Origin: Acholoe squamosa
Taxonomy: Eukaryota; Annelida; Polychaeta; Phyllodocida; Polynoidae
Direction: 5' to 3'
Assembly: GCA_949317995.1 (NCBI GenBank)
Contig: OX439048.1
Location: 65,787,375-65,851,374 of the forward strand
Length of the DNA stretch: 64,000 nt
The notes under the pieces are model-generated. The model had not been told where the DNA came from. It did not search any database and was given only the letters and a program-made list of their open reading frames with translations. The translations under genes and the position numbers were made by a program. Of the stretch, positions 1 through 64,000 are shown in pieces; position 1 is the first letter of the stretch, and each line of letters starts with the position of its first letter.

Positions 1-3000
1 CTTACTGACTCTAGACCTACTCACTGAATATGTTTAATCCCTTTGATACATCATATAGCCCTCTTAAACCACTCAGAAAGATCAACAATTACCAATTCTG
101 TTGTCAAGCAGTCATGCTCCTTATGATGAAATGTTCAATATCTAAAACCCTTTGAATAATGTTTTATCACAAATACATTACAAGTAGATCAGGTTTTTGC
201 AGATGTCTCTATGCCTAATAGATTATAGTTTGGTATGTGTTAATGTAGAAGCCATTGTTCTTAATTTCTTAGATGTGTTTTCATTGTGAATTCCATCACT
301 CCTTGACAGTGGTAATATTTACATAGGTGGTGCCATAGCCATATCACTTTTTAACTATTTAGCATTTCCCAGCCATAGGACACATCACTAGTAATTTTCA
401 GAGTACACCTGCTATGTGTTGTCATAATTACACTGGGTACCACAAGGACAGATGAATAATGATAAATCCCTCTCGTACTTGCCCATTGTAACCTTACCTA
501 TCTGTTTGGTTTTTACTCTTGGCCCCCTGGTCTATAAAACATACAGATTACTTCATTGTGATGTGTCGTTTATTCAGATGATGCAGCGTGCCAGTCATTT
601 AGAAGGCATCTTCCTGACCTACACCCAATGTTCTCATCTTTGGTGTTATAAATACATTTCATTCATGGTCCTTGTCATTTGTGCTGAAATAATGTCCACC
701 ATTTTCAAGTGACATCAAATTCTGAGAAATGGATTCATAGAGAGCTATTAGCTATACTCATCATTCCTCACTGGAATACTAAACTTAATTGTAGTGAAGC
801 TGCCACTTTGTACTTTTGTATATCATTGTTTCAGTGGCTCTACATCTATTGACGATAGCATTGAGCAAATACATTAATAGCACTAATACCTGTGATGGAG
901 TCACAAAGATGCACACGTTTTTATCATATCATATCTTGCTTAAAGTTGTGTCCTGAGTAAATGCAGTTTGAAGTGTTCACATGGTATGCTATTATTGTTT
1001 AAATCTTCCATAATACAGTAATCTCTTGCCTCTGAGGCCTACTCTTTGTAATGTAGCGTCTCAAGGATTCCATTAATGTCCAAACATAGTTTATTATATC
1101 ATTCTCTGACAATATATTTTTTCAGAATATTTATCTTAGCATTATTTACATTGACAGGAATAATTGTCAAAACCTACCAGGGTTATTTTGCCCATTAGTG
1201 AAACCATGGTATTTCCTTCATTAAGATTTGCAAGGCCTGATACCTAGGGGTTTTTAAAGGATTTGAGCACCTCAAGGTTTTCTTACTTCCATCTTAGAAG
1301 TATACTTTCATATATTCAATGTGCAGGTATTGGTCAATCTGGCTCACCCTTGTTTGTTTGATATGATAGACCAACCTACTGTAAACCTTTCTTAACACTT
1401 GTGTACATAACTTACAAATAGATGTGTAAAGGGCCCCTAACTGCCAAGATCGAAAAACTTGATGCTTTGTTCAAATTGAAATGAGATATTAGACATAGGT
1501 TTGTCATTTGATAAACATTCAGTACCTGACCTACTTCTTACCTGACATGTTCACTTGGTAGTACCACTTTAGGTATATAACCACCTATTGTGTTCTAAGG
1601 GTGGAAACACTAGCTACAAAGCTGTTATTTACATAGTCCATCTTGTTGATAATCTCTCTATCTTTAGGTAGAGTAGACAAGTTACGAGGAAACACTGTGA
1701 ATGCATGAACATATATGTTCTATTATTCCTTAAATGCGTATATCTCTGTCTCAACTCCATGCCTACTACACCATTGGGTATTGGAAATCATATATCATAT
1801 GTACTTGGAGGTCATTCTAGAATGAGATTCTGCATCTTCATATTGACATAGGTCATTACAACAATGTGTTACTTACCTCACAAACTTAGGACAGACCTGG
1901 GACTTACCAATACCTTGGTTCAGTACCAGGTAATCTGTTATTGTCTTTGATTCGAGGTGAGGGTTTGTTGAAATGTAATTTTTTTCAGTTTCTAAAGTCC
2001 TGCATTTGAGGGTCAGAGGGTGGAATAGATTATCTCACTGATGCGGCAGTTTCCTTTGTTATGTCGAATTGATGAAGAGAAACATGAAAAGTGCAATTTG
2101 GAGCAGTCTGTGTATAAATCATTGCATTTGGTTGTTGTAGTCTAATATTATACTTACCTAAGAATTACAGTTGCACTCAAATGCACTAAGGTGGTTTCTC
2201 TGGTTTTTAGTCTTGTCCTCCTGATTGATAAAAAGTACACTCTGACATGCCAATCATTTTGACAATATTTTCCAGATGTACATAAAACATTCCAGATAGT
2301 GGATACAGGTTACAAAGAGGTGTATTGTAGGGACAGCTACAAGTCAATTCTGGATGAACATGCTAGGAAAAAGATGGATAAGATAGTTTTTAAGAATAAC
2401 CACCATAACTTACCAGGGTTAATTAGCCCATTAGTAAAGTTGATGTTTCCTTCTCTAATTCTGTTGATCCTTTGCAAGGACTGATACCTAAGGGTTTCTA
2501 AGGGATTGAATGTGTTTTGTCTATCAGTCCTTATCTATTTGAAGCATGTTTGTTATTCTTATCCCACCACCCAAACAGCTTACTCTTACCCTCACCTAGG
2601 GGCCACATCCTGATCCTCTCTCCACTGGATTATTTACTTACCTTACTGACTCTAGACCTACTCACTGAATATGTTTAATCCCTTTGATACATCATATAGC
2701 CCTCTTAAACCACTCAGAAAGATCAACAATTACCAATTCTGTTGTCAAGCAGTCATGCTCCTTATGATGAAATGTTCAATATCTAAAACCCTTTGAATAA
2801 TGTTTTATCACAAATACATTACAAGTAGATCAGGTTTTTGCAGATGTCTCTATGCCTAATAGATTATAGTTTGGTATGTGTTAATGTAGAAGCCATTGTT
2901 CTTAATTTCTTAGATGTGTTTTCATTGTGAATTCCATCACTCCTTGACAGTGGTAATATTTACATAGGTGGTGCCATAGCCATATCACTTTTTAACTATT

Positions 3001-6000
3001 TAGCATTTCCCAGCCATAGGACACATCACTAGTAATTTTCAGAGTACACCTGCTATGTGTTGTCATAATTACACTGGGTACCACAAGGACAGATGAATAA
3101 TGATAAATCCCTCTCGTACTTGCCCATTGTAACCTTACCTATCTGTTTGGTTTTTACTCTTGGCCCCCTGGTCTATAAAACATACAGATTACTTCATTGT
3201 GATGTGTCGTTTATTCAGATGATGCAGCGTGCCAGTCATTTAGAAGGCATCTTCCTGACCTACACCCAATGTTCTCATCTTTGGTGTTATAAATACATTT
3301 CATTCATGGTCCTTGTCATTTGTGCTGAAATAATGTCCACCATTTTCAAGTGACATCAAATTCTGAGAAATGGATTCATAGAGAGCTATTAGCTATACTC
3401 ATCATTCCTCACTGGAATACTAAACTTAATTGTAGTGAAGCTGCCACTTTGTACTTTTGTATATCATTGTTTCAGTGGCTCTACATCTATTGACGATAGC
3501 ATTGAGCAAATACATTAATAGCACTAATACCTGTGATGGAGTCACAAAGATGCACACGTTTTTATCATATCATATCTTGCTTAAAGTTGTGTCCTGAGTA
3601 AATGCAGTTTGAAGTGTTCACATGGTATGCTATTATTGTTTAAATCTTCCATAATACAGTAATCTCTTGCCTCTGAGGCCTACTCTTTGTAATGTAGCGT
3701 CTCAAGGATTCCATTAATGTCCAAACATAGTTTATTATATCATTCTCTGACAATATATTTTTTCAGAATATTTATCTTAGCATTATTTACATTGACAGGA
3801 ATAATTGTCAAAACCTACCAGGGTTATTTTGCCCATTAGTGAAACCATGGTATTTCCTTCATTAAGATTTGCAAGGCCTGATACCTAGGGGTTTTTAAAG
3901 GATTTGAGCACCTCAAGGTTTTCTTACTTCCATCTTAGAAGTATACTTTCATATATTCAATGTGCAGGTATTGGTCAATCTGGCTCACCCTTGTTTGTTT
4001 GATATGATAGACCAACCTACTGTAAACCTTTCTTAACACTTGTGTACATAACTTACAAATAGATGTGTAAAGGGCCCCTAACTGCCAAGATCGAAAAACT
4101 TGATGCTTTGTTCAAATTGAAATGAGATATTAGACATAGGTTTGTCATTTGATAAACATTCAGTACCTGACCTACTTCTTACCTGACATGTTCACTTGGT
4201 AGTACCACTTTAGGTATATAACCACCTATTGTGTTCTAAGGGTGGAAACACTAGCTACAAAGCTGTTATTTACATAGTCCATCTTGTTGATAATCTCTCT
4301 ATCTTTAGGTAGAGTAGACAAGTTACGAGGAAACACTGTGAATGCATGAACATATATGTTCTATTATTCCTTAAATGCGTATATCTCTGTCTCAACTCCA
4401 TGCCTACTACACCATTGGGTATTGGAAATCATATATCATATGTACTTGGAGGTCATTCTAGAATGAGATTCTGCATCTTCATATTGACATAGGTCATTAC
4501 AACAATGTGTTACTTACCTCACAAACTTAGGACAGACCTGGGACTTACCAATACCTTGGTTCAGTACCAGGTAATCTGTTATTGTCTTTGATTCGAGGTG
4601 AGGGTTTGTTGAAATGTAATTTTTTTCAGTTTCTAAAGTCCTGCATTTGAGGGTCAGAGGGTGGAATAGATTATCTCACTGATGCGGCAGTTTCCTTTGT
4701 TATGTCGAATTGATGAAGAGAAACATGAAAAGTGCAATTTGGAGCAGTCTGTGTATAAATCATTGCATTTGGTTGTTGTAGTCTAATATTATACTTACCT
4801 AAGAATTACAGTTGCACTCAAATGCACTAAGGTGGTTTCTCTGGTTTTTAGTCTTGTCCTCCTGATTGATAAAAAGTACACTCTGACATGCCAATCATTT
4901 TGACAATATTTTCCAGATGTACATAAAACATTCCAGATAGTGGATACAGGTTACAAAGAGGTGTATTGTAGGGACAGCTACAAGTCAATTCTGGATGAAC
5001 ATGCTAGGAAAAAGATGGATAAGATAGTTTTTAAGAATAACCATCATAACTTACCAGGGTTAATTAGCCCATTAGTAAAGTTGATGTTTCCTTCTCTAAT
5101 TCTGTTGATCCTTTGCAAGGACTGATACCTAAGGGTTTCTAAGGGATTGAATGTGTTTTGTCTATCAGTCCTTATCTATTTGAAGCATGTTTGTTATTCT
5201 TATCCCACCACCCAAACAGCTTACTCTTACCCTCACCTAGGGGCCACATCCTGATCCTCTCTCCACTGGATTATTTACTTACCTTACTGACTCTAGACCT
5301 ACTCACTGAATATGTTTAATCCCTTTGATACATCATATAGCCCTCTTAAACCACTCAGAAAGATCAACAATTACCAATTCTGTTGTCAAGCAGTCATGCT
5401 CCTTATGATGAAATGTTCAATATCTAAAACCCTTTGAATAATGTTTTATCACAAATACATTACAAGTAGATCAGGTTTTTGCAGATGTCTCTATGCCTAA
5501 TAGATTATAGTTTGGTATGTGTTAATGTAGAAGCCATTGTTCTTAATTTCTTAGATGTGTTTTCATTGTGAATTCCATCACTCCTTGACAGTGGTAATAT
5601 TTACATAGGTGGTGCCATAGCCATATCACTTTTTAACTATTTAGCATTTCCCAGCCATAGGACACATCACTAGTAATTTTCAGAGTACACCTGCTATGTG
5701 TTGTCATAATTACACTGGGTACCACAAGGACAGATGAATAATGATAAATCCCTCTCGTACTTGCCCATTGTAACCTTACCTATCTGTTTGGTTTTTACTC
5801 TTGGCCCCCTGGTCTATAAAACATACAGATTACTTCATTGTGATGTGTCGTTTATTCAGATGATGCAGCGTGCCAGTCATTTAGAAGGCATCTTCCTGAC
5901 CTACACCCAATGTTCTCATCTTTGGTGTTATAAATACATTTCATTCATGGTCCTTGTCATTTGTGCTGAAATAATGTCCACCATTTTCAAGTGACATCAA

Positions 6001-9000
6001 ATTCTGAGAAATGGATTCATAGAGAGCTATTAGCTATACTCATCATTCCTCACTGGAATACTAAACTTAATTGTAGTGAAGCTGCCACTTTGTACTTTTG
6101 TATATCATTGTTTCAGTGGCTCTACATCTATTGACGATAGCATTGAGCAAATACATTAATAGCACTAATACCTGTGATGGAGTCACAAAGATGCACACGT
6201 TTTTATCATATCATATCTTGCTTAAAGTTGTGTCCTGAGTAAATGCAGTTTGAAGTGTTCACATGGTATGCTATTATTGTTTAAATCTTCCACAATACAG
6301 TAATCTCTTGCCTCTGAGGCCTACTCTTTGTAATGTAGCGTCTCAAGGATTCCATTAATGTCCAAACATAGTTTATTATATCATTCTCTGACAATATATT
6401 TTTTCAGAATATTTATCTTAGCATTATTTACATTGACAGGAATAATTGTCAAAACCTACCAGGGTTATTTTGCCCATTAGTGAAACCATGGTATTTCCTT
6501 CATTAAGATTTGCAAGGCCTGATACCTAGGGGTTTTTAAAGGATTTGAGCACCTCAAGGTTTTCTTACTTCCATCTTAGAAGTATACTTTCATATATTCA
6601 ATGTGCAGGTATTGGTCAATCTGGCTCACCCTTGTTTGTTTGATATGATAGACCAACCTACTGTAAACCTTTCTTAACACTTGTGTACATAACTTACAAA
6701 TAGATGTGTAAAGGGCCCCTAACTGCCAAGATCGAAAAACTTGATGCTTTGTTCAAATTGAAATGAGATATTAGACATAGGTTTGTCATTTGATAAACAT
6801 TCAGTACCTGACCTACTTCTTACCTGACATGTTCACTTGGTAGTACCACTTTAGGTATATAACCACCTATTGTGTTCTAAGGGTGGAAACACTAGCTACA
6901 AAGCTGTTATTTACATAGTCCATCTTGTTGATAATCTCTCTATCTTTAGGTAGAGTAGACAAGTTACGAGGAAACACTGTGAATGCATGAACATATATGT
7001 TCTATTATTCCTTAAATGCGTATATCTCTGTCTCAACTCCATGCCTACTACACCATTGGGTATTGGAAATCATATATCATATGTACTTGGAGGTCATTCT
7101 AGAATGAGATTCTGCATCTTCATATTGACATAGGTCATTACAACAATGTGTTACTTACCTCACAAACTTAGGACAGACCTGGGACTTACCAATACCTTGG
7201 TTCAGTACCAGGTAATCTGTTATTGTCTTTGATTCGAGGTGAGGGTTTGTTGAAATGTAATTTTTTTCAGTTTCTAAAGTCCTGCATTTGAGGGTCAGAG
7301 GGTGGAATAGATTATCTCACTGATGCGGCAGTTTCCTTTGTTATGTCGAATTGATGAAGAGAAACATGAAAAGTGCAATTTGGAGCAGTCTGTGTATAAA
7401 TCATTGCATTTGGTTGTTGTAGTCTAATATTATACTTACCTAAGAATTACAGTTGCACTCAAATGCACTAAGGTGGTTTCTCTGGTTTTTAGTCTTGTCC
7501 TCCTGATTGATAAAAAGTACACTCTGACATGCCAATCATTTTGACAATATTTTCCAGATGTACATAAAACATTCCAGATAGTGGATACAGGTTACAAAGA
7601 GGTGTATTGTAGGGACAGCTACAAGTCAATTCTGGATGAACATGCTAGGAAAAAGATGGATAAGATAGTTTTTAAGAATAACCACCATAACTTACCAGGG
7701 TTAATTAGCCCATTAGTAAAGTTGATGTTTCCTTCTCTAATTCTGTTGATCCTTTGCAAGGACTGATACCTAAGGGTTTCTAAGGGATTGAATGTGTTTT
7801 GTCTATCAGTCCTTATCTATTTGAAGCATGTTTGTTATTCTTATCCCACCACCCAAACAGCTTACTCTTACCCTCACCTAGGGGCCACATCCTGATCCTC
7901 TCTCCACTGGATTATTTACTTACCTTACTGACTCTAGACCTACTCACTGAATATGTTTAATCCCTTTGATACATCATATAGCCCTCTTAAACCACTCAGA
8001 AAGATCAACAATTACCAATTCTGTTGTCAAGCAGTCATGCTCCTTATGATGAAATGTTCAATATCTAAAACCCTTTGAATAATGTTTTATCACAAATACA
8101 TTACAAGTAGATCAGGTTTTTGCAGATGTCTCTATGCCTAATAGATTATAGTTTGGTATGTGTTAATGTAGAAGCCATTGTTCTTAATTTCTTAGATGTG
8201 TTTTCATTGTGAATTCCATCACTCCTTGACAGTGGTAATATTTACATAGGTGGTGCCATAGCCATATCACTTTTTAACTATTTAGCATTTCCCAGCCATA
8301 GGACACATCACTAGTAATTTTCAGAGTACACCTGCTATGTGTTGTCATAATTACACTGGGTACCACAAGGACAGATGAATAATGATAAATCCCTCTCGTA
8401 CTTGCCCATTGTAACCTTACCTATCTGTTTGGTTTTTACTCTTGGCCCCCTGGTCTATAAAACATACAGATTACTTCATTGTGATGTGTCGTTTATTCAG
8501 ATGATGCAGCGTGCCAGTCATTTAGAAGGCATCTTCCTGACCTACACCCAATGTTCTCATCTTTGGTGTTATAAATACATTTCATTCATGGTCCTTGTCA
8601 TTTGTGCTGAAATAATGTCCACCATTTTCAAGTGACATCAAATTCTGAGAAATGGATTCATAGAGAGCTATTAGCTATACTCATCATTCCTCACTGGAAT
8701 ACTAAACTTAATTGTAGTGAAGCTGCCACTTTGTACTTTTGTATATCATTGTTTCAGTGGCTCTACATCTATTGACGATAGCATTGAGCAAATACATTAA
8801 TAGCACTAATACCTGTGATGGAGTCACAAAGATGCACACGTTTTTATCATATCATATCTTGCTTAAAGTTGTGTCCTGAGTAAATGCAGTTTGAAGTGTT
8901 CACATGGTATGCTATTATTGTTTAAATCTTCCATAATACAGTAATCTCTTGCCTCTGAGGCCTACTCTTTGTAATGTAGCGTCTCAAGGATTCCATTAAT

Positions 9001-12000
9001 GTCCAAACATAGTTTATTATATCATTCTCTGACAATATATTTTTTCAGAATATTTATCTTAGCATTATTTACATTGACAGGAATAATTGTCAAAACCTAC
9101 CAGGGTTATTTTGCCCATTAGTGAAACCATGGTATTTCCTTCATTAAGATTTGCAAGGCCTGATACCTAGGGGTTTTTAAAGGATTTGAGCACCTCAAGG
9201 TTTTCTTACTTCCATCTTAGAAGTATACTTTCATATATTCAATGTGCAGGTATTGGTCAATCTGGCTCACCCTTGTTTGTTTGATATGATAGACCAACCT
9301 ACTGTAAACCTTTCTTAACACTTGTGTACATAACTTACAAATAGATGTGTAAAGGGCCCCTAACTGCCAAGATCGAAAAACTTGATGCTTTGTTCAAATT
9401 GAAATGAGATATTAGACATAGGTTTGTCATTTGATAAACATTCAGTACCTGACCTACTTCTTACCTGACATGTTCACTTGGTAGTACCACTTTAGGTATA
9501 TAACCACCTATTGTGTTCTAAGGGTGGAAACACTAGCTACAAAGCTGTTATTTACATAGTCCATCTTGTTGATAATCTCTCTATCTTTAGGTAGAGTAGA
9601 CAAGTTACGAGGAAACACTGTGAATGCATGAACATATATGTTCTATTATTCCTTAAATGCGTATATCTCTGTCTCAACTCCATGCCTACTACACCATTGG
9701 GTATTGGAAATCATATATCATATGTACTTGGAGGTCATTCTAGAATGAGATTCTGCATCTTCATATTGACATAGGTCATTACAACAATGTGTTACTTACC
9801 TCACAAACTTAGGACAGACCTGGGACTTACCAATACCTTGGTTCAGTACCAGGTAATCTGTTATTGTCTTTGATTCGAGGTGAGGGTTTGTTGAAATGTA
9901 ATTTTTTTCAGTTTCTAAAGTCCTGCATTTGAGGGTCAGAGGGTGGAATAGATTATCTCACTGATGCGGCAGTTTCCTTTGTTATGTCGAATTGATGAAG
10001 AGAAACATGAAAAGTGCAATTTGGAGCAGTCTGTGTATAAATCATTGCATTTGGTTGTTGTAGTCTAATATTATACTTACCTAAGAATTACAGTTGCACT
10101 CAAATGCACTAAGGTGGTTTCTCTGGTTTTTAGTCTTGTCCTCCTGATTGATAAAAAGTACACTCTGACATGCCAATCATTTTGACAATATTTTCCAGAT
10201 GTACATAAAACATTCCAGATAGTGGATACAGGTTACAAAGAGGTGTATTGTAGGGACAGCTACAAGTCAATTCTGGATGAACATGCTAGGAAAAAGATGG
10301 ATAAGATAGTTTTTAAGAATAACCACCATAACTTACCAGGGTTAATTAGCCCATTAGTAAAGTTGATGTTTCCTTCTCTAATTCTGTTGATCCTTTGCAA
10401 GGACTGATACCTAAGGGTTTCTAAGGGATTGAATGTGTTTTGTCTATCAGTCCTTATCTATTTGAAGCATGTTTGTTATTCTTATCCCACCACCCAAACA
10501 GCTTACTCTTACCCTCACCTAGGGGCCACATCCTGATCCTCTCTCCACTGGATTATTTACTTACCTTACTGACTCTAGACCTACTCACTGAATATGTTTA
10601 ATCCCTTTGATACATCATATAGCCCTCTTAAACCACTCAGAAAGATCAACAATTACCAATTCTGTTGTCAAGCAGTCATGCTCCTTATGATGAAATGTTC
10701 AATATCTAAAACCCTTTGAATAATGTTTTATCACAAATACATTACAAGTAGATCAGGTTTTTGCAGATGTCTCTATGCCTAATAGATTATAGTTTGGTAT
10801 GTGTTAATGTAGAAGCCATTGTTCTTAATTTCTTAGATGTGTTTTCATTGTGAATTCCATCACTCCTTGACAGTGGTAATATTTACATAGGTGGTGCCAT
10901 AGCCATATCACTTTTTAACTATTTAGCATTTCCCAGCCATAGGACACATCACTAGTAATTTTCAGAGTACACCTGCTATGTGTTGTCATAATTACACTGG
11001 GTACCACAAGGACAGATGAATAATGATAAATCCCTCTCGTACTTGCCCATTGTAACCTTACCTATCTGTTTGGTTTTTACTCTTGGCCCCCTGGTCTATA
11101 AAACATACAGATTACTTCATTGTGATGTGTCGTTTATTCAGATGATGCAGCGTGCCAGTCATTTAGAAGGCATCTTCCTGACCTACACCCAATGTTCTCA
11201 TCTTTGGTGTTATAAATACATTTCATTCATGGTCCTTGTCATTTGTGCTGAAATAATGTCCACCATTTTCAAGTGACATCAAATTCTGAGAAATGGATTC
11301 ATAGAGAGCTATTAGCTATACTCATCATTCCTCACTGGAATACTAAACTTAATTGTAGTGAAGCTGCCACTTTGTACTTTTGTATATCATTGTTTCAGTG
11401 GCTCTACATCTATTGACGATAGCATTGAGCAAATACATTAATAGCACTAATACCTGTGATGGAGTCACAAAGATGCACACGTTTTTATCATATCATATCT
11501 TGCTTAAAGTTGTGTCCTGAGTAAATGCAGTTTGAAGTGTTCACATGGTATGCTATTATTGTTTAAATCTTCCATAATACAGTAATCTCTTGCCTCTGAG
11601 GCCTACTCTTTGTAATGTAGCGTCTCAAGGATTCCATTAATGTCCAAACATAGTTTATTATATCATTCTCTGACAATATATTTTTTCAGAATATTTATCT
11701 TAGCATTATTTACATTGACAGGAATAATTGTCAAAACCTACCAGGGTTATTTTGCCCATTAGTGAAACCATGGTATTTCCTTCATTAAGATTTGCAAGGC
11801 CTGATACCTAGGGGTTTTTAAAGGATTTGAGCACCTCAAGGTTTTCTTACTTCCATCTTAGAAGTATACTTTCATATATTCAATGTGCAGGTATTGGTCA
11901 ATCTGGCTCACCCTTGTTTGTTTGATATGATAGACCAACCTACTGTAAACCTTTCTTAACACTTGTGTACATAACTTACAAATAGATGTGTAAAGGGCCC

Positions 12001-14531
12001 CTAACTGCCAAGATCGAAAAACTTGATGCTTTGTTCAAATTGAAATGAGATATTAGACATAGGTTTGTCATTTGATAAACATTCAGTACCTGACCTACTT
12101 CTTACCTGACATGTTCACTTGGTAGTACCACTTTAGGTATATAACCACCTATTGTGTTCTAAGGGTGGAAACACTAGCTACAAAGCTGTTATTTACATAG
12201 TCCATCTTGTTGATAATCTCTCTATCTTTAGGTAGAGTAGACAAGTTACGAGGAAACACTGTGAATGCATGAACATATATGTTCTATTATTCCTTAAATG
12301 CGTATATCTCTGTCTCAACTCCATGCCTACTACACCATTGGGTATTGGAAATCATATATCATATGTACTTGGAGGTCATTCTAGAATGAGATTCTGCATC
12401 TTCATATTGACATAGGTCATTACAACAATGTGTTACTTACCTCACAAACTTAGGACAGACCTGGGACTTACCAATACCTTGGTTCAGTACCAGGTAATCT
12501 GTTATTGTCTTTGATTCGAGGTGAGGGTTTGTTGAAATGTAATTTTTTTCAGTTTCTAAAGTCCTGCATTTGAGGGTCAGAGGGTGGAATAGATTATCTC
12601 ACTGATGCGGCAGTTTCCTTTGTTATGTCGAATTGATGAAGAGAAACATGAAAAGTGCAATTTGGAGCAGTCTGTGTATAAATCATTGCATTTGGTTGTT
12701 GTAGTCTAATATTATACTTACCTAAGAATTACAGTTGCACTCAAATGCACTAAGGTGGTTTCTCTGGTTTTTAGTCTTGTCCTCCTGATTGATAAAAAGT
12801 ACACTCTGACATGCCAATCATTTTGACAATATTTTCCAGATGTACATAAAACATTCCAGATAGTGGATACAGGTTACAAAGAGGTGTATTGTAGGGACAG
12901 CTACAAGTCAATTCTGGATGAACATGCTAGGAAAAAGATGGATAAGATAGTTTTTAAGAATAACCATCATAACTTACCAGGGTTAATTAGCCCATTAGTA
13001 AAGTTGATGTTTCCTTCTCTAATTCTGTTGATCCTTTGCAAGGACTGATACCTAAGGGTTTCTAAGGGATTGAATGTGTTTTGTCTATCAGTCCTTATCT
13101 ATTTGAAGCATGTTTGTTATTCTTATCCCACCACCCAAACAGCTTACTCTTACCCTCACCTAGGGGCCACATCCTGATCCTCTCTCCACTGGATTATTTA
13201 CTTACCTTACTGACTCTAGACCTACTCACTGAATATGTTTAATCCCTTTGATACATCATATAGCCCTCTTAAACCACTCAGAAAGATCAACAATTACCAA
13301 TTCTGTTGTCAAGCAGTCATGCTCCTTATGATGAAATGTTCAATATCTAAAACCCTTTGAATAATGTTTTATCACAAATACATTACAAGTAGATCAGGTT
13401 TTTGCAGATGTCTCTATGCCTAATAGATTATAGTTTGGTATGTGTTAATGTAGAAGCCATTGTTCTTAATTTCTTAGATGTGTTTTCATTGTGAATTCCA
13501 TCACTCCTTGACAGTGGTAATATTTACATAGGTGGTGCCATAGCCATATCACTTTTTAACTATTTAGCATTTCCCAGCCATAGGACACATCACTAGTAAT
13601 TTTCAGAGTACACCTGCTATGTGTTGTCATAATTACACTGGGTACCACAAGGACAGATGAATAATGATAAATCCCTCTCGTACTTGCCCATTGTAACCTT
13701 ACCTATCTGTTTGGTTTTTACTCTTGGCCCCCTGGTCTATAAAACATACAGATTACTTCATTGTGATGTGTCGTTTATTCAGATGATGCAGCGTGCCAGT
13801 CATTTAGAAGGCATCTTCCTGACCTACACCCAATGTTCTCATCTTTGGTGTTATAAATACATTTCATTCATGGTCCTTGTCATTTGTGCTGAAATAATGT
13901 CCACCATTTTCAAGTGACATCAAATTCTGAGAAATGGATTCATAGAGAGCTATTAGCTATACTCATCATTCCTCACTGGAATACTAAACTTAATTGTAGT
14001 GAAGCTGCCACTTTGTACTTTTGTATATCATTGTTTCAGTGGCTCTACATCTATTGACGATAGCATTGAGCAAATACATTAATAGCACTAATACCTGTGA
14101 TGGAGTCACAAAGATGCACACGTTTTTATCATATCATATCTTGCTTAAAGTTGTGTCCTGAGTAAATGCAGTTTGAAGTGTTCACATGGTATGCTATTAT
14201 TGTTTAAATCTTCCATAATACAGTAATCTCTTGCCTCTGAGGCCTACTCTTTGTAATGTAGCGTCTCAAGGATTCCATTAATGTCCAAACATAGTTTATT
14301 ATATCATTCTCTGACAATATATTTTTTCAGAATATTTATCTTAGCATTATTTACATTGACAGGAATAATTGTCAAAACCTACCAGGGTTATTTTGCCCAT
14401 TAGTGAAACCATGGTATTTCCTTCATTAAGATTTGCAAGGCCTGATACCTAGGGGTTTTTAAAGGATTTGAGCACCTCAAGGTTTTCTTACTTCCATCTT
14501 AGAAGTATACTTTCATATATTCAATGTGCAG
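1..14531 (+). repeat. 2,641-bp satellite array, about 5.5 near-identical head-to-tail copies
   Basis: The sequence at 1 recurs at 2642, 5283, 7924, 10565 and 13206, a fixed period of 2,641 bp with no length change. Reading the copies side by side I saw only two variable sites: C/T at unit position 2403 (C in copies 1, 3 and 4; T at 5044 and 12967) and one T-to-C at 6293. The sixth copy stays in register until about 14531, then switches to a version a few percent diverged. The array enters from outside the window, so total copy number is unknown. Each unit carries an 86-codon ATG ORF (452-712 and equivalents) and a 61-codon non-ATG ORF, neither with a recognisable domain. Older copies of the same sequence lie at 26.7-29, 33-36 and 40.6-43 kb. 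Such homogeneity implies recent amplification or strong concerted evolution, or an assembly effect. Confidence 0.97.
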
Positions 14532-17439
14532 GTCTTGGTCAATCTTTCTCACCCTTGTTTGTTTGATACAATAGACCAACCTACTGTAAACCTTTCTTCA
14601 CACTTGTGAACATAACTTACAAATAGATGTGTAAAGGGCCCCTAACTTACAAGATTAAAAAAACTTGATTGATTTTTGAATAAAAGAACTGCTTTGTTCA
14701 AATTGAAATGAGATATTAGACATAGGTTTGTCATTTGATAAACATTCAGTACCTGACCTACTTCTTACCTGACATGTTCACTTGGTAGTACCACTTTAGG
14801 TATATAGCCACGTATTGTGTTCTAATGGTGGAGACACTAGCTACAAAGCTGTTATTTACATAGTCCATCTTGTTGATAATCTCTCTATCTTTAGGTAGAG
14901 TAGACAAGTTACGAGGAAACACTGTGAATGCATGAACATATATGTTCTATTATTCCTTAAATGCGTATATCTCTGTCTCAACTCCATGCCTACTACACCA
15001 TTGGGTATTGGAAATCATATATCATATGTTCTAGAATGAGATTCTGCATCTTCATGTTGACACAGGTCATTACAACAATGTGTTACTTACCTCACAAACT
15101 TAGGACAGACCTGGGACTTACCAATACCTTGGTTCAGTACCAGGTAATCTGTTATTGTCTTTGATTCGAGGTGAGGGTTTGTTGAAATGTAATTGTTTTC
15201 ACTTTCTAAAGTCCTGAATTTGAGGGTCAGAGGGTGGCATAGATTATCTCACTGATGCGGCAGTTTTCTTTGTGACGTCGAATTGATGAAGAGAAACATG
15301 AAAAGTGCAATTTGGAACAGTCTGTGTGTAAATCATTGCATTTTGTTGTTGTGGTCTATTATTATACTCACCTCAGAATTACAGTTGCACTCAAATGCAC
15401 TAAGGTGATTTCTCTGGTTTTTAGTCTTGTCCTCCTGGTTGATAAAAAGTACACTCTGACATGCCAATCATTTTGACAATATCTTCCTGATGTACATAAA
15501 ACATTTCTCCTTTCCATCTTTAGGTCCTGTGGAGTTGATGTCATATTGTCAAAGAGTGAGGGATCCCAATAAGATTTGAAGGGGCCTATTCATACTATCT
15601 TGAAAAATGCATTCCTTGGGCAATTCTGACCATTTCTGGCCATTGGCAATGCCATTTGTGATTTACCTACCTTTACAGGTTTTAATTTGAGGATGGAAAG
15701 GTTGTTACCATCAGTGACACCAGTGTATACATACGGCATCCTTAAACAGTTAATGACACAATGTACGTCTTAAGGATGTGATTTGTGATAGCAGCTTGAT
15801 GGCTGATCCAGATTTACTGATAGAAACATTCTCCAACAGGACAGTGCAAATATGAAAATCCCATATTCTCTTAATGGTCCTGAACTCAATCATTGTTAAG
15901 AAAAATTGATAAATTACTTTATATTGGGAATTTGTATTGAGGGTTTAGGTTGAGGAAAATTGATGTATTCCTGTTCCTTGATTTCCTATCCAAGGATTTA
16001 CAATTTGTTCACTATTTCAATTTGACCATGACCTTCTTTGCACCATGAGGTATATTTAGCAGTCACTCTTTTGTCTTTTTATCCTTGTCTTATTTCATCT
16101 TACTTAATTGCATTTTGTATCTCGTCAATTGCTTCAAGTATGAAAGTATCCTCAGAAAAGAAAAGCAGAGACACAGAAAGTTAGAAGCAGTCAATTAATT
16201 TAATTGTAATCCTTGTCTTCTGCAAAGAAAGCAGCATCTTATCACCATGAGGCACTACATCCTTCCACAGCCAGGCATCGAACCTCTCATGGTTATTTTT
16301 ACATCATTTGCATCTGGTAGAATTGCTCTTGAAGTCTTTTGATGTTAGTTAATCCTTAATATCTGTTTAACACTCTTACTCTTGTATAGCTGGCAGCCAC
16401 TGATCATGTGGAAAGCACACAGCATATTAAGCTATGAGTTGTCAGCTTGTTTGGGGCCATGGATGTTATGTTATATATGTACATGGTGTATCAGATCAGC
16501 TAGCTGTGAAGTTATTGATGTATTATCACATGCCCAGAGCTGTAATTAGTTTAACTAGGAGGATGTTTCTCAACATGGGTATTCAACAAGAATTGGAACC
16601 CTTAAAGTTGGAGTAGGTGATCCAGAGTAATTTAGTATGACTGATTTGTATTATCAGCATTTAATGTACTAATTGCATAGAGTTTGGTACATCAGCCATA
16701 CCCCCGCAATCATTAGAGCCCACTTGATGCAGGGCTGTAATAGAATTACTGTAAGGGAATCCAATAACATTTGAAGAATAACATCTTGAAAAATGAGTAC
16801 CTAGGGTAAATCTGACCGTTGACAATGCCATTTGTGACAGCTACTTTCACTGGTTTTAATAACTTGAGGAAGGAAAAGTTGTTGCCATTAGTGACACCAG
16901 TGGCGGTAACATATTTTAAAGAATCAAGGACCTATGTGGGTCTTAAATGAGGTTTGTGGTAGCAGCTTAGTGCCGTGTAATGTATTGTTATCAGAGATTG
17001 TTAGATAGCATTGTTTGTTTCCCATATTGATGGCCCCTTATATCAGGAGGCTTTTAATTATAAACACAATGTGTCTGATATACTTACCAGGCGTGCAGGT
17101 AAATGATGAACTTTTCTCCTTTGTTTATGATAGAACTATTTACTTTCCTGATGATTGGTCAGGATTCATTGATAGACATCTACATTCTTTAAAATAGTCA
17201 TCACCTTAGTTATTGTTAAGAAAAATTGATGAATTACTTCATAATGGGAATTCGGGTTAAGGGTTTAAGTTGAAGAAAATTGATGTATTCCTGTTCCATG
17301 GTTTCCAATTCAAGGATTTACAATTTGTTCACTAATTCTGGAAGTGATACAATGTCTAGTTGCCACAGAGATGGTTCAAGTAACTTCATCCTATCTTCTG
17401 AGCTTCTGATTATATGTATTAGAGAATGCAGCTCAGGGG
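14532..17439 (+). repeat. Super-unit continuation beyond the satellite (diverged)
   Basis: This follows the last satellite copy without a break in homology but is several percent diverged from it. A copy lies at about 42230-45147. Past about 15490 it runs into sequence absent from the 2,641-bp unit, so the satellite is an amplified piece of a longer repeat. Two parts of this block resemble each other: about 15560-16010 and about 16755-17335 share stretches such as ATTGTTAAGAAAAATTGAT and TTGATGTATTCCTGTTCC, an old internal duplication. Small ORFs (16434-16616, 17015-17197, 17280-17534) carry no known motif and I do not regard them as genes. Confidence 0.85.
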
Positions 17440-18327
17440 TGCGCTATAAGACTTTAGGTTATCTTATCTGCTTCATTACAAGGTTTAATTATTATCAGCG
17501 CCTTATAGGGAAAGTAGCTCTGGTAGAGTACTAATGCACCTACTCAATAACCATAAGTCTGTATTACAGGTTACCATTTATTGAACATTCCATTTCCAGG
17601 TGACATCCAATCCTTATTTACATTGACTCCTGTTGAGGGTTATTGGTATTCATTTTAACCCTTCACATATATGTACAGTTATTCGCATGACTCCTGATAT
17701 GATTGTGGTTATGTGTGTGTGTGTGAGACCTCTGCTCGCGATCACCAAGGTTTAAGTAACAGCTTTATCTAACACTCGTAATCCTACATAGTGCTAGTGG
17801 TAATACATCTGGTGCACTCTCCTATTGGATTAACTCCGCGAGTATATCGCCCAGTTGCTGACCCTCTAGCTTTGTGTGTTTATCTTACTCCACTAATAAT
17901 ATCCTTCTTTATCGCCCTTTATATATATATATCTCTGTCCCTTTACTAGTTCACTATTCCCTTGGTAGGGACCCCCTATGTCTTTGATAATACTTTGGCC
18001 CAGTTTATTACCTTGGGCCGCTTATGTTGGTATTTTCATGTATATTATTATCTTAGCTGTAAGGGGCCTTCTGTTCTATCTTTTAGATAAGCTCCCTGGT
18101 CGGTCGGTGTAGGTGGGAGGGTGCATAGTATATCCTGTTTACATGATTCTTCCAATCTTTACCCATCTCTTTTTACCTTGCAGGTGTGGTTCTCCCCGGT
18201 CGTCTTCCATCTCTATGTTAACCCTTCATGGATCATGCTAACCCTTTATGGATTATAGTCTACACCTATGTACATTATTACTTCTGACACTCATTATTTA
18301 TCACAACTACTCTTATGTGCCCTTGCA
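17440..18327. mobile_element. 888-bp insertion with TG...CA ends and 6-bp target duplication; solo-LTR candidate
   Basis: CAGGGG occurs immediately before (17434-17439) and after (18328-18333). Paralogous super-unit copies at about 30660 and 38310 have a single CAGGGG followed directly by the downstream sequence, so they are empty sites. The inserted piece begins TGCGCTATAAG and ends CCCTTGCA, has no ORF of note, and contains a (TG)n run at 17712-17725 and an (AT)n tract near 17922. TG...CA termini with a short target duplication and no coding capacity fit a solo LTR. No internal domain is present to name the family. Confidence 0.65.
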
Positions 18328-18333
18328 CAGGGG

Positions 18334-20460
18334 AATGAGCACAAAATGTTATGTATACTTACCAGACATCGTTTTATGTGTCATATATGTAACCTGAATT
18401 TGTTTTAATTTCCAACAATGTTGAAACAACTGATACAATCTGACCTTGACTTTCTCTGCAGGCGCCCCTCTGCACAATGAGGTAAATTTACTTACCAGAC
18501 ATCATGTTATGTGGGGTATTGTACATCATGTGTGGAAGCAGCATCTGTGACATGTACTGGGAGTAGGGGTCTTAAAATCCCCTGCATTAAGCCCCCTTTT
18601 CGCAGATCTTGTCACATCTGATGTAGTATTATCATAACCTTTGACTGTTAGATAACATTCATATCAACTAAGGTAGAGTCATTGACGTTTCTGGCTGGTA
18701 TTTATGATATTCTCAGAGAGACAAATTTAGCTAACCTAGAGGTAGTGGCTTATTTTACTAGGCAGGTCTTACCCTGTGTAATACTTACTTACAGGAGTCA
18801 CCTGATTTGTGGGTTCTCTGGTTCATCTCTGTACCTCATCACATGGTAGTGTTGCTTGACGTAACTATTACAGCCCTTGAATGTCAATGTTGTTTGACAG
18901 TTCTGAACTGAGTTTATAATTGTACTTACTGGGGAAAACAGATACTAGCCAGGCAATTCTGGCAAGAACTTGGGTGAGGAAGGGTCAGTGAGTTTGATCT
19001 AGTTAGAGTCTTATTGTCCCTACCATGTAATAGGTAGGGACAAAACAAATCAGGGTAGTGTTAAAGAAGATTTCCTGTACCTAGGCCATGGTGAAGTTGG
19101 GTCTTTTTGTGTAAATGTTGCGGGTAGCCCCGCTATGGGGTTGGGATACCCACAGTCCAGCGCAGTGGTCTCTGATCAAAATGATCATCTTTCAGTTTTT
19201 TTTTTTCTGGTTGTGGCAATACTAGGTGTCCTGACCTAGGGCATGCTAATTGTCTTTGTGTGGGGTTTAGTGTAAATGAGACTGAACACAACTCAAATAT
19301 TAATCTTTTAGGGTGAAATAACTTTGGAAGAGTGATTGACAAATGGGGTTATTTACTTAGCATGGGCGCAAGTACAAGACAATTGAAACTTTGCCCAGCC
19401 CTTAGTACTGCTGCACTGACATATATTTCCTCTATAGGGCTAGGGATGAGGTCATGTAACCATTACTTCAAGATATCGGTCCAAGGATGCTAGTAGTCAG
19501 TGAGTAGGTGGATGGGAAACATTGTCAGTCCAGAACATTTGTGAGTGACATCAATCTAAATAGTTGTTGGTTTTGTGAATTATTTACAGTGGTTGAGTTG
19601 GCAGTGTGCCTGGAGGACATGGAGTGTATGAGTAGGGTCTTGGGGACAGTAGAAGGGGAGTTTCTCCGTTATTACTCAAAAGGGGTATTTTGAGTCTTTG
19701 TGTCAAGATTCAGATAAGGTTACCTACACAGTTACATCAAAGTCCATGTGGGGTAGGAAAGACATGGTTAATAGGGTTTAGACAACAGCTTAACCCTTGT
19801 GTTCTTTTTATGAGTGTTTACCACATGAGGGTGGAAAAGATGAGGAGGGAGTGCAAACATTTTGAAGGACTGTCAAAAGGCTTCCAGATAGTGGATACAG
19901 GTTACAAAGAGGTGTATTGTAGGGAAAGCTACAAGTCAATTCTGGATGAACATGCTAGGAAAAAGATGGATAAGATAGATTTTAAGAATAACCATCATAA
20001 CTTACTAGGGTTAATTAGCCCATTAGTAAAGTTGATGTACCTTCTCTAATTCTGTTGATCCTTTGCAAGGACTGATACTTAAGGGTTTCTAAGGGATTGA
20101 ATGTGTTTTGTCTATCATTCCCTATCTATTTGAAGCATGTTCGTTATTCTAATCCCACCACCCAAACAGCTTACTCTTACCCTCACCTAGGGGCCACATC
20201 CTGATCCTGTCTCCACTGGATTATTTACTTACCTTACTGACTCTAGACCTACTCACTGAATATGTTTAATCCCTTTGATACATCATATAGCCCTCTCAAA
20301 CCACTCGGAAAAATCAACAATTACCAGATCTGTTGTCAAGCAGTCATGCTCCTTATGATAAAATGTTTTATATTTAAAACCCTTTGCATAATGTTTTATC
20401 ACAAATACATTACAAGTAGATCAGGTTTTTGCAGATGTCTGTATGCCTAATAGGTTATGG
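18334..20460 (+). repeat. Distal part of the super-unit
   Basis: Homologous to about 46040-48170, 30670-33680 and 38320-41170. Relative to the longer copies this one lacks about 0.6 kb (the equivalent of 31265-31880) and a further stretch of about 0.2 kb near 18950. It includes the stretch at 19811-20040 from which the right-hand end of the satellite unit was drawn, and a T-run at about 19195. The ORFs at 19508-19693 and 19690-20049 have GTG and TTG first codons and no recognisable domain. No gene is supported. Confidence 0.8.
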
Positions 20461-21082
20461 AACAAGTGATCAATGGATAATTTATGACGCGTGTGTGTTA
20501 GCAAGGGATAATTACGTCTCACAGAGATACCCCATCATTAAAAAATATCTCTGATGTTTTTTTTTCTATAATGTCAACCTGATCATAAAACAGTGCATTT
20601 TCCTTCATTGTGAAATGTCATTCATTTAGATGATGTGGTGTGTTATTCATTTAGACAATATCTTCCTGATCTCAGCACAATGTACTTACCTACAGTGTTA
20701 TAAATAGACTCCATTCATGGTCCTTGTCATATGTGCTGAAACAGTGTCCACCATTGTCTGAGTGACATCAGGTTCTGAGTAATGAATTCACAGAGAGCTA
20801 CTAGCTATACCCGTCATCCTTCACTGGAATACTGAACTAAATTGTAGTGAAGCTGCCATCTACTGAGACTTACTCACTTTCAGTTGTCCATGAGTAAACA
20901 GAAATACAGAAATGCTTTCACAAACCTCTGGATTGTAGTAAAATGTATTTATTTGACTAAAAAAACTTCTAATTTTCAAACCAGACATATGTGACAGTTT
21001 CTCTGTAGAATATATCACTACTCCTGTATCTAGACATCCATAAAGTGACTGCCTTCCATCAAACCATACCGTATGACAGAGG

Positions 21083-21184
21083 ATGAAGGAGAAGATGTCA
21101 GCAGTTTACCTCTGCGAAGACTGCGACAGAACATTTAAGAAGAGGCATAAAAGGTGTGTAAGAGTGACGCAAGTAGAACGATAG
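21083..21184 (+). pseudogene. 33-codon ORF with half a C2H2 zinc finger
   Basis: An ATG ORF whose residues 9-22 read YLCEDCDRTFKKRH. This is the CxxC plus phenylalanine half of a classical C2H2 finger, with a single histidine where the second half should follow. An AAAAGGTGTGTAAGA stretch right after it could be a splice donor, so the ORF might be the 5' exon fragment of a captured zinc-finger gene. The paralogous copy at 54650-54739 has an in-frame 12-base deletion that removes part of the basic stretch and the histidine. There is no continuation with the second finger half nearby. Chance similarity cannot be excluded for so short a segment. Confidence 0.3.
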
Positions 21185-21599
21185 TGCAACGTAAGGAGGG
21201 TAGGTGGTGTCACCTAGCCCAAATTTTTTAATATTATAAATCTGATATATACCAATAAATCACTATCAAGCTTACAACGCTCTAACTCAGATGAAGTAGA
21301 AGTTAAAAATACTGCCTATTTCTAGTGAAACGTTAGAGTGACGTAATGATTAATTTGTGGTGAATAATGTAAAGTATAAAAAGCATATATATAACTGTGA
21401 TACTTTTTTGTAATACTTAATTAGGGGATTACCACGGTTATGTAACCTCTTATTTGATCTAATTAGGAGATTGTTGACCCCACCTTAAGGTCAGAGTCGG
21501 GTTTACTAATATTCAAAAGGGATGAGTGTGGAGATGATGTTGGATGAAAGAGGGTGAAGCAAGCAAGTGGTTGAAGTAAATGAGAATTTTTTTCTCAGT

Positions 21600-21830
21600 A
21601 TTTGCTCAGTACCACGGTTATGGCACATGGCGAAAAAAAGATGCGCCCGGACCAGGACTCGACCCGCCTAACTCCAACGGCTGAGCGCAATGTGCTAACC
21701 ACTAGACCACCGCGTCTCCCTCTACAGCGCCCGGCCTGACTCGCTTTGGTTTGAATGCTTCTGCATCTCGCGGTTATGGCAGCGGACAGCCCGCCGTTAT
21801 GCGAGCAGTAGCGACAAAGCTGGGGGGTCA
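21600..21830 (-). mobile_element. tRNA-derived SINE (tRNA-Glu-like head)
   Basis: Read on the minus strand, 21716-21643 folds like a tRNA. It contains an A-box-like TGGTCTAGTGGTTAGCA and a B-box-like GGTCGAGTCC at the right spacing, with sequence close to animal tRNA-Glu. It lacks a normal anticodon-loop context and its acceptor ends do not pair fully, so it is a SINE head rather than a functional tRNA. Flanking sequence carries a CGGTTATGGCA module on both sides. The second copy is at about 55151-55465. These are part of the duplicated block U, so the two copies are not independent insertions. Confidence 0.6.
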
Positions 21831-21925
21831 CAAACCAAACTGCTGGGGATTTTCACACTTTGAATGTATAGTAGTTATATGTGAGTGACCTAACCGGGCT
21901 TTGTATCATATCAAGACCTAGTTCT

Positions 21926-22020
21926 AGCCAACCACCTCTCGTCAGTCAGTGCATAGGAAGTTGGATTTGGGATCTGAGACTGCAGGTTCGGGCCCTGCCC
22001 TGGCCATGAAATTTCGTGGG
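21926..22020 (+). mobile_element. Possible second tRNA-derived SINE remnant
   Basis: A good RNA polymerase III B-box-like GGTTCGGGCCC lies at about 21985, followed by TGCCCTGGCCATGAA, which resembles the end of tRNA-derived SINE heads. The A-box expected some 50 bases upstream is only weakly represented. It is repeated at about 55561-55650 within the second block U. The assignment is tentative. Confidence 0.3.
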
Positions 22021-23044
22021 TTTTTACATGTAACATATGACATGTAGGGACATATAAGGTGTGCAGGTTATTCATGGATAATGGCACAGGGTGCCTGTTA
22101 TCCTTGGATAACCGCATCATGGTGTGCAATATCGACAGGTATGTGCATGGGAATATCCAGGAAAAGCACTCAGAATCCCAGAAATCATGAAATAACAATG
22201 GCTAACACCAAGCAGGCAGATAGGTATGCTCTCATACATCTCTGGATTGACAATGTCATGGATAATAACAACCTTCTAGTTCCATGCCTTTGAGGATCAT
22301 AAGATGACTTCACTTACCACAATGACTGGAGACCATACTCAGGTTTTGTTCAAGACAGATGTTTATGAAAGAAGATTTTTTACACCGTTCGAGATGACGT
22401 TATCTAGAATAGCTCAACATGCTTTAGTCAGAGATTTGAGTATCATAAGGTGACTTTGCCTACATTCCGGAACATAGCTAAAATCCAGAATGAGATACTG
22501 CATCTTCATAGGTCATTATAAGAATTTGTTACTTACCTTGCTAACTCTGGACACACCAAGGAATTATTGATGCTCTGGTTCAGTGGCAGGCAATGTGGTA
22601 TGGATGAGATTTTTGAGAATTTGAAAGGTTTCTGCATTGTAGAGTCAATTAATTATTTATTTCACAAACCACAGGGATATTCTTTTCTCAGGTCCATATA
22701 TAGAATAAATCCACCCTTCTATTATCAAACATGTGAGGGTAATAGGATGGCTTTCCTAATTACTCAGATGTGTTAACATTGTGAATTCCATCACAAATAA
22801 TAATTAATAGTTAATTAATAATAATGAATTTACATAATAAACCACACCTCTTTATACTAATAAAAGGGTATGTCTACTTACATATAACTGATAAATGTAT
22901 ACTTCAGTGAATTCTTTAAAGCGGCGTTGTTAAAACAAAATGTTCATAAAGACCTCAATTCATTAAAAGACTATTTACAGATGTTTTCTAAAGAGAAACC
23001 AATAGGAGTATCAATTTCAACTTGTCCTCTCAAAAAAAAAACGG

Positions 23045-23240
23045 TCTATTATACAAATAAGGTCAAGGTCACCTGTGACATCATAGGTCAAGGGGGCGTG
23101 GCCGATTATGCAAAGGAGGCCACGCCCCCTTGTGATGTCACAGGTCACATGACCAAATGGAGGCCTCTGATTGGCTGCAGGTCGAGTGAGTAATAAACAG
23201 TACTTAACTATAGTCCCGTTCCGATACATACTATACTACT
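23045..23240. promoter_or_regulatory. Promoter-like palindromic cluster: CRE-like, GC-box and CCAAT motifs
   Basis: The stretch 23071-23145 is an imperfect inverted repeat. The left arm has CCTGTGACATCA and AAGGGGGCGTGGC, and the right arm has their reverse complements. TGACATCA/TGATGTCA resemble cAMP-response elements, GGGGGCGTGG resembles a GC/KLF box, and TGATTGGCT about 25 bases further on is an inverted CCAAT box. AATAAA follows at about 23193. The same cluster is at 25304-25499, and at 56690-56935 with one arm module duplicated and an ATGCAAAT octamer. No transcript start can be assigned from sequence, and it could equally be a foldback element or part of an old LTR. Confidence 0.3.
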
Positions 23241-23524
23241 TTTCTCAACATGCTTTCTCAAGAAGATTAATTTTGAAGTCCTCAAAGTTGGAGTAGGTAG
23301 TTCTGACCATTCATGACTTACCTACCTTAACTGGTTTTATCTCACGATTCAGGCCCAACAGAGTGCCTTTTTGGTCATAGCCCCGTTCCATTATTGGGGT
23401 TTAACTGCACTCTGAGAATTATTTTTCCAAGACCATCTTGGTTACGAACCTGGACATGTTAATAAATGAGAGAAGTATACAACGTCACCCTCTCCATTCA
23501 TTTCCAGTTAAAACCGTTGAAGGC

Positions 23525-23595
23525 TCTATACGGAATCTATCCCGGCCGCTGTGGCAGGAGACAAGCTCGCTGTCCACTATACCAAGCTGACCGGT
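23525..23595 (-). mobile_element. tRNA-like SINE head
   Basis: On the minus strand the segment contains an A-box-like TTGGTATAGTGGACAG and, after a plausible anticodon arm, a degenerate B-box GGGATAGATTCC. The A-box resembles that of tRNA-Asp or Glu. Copies lie at 25784-25854 and 57219-57290 inside the duplicated 2.26-kb unit. The B-box departs from consensus, so a functional tRNA is unlikely. Confidence 0.4.
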
Positions 23596-23752
23596 GCTAG
23601 AAACCAATCTACATGAAGGATTTGAAAAAGTTGTCCGACATACCTGATGTTTACACACCTCATTAGCATAGAATCCAATGGTGGAAGGTGGAGTTATTAT
23701 TAACAGGGAAACGTCCTAAGATAACCTAGAGCAACATTTCATGCCTAATTTC

Positions 23753-23963
23753 TCCATTTTCTTATAAATAAATAAGAATCCAATGATTTTCCATAGCATT
23801 ACATGTCGGCACCCCCCCAGGCTGGCCACTCCTTGCTCGGCCTGTATCTGACCTAGTTCTTACATTCGGGCACCTCCCCGCTTCATCAACAAGACAGAAT
23901 GGCTGTGTGTGTTGGATTGCTATGGAAAATCAATGGATTCTTATTTATTTATAAGAAAATGGA
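23753..23963. repeat. Inverted repeat, arms of about 48 bp, spacer about 115 bp
   Basis: The left arm (23753-23800, TCCATTTTCTTATAAATAAA...) is matched almost perfectly in reverse complement by 23915-23963 (...TTTATTTATAAGAAAATGGA). The spacer is GC-richer. Copies at 26012-26222 and 57449-57649 keep the palindrome. It looks like a foldback or MITE-type element carried inside the 2.26-kb unit. Confidence 0.8.
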
Positions 23964-24220
23964 AACAAAATGTAGGTGAACACCAACTAGAGATCGTATA
24001 TTTGGCAGTGCTAGAAGTTTAGGACTTGAAATGCTTGGATTCTACCCGAAAAGTGTTTGGAAAGACAAGGATATGACGGGTGGAGTAACAACAATGGCTA
24101 CGGTGGCTTGGCAAACCGTGCGGATCGCATGCACTTACAAAATGTCTTCTCCTACATTAAATACAGGGTTATAAGGTAAGAAATTAATACATAATGGATG
24201 AATAGGTGCGATAAACGCAT

Positions 24221-24337
24221 TAATGCATGGATAACCTAGGACTCGGTGAGGTTTGCTGGAAATATTCACCCTCCCGCTGCACGGTCGGGCGAATATTTCC
24301 AGCAAACCTCACCTTGTCCTAGGTTATCCATACATTA
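24221..24337. repeat. Long hairpin: 47-bp arms, 23-bp loop
   Basis: The arm at 24221-24267 (TAATGCATGGATAACC...) pairs with 24291-24337 with three mismatches in 47 bases. The loop is CCCGCTGCACGG-rich. The same hairpin occurs at 26480-26596 and 57863-57979. It could be a MITE remnant or a source of a structured RNA. Confidence 0.85.
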
Positions 24338-24582
24338 ATAGCTTATTAACTTCTGGATCAAAAAGTTGTAACCATTTGTGACATCCTTTAACAGTCAATG
24401 GTACAATGTAGGTTTAAGGATAAAGACTATGTTCTGAAAGATATGGTTTCTTGAGGTCAGTTCATGTAGGTTATTCATGTGGTTTATGATAGCAGTTTGA
24501 TGCCCTGCCTTTTTTGTCAAAGGGATTGCTAGATATCATTGATTATTTGTCACATTCGTATTTGTCACATTCGTATTACCAG

Positions 24583-26735
24583 GACTGGAGACCATACTCA
24601 GGTTTTGTTCAAGACAGATGTTTATGAAAGAAGATTTTTTACACCGTTCGAGATGACGTTATCTAGAATAGCTCAACATGCTTTAGTCAGAGATTTGAGT
24701 ATCATAAGGTGACTTTGCCTACATTCCGGAACATAGCTAAAATCCAGAATGAGATACTGCATCTTCATAGGTCATTATAAGAATTTGTTACTTACCTTGC
24801 TAACTCTGGACACACCAAGGAATTATTGATGCTCTGGTTCAGTGGCAGGCAATGTGGTATGGATGAGATTTTTGAGAATTTGAAAGGTTTCTGCATTGTA
24901 GAGTCAATTAATTATTTATTTCACAAACCACGGGGATATTCTTTTCTCAGGTCCATATATAGAATAAATCCACCCTTCTATTATCAAACATGTGAGGGTA
25001 ATAGGATGGCTTTCCTAATTTCTCAGATGTGTTAACATTGTGAATTCCATCACAAATAATAATTAATAGTTAATTAATAATAATGAATTTACATAATAAA
25101 CCACACCTCTTTATACTAATAAAAGGGTATGTCTACTTACATATAACTGATAAATGTATACTTCAGTGAATTCTTTAAAGCGGCGTTGTTAAAACAAAAT
25201 GTTCATAAAGACCTCAATTCATTAAAAGACTATTTACAGATGTTTTCTAAAGAGAAACCAATAGGAGTATCAATTTCAACTTGTCCTCTCAAAAAAAAAA
25301 CGGTCTATTATACAAATGAGGTCAAGGTCACCTGTGACATCATAGGTCAAGGGGGCGTGGCCGATTATGCAAAGGAGGCCACGCCCCCTTGTGATGTCAC
25401 AGGTCACATGACCAAATCGAGGCCTCTGATTGGCTGCAGGTCGAGTGAGTAATAAACAGTACTTAACTATAGTCCCGTTCCGATACATACTATACTACTT
25501 TTCTCAACATGCTTTCTCAAGAAGATTAATTTTGAAGTCCTCAAAGTTGGAGTAGGTAGTTCTGACCATTCATGACTTACCTACCTTAACTGGTTTTATC
25601 TCACGATTCAGGCCCAACAGAGTGCCTTTTTGGTCATAGCCCCGTTCCATTATTGGGGTTTAACTGCACTCTGAGAATTATTTTTCCAAGACCATCTTGG
25701 TTACGAACCTGGACATGTTAATAAATGAGAGAAGTATACAACGTCACCCTCTCCATTCATTTCCAGTTAAAACCGTTGAAGGCTCTATACGGAATCTATC
25801 CCGGCCGCTGTGGCAGGAGACAAGCTCGCTGTCCACTATACCAAGCTGACCGGTGCTAGAAACCAATCTACATGAAGGATTTGAAAAAGTTGTCCGACAT
25901 ACCTGATGTTTACACACCTCATTAGCATAGAATCCAATGGTGGAAGGTGGAGTTATTATTAACAGGGAAACGTCCTAAGATAACCTAGAGCAACATTTCA
26001 TGCCTAATTTCTCCATTTTCTTATAAATAAATAAGAATCCAATGATTTTCCATAGCATTACGTGTCGGCACCCGCCCAGGCTGGCCACTCCTTGCTCGGC
26101 CTGTATCTGACCTAGTTCTTACATTCGGGCACCTCCCCGCTTCATCAACAAGACAGAATGGCTGTGTGTGTTGGATTGCTATGGAAAATCAATGGATTCT
26201 TATTTATTTATAAGAAAATGGAAACAAAATGTAGGTGAACACCAACTAGAGATCGTATATTTGGCAGTGCTAGAAGTTTAGGACTTGAAATGCTTGGATT
26301 CTACCCGAAAAGTGTTTGGAAAGACAAGGATATGACGGGTGGAGTAACAACAATGGCTACGGTGGCTTGGCAAACCGTGCGGATCGCATGCACTTACAAA
26401 ATGTCTTCTCCTACATTAAATACAGGGTTATAAGGTAAGAAATTAATACATAATGGATGAATAGGTGCGATAAACGCATTAATGCATGGATAACCTAGGA
26501 CTCGGTGAGGTTTGCTGGAAATATTCACCCTCCCGCTGCACGGTCGGGCGAATATTTCCAGCAAACCTCACCTTGTCCTAGGTTATCCATACATTAATAG
26601 CTTATTAACTTCTGGATCAAAAAGTTGTAACCATTTGTGACATCCTTTAACAGTCAATGGTACAATGTAGGTTTAAGGATAAAGACTATGTTCTGAAAGA
26701 TATGGTTTCTTGAGGTCAGTTCATGTAGGTTATTT
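24583..26735 (+). repeat. 2,259-bp repeat, copy 2, truncated at its right end
   Basis: Nearly identical to the preceding copy (for example A to G in the stretch matching 22670). It breaks off after TTCATGTAGGTTATT at about 26735, where the sequence switches to satellite-family sequence equivalent to position 388. The last approximately 100 bases of the unit are missing. Confidence 0.88.
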
Positions 26736-29700
26736 TTCACTAGTAATTTTCAGAGTACACCTGCTATGTGTTGTCATAATTACACTGGGTACCACAAGGA
26801 CAGATGAATAATGATAAATCCCTCTCGTACTTGCCCATTGTAACCTTACCTATCTGTTTGGTTTTTACTCTTGGCCCCCTGGTCTATAAAACATACAGAT
26901 TACTTCATTGTGATGTGTCGTTTATTCAGATGATGCAGCGTGCCAGTCATTTAGAAGGCATCTTCCTGACCTACACCCAATGTTCTCATCTTTGGTGTTA
27001 TAAATACATTTCATTCATGGTCCTTGTCATTTGTGCTGAAATAATGTCCACCATTTTCAAGTGACATCAAATTCTGAGAAATGGATTCATAGAGAGCTAT
27101 TAGCTATACTCATCATTCCTCACTGTAATACTAAACTTAACTGTAGTGAAGCTGCCACTTTGTACTTTTGTATATCATTGTTTCAGTGGCTCTACATCTA
27201 TTGACGATAGCATTGAGCAAATACATTAATAGCACTAATACCTGTGATGGAGTCACAAAGATGCACACGTTTTTATCATATCATATCTTGCTTAAAGTTG
27301 TGTCCTGAGTAAATGCAGTTTGAAGTGTTCACATGGTATGCTATTATTGTTGAACTCTTCCATAATACAGTAATCTCTTACCTCTGAGGCCTACTCTTTG
27401 TAATGTAGCGTCTCAAGGATTCCATTAATGTCCAAACATAGTTTATTATATCATTCTCTGACAGTATATTTTTACAGAATATTTATCTTAGCATTATTTA
27501 CATTGACAGGAATAATTGTCAAAACTTACCAGGGTTATTTTGCCCATTAGTGAAACCATGATATTTCCTTCATTAAGATTTGCAAGGCCTGATACCTAGG
27601 TGTTTTTAAAGGATTTGAGCACCTCAAGGTTTTCTTACTTCCATCTTAGAAGTATACTTTCATATATTCAATGTGCAGGTATTGGTCAATCTGTCTCACC
27701 CTTGTTTGTTTGATATGATAGACCAACCTACTGTAAACCTTTCTTAACACTTGTGTACATAACTTACAAATAGATGTGTAAAGGGCCCCTAACTTACAAG
27801 ATCGAAAAACTTGATGCTTTGTTCAAATTGAAATGAGATATTAGACATAGGTTTGTCATTTGATAAACATTCAGTACCTGACCTACTTCTTACCTGACAT
27901 GTTCACTTTGTAATACGACTATAGGTATATAACCACCTATTGTGTTCTAATGGTGGAAACACTAGCTACAAAGCTGTTATTTACATAGTCCATCTTGTTG
28001 ATAATCTCTCTTTCTCTAGGTAGAGTAGACAACTCCATGAGTTGACAACTCTCAACTCCATGCCTACTACACCATTGGGTATTGGAAATCATATATCATA
28101 TGTCCTTGGAGGTCATTCTAGAATGAGATTCTGCATCTTCATATTGACATAGGTCACTACAACAATGTGTTACTTACCTCACAAACTTAGGACAGACCTG
28201 GGACTTACCAATACCTTGGTTCAGTACCAGGTAATCTGTTATTGTCTTTGATTCGAGGTGAGGGTTTGTTAAAATATAATTGTTTTCACTTTCTAAAGTC
28301 CTGCATTTGAGGGTCAGAGGGTGGCATAGATTATCTCACTGATGCGGCAGTTTCCTTTGTGATGTCGAATTCATGAAGAGAAACATGAAAAGTGCAATTT
28401 GGAGCAGTCTGTGTGTAAATCATTGCATTTGGTTGTTGTGGTCTAATATTATACTTACCTAAGAATTACACTTGCACTCAAATGTCTAAAGGATGTACAG
28501 TGCAAATTTATATTGGGAATTCATATTGAGGGTTTAGGTTGAGGAAAATTGATGTATTCCTGTTCCTTGATTTCCTATTCAAGGACTTACAATTTGTTCA
28601 CTATTTCAATTTGACCATGACCTTCTTTGCACCATGAGGTATATTTAGCAGTCACTCTTTTGTCTTCTCATCCTTGTCTTATTTCATCTTACTTAATTGC
28701 ATTTCATATCTCGTCAATTGCTTCAAGTATGAAAGTATCATGAGAAAAGAAAAGCAGAGACACAGAAAGTTAGAAGCAGTCAATTAATTTAATTGTAATC
28801 CTTGTCTTCTGCAAAGAAAGTAGCGTCTTACCACCATGAGGCACTACATCCTTCCACAGCCAGGCATCAAACCTCTCATTTTTTCATCATTTGCATCTGG
28901 TAGAATTGCTCTTGAAGTCTTTTGATGTTAGTTAATCCTTAATATCTGTTAAACACTCTTACTCTTGTATAGCTGGCAGCCACTGATCATGTGGAAAGCA
29001 CACAGCATATTAACCTATGAGTTGTCAGCTTGTTTGGGGCCATGCATGTTATGTTATGTATGTACATGGTGTATCAGATCAGCTAGCTGTGAAGTTATTG
29101 ATGTATTATCTCATGCCCAGAGCTGTAATTAGTTTAACCAGGAGGATGTTTCTCAACATGGGTATTCAACAAGAATTGGAACCCTCAAAGTTGGAGTAGG
29201 TGATCCAGAGTAATTTAGTATGACTGATTTGTATTATCAGCATTCAATGTACTAATTGCATAGAGTTTGGTACATCAGCCATACCCCTGCAATCATTAGA
29301 GCCCACTTGATGCAGGGCTGTAATAGAATTACTGTAAGGGATCCCAATAACATTTGAAGAATAACATCTTGAAAAATGAGTACCTAGGGTAAATCTGACC
29401 ATTGACAATGCCATTTGTGACAGCTACTTTCACTGGTTTTAATAACTTGAGGAAGGAAAAGTTGTTGCCATTAGTGACACCAGTGGCGGTAACATATTTT
29501 AAAGAATCAAGGACCTATGTGGGTCTTAAATGAGGTTTGTGGTAGCAGCTTAGTGCCGTGTAATGTATTGTTATCAGAGATTGTTAGATAGCATTGTTTG
29601 TTTCCCATATTGATGGCCCCTTATATCAGGAGGCTTTTAATTATAAACACAATGTGTCTGATATACTTACCAGGCGTGCAGGTAAATGATGAACTTTTCT

Positions 29701-32700
29701 CCTTTGTTTATGTGAGAACTGTTATGTATGTACATGGTGTATCAGATCAGCTAGCTGTGAAGTTATTGATGTATTATCTCATGCCCAGAGCTGTAATTAG
29801 TTTAACCAGGAGGATGTTTATCAACATGGGTATTCAACAAGAATTGGAACCCTCAAAGTTGGAGTAGGTGATCCAGAGTAATTTAGTATGACTGATTTGT
29901 ATATCAGCATTTAATGTACTAATTGCATAGAGTTTGGTACATCAGCCATACCCCTGCAATCATTAGAGCCCACTTGATGCACGGCTGTAATAGAATTACT
30001 GTAAGGGATCCCAATAACATTTAAAGAATAACATGTTGAAAAGTGAGTACCTAGGGTAAATCTGACCATTGACAATGCCATTTGGTTTTAATAACTTGAG
30101 GAAGGAAAAGTTGTTGCCATTAGTGACACCAGTGGCGGTAACATATTTTAAAGAATCAAGGACCTATGTGGGTCTTAAATGAGGTTTGTGGTAGCAGCTT
30201 AGTGCCATGTAATGTATTGTTATCAGAAATTGTTAGATAGCATTGTTTGTTTCCCATATTGATGGCCCCTTATATCAGGAGGCTTTTAATTATAAACACA
30301 ATGTGTCTGATATACTTACCAGGCGTGCAGGTAAATGATGAACTTTTCTCCTTTGTTTATGTGAGAACTATTTACTTTCCTGATGATTGGTCAGGATTCA
30401 TTGATAGACATCTACATTCTTTAAAATAGTCATCACCTTAGTTATTGTTAAGAAAAATTGATGAATTACTTCATAATGGGAATTCGGGTTAAGGGTTTAA
30501 GTTGAAGAAAATCGATGTATTCCTGTTCTATGGTTTCCAGTTCAAGGATTTACAATTTGTTCACTAATTCTGGAAGTGATACAATGTCTAGTTGCCACAG
30601 AGATGGTTCAAGTAACTTCATCCTATCTTCTGAGCTTCTGATTATATGTATTAGAGAATGCAGCTCAGGGGAACGAGCACAAAATGTTATGTATACTTAC
30701 CAGACATCGTTTTATGTGTCATATATGTAACCTGAATTTGTCTTAATTTCCAACAATGTTGAAACAACTGATACAATCTGACCTTGACTTTCTCTGCAGG
30801 CGCCTCTCTGCACAATGAGGTAAATTTACTTACCAGACATCATGTTATGTGGGGTATAGTACATCATGTGTGGAGGCAGCATCTGTGACATGTACTGGGA
30901 GTAGGGGTCTTAAAATCCCCTGCATTAAGCCCCCTTTTCGCAGATCTTGTCACATCTGATGTAGTATTATCATAGCCTTTGACTGTTAGATAACATTCAT
31001 ATCAACTAAGGTAGAGTCATTGACCTTTCTGGCTTGTATTTATAATATTCTCAGAGAGACAAATTTAGCTAACCCAGAGGTAGTGGCCTATTTTACTAGG
31101 CAGGTCTTACCCTGTGTAATACTTACTTACAGGAGTCACCTGATTTGTAGGTTCTCTGGTTCATCTCTGTACCTCATCACATGGTAGCATTGCTTGACGT
31201 AACTATCACAGCCCTTGAATGTCAATGTTGTTTGACAGTTCTGAACTGAGTTTATAATTGTACTTACAAGATACATCCATTTCACTTTGGTTAGTTCCTC
31301 CTTTGTTTTCTTATCCTCTCATCTACTTGTCAGACATCACTTTACATGAGGTAGTGTACACGGTGCGTTGAAGCAGCTTCTGATGGACAGACCTACTTAT
31401 GAGTACACCCATCCTTGTTTATTCTTAGTTCATTTTACTTTATTGCTATTTGGTCCAAAGCCTCCAGAATAAATATTTGCTTGAGAAACACAAAGAGGTC
31501 CCTAAGGTAAGAATCTTTTACTCTGTTTAATTGTAATCTTTTTTATTTTATTGTATTGCATTTCACCCATAGCTGTAACTATGACAGATTCTGTCAGAAA
31601 CAGGCAGAGATACAGAAAGTTGGAAGCAGTCCCATTATTGAGTTGTAAAGGAAGCAATATTTTCTTACCACCGTAAAGAACAACACTACATACCAAATTA
31701 TGAGTGGCTGTGGAATTCCCTCTGGGTCACAAGAGAACACATCAGTTTAAGTGTCTCTCAAAGGCACCCATCCACCCCCTCATGTTCATACAGAAACAGA
31801 GACAAGGGACTGGGTGGGCAACAACTGCATTCTTTCCAATGTGTCCACAGCCCCATGCAGAGGCTGTTGAGATCACTGGGGAAAACAGATACTAGCCAGC
31901 CAAGTATCAGCAATAATATCATAAAGAATTATACCAATGTGGTTGAGCAGTAAATCTAAATGCGACACATCTTACTACCGTGAGGCACAGCCTGGCTTTG
32001 GAAGGGTGTAGCTACAGAAAAGTGGAAAAAAAACAGTAAATATGAAAAAACAGTAAATGTAATAGTTTCAGTGGAGGACTGAGAATTCCACCAGGATTTG
32101 GGTAAGATTGCTGACAATTCTGGCAAGAACTTGGGTGAGGAAGGGTCAGTGAGTTTGATCTAGTTAGAGTCTTATTGGAGGAGTTGAGAAATTTCAAAGG
32201 TTTTTACTTCAGAGCAAATGGCTCAAGGAAGTGTTAGCTCATATAATCATGTAATAGGTAGGGACAAAACAAATCAGGGTAGTGTTAAAGAAGATTTCCT
32301 GTACCTAGGCCATGGTGAAGTTGGGTCTGTTTGTGTAAATGTTGCGGGTAGCCCCGCTATGGGGTTGGGATACCCACAGTCCAGCGCAGTGGTCTCTGAT
32401 CAAAATGATCATCTTTCAGTTTTTTTTTTCTGGTTGTGGCAATACTAGGTGTCCTGACCCAGGGCATGCTTATTGTCTTTGTGTGGGGTTTAGTGTAAAT
32501 GAGACTGAACACAACTCAAATATTAATCTTTTAGGGTGAAATAACTTTGGAAGAGTGTTTGACAAATGGGGTTATTTACTTAGCATGGGCGCAAGTACAA
32601 GACAATTGAAACTTTGCCCAGCCCTTACTACTGCTGCACTGACAATTTCCTCTATAGGGCTAGGGATGAGGTCATGTAACCATTACTTCAAGATATCGGT

Positions 32701-33042
32701 CCAAAGATGTTAGTAGTCAGTGAGGTGGTGGATGGGAAACATTGTCAGTCCAGAACATTTGTGAGTGACATCAATCTAAATAGTTGTTGGTTTTGTGAAT
32801 TATTTACAGTGGATGAGTTGGCAGTGTGCCTGGAGGACATGAGTGTATGAGTGTATGAGTAGGGTCTTGGGGACAGTAGAAGGGGAGTTTCTCCGTTATT
32901 ACTCAAAAGGGGTGTTTTGAGTCTTTGTGTCAAGATTCAGATAAAGTTACCTACACAGTTACATCAAAGTCCATGTGGGGTAGGAAAGACATGGTTAATA
33001 GGGTTTAGACAACAGCTTAACCCTTGTGTTCTTTTTATGAGT
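26736..33042 (+). repeat. Super-unit copy, 5'-truncated, with internal 0.65-kb duplication
   Basis: Begins in satellite-family sequence equivalent to position about 388 and follows the super-unit order through to 33042. Unlike 17440-18327 it has no 888-bp insertion (empty site at about 30664). An internal tandem duplication of about 0.65-0.67 kb is visible: GTTATGTATGTACATGGTG at about 29048 recurs at about 29719. About 400 bp of satellite-type sequence present elsewhere is replaced by a short patch near 28030, where a CAACTC/GAGTTG inverted motif sits at the joint. No supported gene. Confidence 0.82.
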
Positions 33043-36000
33043 GTTTACCACATGAGGGTGGAAAAGATGAGGAGGGAGTGCAAACATTTTGAAGGACTGT
33101 CAAAAGGCTTCCAGATAGTGGATACAGGTTACAAAGAGGTGTATTGTAGGGAAAGCTACAAGTCAATTCTGGATGAACATGCTAGGAAAAAGATGGATAA
33201 GATAGTTTTTAAGAATAACCATCATAACTTACCAGGGTTAATTAGCCCATTAGTAAAGTTGATGTTTCCTTCTCTAATTCTGTTGATCCTTTGCAAGGAC
33301 TGATACCTAAGGGTTTCTAAGGGATTGAATGTGTTTTGTCTATCAGTCCTTATCTATTTGAAGCCCGTTTGTTATTCTAATCCCACCACCCAAACAGCTT
33401 AATCTTACCCTCACCTAGGGGCCACATCCTGATTCTGTCTCCACTGGATTATTTACTTACCTTACTGACTCTAGACCTACTCACTAAATATGTTTAATCC
33501 CTTTGATACATCATATAGCCCTCTCAAACCACTCGGAAAAATCAACAATTACCAGATCTGTTGTCAAGCAGTTATGCTCCTTATGATGAAATGTTCACTA
33601 TCTAAAACCCTTTGCATTATGTCTTATCACAAATACATTACAAGTAGATCAGGTTTTTGCAGATGTCTGTATCCCTAATAGATTATAGTTTGGTATGTGT
33701 TAATGTAGAAGCCATTGTTCTTAATTTCTCAGATGTGTTTTCATTGTGAATTCCATCACTCCTTGACAGTGGTAATATTCACATAGGTGGTGCCATAGCC
33801 ATATCACTTTCTAACTATATAGCATTTCCCAGCCATAGGACACATCACTAGTAATTTTCAGAGTGAACCTGCTATGTCTTCTCATAATTACACTGGGTAC
33901 CACAAGGACAGATGAATAATGATAAATCCCTCTCGTACTTGCCTGTTGTAACCTTACCTATCTGTTTGGTTTTTACTCTTGGCTGCCTGGTCTATAAAAC
34001 ATACAGATTACTTCATTGTGATGTGTCGTTTATTCAGATGATGCAGCGTGCCAGTCATTTAGAAGGCATCTTCCTGACCTACACCCAATGTTCTCATGTT
34101 TGGTGTTATAAATACATTTCATTCATGGTCCTTGTCATTTGTGCTGAAATAATGTCCACCATTTTCAAGTGACATCAAATTCTGAGAAATGGATTCATAG
34201 AGAGCTATTAGCTATACTCATCATTCCTCACTGTAATACTAAACTTAAATGTAGTGAAGCTGCCACTTTGTACTTTTGTATATCATTGTTTCAGTGGCTC
34301 TACATCTATTGACGATAGCATTGAGCAAATACATTAATAGCACTAATACCTGTGATGGAGTCACAAAGAGGCACACCTTTTTATCATATCATATCTTGCT
34401 TAAAGTTGTGTCCTGAGTAAATGCAGTTTGAAGTGTTCACATGGTATGCTATTATTGTTGAACTCTTCCATAATACAGTAATCTCTTACCTCTGAGGCCT
34501 ACTCTTTGTAATGTAGCATCTCAAGGATTCCATTAATGTCCAAACATAGTTTATTATATCATTCTCTGACAGTATATTTTTACAGAATATTTATCTTAGC
34601 ATTATTTACATTGACAGGAATAATTGTCAAAACTTACCAGGGTTATTTTGCCCATTAGTGAAACCATGATATTTAAGATTTGCAAGGCCTGATACCTAGG
34701 GGTTTTTAAAGGATTTGAGCACCTCAAGGTTTTCTTACTTCCATCTTAGAAGTATACTTTCATATATTCAATGTGCAGGTATTGGTCAATCTGTCTCACC
34801 CTTGTTTGTTTGATATGATAGACCAACCTACTGTAAACCTTTCTTAACACCTGTGTACATAACTTACAAATAGATGTGTAAAGGGCCCCTAACTTACAAG
34901 ATCGAAAAATTTGATGCTTTGTTCAAATTGAAATGAGATATTAGACATAGGTTTGTCATTTGATAAGCATTCAGTACCTGACCTACTTCTTACCTGACAT
35001 GTTCACTTTGTAATACGACTATAGGTATATAACCACCTATTGTGTTCTAATGGTGGAAACACTAGCTACAAAGCTGTTATTTACATAGACCATCTTGTTG
35101 ATAATCTCTCTTTCTCTAGGTAGAGTAGACAAGTTACGAGGAAACACTGTGAATGCATGAACATATATGTTCTATTATTCCTTAAATGCGTATATCTCTG
35201 TCTCAACTCCATGCCTCCTACACCATCGGGTATTGGAAATCATATATCATATGTACTTGGAGGTCGTTCTAGAATGAGATTCTGCATCTTCATGTTGACA
35301 CAGGTCATTACAACAATGTGTTACCTCACAAACTTAGGACAGACCTGGGACTTACCAATACCTTGGTTCAGTACCAGGTAATCTGTTATTGTCTTTAATT
35401 CGAGGTGAGGGTTTGTTGAAATGTAATTGTTTTCACTTTCTAAAGTCCTGCATTTGAGGGTCAGAGGGTGGCATAGATTATCTCACTGGTGTGGCAGTTT
35501 TCTTTGTGATGTCGAATTGATGAAGAGAAACATGAAAAGTGCAATTTGGAGCAGTCTGTGTATAAATCATTGCATTTGGTTGTTGTAGTCTAATATTATA
35601 CTTACCTAAGAATTACAGTTGCACTCAAATGCACTAAGGTGGTTTCTCTGGTTTTTAGTCTTGTCCTCCTGATTGATAAAAAGTACACTCTGACATGCCA
35701 ATTATTTTGACAATATCTTCCTGATGTACATAAATCATTTCTCCTTTCCCTCTTTAGGTCCTGGGGAGTTGATGTCATATTGTCAAACAGTGAGGGATAC
35801 CAATAAGATTTTAAAGGGCCTATTCATACTATCTTGAGAAATGCATTCCTTGGGCAATTCTGACCATTTCTGGCCATTGGCAATGCCATTTGTGATTTAC
35901 CTAGCATTGAGCATTTACAATTTGTTCACTATTTCAATTTGATCATGACCTTCTTTGCACCATGAGGTATATTTAGCAGTCACTCTTTTGTCTTCTCATC

Positions 36001-39000
36001 CTTGTCTTATTTCATCTTACTTAATTGCATTTTGTATCTCGTCAATTGTATGAAAGTATCCTCAGAAAAGAAAAGCAGAGACACAGAAAGTTAGAAGCAG
36101 TCAATTAATTTAATTGTAATCCTTGTCTTCTGCAAAGAAAGCAGCGTCTTACCACCATGAGGCACTACATCCTTCCACAGCCAGGCATCGAATCTCTCAT
36201 GGTTATTTTTACATCATTTGCATCTGGTAGAATTGCTCTTGAAGTCTTTTGATGTTAGTTAATCCTTAATATCTGTTAAACACTCTTACTCTTGTGTAGC
36301 TGGCAGCCACTGATCATGTGGAAAGCACACAGCATATTAACCTCAACTCCATGCCTACTACACCATTGGGTATTGGAAATCATATATCATATGTCCTTGG
36401 AGGTCATTCTAGAATGAGATTCTGCATCTTCATATTGACATAGGTCACTACAACAATGTGTTACTTACCTCACAAACTTAGGACAGACCTGGGATTTACC
36501 AATACCTTGGTTCAGTACCAGGTAATCTGTTATTGTCTTTGATTCGAGTGAGGGTTTGTTAAAATATAATTGTTTTCACTTTCTAAAGTCCTGCATTTGA
36601 GGGTCAGAGGGTGGCATAGATTATCTCACTGATGCGGCAGTTTCCTTTGTGATGTCGAATTCATGAAGAGAAACATTAAAGGTCAAATTTGGAGCAGTCT
36701 GTGTGTAAATCATTGCATTTGGTTGTTGTGGTCTAATATTATACTTACCTAAGAATTACACTTGCACTCAAATGTCTAAAGGATGTACAGTGCAAATTTA
36801 TATTGGGAATTCATATTGAGGGTTTAGGTTGAGGAAAATTGATGTATTCCTGTTCCTTGATTTCCTATTCAAGGACTTACAATTTGTTCACTATTTCAAT
36901 TTGACCATGACCTTCTTTGCACCATGAGGTATATTTAGCAGTCACTCTTTTGTCTTCTCATCCTTGTCTTATTTCATCTTACTTAATTGCATTTCGTATC
37001 TCGTCAATTGCTTCAAGTATGAAAGTATCATGAGAAAAGAAAAGCAGAGACACAGAAAGTTAGAAGCAGTCAATTAATTTAATTGTAATCCTTGTCTTCT
37101 GCAAAGAAAGCAGCGTCTTACCACCATGAGGCACTACATCCTTCCACAGCCAGGCATCGAATCTCTCATGGTTATTTTTACATCATTTGCATCTGGTAGA
37201 ATTGCTCTTGAAGTCTTTTGATGTTAGATAATCCTTAATATCTGTTAAACACTCTTACTCTTGTATAGCTGGCAGCCACTGATCATGTGGAAAGCACACA
37301 GCATATTAACCTATGAGTTGTCAGCTTGTTTGGGGCCATGGATGCTATGCTATGTATGTATATAGTGTATCAGATCAGCTAGCTGTGAAGTTATTGATGT
37401 ATTATCTCATGCCCAGAGCTGTAATTAGTTTAACCAGGAGGATGTTTATCAACATGGGTATTCAACAAGAATTGGAACCCTCAAAGTTGGAGTAGGTGAT
37501 CCAGAGTAATTTAGCATGACTGATTTGTATTATCAGCATTTAATGTACTAATTGCATAGAGTTTGGTACATCAGCCATACCCCTGCAATCATTAGAGCCC
37601 ACCTGATGCAGGGCTGTAATAGAATTACTGTAAGGGATCCCAATAACATTTGAAGAATAACATCTTGAAAAATGAGTACCTAGGGTAAATCTGACCATTG
37701 ACAATGCCATTTGTGACAGCTACTTTCACTGGTTTTAATAACTTGAGGAAGGAAAAGTTGGTGCCATTAGTGACACCAGTGGCGGTAACATATTTTAAAG
37801 AATCAAGGACCTATGTGGGTCTTAAATGAGGTTTGTGGTAGCAGCTTAGTGCCATGTAATGTATTGTTATCAGAAATTGTTAGATAGCATTGTTTGTTTC
37901 CCATATTGATGGCCCCTTATATCAGGAGGCTTTTAATTATAAACACAATGTGTCTGATATACTTACCAGGCGTGCAGGTAAATGATGAACTTTTCTCCTT
38001 TGTTTATGTGAGAACTATTTACTTTCCTGATGATTGGTCAGGATTCATTGATAGACATCTACATTCTTTAAAATAGTCCTCACCTTGGTTATTGTTAAGA
38101 AAAATTGATAAATTACTTCATAATGGGAGTTCGGGTTCAGGGTTTAAGTTGAAGAAAATCGATGTATTCCTGTTCCATGGTTTCCAATTCAATGATTTAC
38201 AATTTGTTCAATAATTCTTGAAGTGATACAATGTCTAGTTGCCACAGAGATGGTTCAATTAACTTCATCCTATCTTCTGAGCTTCTGATTATATGTATTA
38301 GAGAATGCAGCTCAGGGGAACGAGCACAAAATGTTATGTTTACTTACCAGACATTGTTTTATGTGTCATATAGGTAACCTGAATATGTCTTAATTTCCAA
38401 TAATGTTGAAACAACTGATACAATCTGACCTTGACTTTCTCTGCACAATGAGGTAAATTTACTTACCAGACATCTTGTTATGTGGGGTATTGTACATCAT
38501 GTGTGGAAGCAGCATCTGTGACATGTACTGGGATTAGGGGTCTTAAAACCCCCTGCATTAAGCCCCCTTTTCGCAGATCTTGTCACAATTCTGATGTAGT
38601 ATTATCATAGCCTTTGACTGTTAGATAACATTCGTATCAATTAAGGTAGAGTCATTGACCTTTCTGGCTGGTATTTATGATATTCTCAGAGAGACAAAAT
38701 TAGCTAACCCAGAGGTAGTGGCCTATTTTACTAGGCAGGTCTTACCCTGTGTAATACTTACTTACAGGAGTCACCTGATTTGTCGGTTCTCTGGTTCATC
38801 TCTGTACCTCATCACATGGTAGTGTTGCTTGACGTAACTATCACAGCCCTTGAATGTCAATGTTGTTTGACCGTTCTGAACTGAGTTTATAATTGTACTT
38901 ACAAGATACATCTATTTCACTTTGGTTAGTTTCTCCTTTGTTTTCTTATCCTCTCATCTACTTGTCAGACATCACTTTACATGAGGTAGTGTACACAGTG

Positions 39001-40532
39001 CGTTGAAGCAGCTTCTGATGGACAGATCTACTTATGAATACACCCATCCTTGTTTATTCTTAGTTCATCTTACTTTATTGCTATTTGGTCCAAAGCCTCC
39101 AGAATAAATATTTGCTTGAGAAACACAAAGAGGTCCCTAAGGTAAGAATCTTTCACTCTGTTTAATTGTAATCTTTTTTATTTTATTGTATTGCATTGCA
39201 CCCATAGCTGTAACTATGACAGATTCTGTCAGAAACAGGCAGAGAAACAGAAAGTTGGAAGCAGTCCCATTATTGAGTTGTAAAGGAAGCAATATTTTCT
39301 TACCACCGTAAAGAACAACACTACATACCAAGTTACGAGTGGCTGTGGAATTCCCTCTGGGTCACAAGAGAACACATCAGTTTAAGTGTCTCTCAAAGGC
39401 GCCCATCCACCCCCTCATGTTCATACAGAAACAGAGACAAGGGAGTGGGTGGGCAACAACTGCATTCTTTCCAATGTGTCCACAGCCCAATGCAGAGGCT
39501 GTTGAGATCACTGGGGAAAACAGATACTAGCCAGGCAAGTATCAGTAATAATATCATAAAGAATTATACCAATGTGGTTGAGCAGTAAATCTAAATGCGA
39601 CACATCTTACTACCGTGAGGCACTACATCCTTCTACAGCCAGGCTTTGGAAGGGTGTAGCTACAGAAAAGTGGAAAAAAAACAGGAAATATGAAAAAAAC
39701 AGTAAATGTAATAGTTTCAGTGGAGGACTGAGAATTCCCCAGGATTTGGGTAAGATTGCTGACAATTCTGACAAGAACTAGGGTGAGGAAGGGTCAGTGA
39801 GTTTGATCTAGTTAGAGTCTTATTGGAGGAGTTGAGAAATTTAAAAGGTTTTTCCTTCAGAGCAAATGGCTCAAGGAAGTGTTAGCTCATATAACCATGT
39901 AACAGGTAGGGACAAAACAAGTCAGGGTAGTGTTAAAGAAGATTTCCTGTAGCTAGGCCATGGTGAAGTTGGGTCTTTTTGTGTAAATGTTGCGGGTAGC
40001 CCCGCTATGGGGTTGGGATACCCACAGTCCAGCGCAGTGGTCTCTGATCAAAATGATCATTTTTCAGTTTTTTTTTTCTGGTTGTGGCAATACTAGGTGT
40101 CCTGACCCAGGGCATGCTAATTGTCTTTGTGTGGGGGTTAGTGTAAATGAGACTGAACACAACTCAAATATTGATCTTTTAGGGTGAAATAACTTTGGAA
40201 GAGTGATTGACAAATGGGGTTATTTACTTAGCACGGGAGCAAGTACAAGACAATAAAAACTTTGTCCAGCCCTTACTACTGCTGCACTGACATATATTTC
40301 CTCTATAGGGCTAGGGATGAGGTCATGTAACCATTACTTCAAGATATCGGTCCAAGGATGTTAGTAGTCAGTGAGGTGGTGGATGGGAAACATTGTAAGT
40401 CCAGAACATTTGTGAGTGACATCAATCTAAATAGTTGTTGGTTTTGTGAATTATTTACAGGGGATGAGTTGGCAGTGTGCCTGGAGGACATGGAGTGTAT
40501 GAGCAGGGTCTTGGGGGCAGTGGGGGTAGTGT
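33043..40532 (+). repeat. Super-unit copy, about 7.5 kb, with internal duplication
   Basis: Starts at TGTTTACCACATGAGGG, which recurs at about 40530 and 47519. It contains one diverged satellite-type unit (from about 33108), then the remaining segments in the same order as 14532-20460. Near 36342 the sequence jumps back to CTCAACTCCATGCC, so about 1.1 kb of the unit is duplicated within the copy. The 888-bp insertion is absent (about 38310). The minus-strand ORF 39137-39331 and its counterpart 31502-31696 carry no recognisable domain. Confidence 0.82.
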
Positions 40533-43500
40533 TTACCACATGAGGGTGGAAAAGATGAGGAGGGAGTGCAAACATTTTGAAGGACTGTCAAAAGGCTTCC
40601 AGATAGTGGATACAGGTTACAAAGAGGTGTATTGTAGGGAAAGCTACAAGTCAATTCTGGATGAACATGCTAGGAAAAAGATGGATAAGATAGTTTTTAA
40701 GAATAACCATCATAACTTACCAGGGTTAATTAGCCCATTAGTAAAGTCGATGTTTCCTTCTCTAATTCTGTTGATCCTTTGCAAGGACTGATACTTAAGG
40801 GTTTCTAAGGGATTGAATGTGTTTTGTCTATCAGTCCTTATCTATTTGAAGCCCGTTTGTTATTCTAATCCCACCACCCAAACAGCTTACTCTTACCCTC
40901 ACCTAGGGGCCACATCCTGATCCTGTCTCCACTGGATTATTTACTTACCTTACTGACTCTAGACCTACTCACTGAATATGTTTAATCCCTTTGATACATC
41001 ATATAGCCCTCTCAAACCACTCAGAAAGATCAACAATTACCAATTCTGTTGTCAAGCAGTCATGCTCCTTATGATGAAATGTTCAATATCTAAAACCCTT
41101 TGAATAATGTTTTATCACAAATACATTACAAGTAGATCAGGTTTTTGCAGATGTCTGTATGCCTAATAGATTATAGTTTGGTATGTGTTAATGTAGAAGC
41201 CATTGTTCTTAATTTCTTAGATGTGTTTTCATTGTGAATTCCATCACTCCTTGACAGTGGTAATATTTACATAGGTGGTGCCATAGCCATATCACTTTTT
41301 AACTATTTAGCATTTCCCAGCCATAGGACACATCACTAGTAATTTTCAGAGTACACCTGCTATGTGTTGTCATAATTACACTGGGTACCACAAGGACAGA
41401 TGAATAATGATAAATCCCTCTCGTACTTGCCCATTGTAACCTTACCTATCTGTTTGGTTTTTACTCTTGGCCCCCTGGTCTATAAAACATACAGATTACT
41501 TCATTGTGATGTGTCGTTTATTCAGATGATGCAGCGTGCCAGTCATTTAGAAGGCATCTTCCTGACCTACACCCAATGTTCTCATCTTTGGTGTTATAAA
41601 TACATTTCATTCATGGTCCTTGTCATTTGTGCTGAAATAATGTCCACCATTTTCAAGTGACATCAAATTCTGAGAAATGGATTCATAGAGAGCTATTAGC
41701 TATACTCATCATTCCTCACTGGAATACTAAACTTAATTGTAGTGAAGCTGCCACTTTGTACTTTTGTATATCATTGTTTCAGTGGCTCTAGATCTATTGA
41801 CGATAGCATTGAGCAAATACATTAATAGCACTAATACCTGTGATGGAGTCACAAAGAGGCACACCTTTTTGTCATATCATATCTTGCTTAAAGTTGTGTC
41901 CTGAGTAAATGCAAATGTAAATCTCTTGCCTCTGAGGCCTACTCTTTGTAATGTAGCGTCTCAAGGATTCCATTAATGTCCAAACATAGTTTATTATATC
42001 ATTCTCTGACAGTATATTTTTACAGAATATTTATCTTAGCATTATTTACATTGACAGGACTAATTGTCAAAACTTACCAGGGTTATTTTGCCCATTAGTG
42101 AAACCATGATATTTCCTTCATTAAGATTTGCAAGGCCTGATACCTAGGGGTTTTTAAAGGATTTGAGCACCTCAAGGTTTTCTTACTTCCATCTTAGAAG
42201 TATACTTTCATATATTCAATGTGCAGGTCTTGGTCAATCTGTCTCACCCTTGTTTGTTTGATACAATAGACCAACCTACTGTAAACCTTTCTTCACACTT
42301 ATGAACATAACTTACAAATAGATGTGTAAAGGGCCCCTAACTTACAAGATTAAAAAAACTTGATTGATTTTTGAATAAAAGAACTGCTTTGTTCAACTTG
42401 AAATGAGATATTAGACATAGGTTTGTCATTTGATAAACATTCAGTACCTGACCTACTTCTTACCTGACATGTTCACTTGGTAGTACCACTTTAGGTATAT
42501 AGCCACGTATTGTGTTCTAATGGTGGAGACACTAGCTACAAAGCTGTTATTTACATAGTCCATCTTGTTGATAATCTCTCTTTCTCTAGGTAGAGTAGAC
42601 AAGTTACGAGGAAACACTGTGAATGCATGAACATATATGTTCTATTATTCCTTAAATGCGTATATCTCTGTCTCAACTCCATGCCTACTACACCATTTGG
42701 TATTGGAAATCATATATCATATGTACTTGGAGGTCCTTCTAGAATGAGATTCTGCATCTTCATGTTGACACAGGTCATTACAACAATGTGTTACTTACCT
42801 CACAAACTTAGGACAGACCTAGGACTTACCAATACCTTGGTTCAGTACCAGGTAATATGTTATTGTCTTTGATTCGAGGTGAGGGTTTGTTGAAATGTAA
42901 TTGTTTTCACTTTCTAAAGTCCTGCATTTGAGGGTCAGAGGGTGGCATAGATTATCTCACTGATGCGGCAGTTTTCTTTGTGACGTCGAATTGATGAAGA
43001 GAAACATGAAAAGTGCAATTTGGAACAGTCTGTGTGTAAATCATTGCATTTTGTTGTTGTGGTCTATTATTATACTCACCTCAGAATTACAGTTGCACTC
43101 AAATGCACTAAGGTGATTTCTCTGGTTTTTAGTCTTGTCCTCCTGATTGATAAAAAGTACACTCTGACATGCCAATCATTTTGACAATATCTTCCTGATG
43201 TACATAAAACATTTCTCCTTTCCATCTTTAGGTCCTGTGGAGTTGATGTCATATTGTCAAAGAGTGAGGGATCCCAATAAGATTTGAAGGGGCCTATTCA
43301 TACTATCTTGAAAAATGCATTCCTTGGGCAATTCTGACCATTTCTGGCCATTGGCAATGCCATTTGTGATTTACCTACCTTTACAGGTTTTAATTTGAGG
43401 ATGGAAAGGTTGTTACCATCAGTGACACCAGTGTATACATACGGCATCCTTAAACAGTTAATGACACAATGTACGTCTTAAGGATGTGATTTGTGATAGC

Positions 43501-46500
43501 AGCTTGATGGCTGATCCAGATTTACTGATAGAAACATTCTCCAACAGGACAGTGCAAATATGAAAATCCCATATTCTCTTAATGGTCCTGAACTCATTCA
43601 TTGTTAAGAAAAATTGATAAATTACTTTATATTGGGAATTTGTATTGAGGGTTTAGGTTGAGGAAAATTGATGTATTCCTGTTCCTTGATTTCCTATTCA
43701 AGGATTTACAATTTGTTCACTATTTCAATTTGACCATGACCTTCTTTGCACCATGAGGTATATTTAGCAGTCACTCTTTTGTCTTTTTATCCTTGTCTTA
43801 TTTCATCTTACTTAATTGCATTTTGTATCTCGTCAATTGCTTCAAGTATGAAAGTATCCTCAGAAAAGAAAAGCAGAGACACAGAAAGTTAGAAGCAGTC
43901 AATTAATTTAATTGTAATCCTTGTCTTCTGCAAAGAAAGCAGCGTCTTATCACCATGAGGCACTACATCCTTCCACAGCCAGGCATCGAACCTCTCATGG
44001 TTATTTTTACATCATTTGCATCTGGTAGAATTGCTCTTGAAGTCTTTTGATGTTAGTTAATCCTTAATATCTGTTAAACACTCTTACTCTTGTATAGCTG
44101 GCAGCCACTGATCATGTGGAAAGCACACAGCATATTAAGCTATGAGTTGTCAGCTTGTTTGGGGCCATGGATGTTATGTTATATATGTACATGGTGTATC
44201 AGATCAGCTAGCTGTGAAGTTATTGATGTATTATCACATGCCCAGAGCTGTAATTAGTTTAACTAGGAGGATGTTTCTCAACATGGGTATTCAACAAGAA
44301 TTGGAACCCTTAAAGTTGGAGTAGGTGATCCAGAGTAATTTAGTATGACTGATTTGTATTATCAGCATTTAATGTACTAATTGCATAGAGTTTGGTACAT
44401 CAGCCATACCCCCGCAATCATTAGAGCCCACTTGATGCAGGGCTGTAATAGAATTACTGTAAGGGAATCCAATAACATTTGAAGAATAACATCTTGAAAA
44501 ATGAGTACCTAGGGTAAATCTGACCGTTGACAATGCCATTTGTGACAGCTACTTTCACTGGTTTTAATAACTTGAGGAAGGAAAAGTTGTTGCGATTAGT
44601 GACACCAGTGGCGGTAACATATTTTAAAGAATCAAGGACCTATGTGGGTCTTAAATGAGGTTTGTGGTAGCAGCTTAGTGCCGTGTAATGTATTGTTATC
44701 AGAGATTGTTAGATAGCATTGTTTGTTTCCCATATTGATGGCCCCTTATATCAGGAGGCTTTTAATTATAAACACAATGTGTCTGATATACTTACCAGGC
44801 GTGCAGGTAAATGATGAACTTTTCTCCTTTGTTTATGATAGAACTATTTACTTTCCTGATGATTGGTCAGGATTCATTGATAGACATCTACATTCTTTAA
44901 AATAGTCATCACCTTAGTTATTGTTAAGAAAAATTGATGAATTACTTCATAATGGGAATTCGGGTTAAGGGTTTAAGTTGAAGAAAATTGATGTATTCCT
45001 GTTCCATGGTTTCCAATTCAAGGATTTACAATTTGTTCACTAATTCTGGAAGTGATACAATGTCTAGTTGCCACAGAGATGGTTCAAGTAACTTCATCCT
45101 ATCTTCTGAGCTTCTGATTATATGTATTAGAGAATGCAGCTCAGGGGTGCGCTATAAGACTTTAGGTTATCTTATCTGCTTCATTACAAGGTTTAATTAT
45201 TATCAGCGCCTTATAGGGAAAGTAGCTCTGGTAGAGTACTAATGCACCTACTCAATAACCATAAGTCTGTATTACAGGTTACCATTTATTGAACATTCCA
45301 TTTCCAGGTGACATCCAATCCTTATTTACATTGACTCCTGTTGAGGGTTATTGGTATTCACTTTAACCCTTCACATATATGTACAGTTATTTGCATGACT
45401 CCTGATATGATTGTGGTTATGTGTGTGTGTGTGAGACCTCTGCTCGCGATCACCAAGGTTTAAGTAACAGCTTTATCTAACACTCATAATCCTACATAGT
45501 GCTAGTGGTAATACATCTGGTGCACTCTCCTATTGGATTAACTCCGCGAGTATATCGCCCAGTTGCTGACCCTCTAGCTTTGTGTGTTTATCTTACTCCA
45601 CTAATAATATCCTTCTTTATCGCCCTTTATATATATATATCTCTGTCCCTTTACTAGTTCACTATTCCCTTGGTAGGGACCCCCTATGTCTTTGATAATA
45701 CTTTGGCCCAGTTTATTACCTTGGGCCGCTTATGTTGGTATTTTCATGTATTATTATCTTAGCTGTAAGGGGCCTTCTGTTCTATCTTTTGGATAAGCTC
45801 CCTGGTCGGTCGGTGTAGGTGGGAGGGTGCATAGTATATCCTGTTTACATGATTCTTCCAATCTTTACCCATCTCTTTTTACCTTGCAGGTGTGGTTCTC
45901 CCCGGTCGTCTTCCATCTCTATGTTAACCCTTCATGGATCATGCTAACCCTTTATGGATTATAGTCTACACCTATGTACATTATTACTTCTGACACTCAT
46001 TATTTATCACAACTACTCTTATGTGCCCTTGCACAGGGGAATGAGTACAAAATGTTATGTATACTTACCAGACATCGTTTTATGTGTCATATAGGTAACC
46101 TGAATTTGTTTTAATTTCCAACAATGTTGAAACAACTGATACAATCTGACCTTGACTTTCTCTGCAGGCGCCTCTCTGCACAATGAGGTAAATTTACTTA
46201 CCAGACATCATGTTATGTGGGGTATTGTACATCATGTGTGGAAGCAGCATCTGTGACATGTACTGGGAGTAGGGGTCTTAAAATCCCCTGCATTAAGCCC
46301 CCTTTTCGCAGATCTTGTCACATCTGATGTAGTATTATCATAACCTTTGACTGTTAGATAACATTCATATCAACTAAGGTAGAGTCATTGACCTTTCTGG
46401 CTGGTATTTATGATATTCTCAGAGAGACAAATTTAGCTAACCTAGAGGTAGTGGCTTATTTTACTAGGCAGGTCTTACCCTGTGTAATACTTACTTACAG

Positions 46501-47269
46501 GAGTCACCTGATTTGTGGGTTCTCTGGTTCATCTCTGTACCTCATCACATGGTAGTGTTGCTTGACGTAACTATTACAGCCCTTGAATGTCAATGTTGTT
46601 TGACAGTTCTGAACTGAGTTTATAATTGTACTTACTGGGGAAAACAGATACTAGCCAGGCAATTCTGGCAAGAACTTGGGTGAGGAAGGGTCAGTGAGTT
46701 TGATCTAGTTAGAGTCTTATTGTCCCTACCATGTAATAGGTAGGGACAAAACAAATCAGGGTAGTGTTAAAGAAGATTTCCTGTACCTAGGCCATGGGGA
46801 AGTTGGGTCTTTTTGTGTAAATGTTGCGGGTAGCCCCGCTATGGGGTTGGGATACCCACAGTCCAGCGCAGTGGTCTCTGATCAAAATGATCATCTTTCA
46901 GTTTTTTTTTTCTGGTTGTGGCAATACTAGGTGTCCTGACCCAGGGCATGCTAATTGTCTTTGTGTGGGGTTTAGTGTAAATGAGACTGAACACAACTCA
47001 AATATTAATCTTTTAGGGTGAAATAACTTTGGAAGAGTGATTGACAAATGGGGTTATTTACTTAGCATGGGCGCAAGTACAAGACAATTGAAACTTTGCC
47101 CAGCCCTTAGTACTGCTGCACTGACATATATTTCCTCTATAGGGCTAGGGATGAGGTCATGTAACCATTACTTCAAGATATCGGTCCAAGGATGTTAGTA
47201 GTCAGTGAGGTGGTGGATGGGAAACATTGTCAGTCCAGACAATTTGTGAGTGACATCAATCTAAATAGT
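40533..47269 (+). repeat. Super-unit copy preceding the viral insertion
   Basis: The joint before it lacks about 0.2 kb that the previous copy has (compare about 40520 with 32880-33043). From about 42230 it is much closer to 14532-18330 than to the copies at 26.7-40.5 kb, and it shares the 888-bp insertion, so 14.5-24.5 kb and 42.2-58.2 kb are a segmental duplication pair. No supported gene. Confidence 0.82.
45148..46033. mobile_element. Second copy of the TG...CA insertion (886 bp)
   Basis: Same insertion point and same flanking CAGGGG repeats (45142-45147 and 46034-46039) as the copy at 17440. It therefore came by duplication of the surrounding segment and not by a second insertion. It includes the (TG)n tract at 45420-45433. 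Confidence 0.65.
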
Positions 47270-48593
47270 TGTTGGTTTTGTGAATTATTTACAGTGGATG
47301 AGTTGGCAGTGTGCCTGTAAGACATGGAGTGTATGAGTAGGGTCTTGGGGACAGTAGAAGGGGAGTTTCTCCGTTATTACTCAAAAGGGGTATTTTGAGT
47401 CTTTGTGTCAAGATTCAGATAAGGTTACCTACACAGTTACATCAAAGTCCATGTGGGGTAGGAAAGACATGGTTAATAGGGTTTAGACAACAGCTTAACC
47501 CTTGTGTTCTTTTTATGAGTGTTTACCACATGAGGGTGGAAAAGATGAGGAGGGAGTGCAAACATTTTGAAGGACTGTCAAAAGGCTTCCAGATAGTGGA
47601 TACAGGTTACAAAGAGGTGTATTGTAGGGAAAGCTACAAGTCAATTCTGGATGAACATGCTAGGAAAAAGATGGATAAGATAGTTTTTAAGAATAACCAT
47701 CATAACTTACTAGGGTTAATTAGCCCATTAGTAAAGTTGATGTACCTTCTCTAATTCTGTTGATCCTTTGCAAGGACTGATACTTAAGGGTTTCTAAGGG
47801 ATTGAATGTGTTTTGTCTATCATTCCCTATCTATTTGAAGCATGTTCGTTATTCTAATCCCACCACCCAAACAGCTTACTCTTACCCTCACCTAGGGGCC
47901 ACATCCTGATCCTGTCTCCACTGGATTATTTACTTACCTTACTGACTCTAGACCTACTCACTGAATATGTTTAATCCCTTTGATACATCATATAGCCCTC
48001 TCAAACCACTCGGAAAAATCAACAATTACCAGATCTGTTGTCAAGCAGTCATGCTCCTTATGATAAAATGTTTTATATTTAAAACCCTTTGCATAATGTT
48101 TTATCACAAATACATTACAAGTAGATCAGGTTTTTGCAGATGTCTGTATGCCTAATAGGTTATGGAACAAGTGATCAATGGATAATTTATGACGCGTGTG
48201 TGTTAGCAAGGGATAATTACGTCTCACAGAGATACCCCATCATTAAAAAATATCTCTGATGTTTTTTTTTCTATAATGTCAACCTGATCATAAAACAGTG
48301 CATTTTCCTTCATTGTGAAATGTCATTCATTTAGATGATGTGGTGTGTTATTCATTTAGACAATATCTTCCTGATCTCAGCACAATGTACTTACCTACAG
48401 TGTTATAAATAGACTCCATTCATGGTCCTTGTCATATGTGCTGAAACAGTGTCCACCATTGTCTGAGTGACATCAGGTTCTGAGTAATGAATTCACAGAG
48501 AGCTACTAGCTATACCCGTCATCCTTCACTGGAATACTGAACTAAATTGTAGTGAAGCTGCCATCTACTGAGACTTACTCACTTTCAGTTGTC
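47270..48593 (+). repeat. Left 1.32-kb direct repeat flanking the viral insertion
   Basis: From TGTTGGTTTTGTGAATT at 47270 to CTTTCAGTTGTC at 48593 this is the same sequence as 53137-54462, on the far side of the virus. The two copies differ at roughly a dozen places I could see (for example CTCGGAAAAATC near 48008 against CTCAGAAAGATC near 53876, and the lengths of A and T runs). The paralogous uninterrupted locus is about 19567-20893. Confidence 0.9.
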
Positions 48594-48917
48594 TTGCGAG
48601 GGGGCATTACTACTTGCCGCAGTCGCTGACTTATAACTACCTGGGATAGAATTGAATAAATGATTATATGTTCTATGTAAAGGCGTTACATGTTCTTGCA
48701 TTCTGTTTGTATCTGCATGTAAGTACTCAGCAGTATCTACAGCAAATTCATGATCAATGTTGGCCCCCACCCCATATGATTTTACGTTCCCAGTGTTCAT
48801 GACATTGATGTATTGTTCTTCATTGATGGTTAGTCCTTCTGCACCTACGGCCCCATACTTAGCAGTAACCCCTGCTTTGCTTATTTGAAACTTAGTACGT
48901 GCCTTTTTTAGTGTCAT
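48585..48917 (-). pseudogene. VP continuation fragment, cut off by host DNA
   Basis: 110 codons starting at an ATG that overlaps the stop of the preceding VP frame (ATGA). The reading frame is also open upstream of this ATG, back through roughly 48960. That suggests it is the ordinary continuation of the capsid after a frame change around 48930-48960 and not a separate gene. Its final codons and stop (48585-48587) lie in the host repeat: viral sequence ends at 48594. The capsid C terminus is therefore missing. A genuine short overlapping ORF using the ATGA junction is the alternative. Confidence 0.7.
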
Positions 48918-50554
48918 TTCTGCCAGTGTATCAGGTTGGTACCTTGTTCCTTGTACATTAAGCCGGTAATCAAAGTGGCGTAAGTGTCAACACTGTCCAT
49001 TGGCGGATAATCACCGTCCACATCATCCCAAACAAAGAAAGATGCTTGGGGGTTTATCATAAAGTGTTCCACATTTACACCCGCACCTCCAGATATTTCC
49101 TTGGAGAGTGCTTGAAAGTCTGTCATACTCACACCCATTCTCTTGCATCTCATTGTAGCCGCCCTTTCTGACAGCATTGCCTTGTCTGCTTCAGTCATAG
49201 ACATTTGGTAAGCCCAATCAGGTATTACTACCCAAATACTGTCCCAGGTTGCTAGGTAGAATAAGCCCGTGTCATCACCTATTCTAGTAAATGTTATTTT
49301 GCCCTGTCTTTCATCTGCTGTCGGAATTTCAAGTTGATGTCTGAAAGTCTTTGCACAAAACAGGGTATGCTTTTGATTTCTTGGTCTCTTTATTCCAATT
49401 CTTCTTCCAGTCGGCGGAGGCGCTCCAGGCCATCCTCCGCCACCTCCTCCAGCCATGGCAGCATTTCCGGCCTGCCCCGATATACCAGCGTCATTTGGTC
49501 CCTTGCCTTGCCCACTAGGTCCTCCTCTCTTACCATTTGACTGTGCCGGTGTTTGAGGTGGTGTAAGAAGTCCTCTATCTTCAGGTCGCCGGTCTGCCAT
49601 TTCAACTTCAGATGGTTCTCGTTGTCCAGTAGACTCGTCTTCACCCCCTTCAGCCGGTTCAGTCTCTCCGTCTGTTCCTGGATCAGGGTCTCTATCCTGA
49701 ACTCCTTCAGTTCCAAATCTGTCTTCTTCTTCTTGATCGGGGAAGAGTTGTTCTCTTCCTCCTCGCTGTCCGACCAGGTTATCACTCGCTCCTTGTTTGG
49801 ATCGGCGGGCCTCTTCTTCCCTCCGTTCCAACTCTTCGTCGGCCTTGAACCTTGCTGCTCTGTTCCTTTCTCGTCTCTCTTCTTTCTGTCTTCTCCTCTC
49901 TGTTCTTCTGTCTTGTCGAAAGTCAAAGATAGATTTACTCTTCTTGAGGTTACTGGTGAGGCGCCCTGTTCGCGAGTCTCTGTGTTTTTCCTTGGTAGAG
50001 GGGTTGTTGACACGGTAGACTTTCTCTGCGGCAACGACTGAGTTGTCTCGTCCCTCTGCTGGCAATTGAGAACGAGAATTGATTAGGTCACTGGGGACTT
50101 GCTTTCTAATAACCAAGTCAGACAAATAATTTGTGGCAAAGTCAAATTTTTCTTTTAATGTCATTAATCCCATGCCTAAATTGTCCCAAAAATCCTCTGC
50201 CACACCGAAATGTTCAGCCATTTCTCTATCTGCATCTGCAGTATGTACCCCTGCTTGTCCATATCTTATGTCATGTGTTCTAGCCCATTTGTCAAAATCG
50301 TCCACTGGTTCGACCCCCCCTGCCAATTTAGATTTAATGTCAGTTCCTGGTCCCGCGTAACGGTGACCCGGAGCATGTATACCTTCCCCTGTGTTTGCCC
50401 TGGCTTGTTCCTTAATCTGAGCTATTTCAGTATGTAATTCGTCTTCCCGCTTTCTTATTTCAGCCTCCCTTTGTAAATCTCCGACTCTCCGAACCAGTGT
50501 TTTCTCTTGATATAGTTCTGCCAATTCGGCCAAGTAATGAGCAATGTCCGCCAT
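48914..50554 (-). pseudogene. VP: Parvovirus-like capsid protein VP, N-terminal and central part, with PLA2 domain
   Basis: 546 codons from an ATG with a strong context (A at -3, G at +4). Residues 66-71 are YAGPGT, matching the calcium-binding loop of parvoviral phospholipase A2. ARTHDIRY at 91-98 holds the catalytic His-Asp pair, and an ADADRE acidic patch follows at 106-111. In parvoviruses this VP1-unique domain breaches the endosomal membrane during entry. A strongly charged, low-complexity stretch follows (about 190-340), then a glycine run at 369-374, as often found before the capsid core, and the beginning of the core. The frame ends at TGA 48914-48916, well short of a full jelly roll. 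The capsid-like sequence appears to resume in another frame just downstream, so this is a broken gene. Confidence 0.85.
49390..50034 (-). CDS. Overprinted ORF inside the low-complexity part of VP (214 codons, no ATG)
   Basis: A second minus-strand frame within VP is open from a stop at about 50090 down to 49390. There is no ATG in its first 180 codons (the codon at 50032-50034 is TTG), so translation would need splicing, a non-AUG start or a frame change. The product would be hydrophilic and charged: SDSEEEENN next to a KKKK cluster (nuclear-signal-like), then a leucine/glutamate/arginine-rich region suggestive of a coiled coil, and an acidic C terminus. Purine-rich VP codons reduce stops in other frames, so an accidental ORF is possible. 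Several parvoviruses do encode accessory proteins overlapping VP or NS. Confidence 0.3.
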   Translation of the reverse strand: MPQRKSTVSTTPLPRKNTETREQGASPVTSRRVNLSLTFDKTEEQRGEDRKKRDEKGTEQQGSRPTKSWNGGKKRPADPNKERVITWSDSEEEENNSSPIKKKKTDLELKEFRIETLIQEQTERLNRLKGVKTSLLDNENHLKLKWQTGDLKIEDFLHHLKHRHSQMVREEDLVGKARDQMTLVYRGRPEMLPWLEEVAEDGLERLRRLEEELE

Positions 50555-52824
50555 TGTTGTGTACCTACCTCGTTCTCAAACAAGTACTCGTCCCATGTGA
50601 CCCACTTGCTAATCGGTGGCGCCGCCTGACGGATCCGCTTGAAATCAATCCCCTGCCGCCTCATCCTCTCTGTGCCAAAAGCAAAGTCACCTGGTTTACT
50701 GCCACTTCCACTCCAAACCATAGAGTCCTCATCAGAGCCATTGTACAACACCCTGTAGTCGTCAGTTGTCACAATGTCATTATGCCACAGTCGCATGAAG
50801 TCTACTATATATGTAATCAGTGCCTCTATTGGTCTAAGTCTTTTTCCCCACCCTCTTTCGTCATTGTCGTGCACTATGCAGTACTCTAGTGATCGCTGTT
50901 CAAGTGTTCTCAAGTCCCTAATGAACCATTTTCTGGTCTCTTCATTAGAAGGCAGACCATGGCTAATTAGAGCACATCTCCAGTACGATCTGTCACTGTC
51001 GTCATTGTTTGGGTCATAGGACACTCTCCATCCTTTGTAATAGACGTCATAGGCCATTGATGGACCTTCTTCATCCGTCACCCTCATCCATTCTACTATG
51101 GCCTCTTCGTAGTCACCCTTCCAAGCTGTACCTCTTTCCCTTCTATGTGTTTTTTTGTGCCAATTGGTCACCTTGTGATCCCACCTTGTTTTCACTACAC
51201 TTCCCTCCCTTGGAACTAATATTCCACTGCACATTCTTGACTTGAATATGTCACTTTCACTACTGTCACTGTCACTACTGTTTTCTGTCGACCAAATGTC
51301 AGGCCTGTACTGGCTCACTAACACGTTCCACATGCATGGGTTCAGGTTCTTTTGGAATTTGGTTTCCCTGTTTTCATGTTCTGTGCTTCGATCAAAGTTA
51401 AAGACGTAGCTGCGTCTTCTAATTGCTTGCTCATTCCCTCTATCTAGCCACCATGGTGCCCTGTTTGTAGTCATGATTACCGGTGTTCTTGCGACTAATT
51501 CCTCTCCCTTGTTCTTAATTTTTACTTTTGCTACATCCCCCCCACTGATAAGTTTGAACCTTTCTATCGTGTTGGGACCTATTGTGGGTTCTTCGCATAT
51601 GATCACATCTTTGTCAACGCAGTCCTGAAACCCGAATGCACTGTTTTCCTCAGGTTGCATTTCCCCCCACGCGCTGTACATGTCTCTTATGCTATTGCAT
51701 ATCATAGACTTTCCTGTCGATGTTCTACCCCACATTATGAATGTGTTGGTTCCTTTCACCTCCTTGTTCAAAATTTTGACTAGTTTTTCTACAAAATTTT
51801 GAGGATCTATTCCCTGATATTCCAGTAGTTCATGGAATTTCTGAACTGATTCATCTGTGCTATATGTGTCTGCGTCCCCGTCCCAGTCTTTCACTACTAG
51901 TCCGTCCAGTCTTTGTTTGAACCCTATTCTTTCTATTTCTCCTCTAAGTGAGTTAGCTGCTGCCTCTACATACTTTCCCCATTTGTGGTGCATCATCAAC
52001 ATTGTTACCTTCATGTTGTCACTTTTTCTGAGCTGTCTTTTAATGTCATGTGTGTTATAACACCCTGTCTCAGTCATGAATTTTTTCAAGTAGTCAATGT
52101 TTTTCTGGTCTTTCAAAGCAGTCTTACTTTGGGGTGATTTTTGTGTACTACTTTGGGCCTCTTTTGGGATTTCTACAGTTGGAGCATATTGGTCAAGTAA
52201 ATCTGGTGACTTACGTAATTGCTGCACTATCTTGAGGAAGATGCCACTTGCGAATACGATTTCCTTCCTGGGCTTGTCGGCGTCACCCTCCTTCAAGTTG
52301 TAGTAGAGTAAACCCTCTGGATTACGCACCATCTCCGGCCACCATGCTGCCATCTCTGGAGAATCCGTCTTGTAGCCGTGGTCGTTTTGTATCTTCGGCC
52401 AAATCCTCTTCAGGAACGAATTTTGTTCCAAGCTGCTCGGATAGTGTTTCTTCGCAATTGTATGCAGATGCGGCGCGTTCTTGTATGGACTTGCATTCTG
52501 TCCACGTCCAGAACACTGGTCCCAGGTGATCAGCATGTCGTTTCCGGCTGCTCCTTGCGTCATACTTTCCTTGGTGTAATAGGCTACCATCTCCTGCATA
52601 GTGTGTCTTTTGCTGGTCGACCATGTCTTTGTTTCCTCTGTTTCGATCATAGTCTTTGCGTTGAAACATTGGATTGCGTGTTCGAGTCCGGTGGACCACG
52701 GGTATACACTAGTCCAGTATCCGTAGTCAGACTCACCCGATAACTTCGCAACGATCGTCCCGTCCTCACCAGCCTCAGTATATTCCAACGGTGGATCCTG
52801 GTTAAAGGCAAGTTGGAACGCCAT
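50455..52824 (-). CDS. NS1: Parvovirus-like NS1 replication initiator (HUH endonuclease, SF3 helicase)
   Basis: In parvoviruses NS1 nicks the terminal origin, stays attached to the 5' end and unwinds DNA during rolling-hairpin replication in the nucleus. From the ATG at 52824 the frame is open for 789 codons. The frame also runs 8 codons upstream to a GTG at 52848, but the ATG has A at -3 and G at +4 and is the likelier eukaryotic start. Numbering from the ATG: HLH metal-binding motif at 119-121; candidate nicking tyrosine in YYNLK at 174-178; Walker A GRTSTGKS at 366-373; Walker B VIICEE at 407-412; B-prime loop KLISGGDVAKVKIKNKG at 424-440; motif C PVIMTTN at 448-454. The C-terminal 300 residues are tryptophan-rich with no domain I know. 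No stop or frameshift interrupts it, unlike VP. The last 100 bases overlap the VP start. Confidence 0.93.
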   Translation of the reverse strand: MAFQLAFNQDPPLEYTEAGEDGTIVAKLSGESDYGYWTSVYPWSTGLEHAIQCFNAKTMIETEETKTWSTSKRHTMQEMVAYYTKESMTQGAAGNDMLITWDQCSGRGQNASPYKNAPHLHTIAKKHYPSSLEQNSFLKRIWPKIQNDHGYKTDSPEMAAWWPEMVRNPEGLLYYNLKEGDADKPRKEIVFASGIFLKIVQQLRKSPDLLDQYAPTVEIPKEAQSSTQKSPQSKTALKDQKNIDYLKKFMTETGCYNTHDIKRQLRKSDNMKVTMLMMHHKWGKYVEAAANSLRGEIERIGFKQRLDGLVVKDWDGDADTYSTDESVQKFHELLEYQGIDPQNFVEKLVKILNKEVKGTNTFIMWGRTSTGKSMICNSIRDMYSAWGEMQPEENSAFGFQDCVDKDVIICEEPTIGPNTIERFKLISGGDVAKVKIKNKGEELVARTPVIMTTNRAPWWLDRGNEQAIRRRSYVFNFDRSTEHENRETKFQKNLNPCMWNVLVSQYRPDIWSTENSSDSDSSESDIFKSRMCSGILVPREGSVVKTRWDHKVTNWHKKTHRRERGTAWKGDYEEAIVEWMRVTDEEGPSMAYDVYYKGWRVSYDPNNDDSDRSYWRCALISHGLPSNEETRKWFIRDLRTLEQRSLEYCIVHDNDERGWGKRLRPIEALITYIVDFMRLWHNDIVTTDDYRVLYNGSDEDSMVWSGSGSKPGDFAFGTERMRRQGIDFKRIRQAAPPISKWVTWDEYLFENEVGTQQWRTLLITWPNWQNYIKRKHWFGESEIYKGRLK
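52322..52669 (-). CDS. Candidate NS2-like ORF overlapping the NS1 N-terminal region
   Basis: 115 codons from the ATG at 52669 in a frame different from NS1. The open frame extends upstream to a GTG at 52699. The product is rich in Arg, Lys and Asp and has no motif I recognise. Many densoviruses encode a small NS2 overlapping NS1, reached by leaky scanning or splicing. A separate ORF (52647-52859) begins at an ATG 35 bases upstream of the NS1 ATG. Both are uncertain, since compositional effects in NS1 can keep a second frame open over this length. Confidence 0.22.
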   Translation of the reverse strand: MFQRKDYDRNRGNKDMVDQQKTHYAGDGSLLHQGKYDARSSRKRHADHLGPVFWTWTECKSIQERAASAYNCEETLSEQLGTKFVPEEDLAEDTKRPRLQDGFSRDGSMVAGDGA

Positions 52825-52934
52825 GTTCTGAGTGCGGCTCGTTCCCACGATCGTAGCATGCTTCTAAGACCGCGTTCTTCCCCCCTGAAGTACGATTTCG
52901 GGAGAAAGCGCGGACCTCGGTGTAAGCCTTGTCG

Positions 52935-52945
52935 CTGATTGGTCC
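52935..52945 (-). promoter_or_regulatory. CCAAT box upstream of NS1
   Basis: On the minus strand GGACCAATCAG lies 110-120 bases upstream of the NS1 ATG, at a promoter-like distance. No clear TATA box lies between it and the gene. Confidence 0.3.
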
Positions 52946-53013
52946 ATTCACACCGTCCATACTTGAGATCTTATCGCTCCCTTATCTAATCCTGCTAGGT
53001 CCAAGTGGTGGGT

Positions 53014-53066
53014 TCAAGTAGGTACTTGACTCTGAAAGCTATAGTAACAACATCCCTCATAGCTTT
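53014..53066. repeat. Palindromes at the NS1-proximal end of the viral insertion
   Basis: TCAAGTA-GG-TACTTGA at 53014-53029 is a perfect palindrome with a 2-base centre. AAAGCTAT (53035-53042) and ATAGCTTT (53059-53066) form another with a 16-base loop. Parvovirus genomes end in inverted terminal hairpins, so these may be a remnant. They are far smaller than a complete terminal repeat. Confidence 0.35.
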
Positions 53067-53136
53067 ATGAAATTGGTAGTTGTAGCCAGCTGGGATTTCC
53101 TTATCTCCACAAAGTAAACATTATCGGTCGGTCCAG

Positions 53137-54462
53137 TGTTGGTTTTGTGAATTATTTACAGTGGATGAGTTGGCAGTGTGCCTGGAGGACATGGAGTGTA
53201 TGAGTAGGGTCTTGGGGACAGTAGAAGGGGAGTTTCTCCGTTATTACTCAAAAGGGGTATTTTGAGTCTTTGTGTCAAGATTCAGATAAGGTTACCTACA
53301 CAGTTACATCAAAGTCCATGTGGGGTAGGAAAGACATGGTTAATAGGGTTTAGACAACAGCTTAACCCTTGTGTTCTTTTTATGAGTGTTTACCACATGA
53401 GGGTGGAAAAGATGAGGAGGGAGTGCAAACATTTTGAAGGACTGTCAAAAGGCTTCCAGATAGTGGATACAGGTTACAAAGAGGTGTATTGTAGGGAAAG
53501 CTACAAGTCAATTCTGGATGAACATGCTAGGAAAAAGATGGATAAGATAGTTTTTAAGAATAACCATCATAACTTACTAGGGTTAATTAGCCCATTAGTA
53601 AAGTTGATGTACCTTCTCTAATTCTGTTGATCCTTTGCAAGGACTGATACTTAAGGGTTTCTAAGGGATTGAATGTGTTTTGTCTATCATTCCCTATCTA
53701 TTTGAAGCATGTTTGTTATTCTAATCCCACCACCCAAACAGCTTACTCTTACCCTCACCTAGGGGCCACATCCTGATCCTGTCTCCACTGGATTATTTAC
53801 TTACCTTACTGACTCTAGACCTACTCACTGAATATGTTTAATCCCTTTGATACATCATATAGCCCTCTCAAACCACTCAGAAAGATCAACAATTACCAAT
53901 TCTGTTGTCAAGCAGTCATGCTCCTTATGATAAAATGTTTTATATTTAAAACCCTTTGCATAATGTTTTATCACAAATACATTACAAGTAGATCAGGTTT
54001 TTGCAGATGTCTGTATGCCTAATAGGTTATGGAACAAGTGATCAATGGATAATTTATGACGCGTGTGTGTTAGCAAGGGATAATTACGTCTCACAGAGAT
54101 ACCCCATCATAAAAAATATCTCTGATGTTTTTTTTTTTTCTATAATGTCAACCTGATCATAAAACAGTGCATTTTCCTTCATTGTGAAATGTCATTCATT
54201 TAGATGATGTGGTGTGTTATTCATTTAGACAATATCTTCCTGATCTCAGCACAATGTACTTACCTACAGTGTTATAAATAGACTCCATTCATGGTCCTTG
54301 TCATATGTGCTGAAACAGTGTCCACCATTGTCTGAGTGACATCAGGTCCTGAGTAATGAATTCACAGAGAGCTACTAGCTATACCCGTCATCCTTCACTG
54401 GAATACTGAACTAAATTGTAGTGAAGCTGCCATCTACTGAGACTTACTCACTTTCAGTTGTC
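53137..54462 (+). repeat. Right 1.32-kb direct repeat flanking the viral insertion
   Basis: Repeats 47270-48593 beyond the virus and then continues past GTTGTC into CATGAGTAAACAG, as the uninterrupted paralog does at 20893. The viral sequence joins it at TGTTGG, where only one or a few bases match the corresponding upstream host sequence. Confidence 0.9.
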
Positions 54463-55956
54463 CATGAGTAAACAGAAATACAGAAATGCTTTCACAAACC
54501 TCTGGATTGTAGTAAAATGTATTTATTTGACAAAAAAAACTTCTAATTTTCAAACCAGACATATGTGACAGTTTCTGTGTAGAACATATCCTGTATCTAG
54601 ACATCCATAAAGTGACTGCCTTCCATCAAACCATACCGTATGACAGAGGATGAAGGAGAAGATGTCAGCAGTTTACCTCTGCGAAGACTGCGACAGAACA
54701 TTTAAAAGGTGTGTAAGAGTGACACAAGTAGAACGATAGTGCAACGTAAGGAGGGTGGGTGGTGTCACCTAGCCCAAATTTTTTAATATTATAAATCTGA
54801 TATATACCAATAAATCACTATCAAGCTTACAACGCTCTAACTCAGATGAAGTAGAAGTTAAAAATACTGCCTATTTCTAGTGAAACGTTAGAGTGACGTA
54901 ATGATTAATTTGTGGTGAATAATGTAAAGTATAAAAAGCATATATATGACTGTGATACTTTTTTTGTAATACTTAATTAGGGGATTACCACGGTTATGTA
55001 ACCTCTTATTTGATCTAATTGGGAGATTGTTGACCCCACCTTAAGGTCAGAGTCGGGTTTACTAATATTCAAAAGGGATGAGTGTGGAGATGATGTTGGA
55101 TGAAAGAGGGTGAAGCAAGCAAGTGGTTGAAGTAAATGAGAATTTTTTTCTCAGTATTTGCTCAGTACCACCACTGCACATGATGTTTTATTATTATTAA
55201 TAAAAATACAGCGCCCGTCTTGGCTTGGCTTGCTTTGAATGTGTCTCACGGTTATGGCACATGGCGAAAAAAAGATGCGCCCGGACCAGGACTCGACCCG
55301 CCTAACTCCATCGGCTGAGCGCAATGTGCTAACCACTAGACCACCGCGTCTCCCTCTACAGCGCCCGGCCTGACTCGCTTTGGTTTGAATGCTTCTGCAT
55401 CTTGCGGTTATGGCAGCGGACAGCCCGCCGTTATGCGAGCAGTAGCGACAAAGCTGGGGGGTCACAAACCAGACTGCTGGAGATTTTCACACTTTGAATG
55501 TATAGTAGTTATATGTGAGTGACCTAACCAGGCTTTGTATCATATCAAGACCTAGTTCTAGCCAACCACCTCTCGTCAGTCAGTGCATAGGAAGTTGGAT
55601 TTGGGATCTGAGACTGCAGGTTCGGGCCCTGCCTTGGCCATGAAATTTTGTGGGTTTTTACATGTAACATATGACATGTAGGGACATATAAGGTGTGCAG
55701 GTTATTCATGGATAATGGCACAGGGTGCCTGTTATCCTTGGATAACCGCATCATGGTGTGCAATATCGAGAGGTATGTGCATGGGAATATCCAGGAAAAG
55801 CACTCAGAATCCCAGAAATCGTGAAATAACAGTGGCTAACACCAAGCAGGCAGATAGGTATGCTCTCATACATCTCTGGATGACAATGTCATGGATAATA
55901 ACAACCTTTTAGTTCCATGCCTTTGAGGATCATAAGATGACTTCACTTACCACAAT
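54463..55956. repeat. Block U, proximal part (second copy)
   Basis: Collinear with 20894-22323. It holds the second copy of the half zinc-finger ORF (54650-54739, shortened by 12 bases), the tRNA-Glu-like SINE head on the minus strand (55277-55350) and the second tRNA-like fragment (about 55561-55650). Compared with the first copy it has about 80 extra bases at 55172-55255, containing another ACAGCGCCCG...CGGTTATGGCA module. The same module is at 55356-55413, so the SINE region has a repeated flank. Confidence 0.75.
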
Positions 55957-58200
55957 GACTGGAGACCATACTCAGGTTTTGTTCAAGACAGATGTTTATG
56001 AAAGAAGATTTTTTACACCGTTCGAGATGACGTTATCTAGAATAGCTCAACATGCTTTAGTCAGAGATTTGAGTATCATAAGGTGACTTTGCCTACATTC
56101 CGGAACATAGCTAAAATCCAGAATGAGATACTGCATCTTCATAGGTCATTATAAGAATTTGTTACTTACCTTGCTAACTCTGGACACACCAAGGAATTAT
56201 TGATGCTCTGGTTCAGTGGCAGGCAATGTGGTATGGATGAGATTTTTGAGAATTTGAAAGGTTTCTGCATTGTAGAGTCAATTAATTATTTATTTCACAA
56301 ACCACGGGGATATTCTTTTCTCAGGTTCATATATAGAATAAATCCACCCTTCTATTATCCTACATGTGAGGGTAATAGGATGGCTTTCCTAATTTCTCAG
56401 ATGTGTTAACATTGTGAATTCCATCACAAATAATAATTAATAATTAATTAATAATAATGAATTTACATAATAAACCACACCTCTTTATACTAATAAAAGG
56501 GTATGTCTACTTACATACAACTGATAAATTTATACTTCAGTGAATTCTTTAAAGCGGCGTTGTTAAAACAAAATGTTCATAAAGACCTCAATTCATTAAA
56601 AGACTATTTACAGATGTTTTCTAAAGAGAAACAAATAGGAGTATCAATTTCAACTTGTCCTCTAAAAAAAAAAGGTATACAAATGAGGTCAAGGTCACCT
56701 GTGACATCATAGGTCAAGGGGGTGTGGCCTATTATGCAAATGAGGTCAATGGTCAAGATTGCCTGTGACATCATAGGTCAAGGGGGCGTGGCCGATTATG
56801 CAAAGGAGGCCACGCCCCCTTGTGATGTCACAGGTCACGTGACCAAATGGAGGCCTCTGATTGGCTGCAGGTCGAGTGAGTAATAAACAGTACTTAACTA
56901 TAGTCCCGTTCCGATACATACTATACTACCTTTCTCAACATGCTTTCTCAAGAAGATTAATTTTGAAGTCCTCAAAGTTGGAGTAGGTAGTTCTGACCAT
57001 TCATGACTTACCTACCTTAACTGGTTTTATCTCACGATTCAGGCCCAACAGATTGCCTTTTTGGTCATAGCCCCGTTCCATTATCGGGGTTTAACTGCAC
57101 TCTGAGACTTCAATTATTTTTCCAAGACCATCTTGGGTACGAACCTGGACATGTTAATAAATGAGAGAAGTATACAATGTCACCCTCTCCATTCATTTCC
57201 AGTTAAAACCGTTGAAGGCTCTATACGGAATCTATCCCCGGCCGCTGTGGCAGGAGACAAGCTCGCTGTCCACTATACCAAGCTGACTGGTGCTAGAAAC
57301 CAATGTACATGAAGGATTTGAAAAAGTTGTCCGACATACCTGATGTTTACACACCTCATTAGCATAGAATCCAATGGTGGAAGGTGGAGTTATTATTAAC
57401 AGGGAAACGTCCTAAGATAAACTAGAGCAACATTCCATGCCTAATTTCTCCATTTTCTTATAAATAAATAAGAATCCAATGATTTTCCATAGCATTATGT
57501 GTCGGCACCCGCCCAGGCCTGCTCGGCCTGTATCTGACCTAGTTCTTACATCTGGGCACCTCCCCGCTTCATCAACAAGACAGAATGGCTGTGTGTGTTG
57601 GATTGCTATGGAAAATCAATGGATTCTTATTTATTTATAAGAAAATGGAAACAAAATGTAGGTGAACACCAAATGCTTGGATTCTACCCAAAAAGTGTTT
57701 GGAAAGACAAGGATATGATGGGTGGAGTAACAACAATTGCTACGGTGGCTTGGCAAACCGTGCGGATCGCATGCACTTACAAAATGTCTTCTCCTACATT
57801 AAATACAGGGTTATAAGGTAAGAAATTAATACAAATTGGATGAATAGGTGTGATAAACGCATTAATGCATGGATAACCTAGGACTCGGTGAGGTTTGCTG
57901 GAAATATTTACCCTCCCGCTGCACGGTCGGGCGAATATTTCCAGCAAACCTCACCTTGTCCTAGGTTATCCATACATTAATAGCTTATTAACTTCTGGAT
58001 CGAAAAGTTGTAACCATTTGTGACATCCTTTAACAGTCAATGGTACAATGTAGGTTTAAGGATAAAGACTATGTTCTGGAATATGGTTTCTTGAGGTCAG
58101 TTCATGTAGGTTATTCATGTGGTTTATGATAGCAGTTTGATGCCCTGCCTTTTTTGTCAAAGGGATTGCTAGATATCATTGATTATTTGTCACATTCGTA
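55957..58200 (+). repeat. 2,259-bp type repeat, dispersed third copy
   Basis: Collinear with 22324-24560 with several indels: one palindrome module is duplicated at 56696-56760, and short deletions occur near 57510 and 57672. It contains the CRE/GC-box cluster (56690-56935), SINE head (57219-57290) and the two inverted repeats (57449-57649, 57863-57979). At the right end it continues into sequence that the tandem copies have lost. Confidence 0.85.
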
Positions 58201-58578
58201 TTACCAGAAATTATTTGCGGATAAATGATAAATGTTTCTTCTTTGTTTATGTTAGAGCTATTTACTTTCCTGATGATTGATCAGGACTCATTTATGGAGA
58301 TCTTCTTGATCAGTACAGTGCGAAATACCCATATTCTTTAAAATTGTCCTGAACTCACTCATTGTTAAGAAGAATTGATAAATTACTTCATAATGGGAAT
58401 TCAGGTTGAGGGTTTAAGTTGAAGAAATATGATGTATTTCTATTCCATCTATTCCTACAATGTTGAAATCCTTGTCTTATTTCATCTAACCTTATTGCAT
58501 TTTTGATCTTGTCAATTGCTTCAAGTATGAGAGATCCCTCAGAATAGAAAGTCAGAGACACAGAAACTTTATAGAAGC
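58201..58578 (+). repeat. Old diverged copy of the super-unit family
   Basis: CTATTTACTTTCCTGATGATTG, the AAGAATTGATAAATTACTTCATAATGGGAATTC-like stretch and the TCCTTGTCTTATTTCATCT...CAATTGCTTCAAGTATGA stretch match about 17130-17260 and 16085-16145 with many substitutions. The match stops inside CACAGAAA...AGAAGC, where the LTR begins. Confidence 0.7.
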
Positions 58579-59124
58579 TGTAACGGGCAAGCTTATGCGC
58601 TACCCTACTGTTCTATAATAATAACATATGTTCACTTTGATAATATCTTATCGACCATTAATATAAATACGGGTACTTATCAGTACCAACCGTTATCATA
58701 TGTTTAACAACCGTTCAGGCGCTAAGCCTGTTATGTAAGAAGATTAATATCTGCCGGTGCGGTTCCCGCCATTGCTAATTACAATCCAAATGTTAATGAT
58801 ATCACGTGTTTATGAACCTACTATATAAAGGACCACATGTCCCTAAGAGAGAGAGTGTGTCTTAGGCACTAAGACCTCTCACACCTCCATACTATATCCA
58901 ATATCTGTTAAAACCTACTGTCTATACCTAGGCAGATAGAGTGATACGGTATTACCTTTATAGTATAGATACACGTTCACTTTGCTATTGAACCAAGCAA
59001 CCCATGTTCAACAAATTAATAAAGCTTCGGAAACTCTAAGTTCCTTGTGTTGTTGTCTCTAAGTATCGGAGTCGCATAGACAGATAACCTGACAGGCTTA
59101 CCGACGGGTGGCCCGACGGTTACA
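58579..59124 (+). repeat. 5' LTR (546 bp)
   Basis: Begins TGTAAC and ends GTTACA, a perfect 6-bp terminal inversion of the TG...CA type. A TATA box (TATATAAAG, 58822-58830) and a polyadenylation signal (AATAAA, 59018-59023) divide it into U3, R and U5 at normal spacing. The partner LTR is outside the window, so the borders rest on termini, signals and the adjoining primer-binding site. Confidence 0.85.
58822..58830 (+). promoter_or_regulatory. TATA box of the LTR promoter
   Basis: TATATAAAG, about 190 bases before the AATAAA signal in the same LTR. The position fits the U3/R boundary of an LTR promoter. Confidence 0.65.
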
Positions 59125-59125
59125 C

Positions 59126-59140
59126 TGGTGCCGTGACCAC
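59126..59140 (+). other. Primer-binding site
   Basis: TGGTGCCGTGACCAC starts two bases after the LTR end. TGG at its start pairs with the CCA tail of a tRNA, as expected for minus-strand priming. I cannot name the tRNA with certainty. Confidence 0.7.
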
Positions 59141-59208
59141 TGAAACTTACCTGATAGCACAGGAGTCGTATTCTTAGAACTAACCAAGTTTATGTGTCAA
59201 TATGGACC

Positions 59209-60009
59209 ATGTCCGAGGTCTTTATAAATCGATCTTTTACATCTTTCGGACAGTGGAACTCCTCATTTGATAAGAGACAATCTGCTTTAGACGTAGCACG
59301 ATCTTTCACAAGTAAACAAGGAAACCAAGAAACCGATCCACCGGTACCGGTACCTAGACAGATACCATCTCAGACAGAGGGATTAATTGCTACCGACCAG
59401 AATGAGACCGTTATCAGTCAGGGACCGCAGTTACCGGCAGACAGACGACAGGCTCTTAACCATACAGAGGTTAACACTCCACACTTCCTCGATAATCTTA
59501 GTAACGCTGTATTCGAAATACAGGGTACTACATCGACTCCTAATGTGAGAAGAAGGGAAGTGGAACGTTAAACTCTGAATCAAGTACCTATCGATGATAG
59601 TAGTACTTTAACCATGGTAACACCTGTGACAGAAACTCTCAGTGATACGGAGATTAACCGCTTTTTGGATGTTAAGCCAAAACCTGCGGGACCCGGTCTA
59701 TTTGGCAAAACACCTACCAAAGCTCCTTTTGGGTTACCTTTAGACGAGTCGGTAGTTGGTCAAATGCTGGACAAAGATTTCCTAGTGAAACTGAAACAGT
59801 TGAAGAAAGCAAGGGCTGAGGTTGTAGAGTTAGAGAAGAAAAAGACCTCTCTGAACTCAGACTATCTAGAACAATCTAAGAAACTATCGGAGAACTCAAC
59901 CGATATGGCTGCTAAATCTTTTGAATTGAAAGAAATACAGCAGAAAGGTGCAACTACACAAGTTCAGCTAAATGAGCTTTTACAAATGAATGAGCAGGTA
60001 CCCAGGTAG
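59209..60009 (+). pseudogene. gag: gag, N-terminal part, with an in-frame stop
   Basis: From the ATG at 59209 the frame runs to TAA 59569-59571. The same frame is then open to 60009, with a second ATG at 59614. Residues after the stop include a proline/glycine-rich stretch and then a heptad-like, Lys/Glu/Leu-rich segment (roughly codons 200-255) that looks like a coiled coil, as in many Gag proteins. A TAA in place of CAA would explain the break. The frame ends where a foldback element is inserted, so the rest of gag resumes near 61198. Confidence 0.6.
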
Positions 60010-61197
60010 CAAAGGTGGTGTGGCCCTACTGTGGCCCACACTTTATTTGGTGTGGCTTCCAATGTGGGCCACAATGGGCAAACCGATGGGCTGCTGACAG
60101 TTTCTGTCCTCAGTGAGGTGTGTGGGCCACACCGGGCTAAACAATATGGGCACAGATCAGTCTCAGAGTGGGTTTGGGTTCAACATTGGTTTTTGATGTG
60201 GCTGAAAGTGGGCTGCCCACTTTGATCACAAGGCACCATCTGGTCAAAATTTATCATTTTGGTGTCAACATGGGTTTTTGGTGTGGCTGAAAGTGGGCTG
60301 ACCACTTTGATCAGGTGGCGCCATTTGGGATAGATATTATAGACAATCTATTTTGTCCCCATTTTCTAAAATTTGGAACCCTGGGAATGCTCGGCTAGCC
60401 TCCAGGTGCTAGCCCCTCCCCTTGGCCTCCATAGTTGGAGGGAGACTAAACATACTGTATTACTCTCCCCATCATCATAATACAGTAGAACCATCAATTC
60501 AAACTTAGTTGGCCAAGGCATATCAACCAGACCTAGTCCAGTAACATGCTAGCCTTCAAGTTCATAGTGCCTCCCAATGGGTAGCATACTTCAATATAAA
60601 ATGATTACCACAGGAATGGTGTAGTCACATTAAAAGCTGCTGACATCACCTAACTTTGCACATTTCAAATGTGTTTTGCCAGTAGATCCAAAGTCTGGGA
60701 AGATTTGTGTACTGTTATGATTTATATGATTTATTAGCTTATTTCTGTTATATCATACTAAAGAAAATCAATACTGTCATGGGGGGAAAGCTGTACATCA
60801 GACATAGTGGGGTCATCTAGTGTCAAAGTTCAGAACTCCCAGCTCAGTATGCCTTGTGCAAACCCATCCTCAACCCTGTCTGGGGAATTATCTTTGGAAC
60901 TGATCTATGCTTGATTCGGGATGCCGACCTTGAAACCAATCTGTGCCCAAAGTGTTTGCCCATTTTGAAGCTTCTCTGTGCCCAAATCAGTTAGCCTTAT
61001 GTGGCCCACACAACTTGCTGAGGACAAAAACTGTCGGGAGCCCAACAGTCTTAGTTCAGTTTGCCCTATCAGGGCAACCCAATATGGCCCTGACTGGAAA
61101 CCAACCATTTGCCCAACCTAAAACCATGAATGGTATTCTGCCCACTTTGAACCAGCTTATCTGAATTGGCCCTAAGCGGGCTTGCTACAATCTATGA
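60010..61197. mobile_element. Foldback (MITE-like) element inserted in gag
   Basis: About 1.2 kb with no retrotransposon coding sense. Left part 60085-60157 and right part 60976-61050 are diverged reverse complements, sharing GACAGTTTxTGTCCTCAG and TGTGTGGGCCACA. Many short GTGGCCCAC motifs recur. A direct repeat of about 80 bp (GTGTGGCTGAAAGTGGGCTG type) sits at about 60182-60253 and 60267-60330. The exact ends and target duplication are not clear. ORFs within it (60031-60225, 60905-61108, 60943-61164) are not genes. Confidence 0.6.
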
Positions 61198-62317
61198 AAC
61201 TGAACTTTTGAGTGACGCATCGGCGGTAGATCTGCAACGGCAAATTTTGCTGAACCAGATTTCCGATAAACCGAATGCACATGCTGACTCTAGTAGTTCT
61301 ATGAAAACTGGAAGGGGTTACTCAGTAACCAATCGGGTTTGAACAAAGGAAATGAAAATTTCCAACGAACCTTGAACAATACCATCCCGAAGTATGACAA
61401 TACTTTTGTGTACCACCGCTCCAAAGATACGAATGGGATTATCTCCTGTAAAACAGGAGAAAATCGGTACTACCTGAGACCCTGACGCTGCAAAGCCAAA
61501 GGCTCTAAAAGTGAAACCTTTTACCGGCAATCCACCTTGGCGAAAATGGCTGTTTCATTGGCATAACGTTAACTTATCCAATGGAGCCAATGATCGCCAA
61601 GCACTAATGTTGCTGAAGGAGGCATTAGAGGAAGGACCCGGCCAGCTGGTCATCTGAGCCTTTGAGAAGAATGGTGACGGTACCCTGCATGGGTTGATAG
61701 AAACCACCACCCATCTTCTCGTTAAAGTAGGTGAGGAAGACCCAGAGGCCCTCTTGTACAAACGGACTCAGAAACCTGAAGAAGGGACCAGAGTCTTTGG
61801 TTTCACGATACAATAACTTGTTTCTGAACTATATGCCGGGTGCCAACCAGACGTGCCCGTAGTAGTTCAGGAAGCTACCACCTGATTTATAAATGGGCTA
61901 AGGGACCCAGGTTGTCAACAATATCTTAAAGATAAATGGCAGCCTGAAATTAGTATGTCCGAACTGTTTGATTTCCCACACTAGGGGCGGTGGCCGCTGT
62001 AGCATTGACCGATAACCCACCAAGAAGGTATCGGTATTGCTGCTGTTTAAGCCCATAAGAAGGGAAAAGAAGCTGAACAGTCTCAGAAGATGCTCAATGT
62101 TAGTTCAAATGCCGAAATAGAAACTTTGGTAAAAGAATTAGTAGCAAATCAGGTGAAGAAATCAAATACCGGTAAGAATTCTCGAAAGGAATGGAAAAAG
62201 AAACAGACCTGTCATCGGTGCCAGGTCTTGGGGCATATCGCACCTGATTGTCATGCCCCAGCTCCGGTTCCTAAAGAGGATTCAGTAACCAAACAGGGGA
62301 CAGCTCAGGAAAACTAG
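61198..62317 (+). pseudogene. gag: gag, C-terminal part, with CCHC zinc knuckle and many stops
   Basis: One frame carries gag-like sequence throughout: a PPWRKWLFHW-type core segment near 61530 and a zinc knuckle at 62210-62251 with spacing C-x2-C-x4-H-x4-C, preceded by a lysine-rich patch. This part binds the RNA genome in virus-like particles. In-frame stops sit at 61340, 61373, 61475, 61655, 61814, 61883, 61982, 62000, 62006, 62048 and 62315. No frameshift is needed. Most stops are explained by C-to-T change of CGA, CAA or CAG. Confidence 0.75.
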
Positions 62318-62639
62318 AGTGGGGTGATATTAATGACATAGTATCACCCCAAACCTGAGTAAGCCAAGCCAACACAATCGGTGGTGAGACAATAGTGGTT
62401 GCTAACCCAGTTGACAGTGTTTTAACATGGCCTGATCCACCTCCAGGGGACACTATCAACGGGACCAAGCTAATTAGAGCTGGGTAATGAGTAGTCATGG
62501 GCCCACACTATTTCACGGATAGGTGGTGTCGACATCTCCCCTGACGACCCACGTTTTCAGTATCTGAAAATTATAGGGGTCGCTCAGAGAAGCGGGGATA
62601 TTGAAACAATATCAACCGGGAAGTGCACCCCATTACAGG

Positions 62640-63190
62640 GTAAAATTTGGTATGTACGTTTGTCCTTCTTCTGGCAGAGAGGTGAGTTTCTTCTCGACAC
62701 AAGCGCATCACACTTGCTGATTAGGAAGAAATTCATGTCATTGTTAGGCTGACAGTCTGAAATCCCTCACGAAGGAATAAGGGCACGGATGGCGGACGGA
62801 GACAAATTGCAAACATATGGCAAGACTGTTTTACCGATATTGGTTAACGGCAGGATGTACCTAATCTGTCCCACCATTGCCAATATCACGGATGACGGCA
62901 TCCTCGGTATGGACTTTGCTGCACTCTATGGGGTGACAGTAAATGCCGGTACGGGGAAGATAAGGATTCGATCACCTTTTGATCATGCTATCAAGTGTGA
63001 GCTCAGGGTTGAATCTGGAACTGCCTCTGTAGTGCAAACCACCAAAATCAGCCCAGGACAGATATCTGATGTCTTGATCAGCTGCGTAGGTGTAGAGGGG
63101 AACAGACAATCGGTATTCGAGCCTGAACAGTCCACCCTAGCTTCTCTTGGGCTGGAAGGCTTCGATACGATAATTGTTAACCCTCGATGA
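62640..63190 (+). pseudogene. pol: Retroviral-type aspartic protease
   Basis: LLDTSAS around 62690-62710 is the active-site motif (DTGAS in most relatives, with the catalytic Asp codon at 62696-62698). ILGMDF at 62900-62917 is the conserved second hydrophobic motif before the end of the domain. It continues the gag frame, with stops at TGA 62750-62752 and TGA 63188-63190. The intervening 62318-62640 is the same frame with further stops and no recognised motif. The enzyme would cleave Gag-Pol in the particle. Confidence 0.75.
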
Positions 63191-64000
63191 GCTGTGGTAC
63201 GGATAAGCAATCCTACTACTGAAACTGTGGTTTTGCCGAAAGGAATGTTGGTCGGTACCTCGGCCCGTATTGTGAGTCACGAGTTGTCACATGATAATGA
63301 AATGCATGTCTCCGCAATGGGAGTACCCCCACCTACGAGCCCACCAATGCATTTAGTACCATTAGTCATGGACTCTGACTTAGGGGAGGAATACCATCAG
63401 GAGGTTATTGATAAGCTGTCCCTCTATAGGACTGCTTTTACTGCCCCTGGGGAACCTCTCGACCGAACCAACATGGTTTAACACCAGGTGGACACTGGCA
63501 ATGTCCGACCTATCAAGCTGCCTTACCAACATCTACCCATAGCTAAGAAATCTGATGTGGAAGACAAAGTAAATAAAGTGCTGGCAGAAGGAATCATCTC
63601 TCCCAGTGATAGTCCCTGGTCTAGCCCTGTCGTTATGGTGACGAAGAAAGACGGGACACATCGGTTCTGTATCGATTACAGAAAATTGAATGGAGTCACT
63701 AGGAAACTGCATACCCCTTATCTCGAATCGACGAATGTCTAGAATCTCTCGGCGGAGCCAAATGGTTTTGCACTCTCAACCTGCAATCTGGGTATTGGCA
63801 GATTGGAATGGACCCGAAAGATAGAGAGAAAACAGCATTTGCGACTCATATGGGGCTGTACGAGTTCAACGTTATGCCATTTGGATTATGTAACGCCCCG
63901 GCGACGTTCGAGGCAATGATGGAATCCATACTTAGGGTTTATCTGTGGGATAAATGCCTAGTGTACTTGGATGATGTCATCGTCTATGGAAACACATATC
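63191..64000 (+). pseudogene. pol: Reverse transcriptase, N-terminal half, catalytically damaged and cut by window end
   Basis: Follows protease in the same frame, with a TAA at 63479-63481. [16 protein letters not shown] and [11 protein letters not shown] (63575-63700) are standard Gypsy RT sequence before motif A. Near 63715-63720 the frame changes by one step, the only frameshift seen in pol. It is then open to 64000, through SGYWQI, the MPFGLCNAPATF segment and YLDD (63964-63975). In motif A the codon for the first catalytic Asp is AAC (Asn) at 63778-63780, one transition from GAC. With the stops and frameshift, this copy cannot make active enzyme. Confidence 0.88.

Follow-up and report, generated by a model that had tools for sequence, protein, structure and literature searches.

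An endogenous parvovirus-like fragment with an intact NS1 frame, a 1.3-kb flanking direct repeat and a virus-free paralogue of its site in a polychaete genome

A window of 64,000 nucleotides from the polychaete Acholoe squamosa, by which we mean the whole stretch of DNA analysed, carries a 4543-bp insert that is very probably a real and young endogenous parvovirus fragment. Its parvoviral ancestry is secure. As such, an endogenous parvovirus is an ordinary find of a well-known kind. The initial annotation had described an endogenous element of parvovirus type whose NS1 is intact and whose VP is broken, and this description is supported by the exact borders of the insert, a match to the Parvo_NS1 family and a VP that bears a PLA2 domain. 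What goes beyond that annotation is the host DNA: the virus is flanked by a 1.3-kb duplication, and the window contains a copy of the site without the virus.

At the left end of the window (1-15505), a satellite with a unit of 2,641 bp is repeated in tandem. Of five ungapped pairs of neighbouring units, four show 1-2 differences in 2641 sites, and the fifth is out of register. A long segment is present twice in the window, as S1 (14225-24562) and as S2 (41920-48593 and 53137-58202), with the virus in S2 only. When S2 is aligned with S1, the part left of the virus reaches 20888, and the part right of it restarts at 19565. One host segment, B, is found on both sides of the virus in S2 and once in S1, giving the order A-B-virus-B-C in S2 versus A-B-C in S1. 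Host homology stops at 48593 and restarts at 53137, which fixes the borders of the insert exactly, and B abuts the virus directly on both sides, without an intervening host base. Viral sequence is joined to host DNA on both sides, and the comparable virus-free site is paralogous, not allelic. The features concerned are as follows.

48594..53136, minus strand: parvovirus-derived insert, 4543 bp, with borders taken from the host alignment; by blastn it matches only itself in the window
47270..48593, plus strand: left copy of host segment B, 1324 bp
53137..54462, plus strand: right copy of host segment B, 1326 bp
19565..20888, plus strand: single B of the paralogue without virus; A runs directly into it (to 19564) and C follows it directly (from 20889)

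The virus had been placed inside satellite DNA. This is roughly right, as far as the flanks form a segmental copy of which only part is satellite-like (for example, 47587-48163 is 96% identical to the 2,641-bp unit). Within the window, the beginning of C (20889-21612, with its counterpart) is found only in S1 and S2. S1 also shows a recent tandem duplication (22324-24475 and 24583-26734, with 6 differences in 2152), which is a single stretch in S2 within the window. At the right end, 59158-64000 holds broken frames that look Ty3/gypsy-like by eye, with zinc knuckle and reverse transcriptase motifs. Five host open reading frames, three of them from 59158-64000, gave no Pfam match above the cutoff, and Rfam gave no match in the window at gathering thresholds.

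Within the insert, the following features were recognized.

50458..52824, minus strand: NS1, intact, with ATG at 52824, 789 codons and no stops; SF3 helicase at residues about 322-484
52825..53136, minus strand: sequence upstream of NS1, no significant hairpin
48917..50554, minus strand: VP piece 1, 546 codons, with the PLA2 domain; starts inside the 3' end of NS1
48594..48986, minus strand: VP piece 2, in a frame different from that of piece 1 and cut short at the host junction; unmatched in Pfam and the PDB
52325..52699, minus strand: candidate NS2-like open reading frame of 125 codons, starting at GTG and overlapping NS1 in a different frame
49393..50034, minus strand: open reading frame overlapping VP, 214 codons, TTG start

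The full-length NS1 frame reported earlier was confirmed from its ATG to its end. Its product matches Pfam Parvo_NS1 with an E-value of 7.5e-22 (78 bits, cutoff 20). Among solved structures, the best match of the NS1 helicase is 1u0j ('DNA replication protein', 5.4e-14 over 161 query residues), followed by 1s9h ('Rep 40 protein', 5.5e-14); we take both to be AAV2 Rep40. Of the catalytic motifs said to be kept, the helicase has Walker A GRTSTGKS at residue 366, EEP at 411 and TTN at 452, but the nuclease part is weaker than had been stated. The candidate nuclease motifs are HLH at residue 119 and YYNLK at 174, and in 20000 shuffles of the first 300 residues a histidine-hydrophobic-histidine motif occurred in 1592 and any HxH in 4375. 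Residues 1-240 had no supporting match in Pfam or the PDB, and an AlphaFold model of them made without an alignment had a mean pLDDT of 35. The HUH nuclease domain is hence a putative assignment by motif only, and is unproven.

The VP is both frame-broken and truncated, in agreement with the earlier reading of it as broken. One frame change lies somewhere in 48917-48986, and the second frame is open up to the junction, where it is cut off and meets a stop 9 nt inside host DNA. VP piece 1 matches Phospholip_A2_4 (E 1.4e-6), and NS1 and VP are both on the minus strand, so that the monosense order with a PLA2-bearing VP was also borne out. The VP pieces had no match by sequence to solved capsids. 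Several overlapping frames were put through a shuffle test. Among these, the NS2-like stop-free stretch 52708-52325 (128 codons) was open in 19 of 5000 local synonymous shuffles, and an equally long run was seen in 13 of 2000 whole-gene shuffles; it gave no Pfam match above the cutoff, and we regard this frame as a candidate NS2-like gene overlapping NS1. An accessory gene overlapping VP was rejected: its 230-codon frame was matched in 4 of 2000 whole-gene shuffles, but in 356 of 5000 local ones. The 214-codon open reading frame in this place is probably a by-product of local composition.

The insert has a GC content of 0.459, versus 0.36 in the satellite array (1-15505). Its CpG observed/expected ratio of 0.64 compares with 0.15 in 1-15505, 0.40 in 15506-26734 and 0.55 in 54463-64000; this contrast, which is not strong in every host stretch, lends weak support to a recent insertion. 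No second copy of the insert was found in the window by blastn, and when the remainder of the window was searched by tblastn with NS1 and VP piece 1, just three 13-residue NS1 matches at chance level (E 8.3) were retrieved. Neither inverted nor direct repeats link the two ends of the insert, and terminal repeats are absent. When three 150-nt stretches at the ends were folded, 79, 13 and 86 of 200 shuffles folded at least as well. End hairpins were accordingly rejected, there being no terminal repeat and no significant folding. The insert looks like a viral genome without its ends, and the absence of hairpin terminal repeats would be expected if the ends were lost. Endogenous IHHNV copies are likewise reported without hairpins in the available text of PMC11357303. 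The claim made here is that of a truncated endogenous derivative, not of a complete member virus.

The monosense order and the PLA2-bearing VP had suggested an iteradensovirus-like lineage. Many Parvovirinae are monosense, and Iteradensovirus itself has a PLA2-bearing VP and a frame that overlaps NS1. According to the available parts of two sources, PLA2 is present in all genera of Parvovirinae but two (PMC9707805), and Iteradensovirus, which is reported as monosense, groups with ambisense densoviruses (PMC6631224). The insert resembles Iteradensovirus in its monosense genome, and differs from it in that the terminal repeats are absent. The assignment to Iteradensovirus is unproven, because the two features on which it would rest also fit many Parvovirinae and no relative was at hand for a tree. 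A set of viral contigs was searched with the whole NS1, with its helicase and N-terminal parts taken separately, and with both VP pieces, and no relatives were retrieved; the 5, 5 and 6 pattern matches that three of these scans gave failed in tblastn. The helicase motif pattern and the PLA2 pattern of standard spacing had no matches in these contigs. The PLA2 pattern with the spacing of the insert had a single match, in a 102-kb viral contig (L001:5240-5331), and this may be due to chance.

As regards age, the insertion would be younger than the split of S1 and S2, unless S1 has lost the virus. Under a model of neutral decay in which 4.7% of weighted substitutions give a stop in NS1 and gap events relate to substitutions as 15 to 112, as they do in the host DNA, NS1 stays fully open with a probability of 0.66 at 0.13% change per lineage, 0.38 at 0.3%, 0.14 at 0.6%, 0.05 at 0.9% and about 0 at 2%. 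Here 0.3% is half of the divergence between the left and right B, and 0.9% is half of the divergence of the right flank from S1. An intact NS1 is possible by chance under neutral decay over the range from 0.13 to 0.9% (P about 0.05-0.66), and selection therefore need not be invoked. The initial annotation had proposed that either the integration is recent or NS1 has been kept open for a reason. The former part stands, as a recent insertion alone is sufficient for an open NS1 beside a broken VP; positive evidence for the latter is missing. A selected host function of NS1, such as antiviral interference or a source of small RNA, would agree with an intact NS1 next to a broken VP, and intact or expressed endogenous NS/Rep genes are reported in the accessible portions of PMC9707805 and PMC2987831, but the age bounds make neutral intactness unremarkable and we consider such selection highly improbable.

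We then compare the three B copies. Between the left and right B there are 8 differences in 1323 sites and two gap events, both of the latter in or beside A or T runs. The left B differs from the virus-free B at 4 of 1324 sites, and the right B differs from it at 8. The left B and the virus-free B agree against the right B in 6 substitutions and 2 indels, and the left and right B agree against the virus-free B in two columns, both of which proved specific to the virus-free copy when another repeat copy was compared. Five of the eight differences between left and right B fall within 187 alignment columns (47847-48033 and 53714-53900). In this patch the left B equals the virus-free copy, and the right B has the same bases as two of three further repeat copies in the alignment; the third (32785-33686) sides with the left B at 4 of the 5 sites. 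These patterns suggest that the patch in the right B arose by gene conversion or has a different origin. Outside the patch, the left and right B differ by only 3 substitutions and 2 indels. The flanks are unequally diverged from the virus-free locus, with 35 of 5337 sites differing on the left and 65 of 3670 on the right beyond B. Taken together, the flanking direct repeat is present, and its making at integration is equivocal, because by raw differences the two B copies of S2 are not each other's closest relatives.

The explanation that we prefer, and to which we would give about an even chance, is that the virus integrated recently and that nicking and template switching duplicated its target in the process, as has been described for AAV. 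For the latter, Rep has been proposed to nick the target and switch template, which duplicates the target (cited in the available text of PMC2900306). A nick or break at the far end of B would have been extended onto viral DNA, and synthesis would have returned to the chromosome 1.3 kb upstream, with the result that two copies of B were made. The natural candidate for the nickase would be NS1, and ordinary break-induced replication could have the same effect. Later, part of the right B may have exchanged sequence with neighbouring repeats, and the VP would have gained its one frame change, while NS1 would be open mainly since little time has elapsed. In favour of such a duplication stands the base-exact order A-B-virus-B-C versus A-B-C in one window. 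The two flanking B copies also have few differences, clustered for the most part as gene conversion would give, and the probability of an intact NS1 at 0.3% change per lineage argues for a recent event. Against a duplication at integration, the left B is by raw counts closer to the virus-free B than to the right B, the third repeat copy matches the left B at most sites of the patch, and the right flank is more diverged from the virus-free locus than the left. The unproven nuclease domain of NS1 also counts against it, and folding of the DNA shows nothing unusual at either host site, where 25 and 74 of 200 shuffles fold equally well.

The same differences can be read in another way. The virus may have been captured where two different repeat copies were joined, one broken after B and the other before B with the DNA between lost, or a circular repeat-derived DNA that already held the virus may have recombined into the array at B; the direct repeat would then reflect an old divergence between units. 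Repeat arrays are prone to unequal exchange. The left and right B are as far apart as the right and the virus-free B, and farther apart than the left and the virus-free B; this and the unequal flanks would follow from such a rejoining, and a right B from another unit explains the 187-column patch as well as gene conversion does. Such an event would require two breaks in register, or a prior circle, and it sits less easily with the few differences between the B copies outside the patch. The window also contains no third unit with the first part of C, which could lie outside the window. We regard a rejoining of units as a serious rival, though less probable than a duplication at integration. An artefact of assembly, in which two molecules were misjoined or free virus was chimerised with host DNA, has the highly repetitive nature of the region and the near identity of its satellite units in its favour. 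However, both junctions are clean within a window that has a further 48.6 kb on the left and 10.9 kb on the right, and two virus-host junctions abutting both ends of one host segment would be needed. That near-identical units were kept apart also suggests long accurate reads, and an artefact appears improbable. Finally, the virus-free copy might be the excision product of a recombination between two B copies instead of a site that was never hit. After an excision, one would expect left-type sequence at the start of B and right-type sequence at its end, but the virus-free B shows the reverse order, right-like at its start and left-like further on, and this origin is unlikely.

Several known systems share some of these traits. 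The endogenous densoviruses and parvoviruses of invertebrates (PMC5013282, PMC6880638 and PMC13055364) also consist of NS1, often with VP, in animal genomes; some are near-complete, and some lie beside transposable elements or repeats. In contrast to the present case, the available portions of these sources describe neither a long flanking duplication nor a paralogous virus-free site. AAV proviruses at AAVS1 come from a virus with a related SF3 helicase, but AAV, according to the partial texts consulted, has known Rep binding and nicking sites at its target, and the insert described here is without terminal repeats. JcDV vector integrants in Sf9 cells likewise are parvoviral DNA in non-coding or repeated host DNA; as far as the accessible text of PMC5978394 goes, they are scrambled and seemingly not driven by NS proteins, whereas the present insert is collinear by gene order. 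A literature search that covered few subscription journals retrieved, in the texts available, no report of duplications or direct repeats around endogenous parvoviruses. What it did retrieve on target site duplications deals with elements from RNA viruses or with a geminivirus-like transposon.

Reports of endogenous parvoviruses are widespread, but the flanks are often too short or too decayed to reveal the mode of integration; in the available part of the survey PMC5013282, most genomic cases are at the ends of scaffolds of <10 kb. An intact NS1 next to a broken VP, as found here, need not mean domestication. What gives this case its special value is that a virus-free site is paired with it and that the direct repeat on its flanks is long. 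With both junctions and a virus-free paralogue in one 64-kb window, a duplication at integration and a rejoining of units become directly comparable. It is a doubtful but attractive idea that Rep/NS1-driven integration with a long target duplication is an old property of parvoviral NS1 and not a peculiarity of AAV. If it were true, repeat arrays would preserve A-B-virus-B-C beside virus-free copies, and the mechanism would be readable from genomes.
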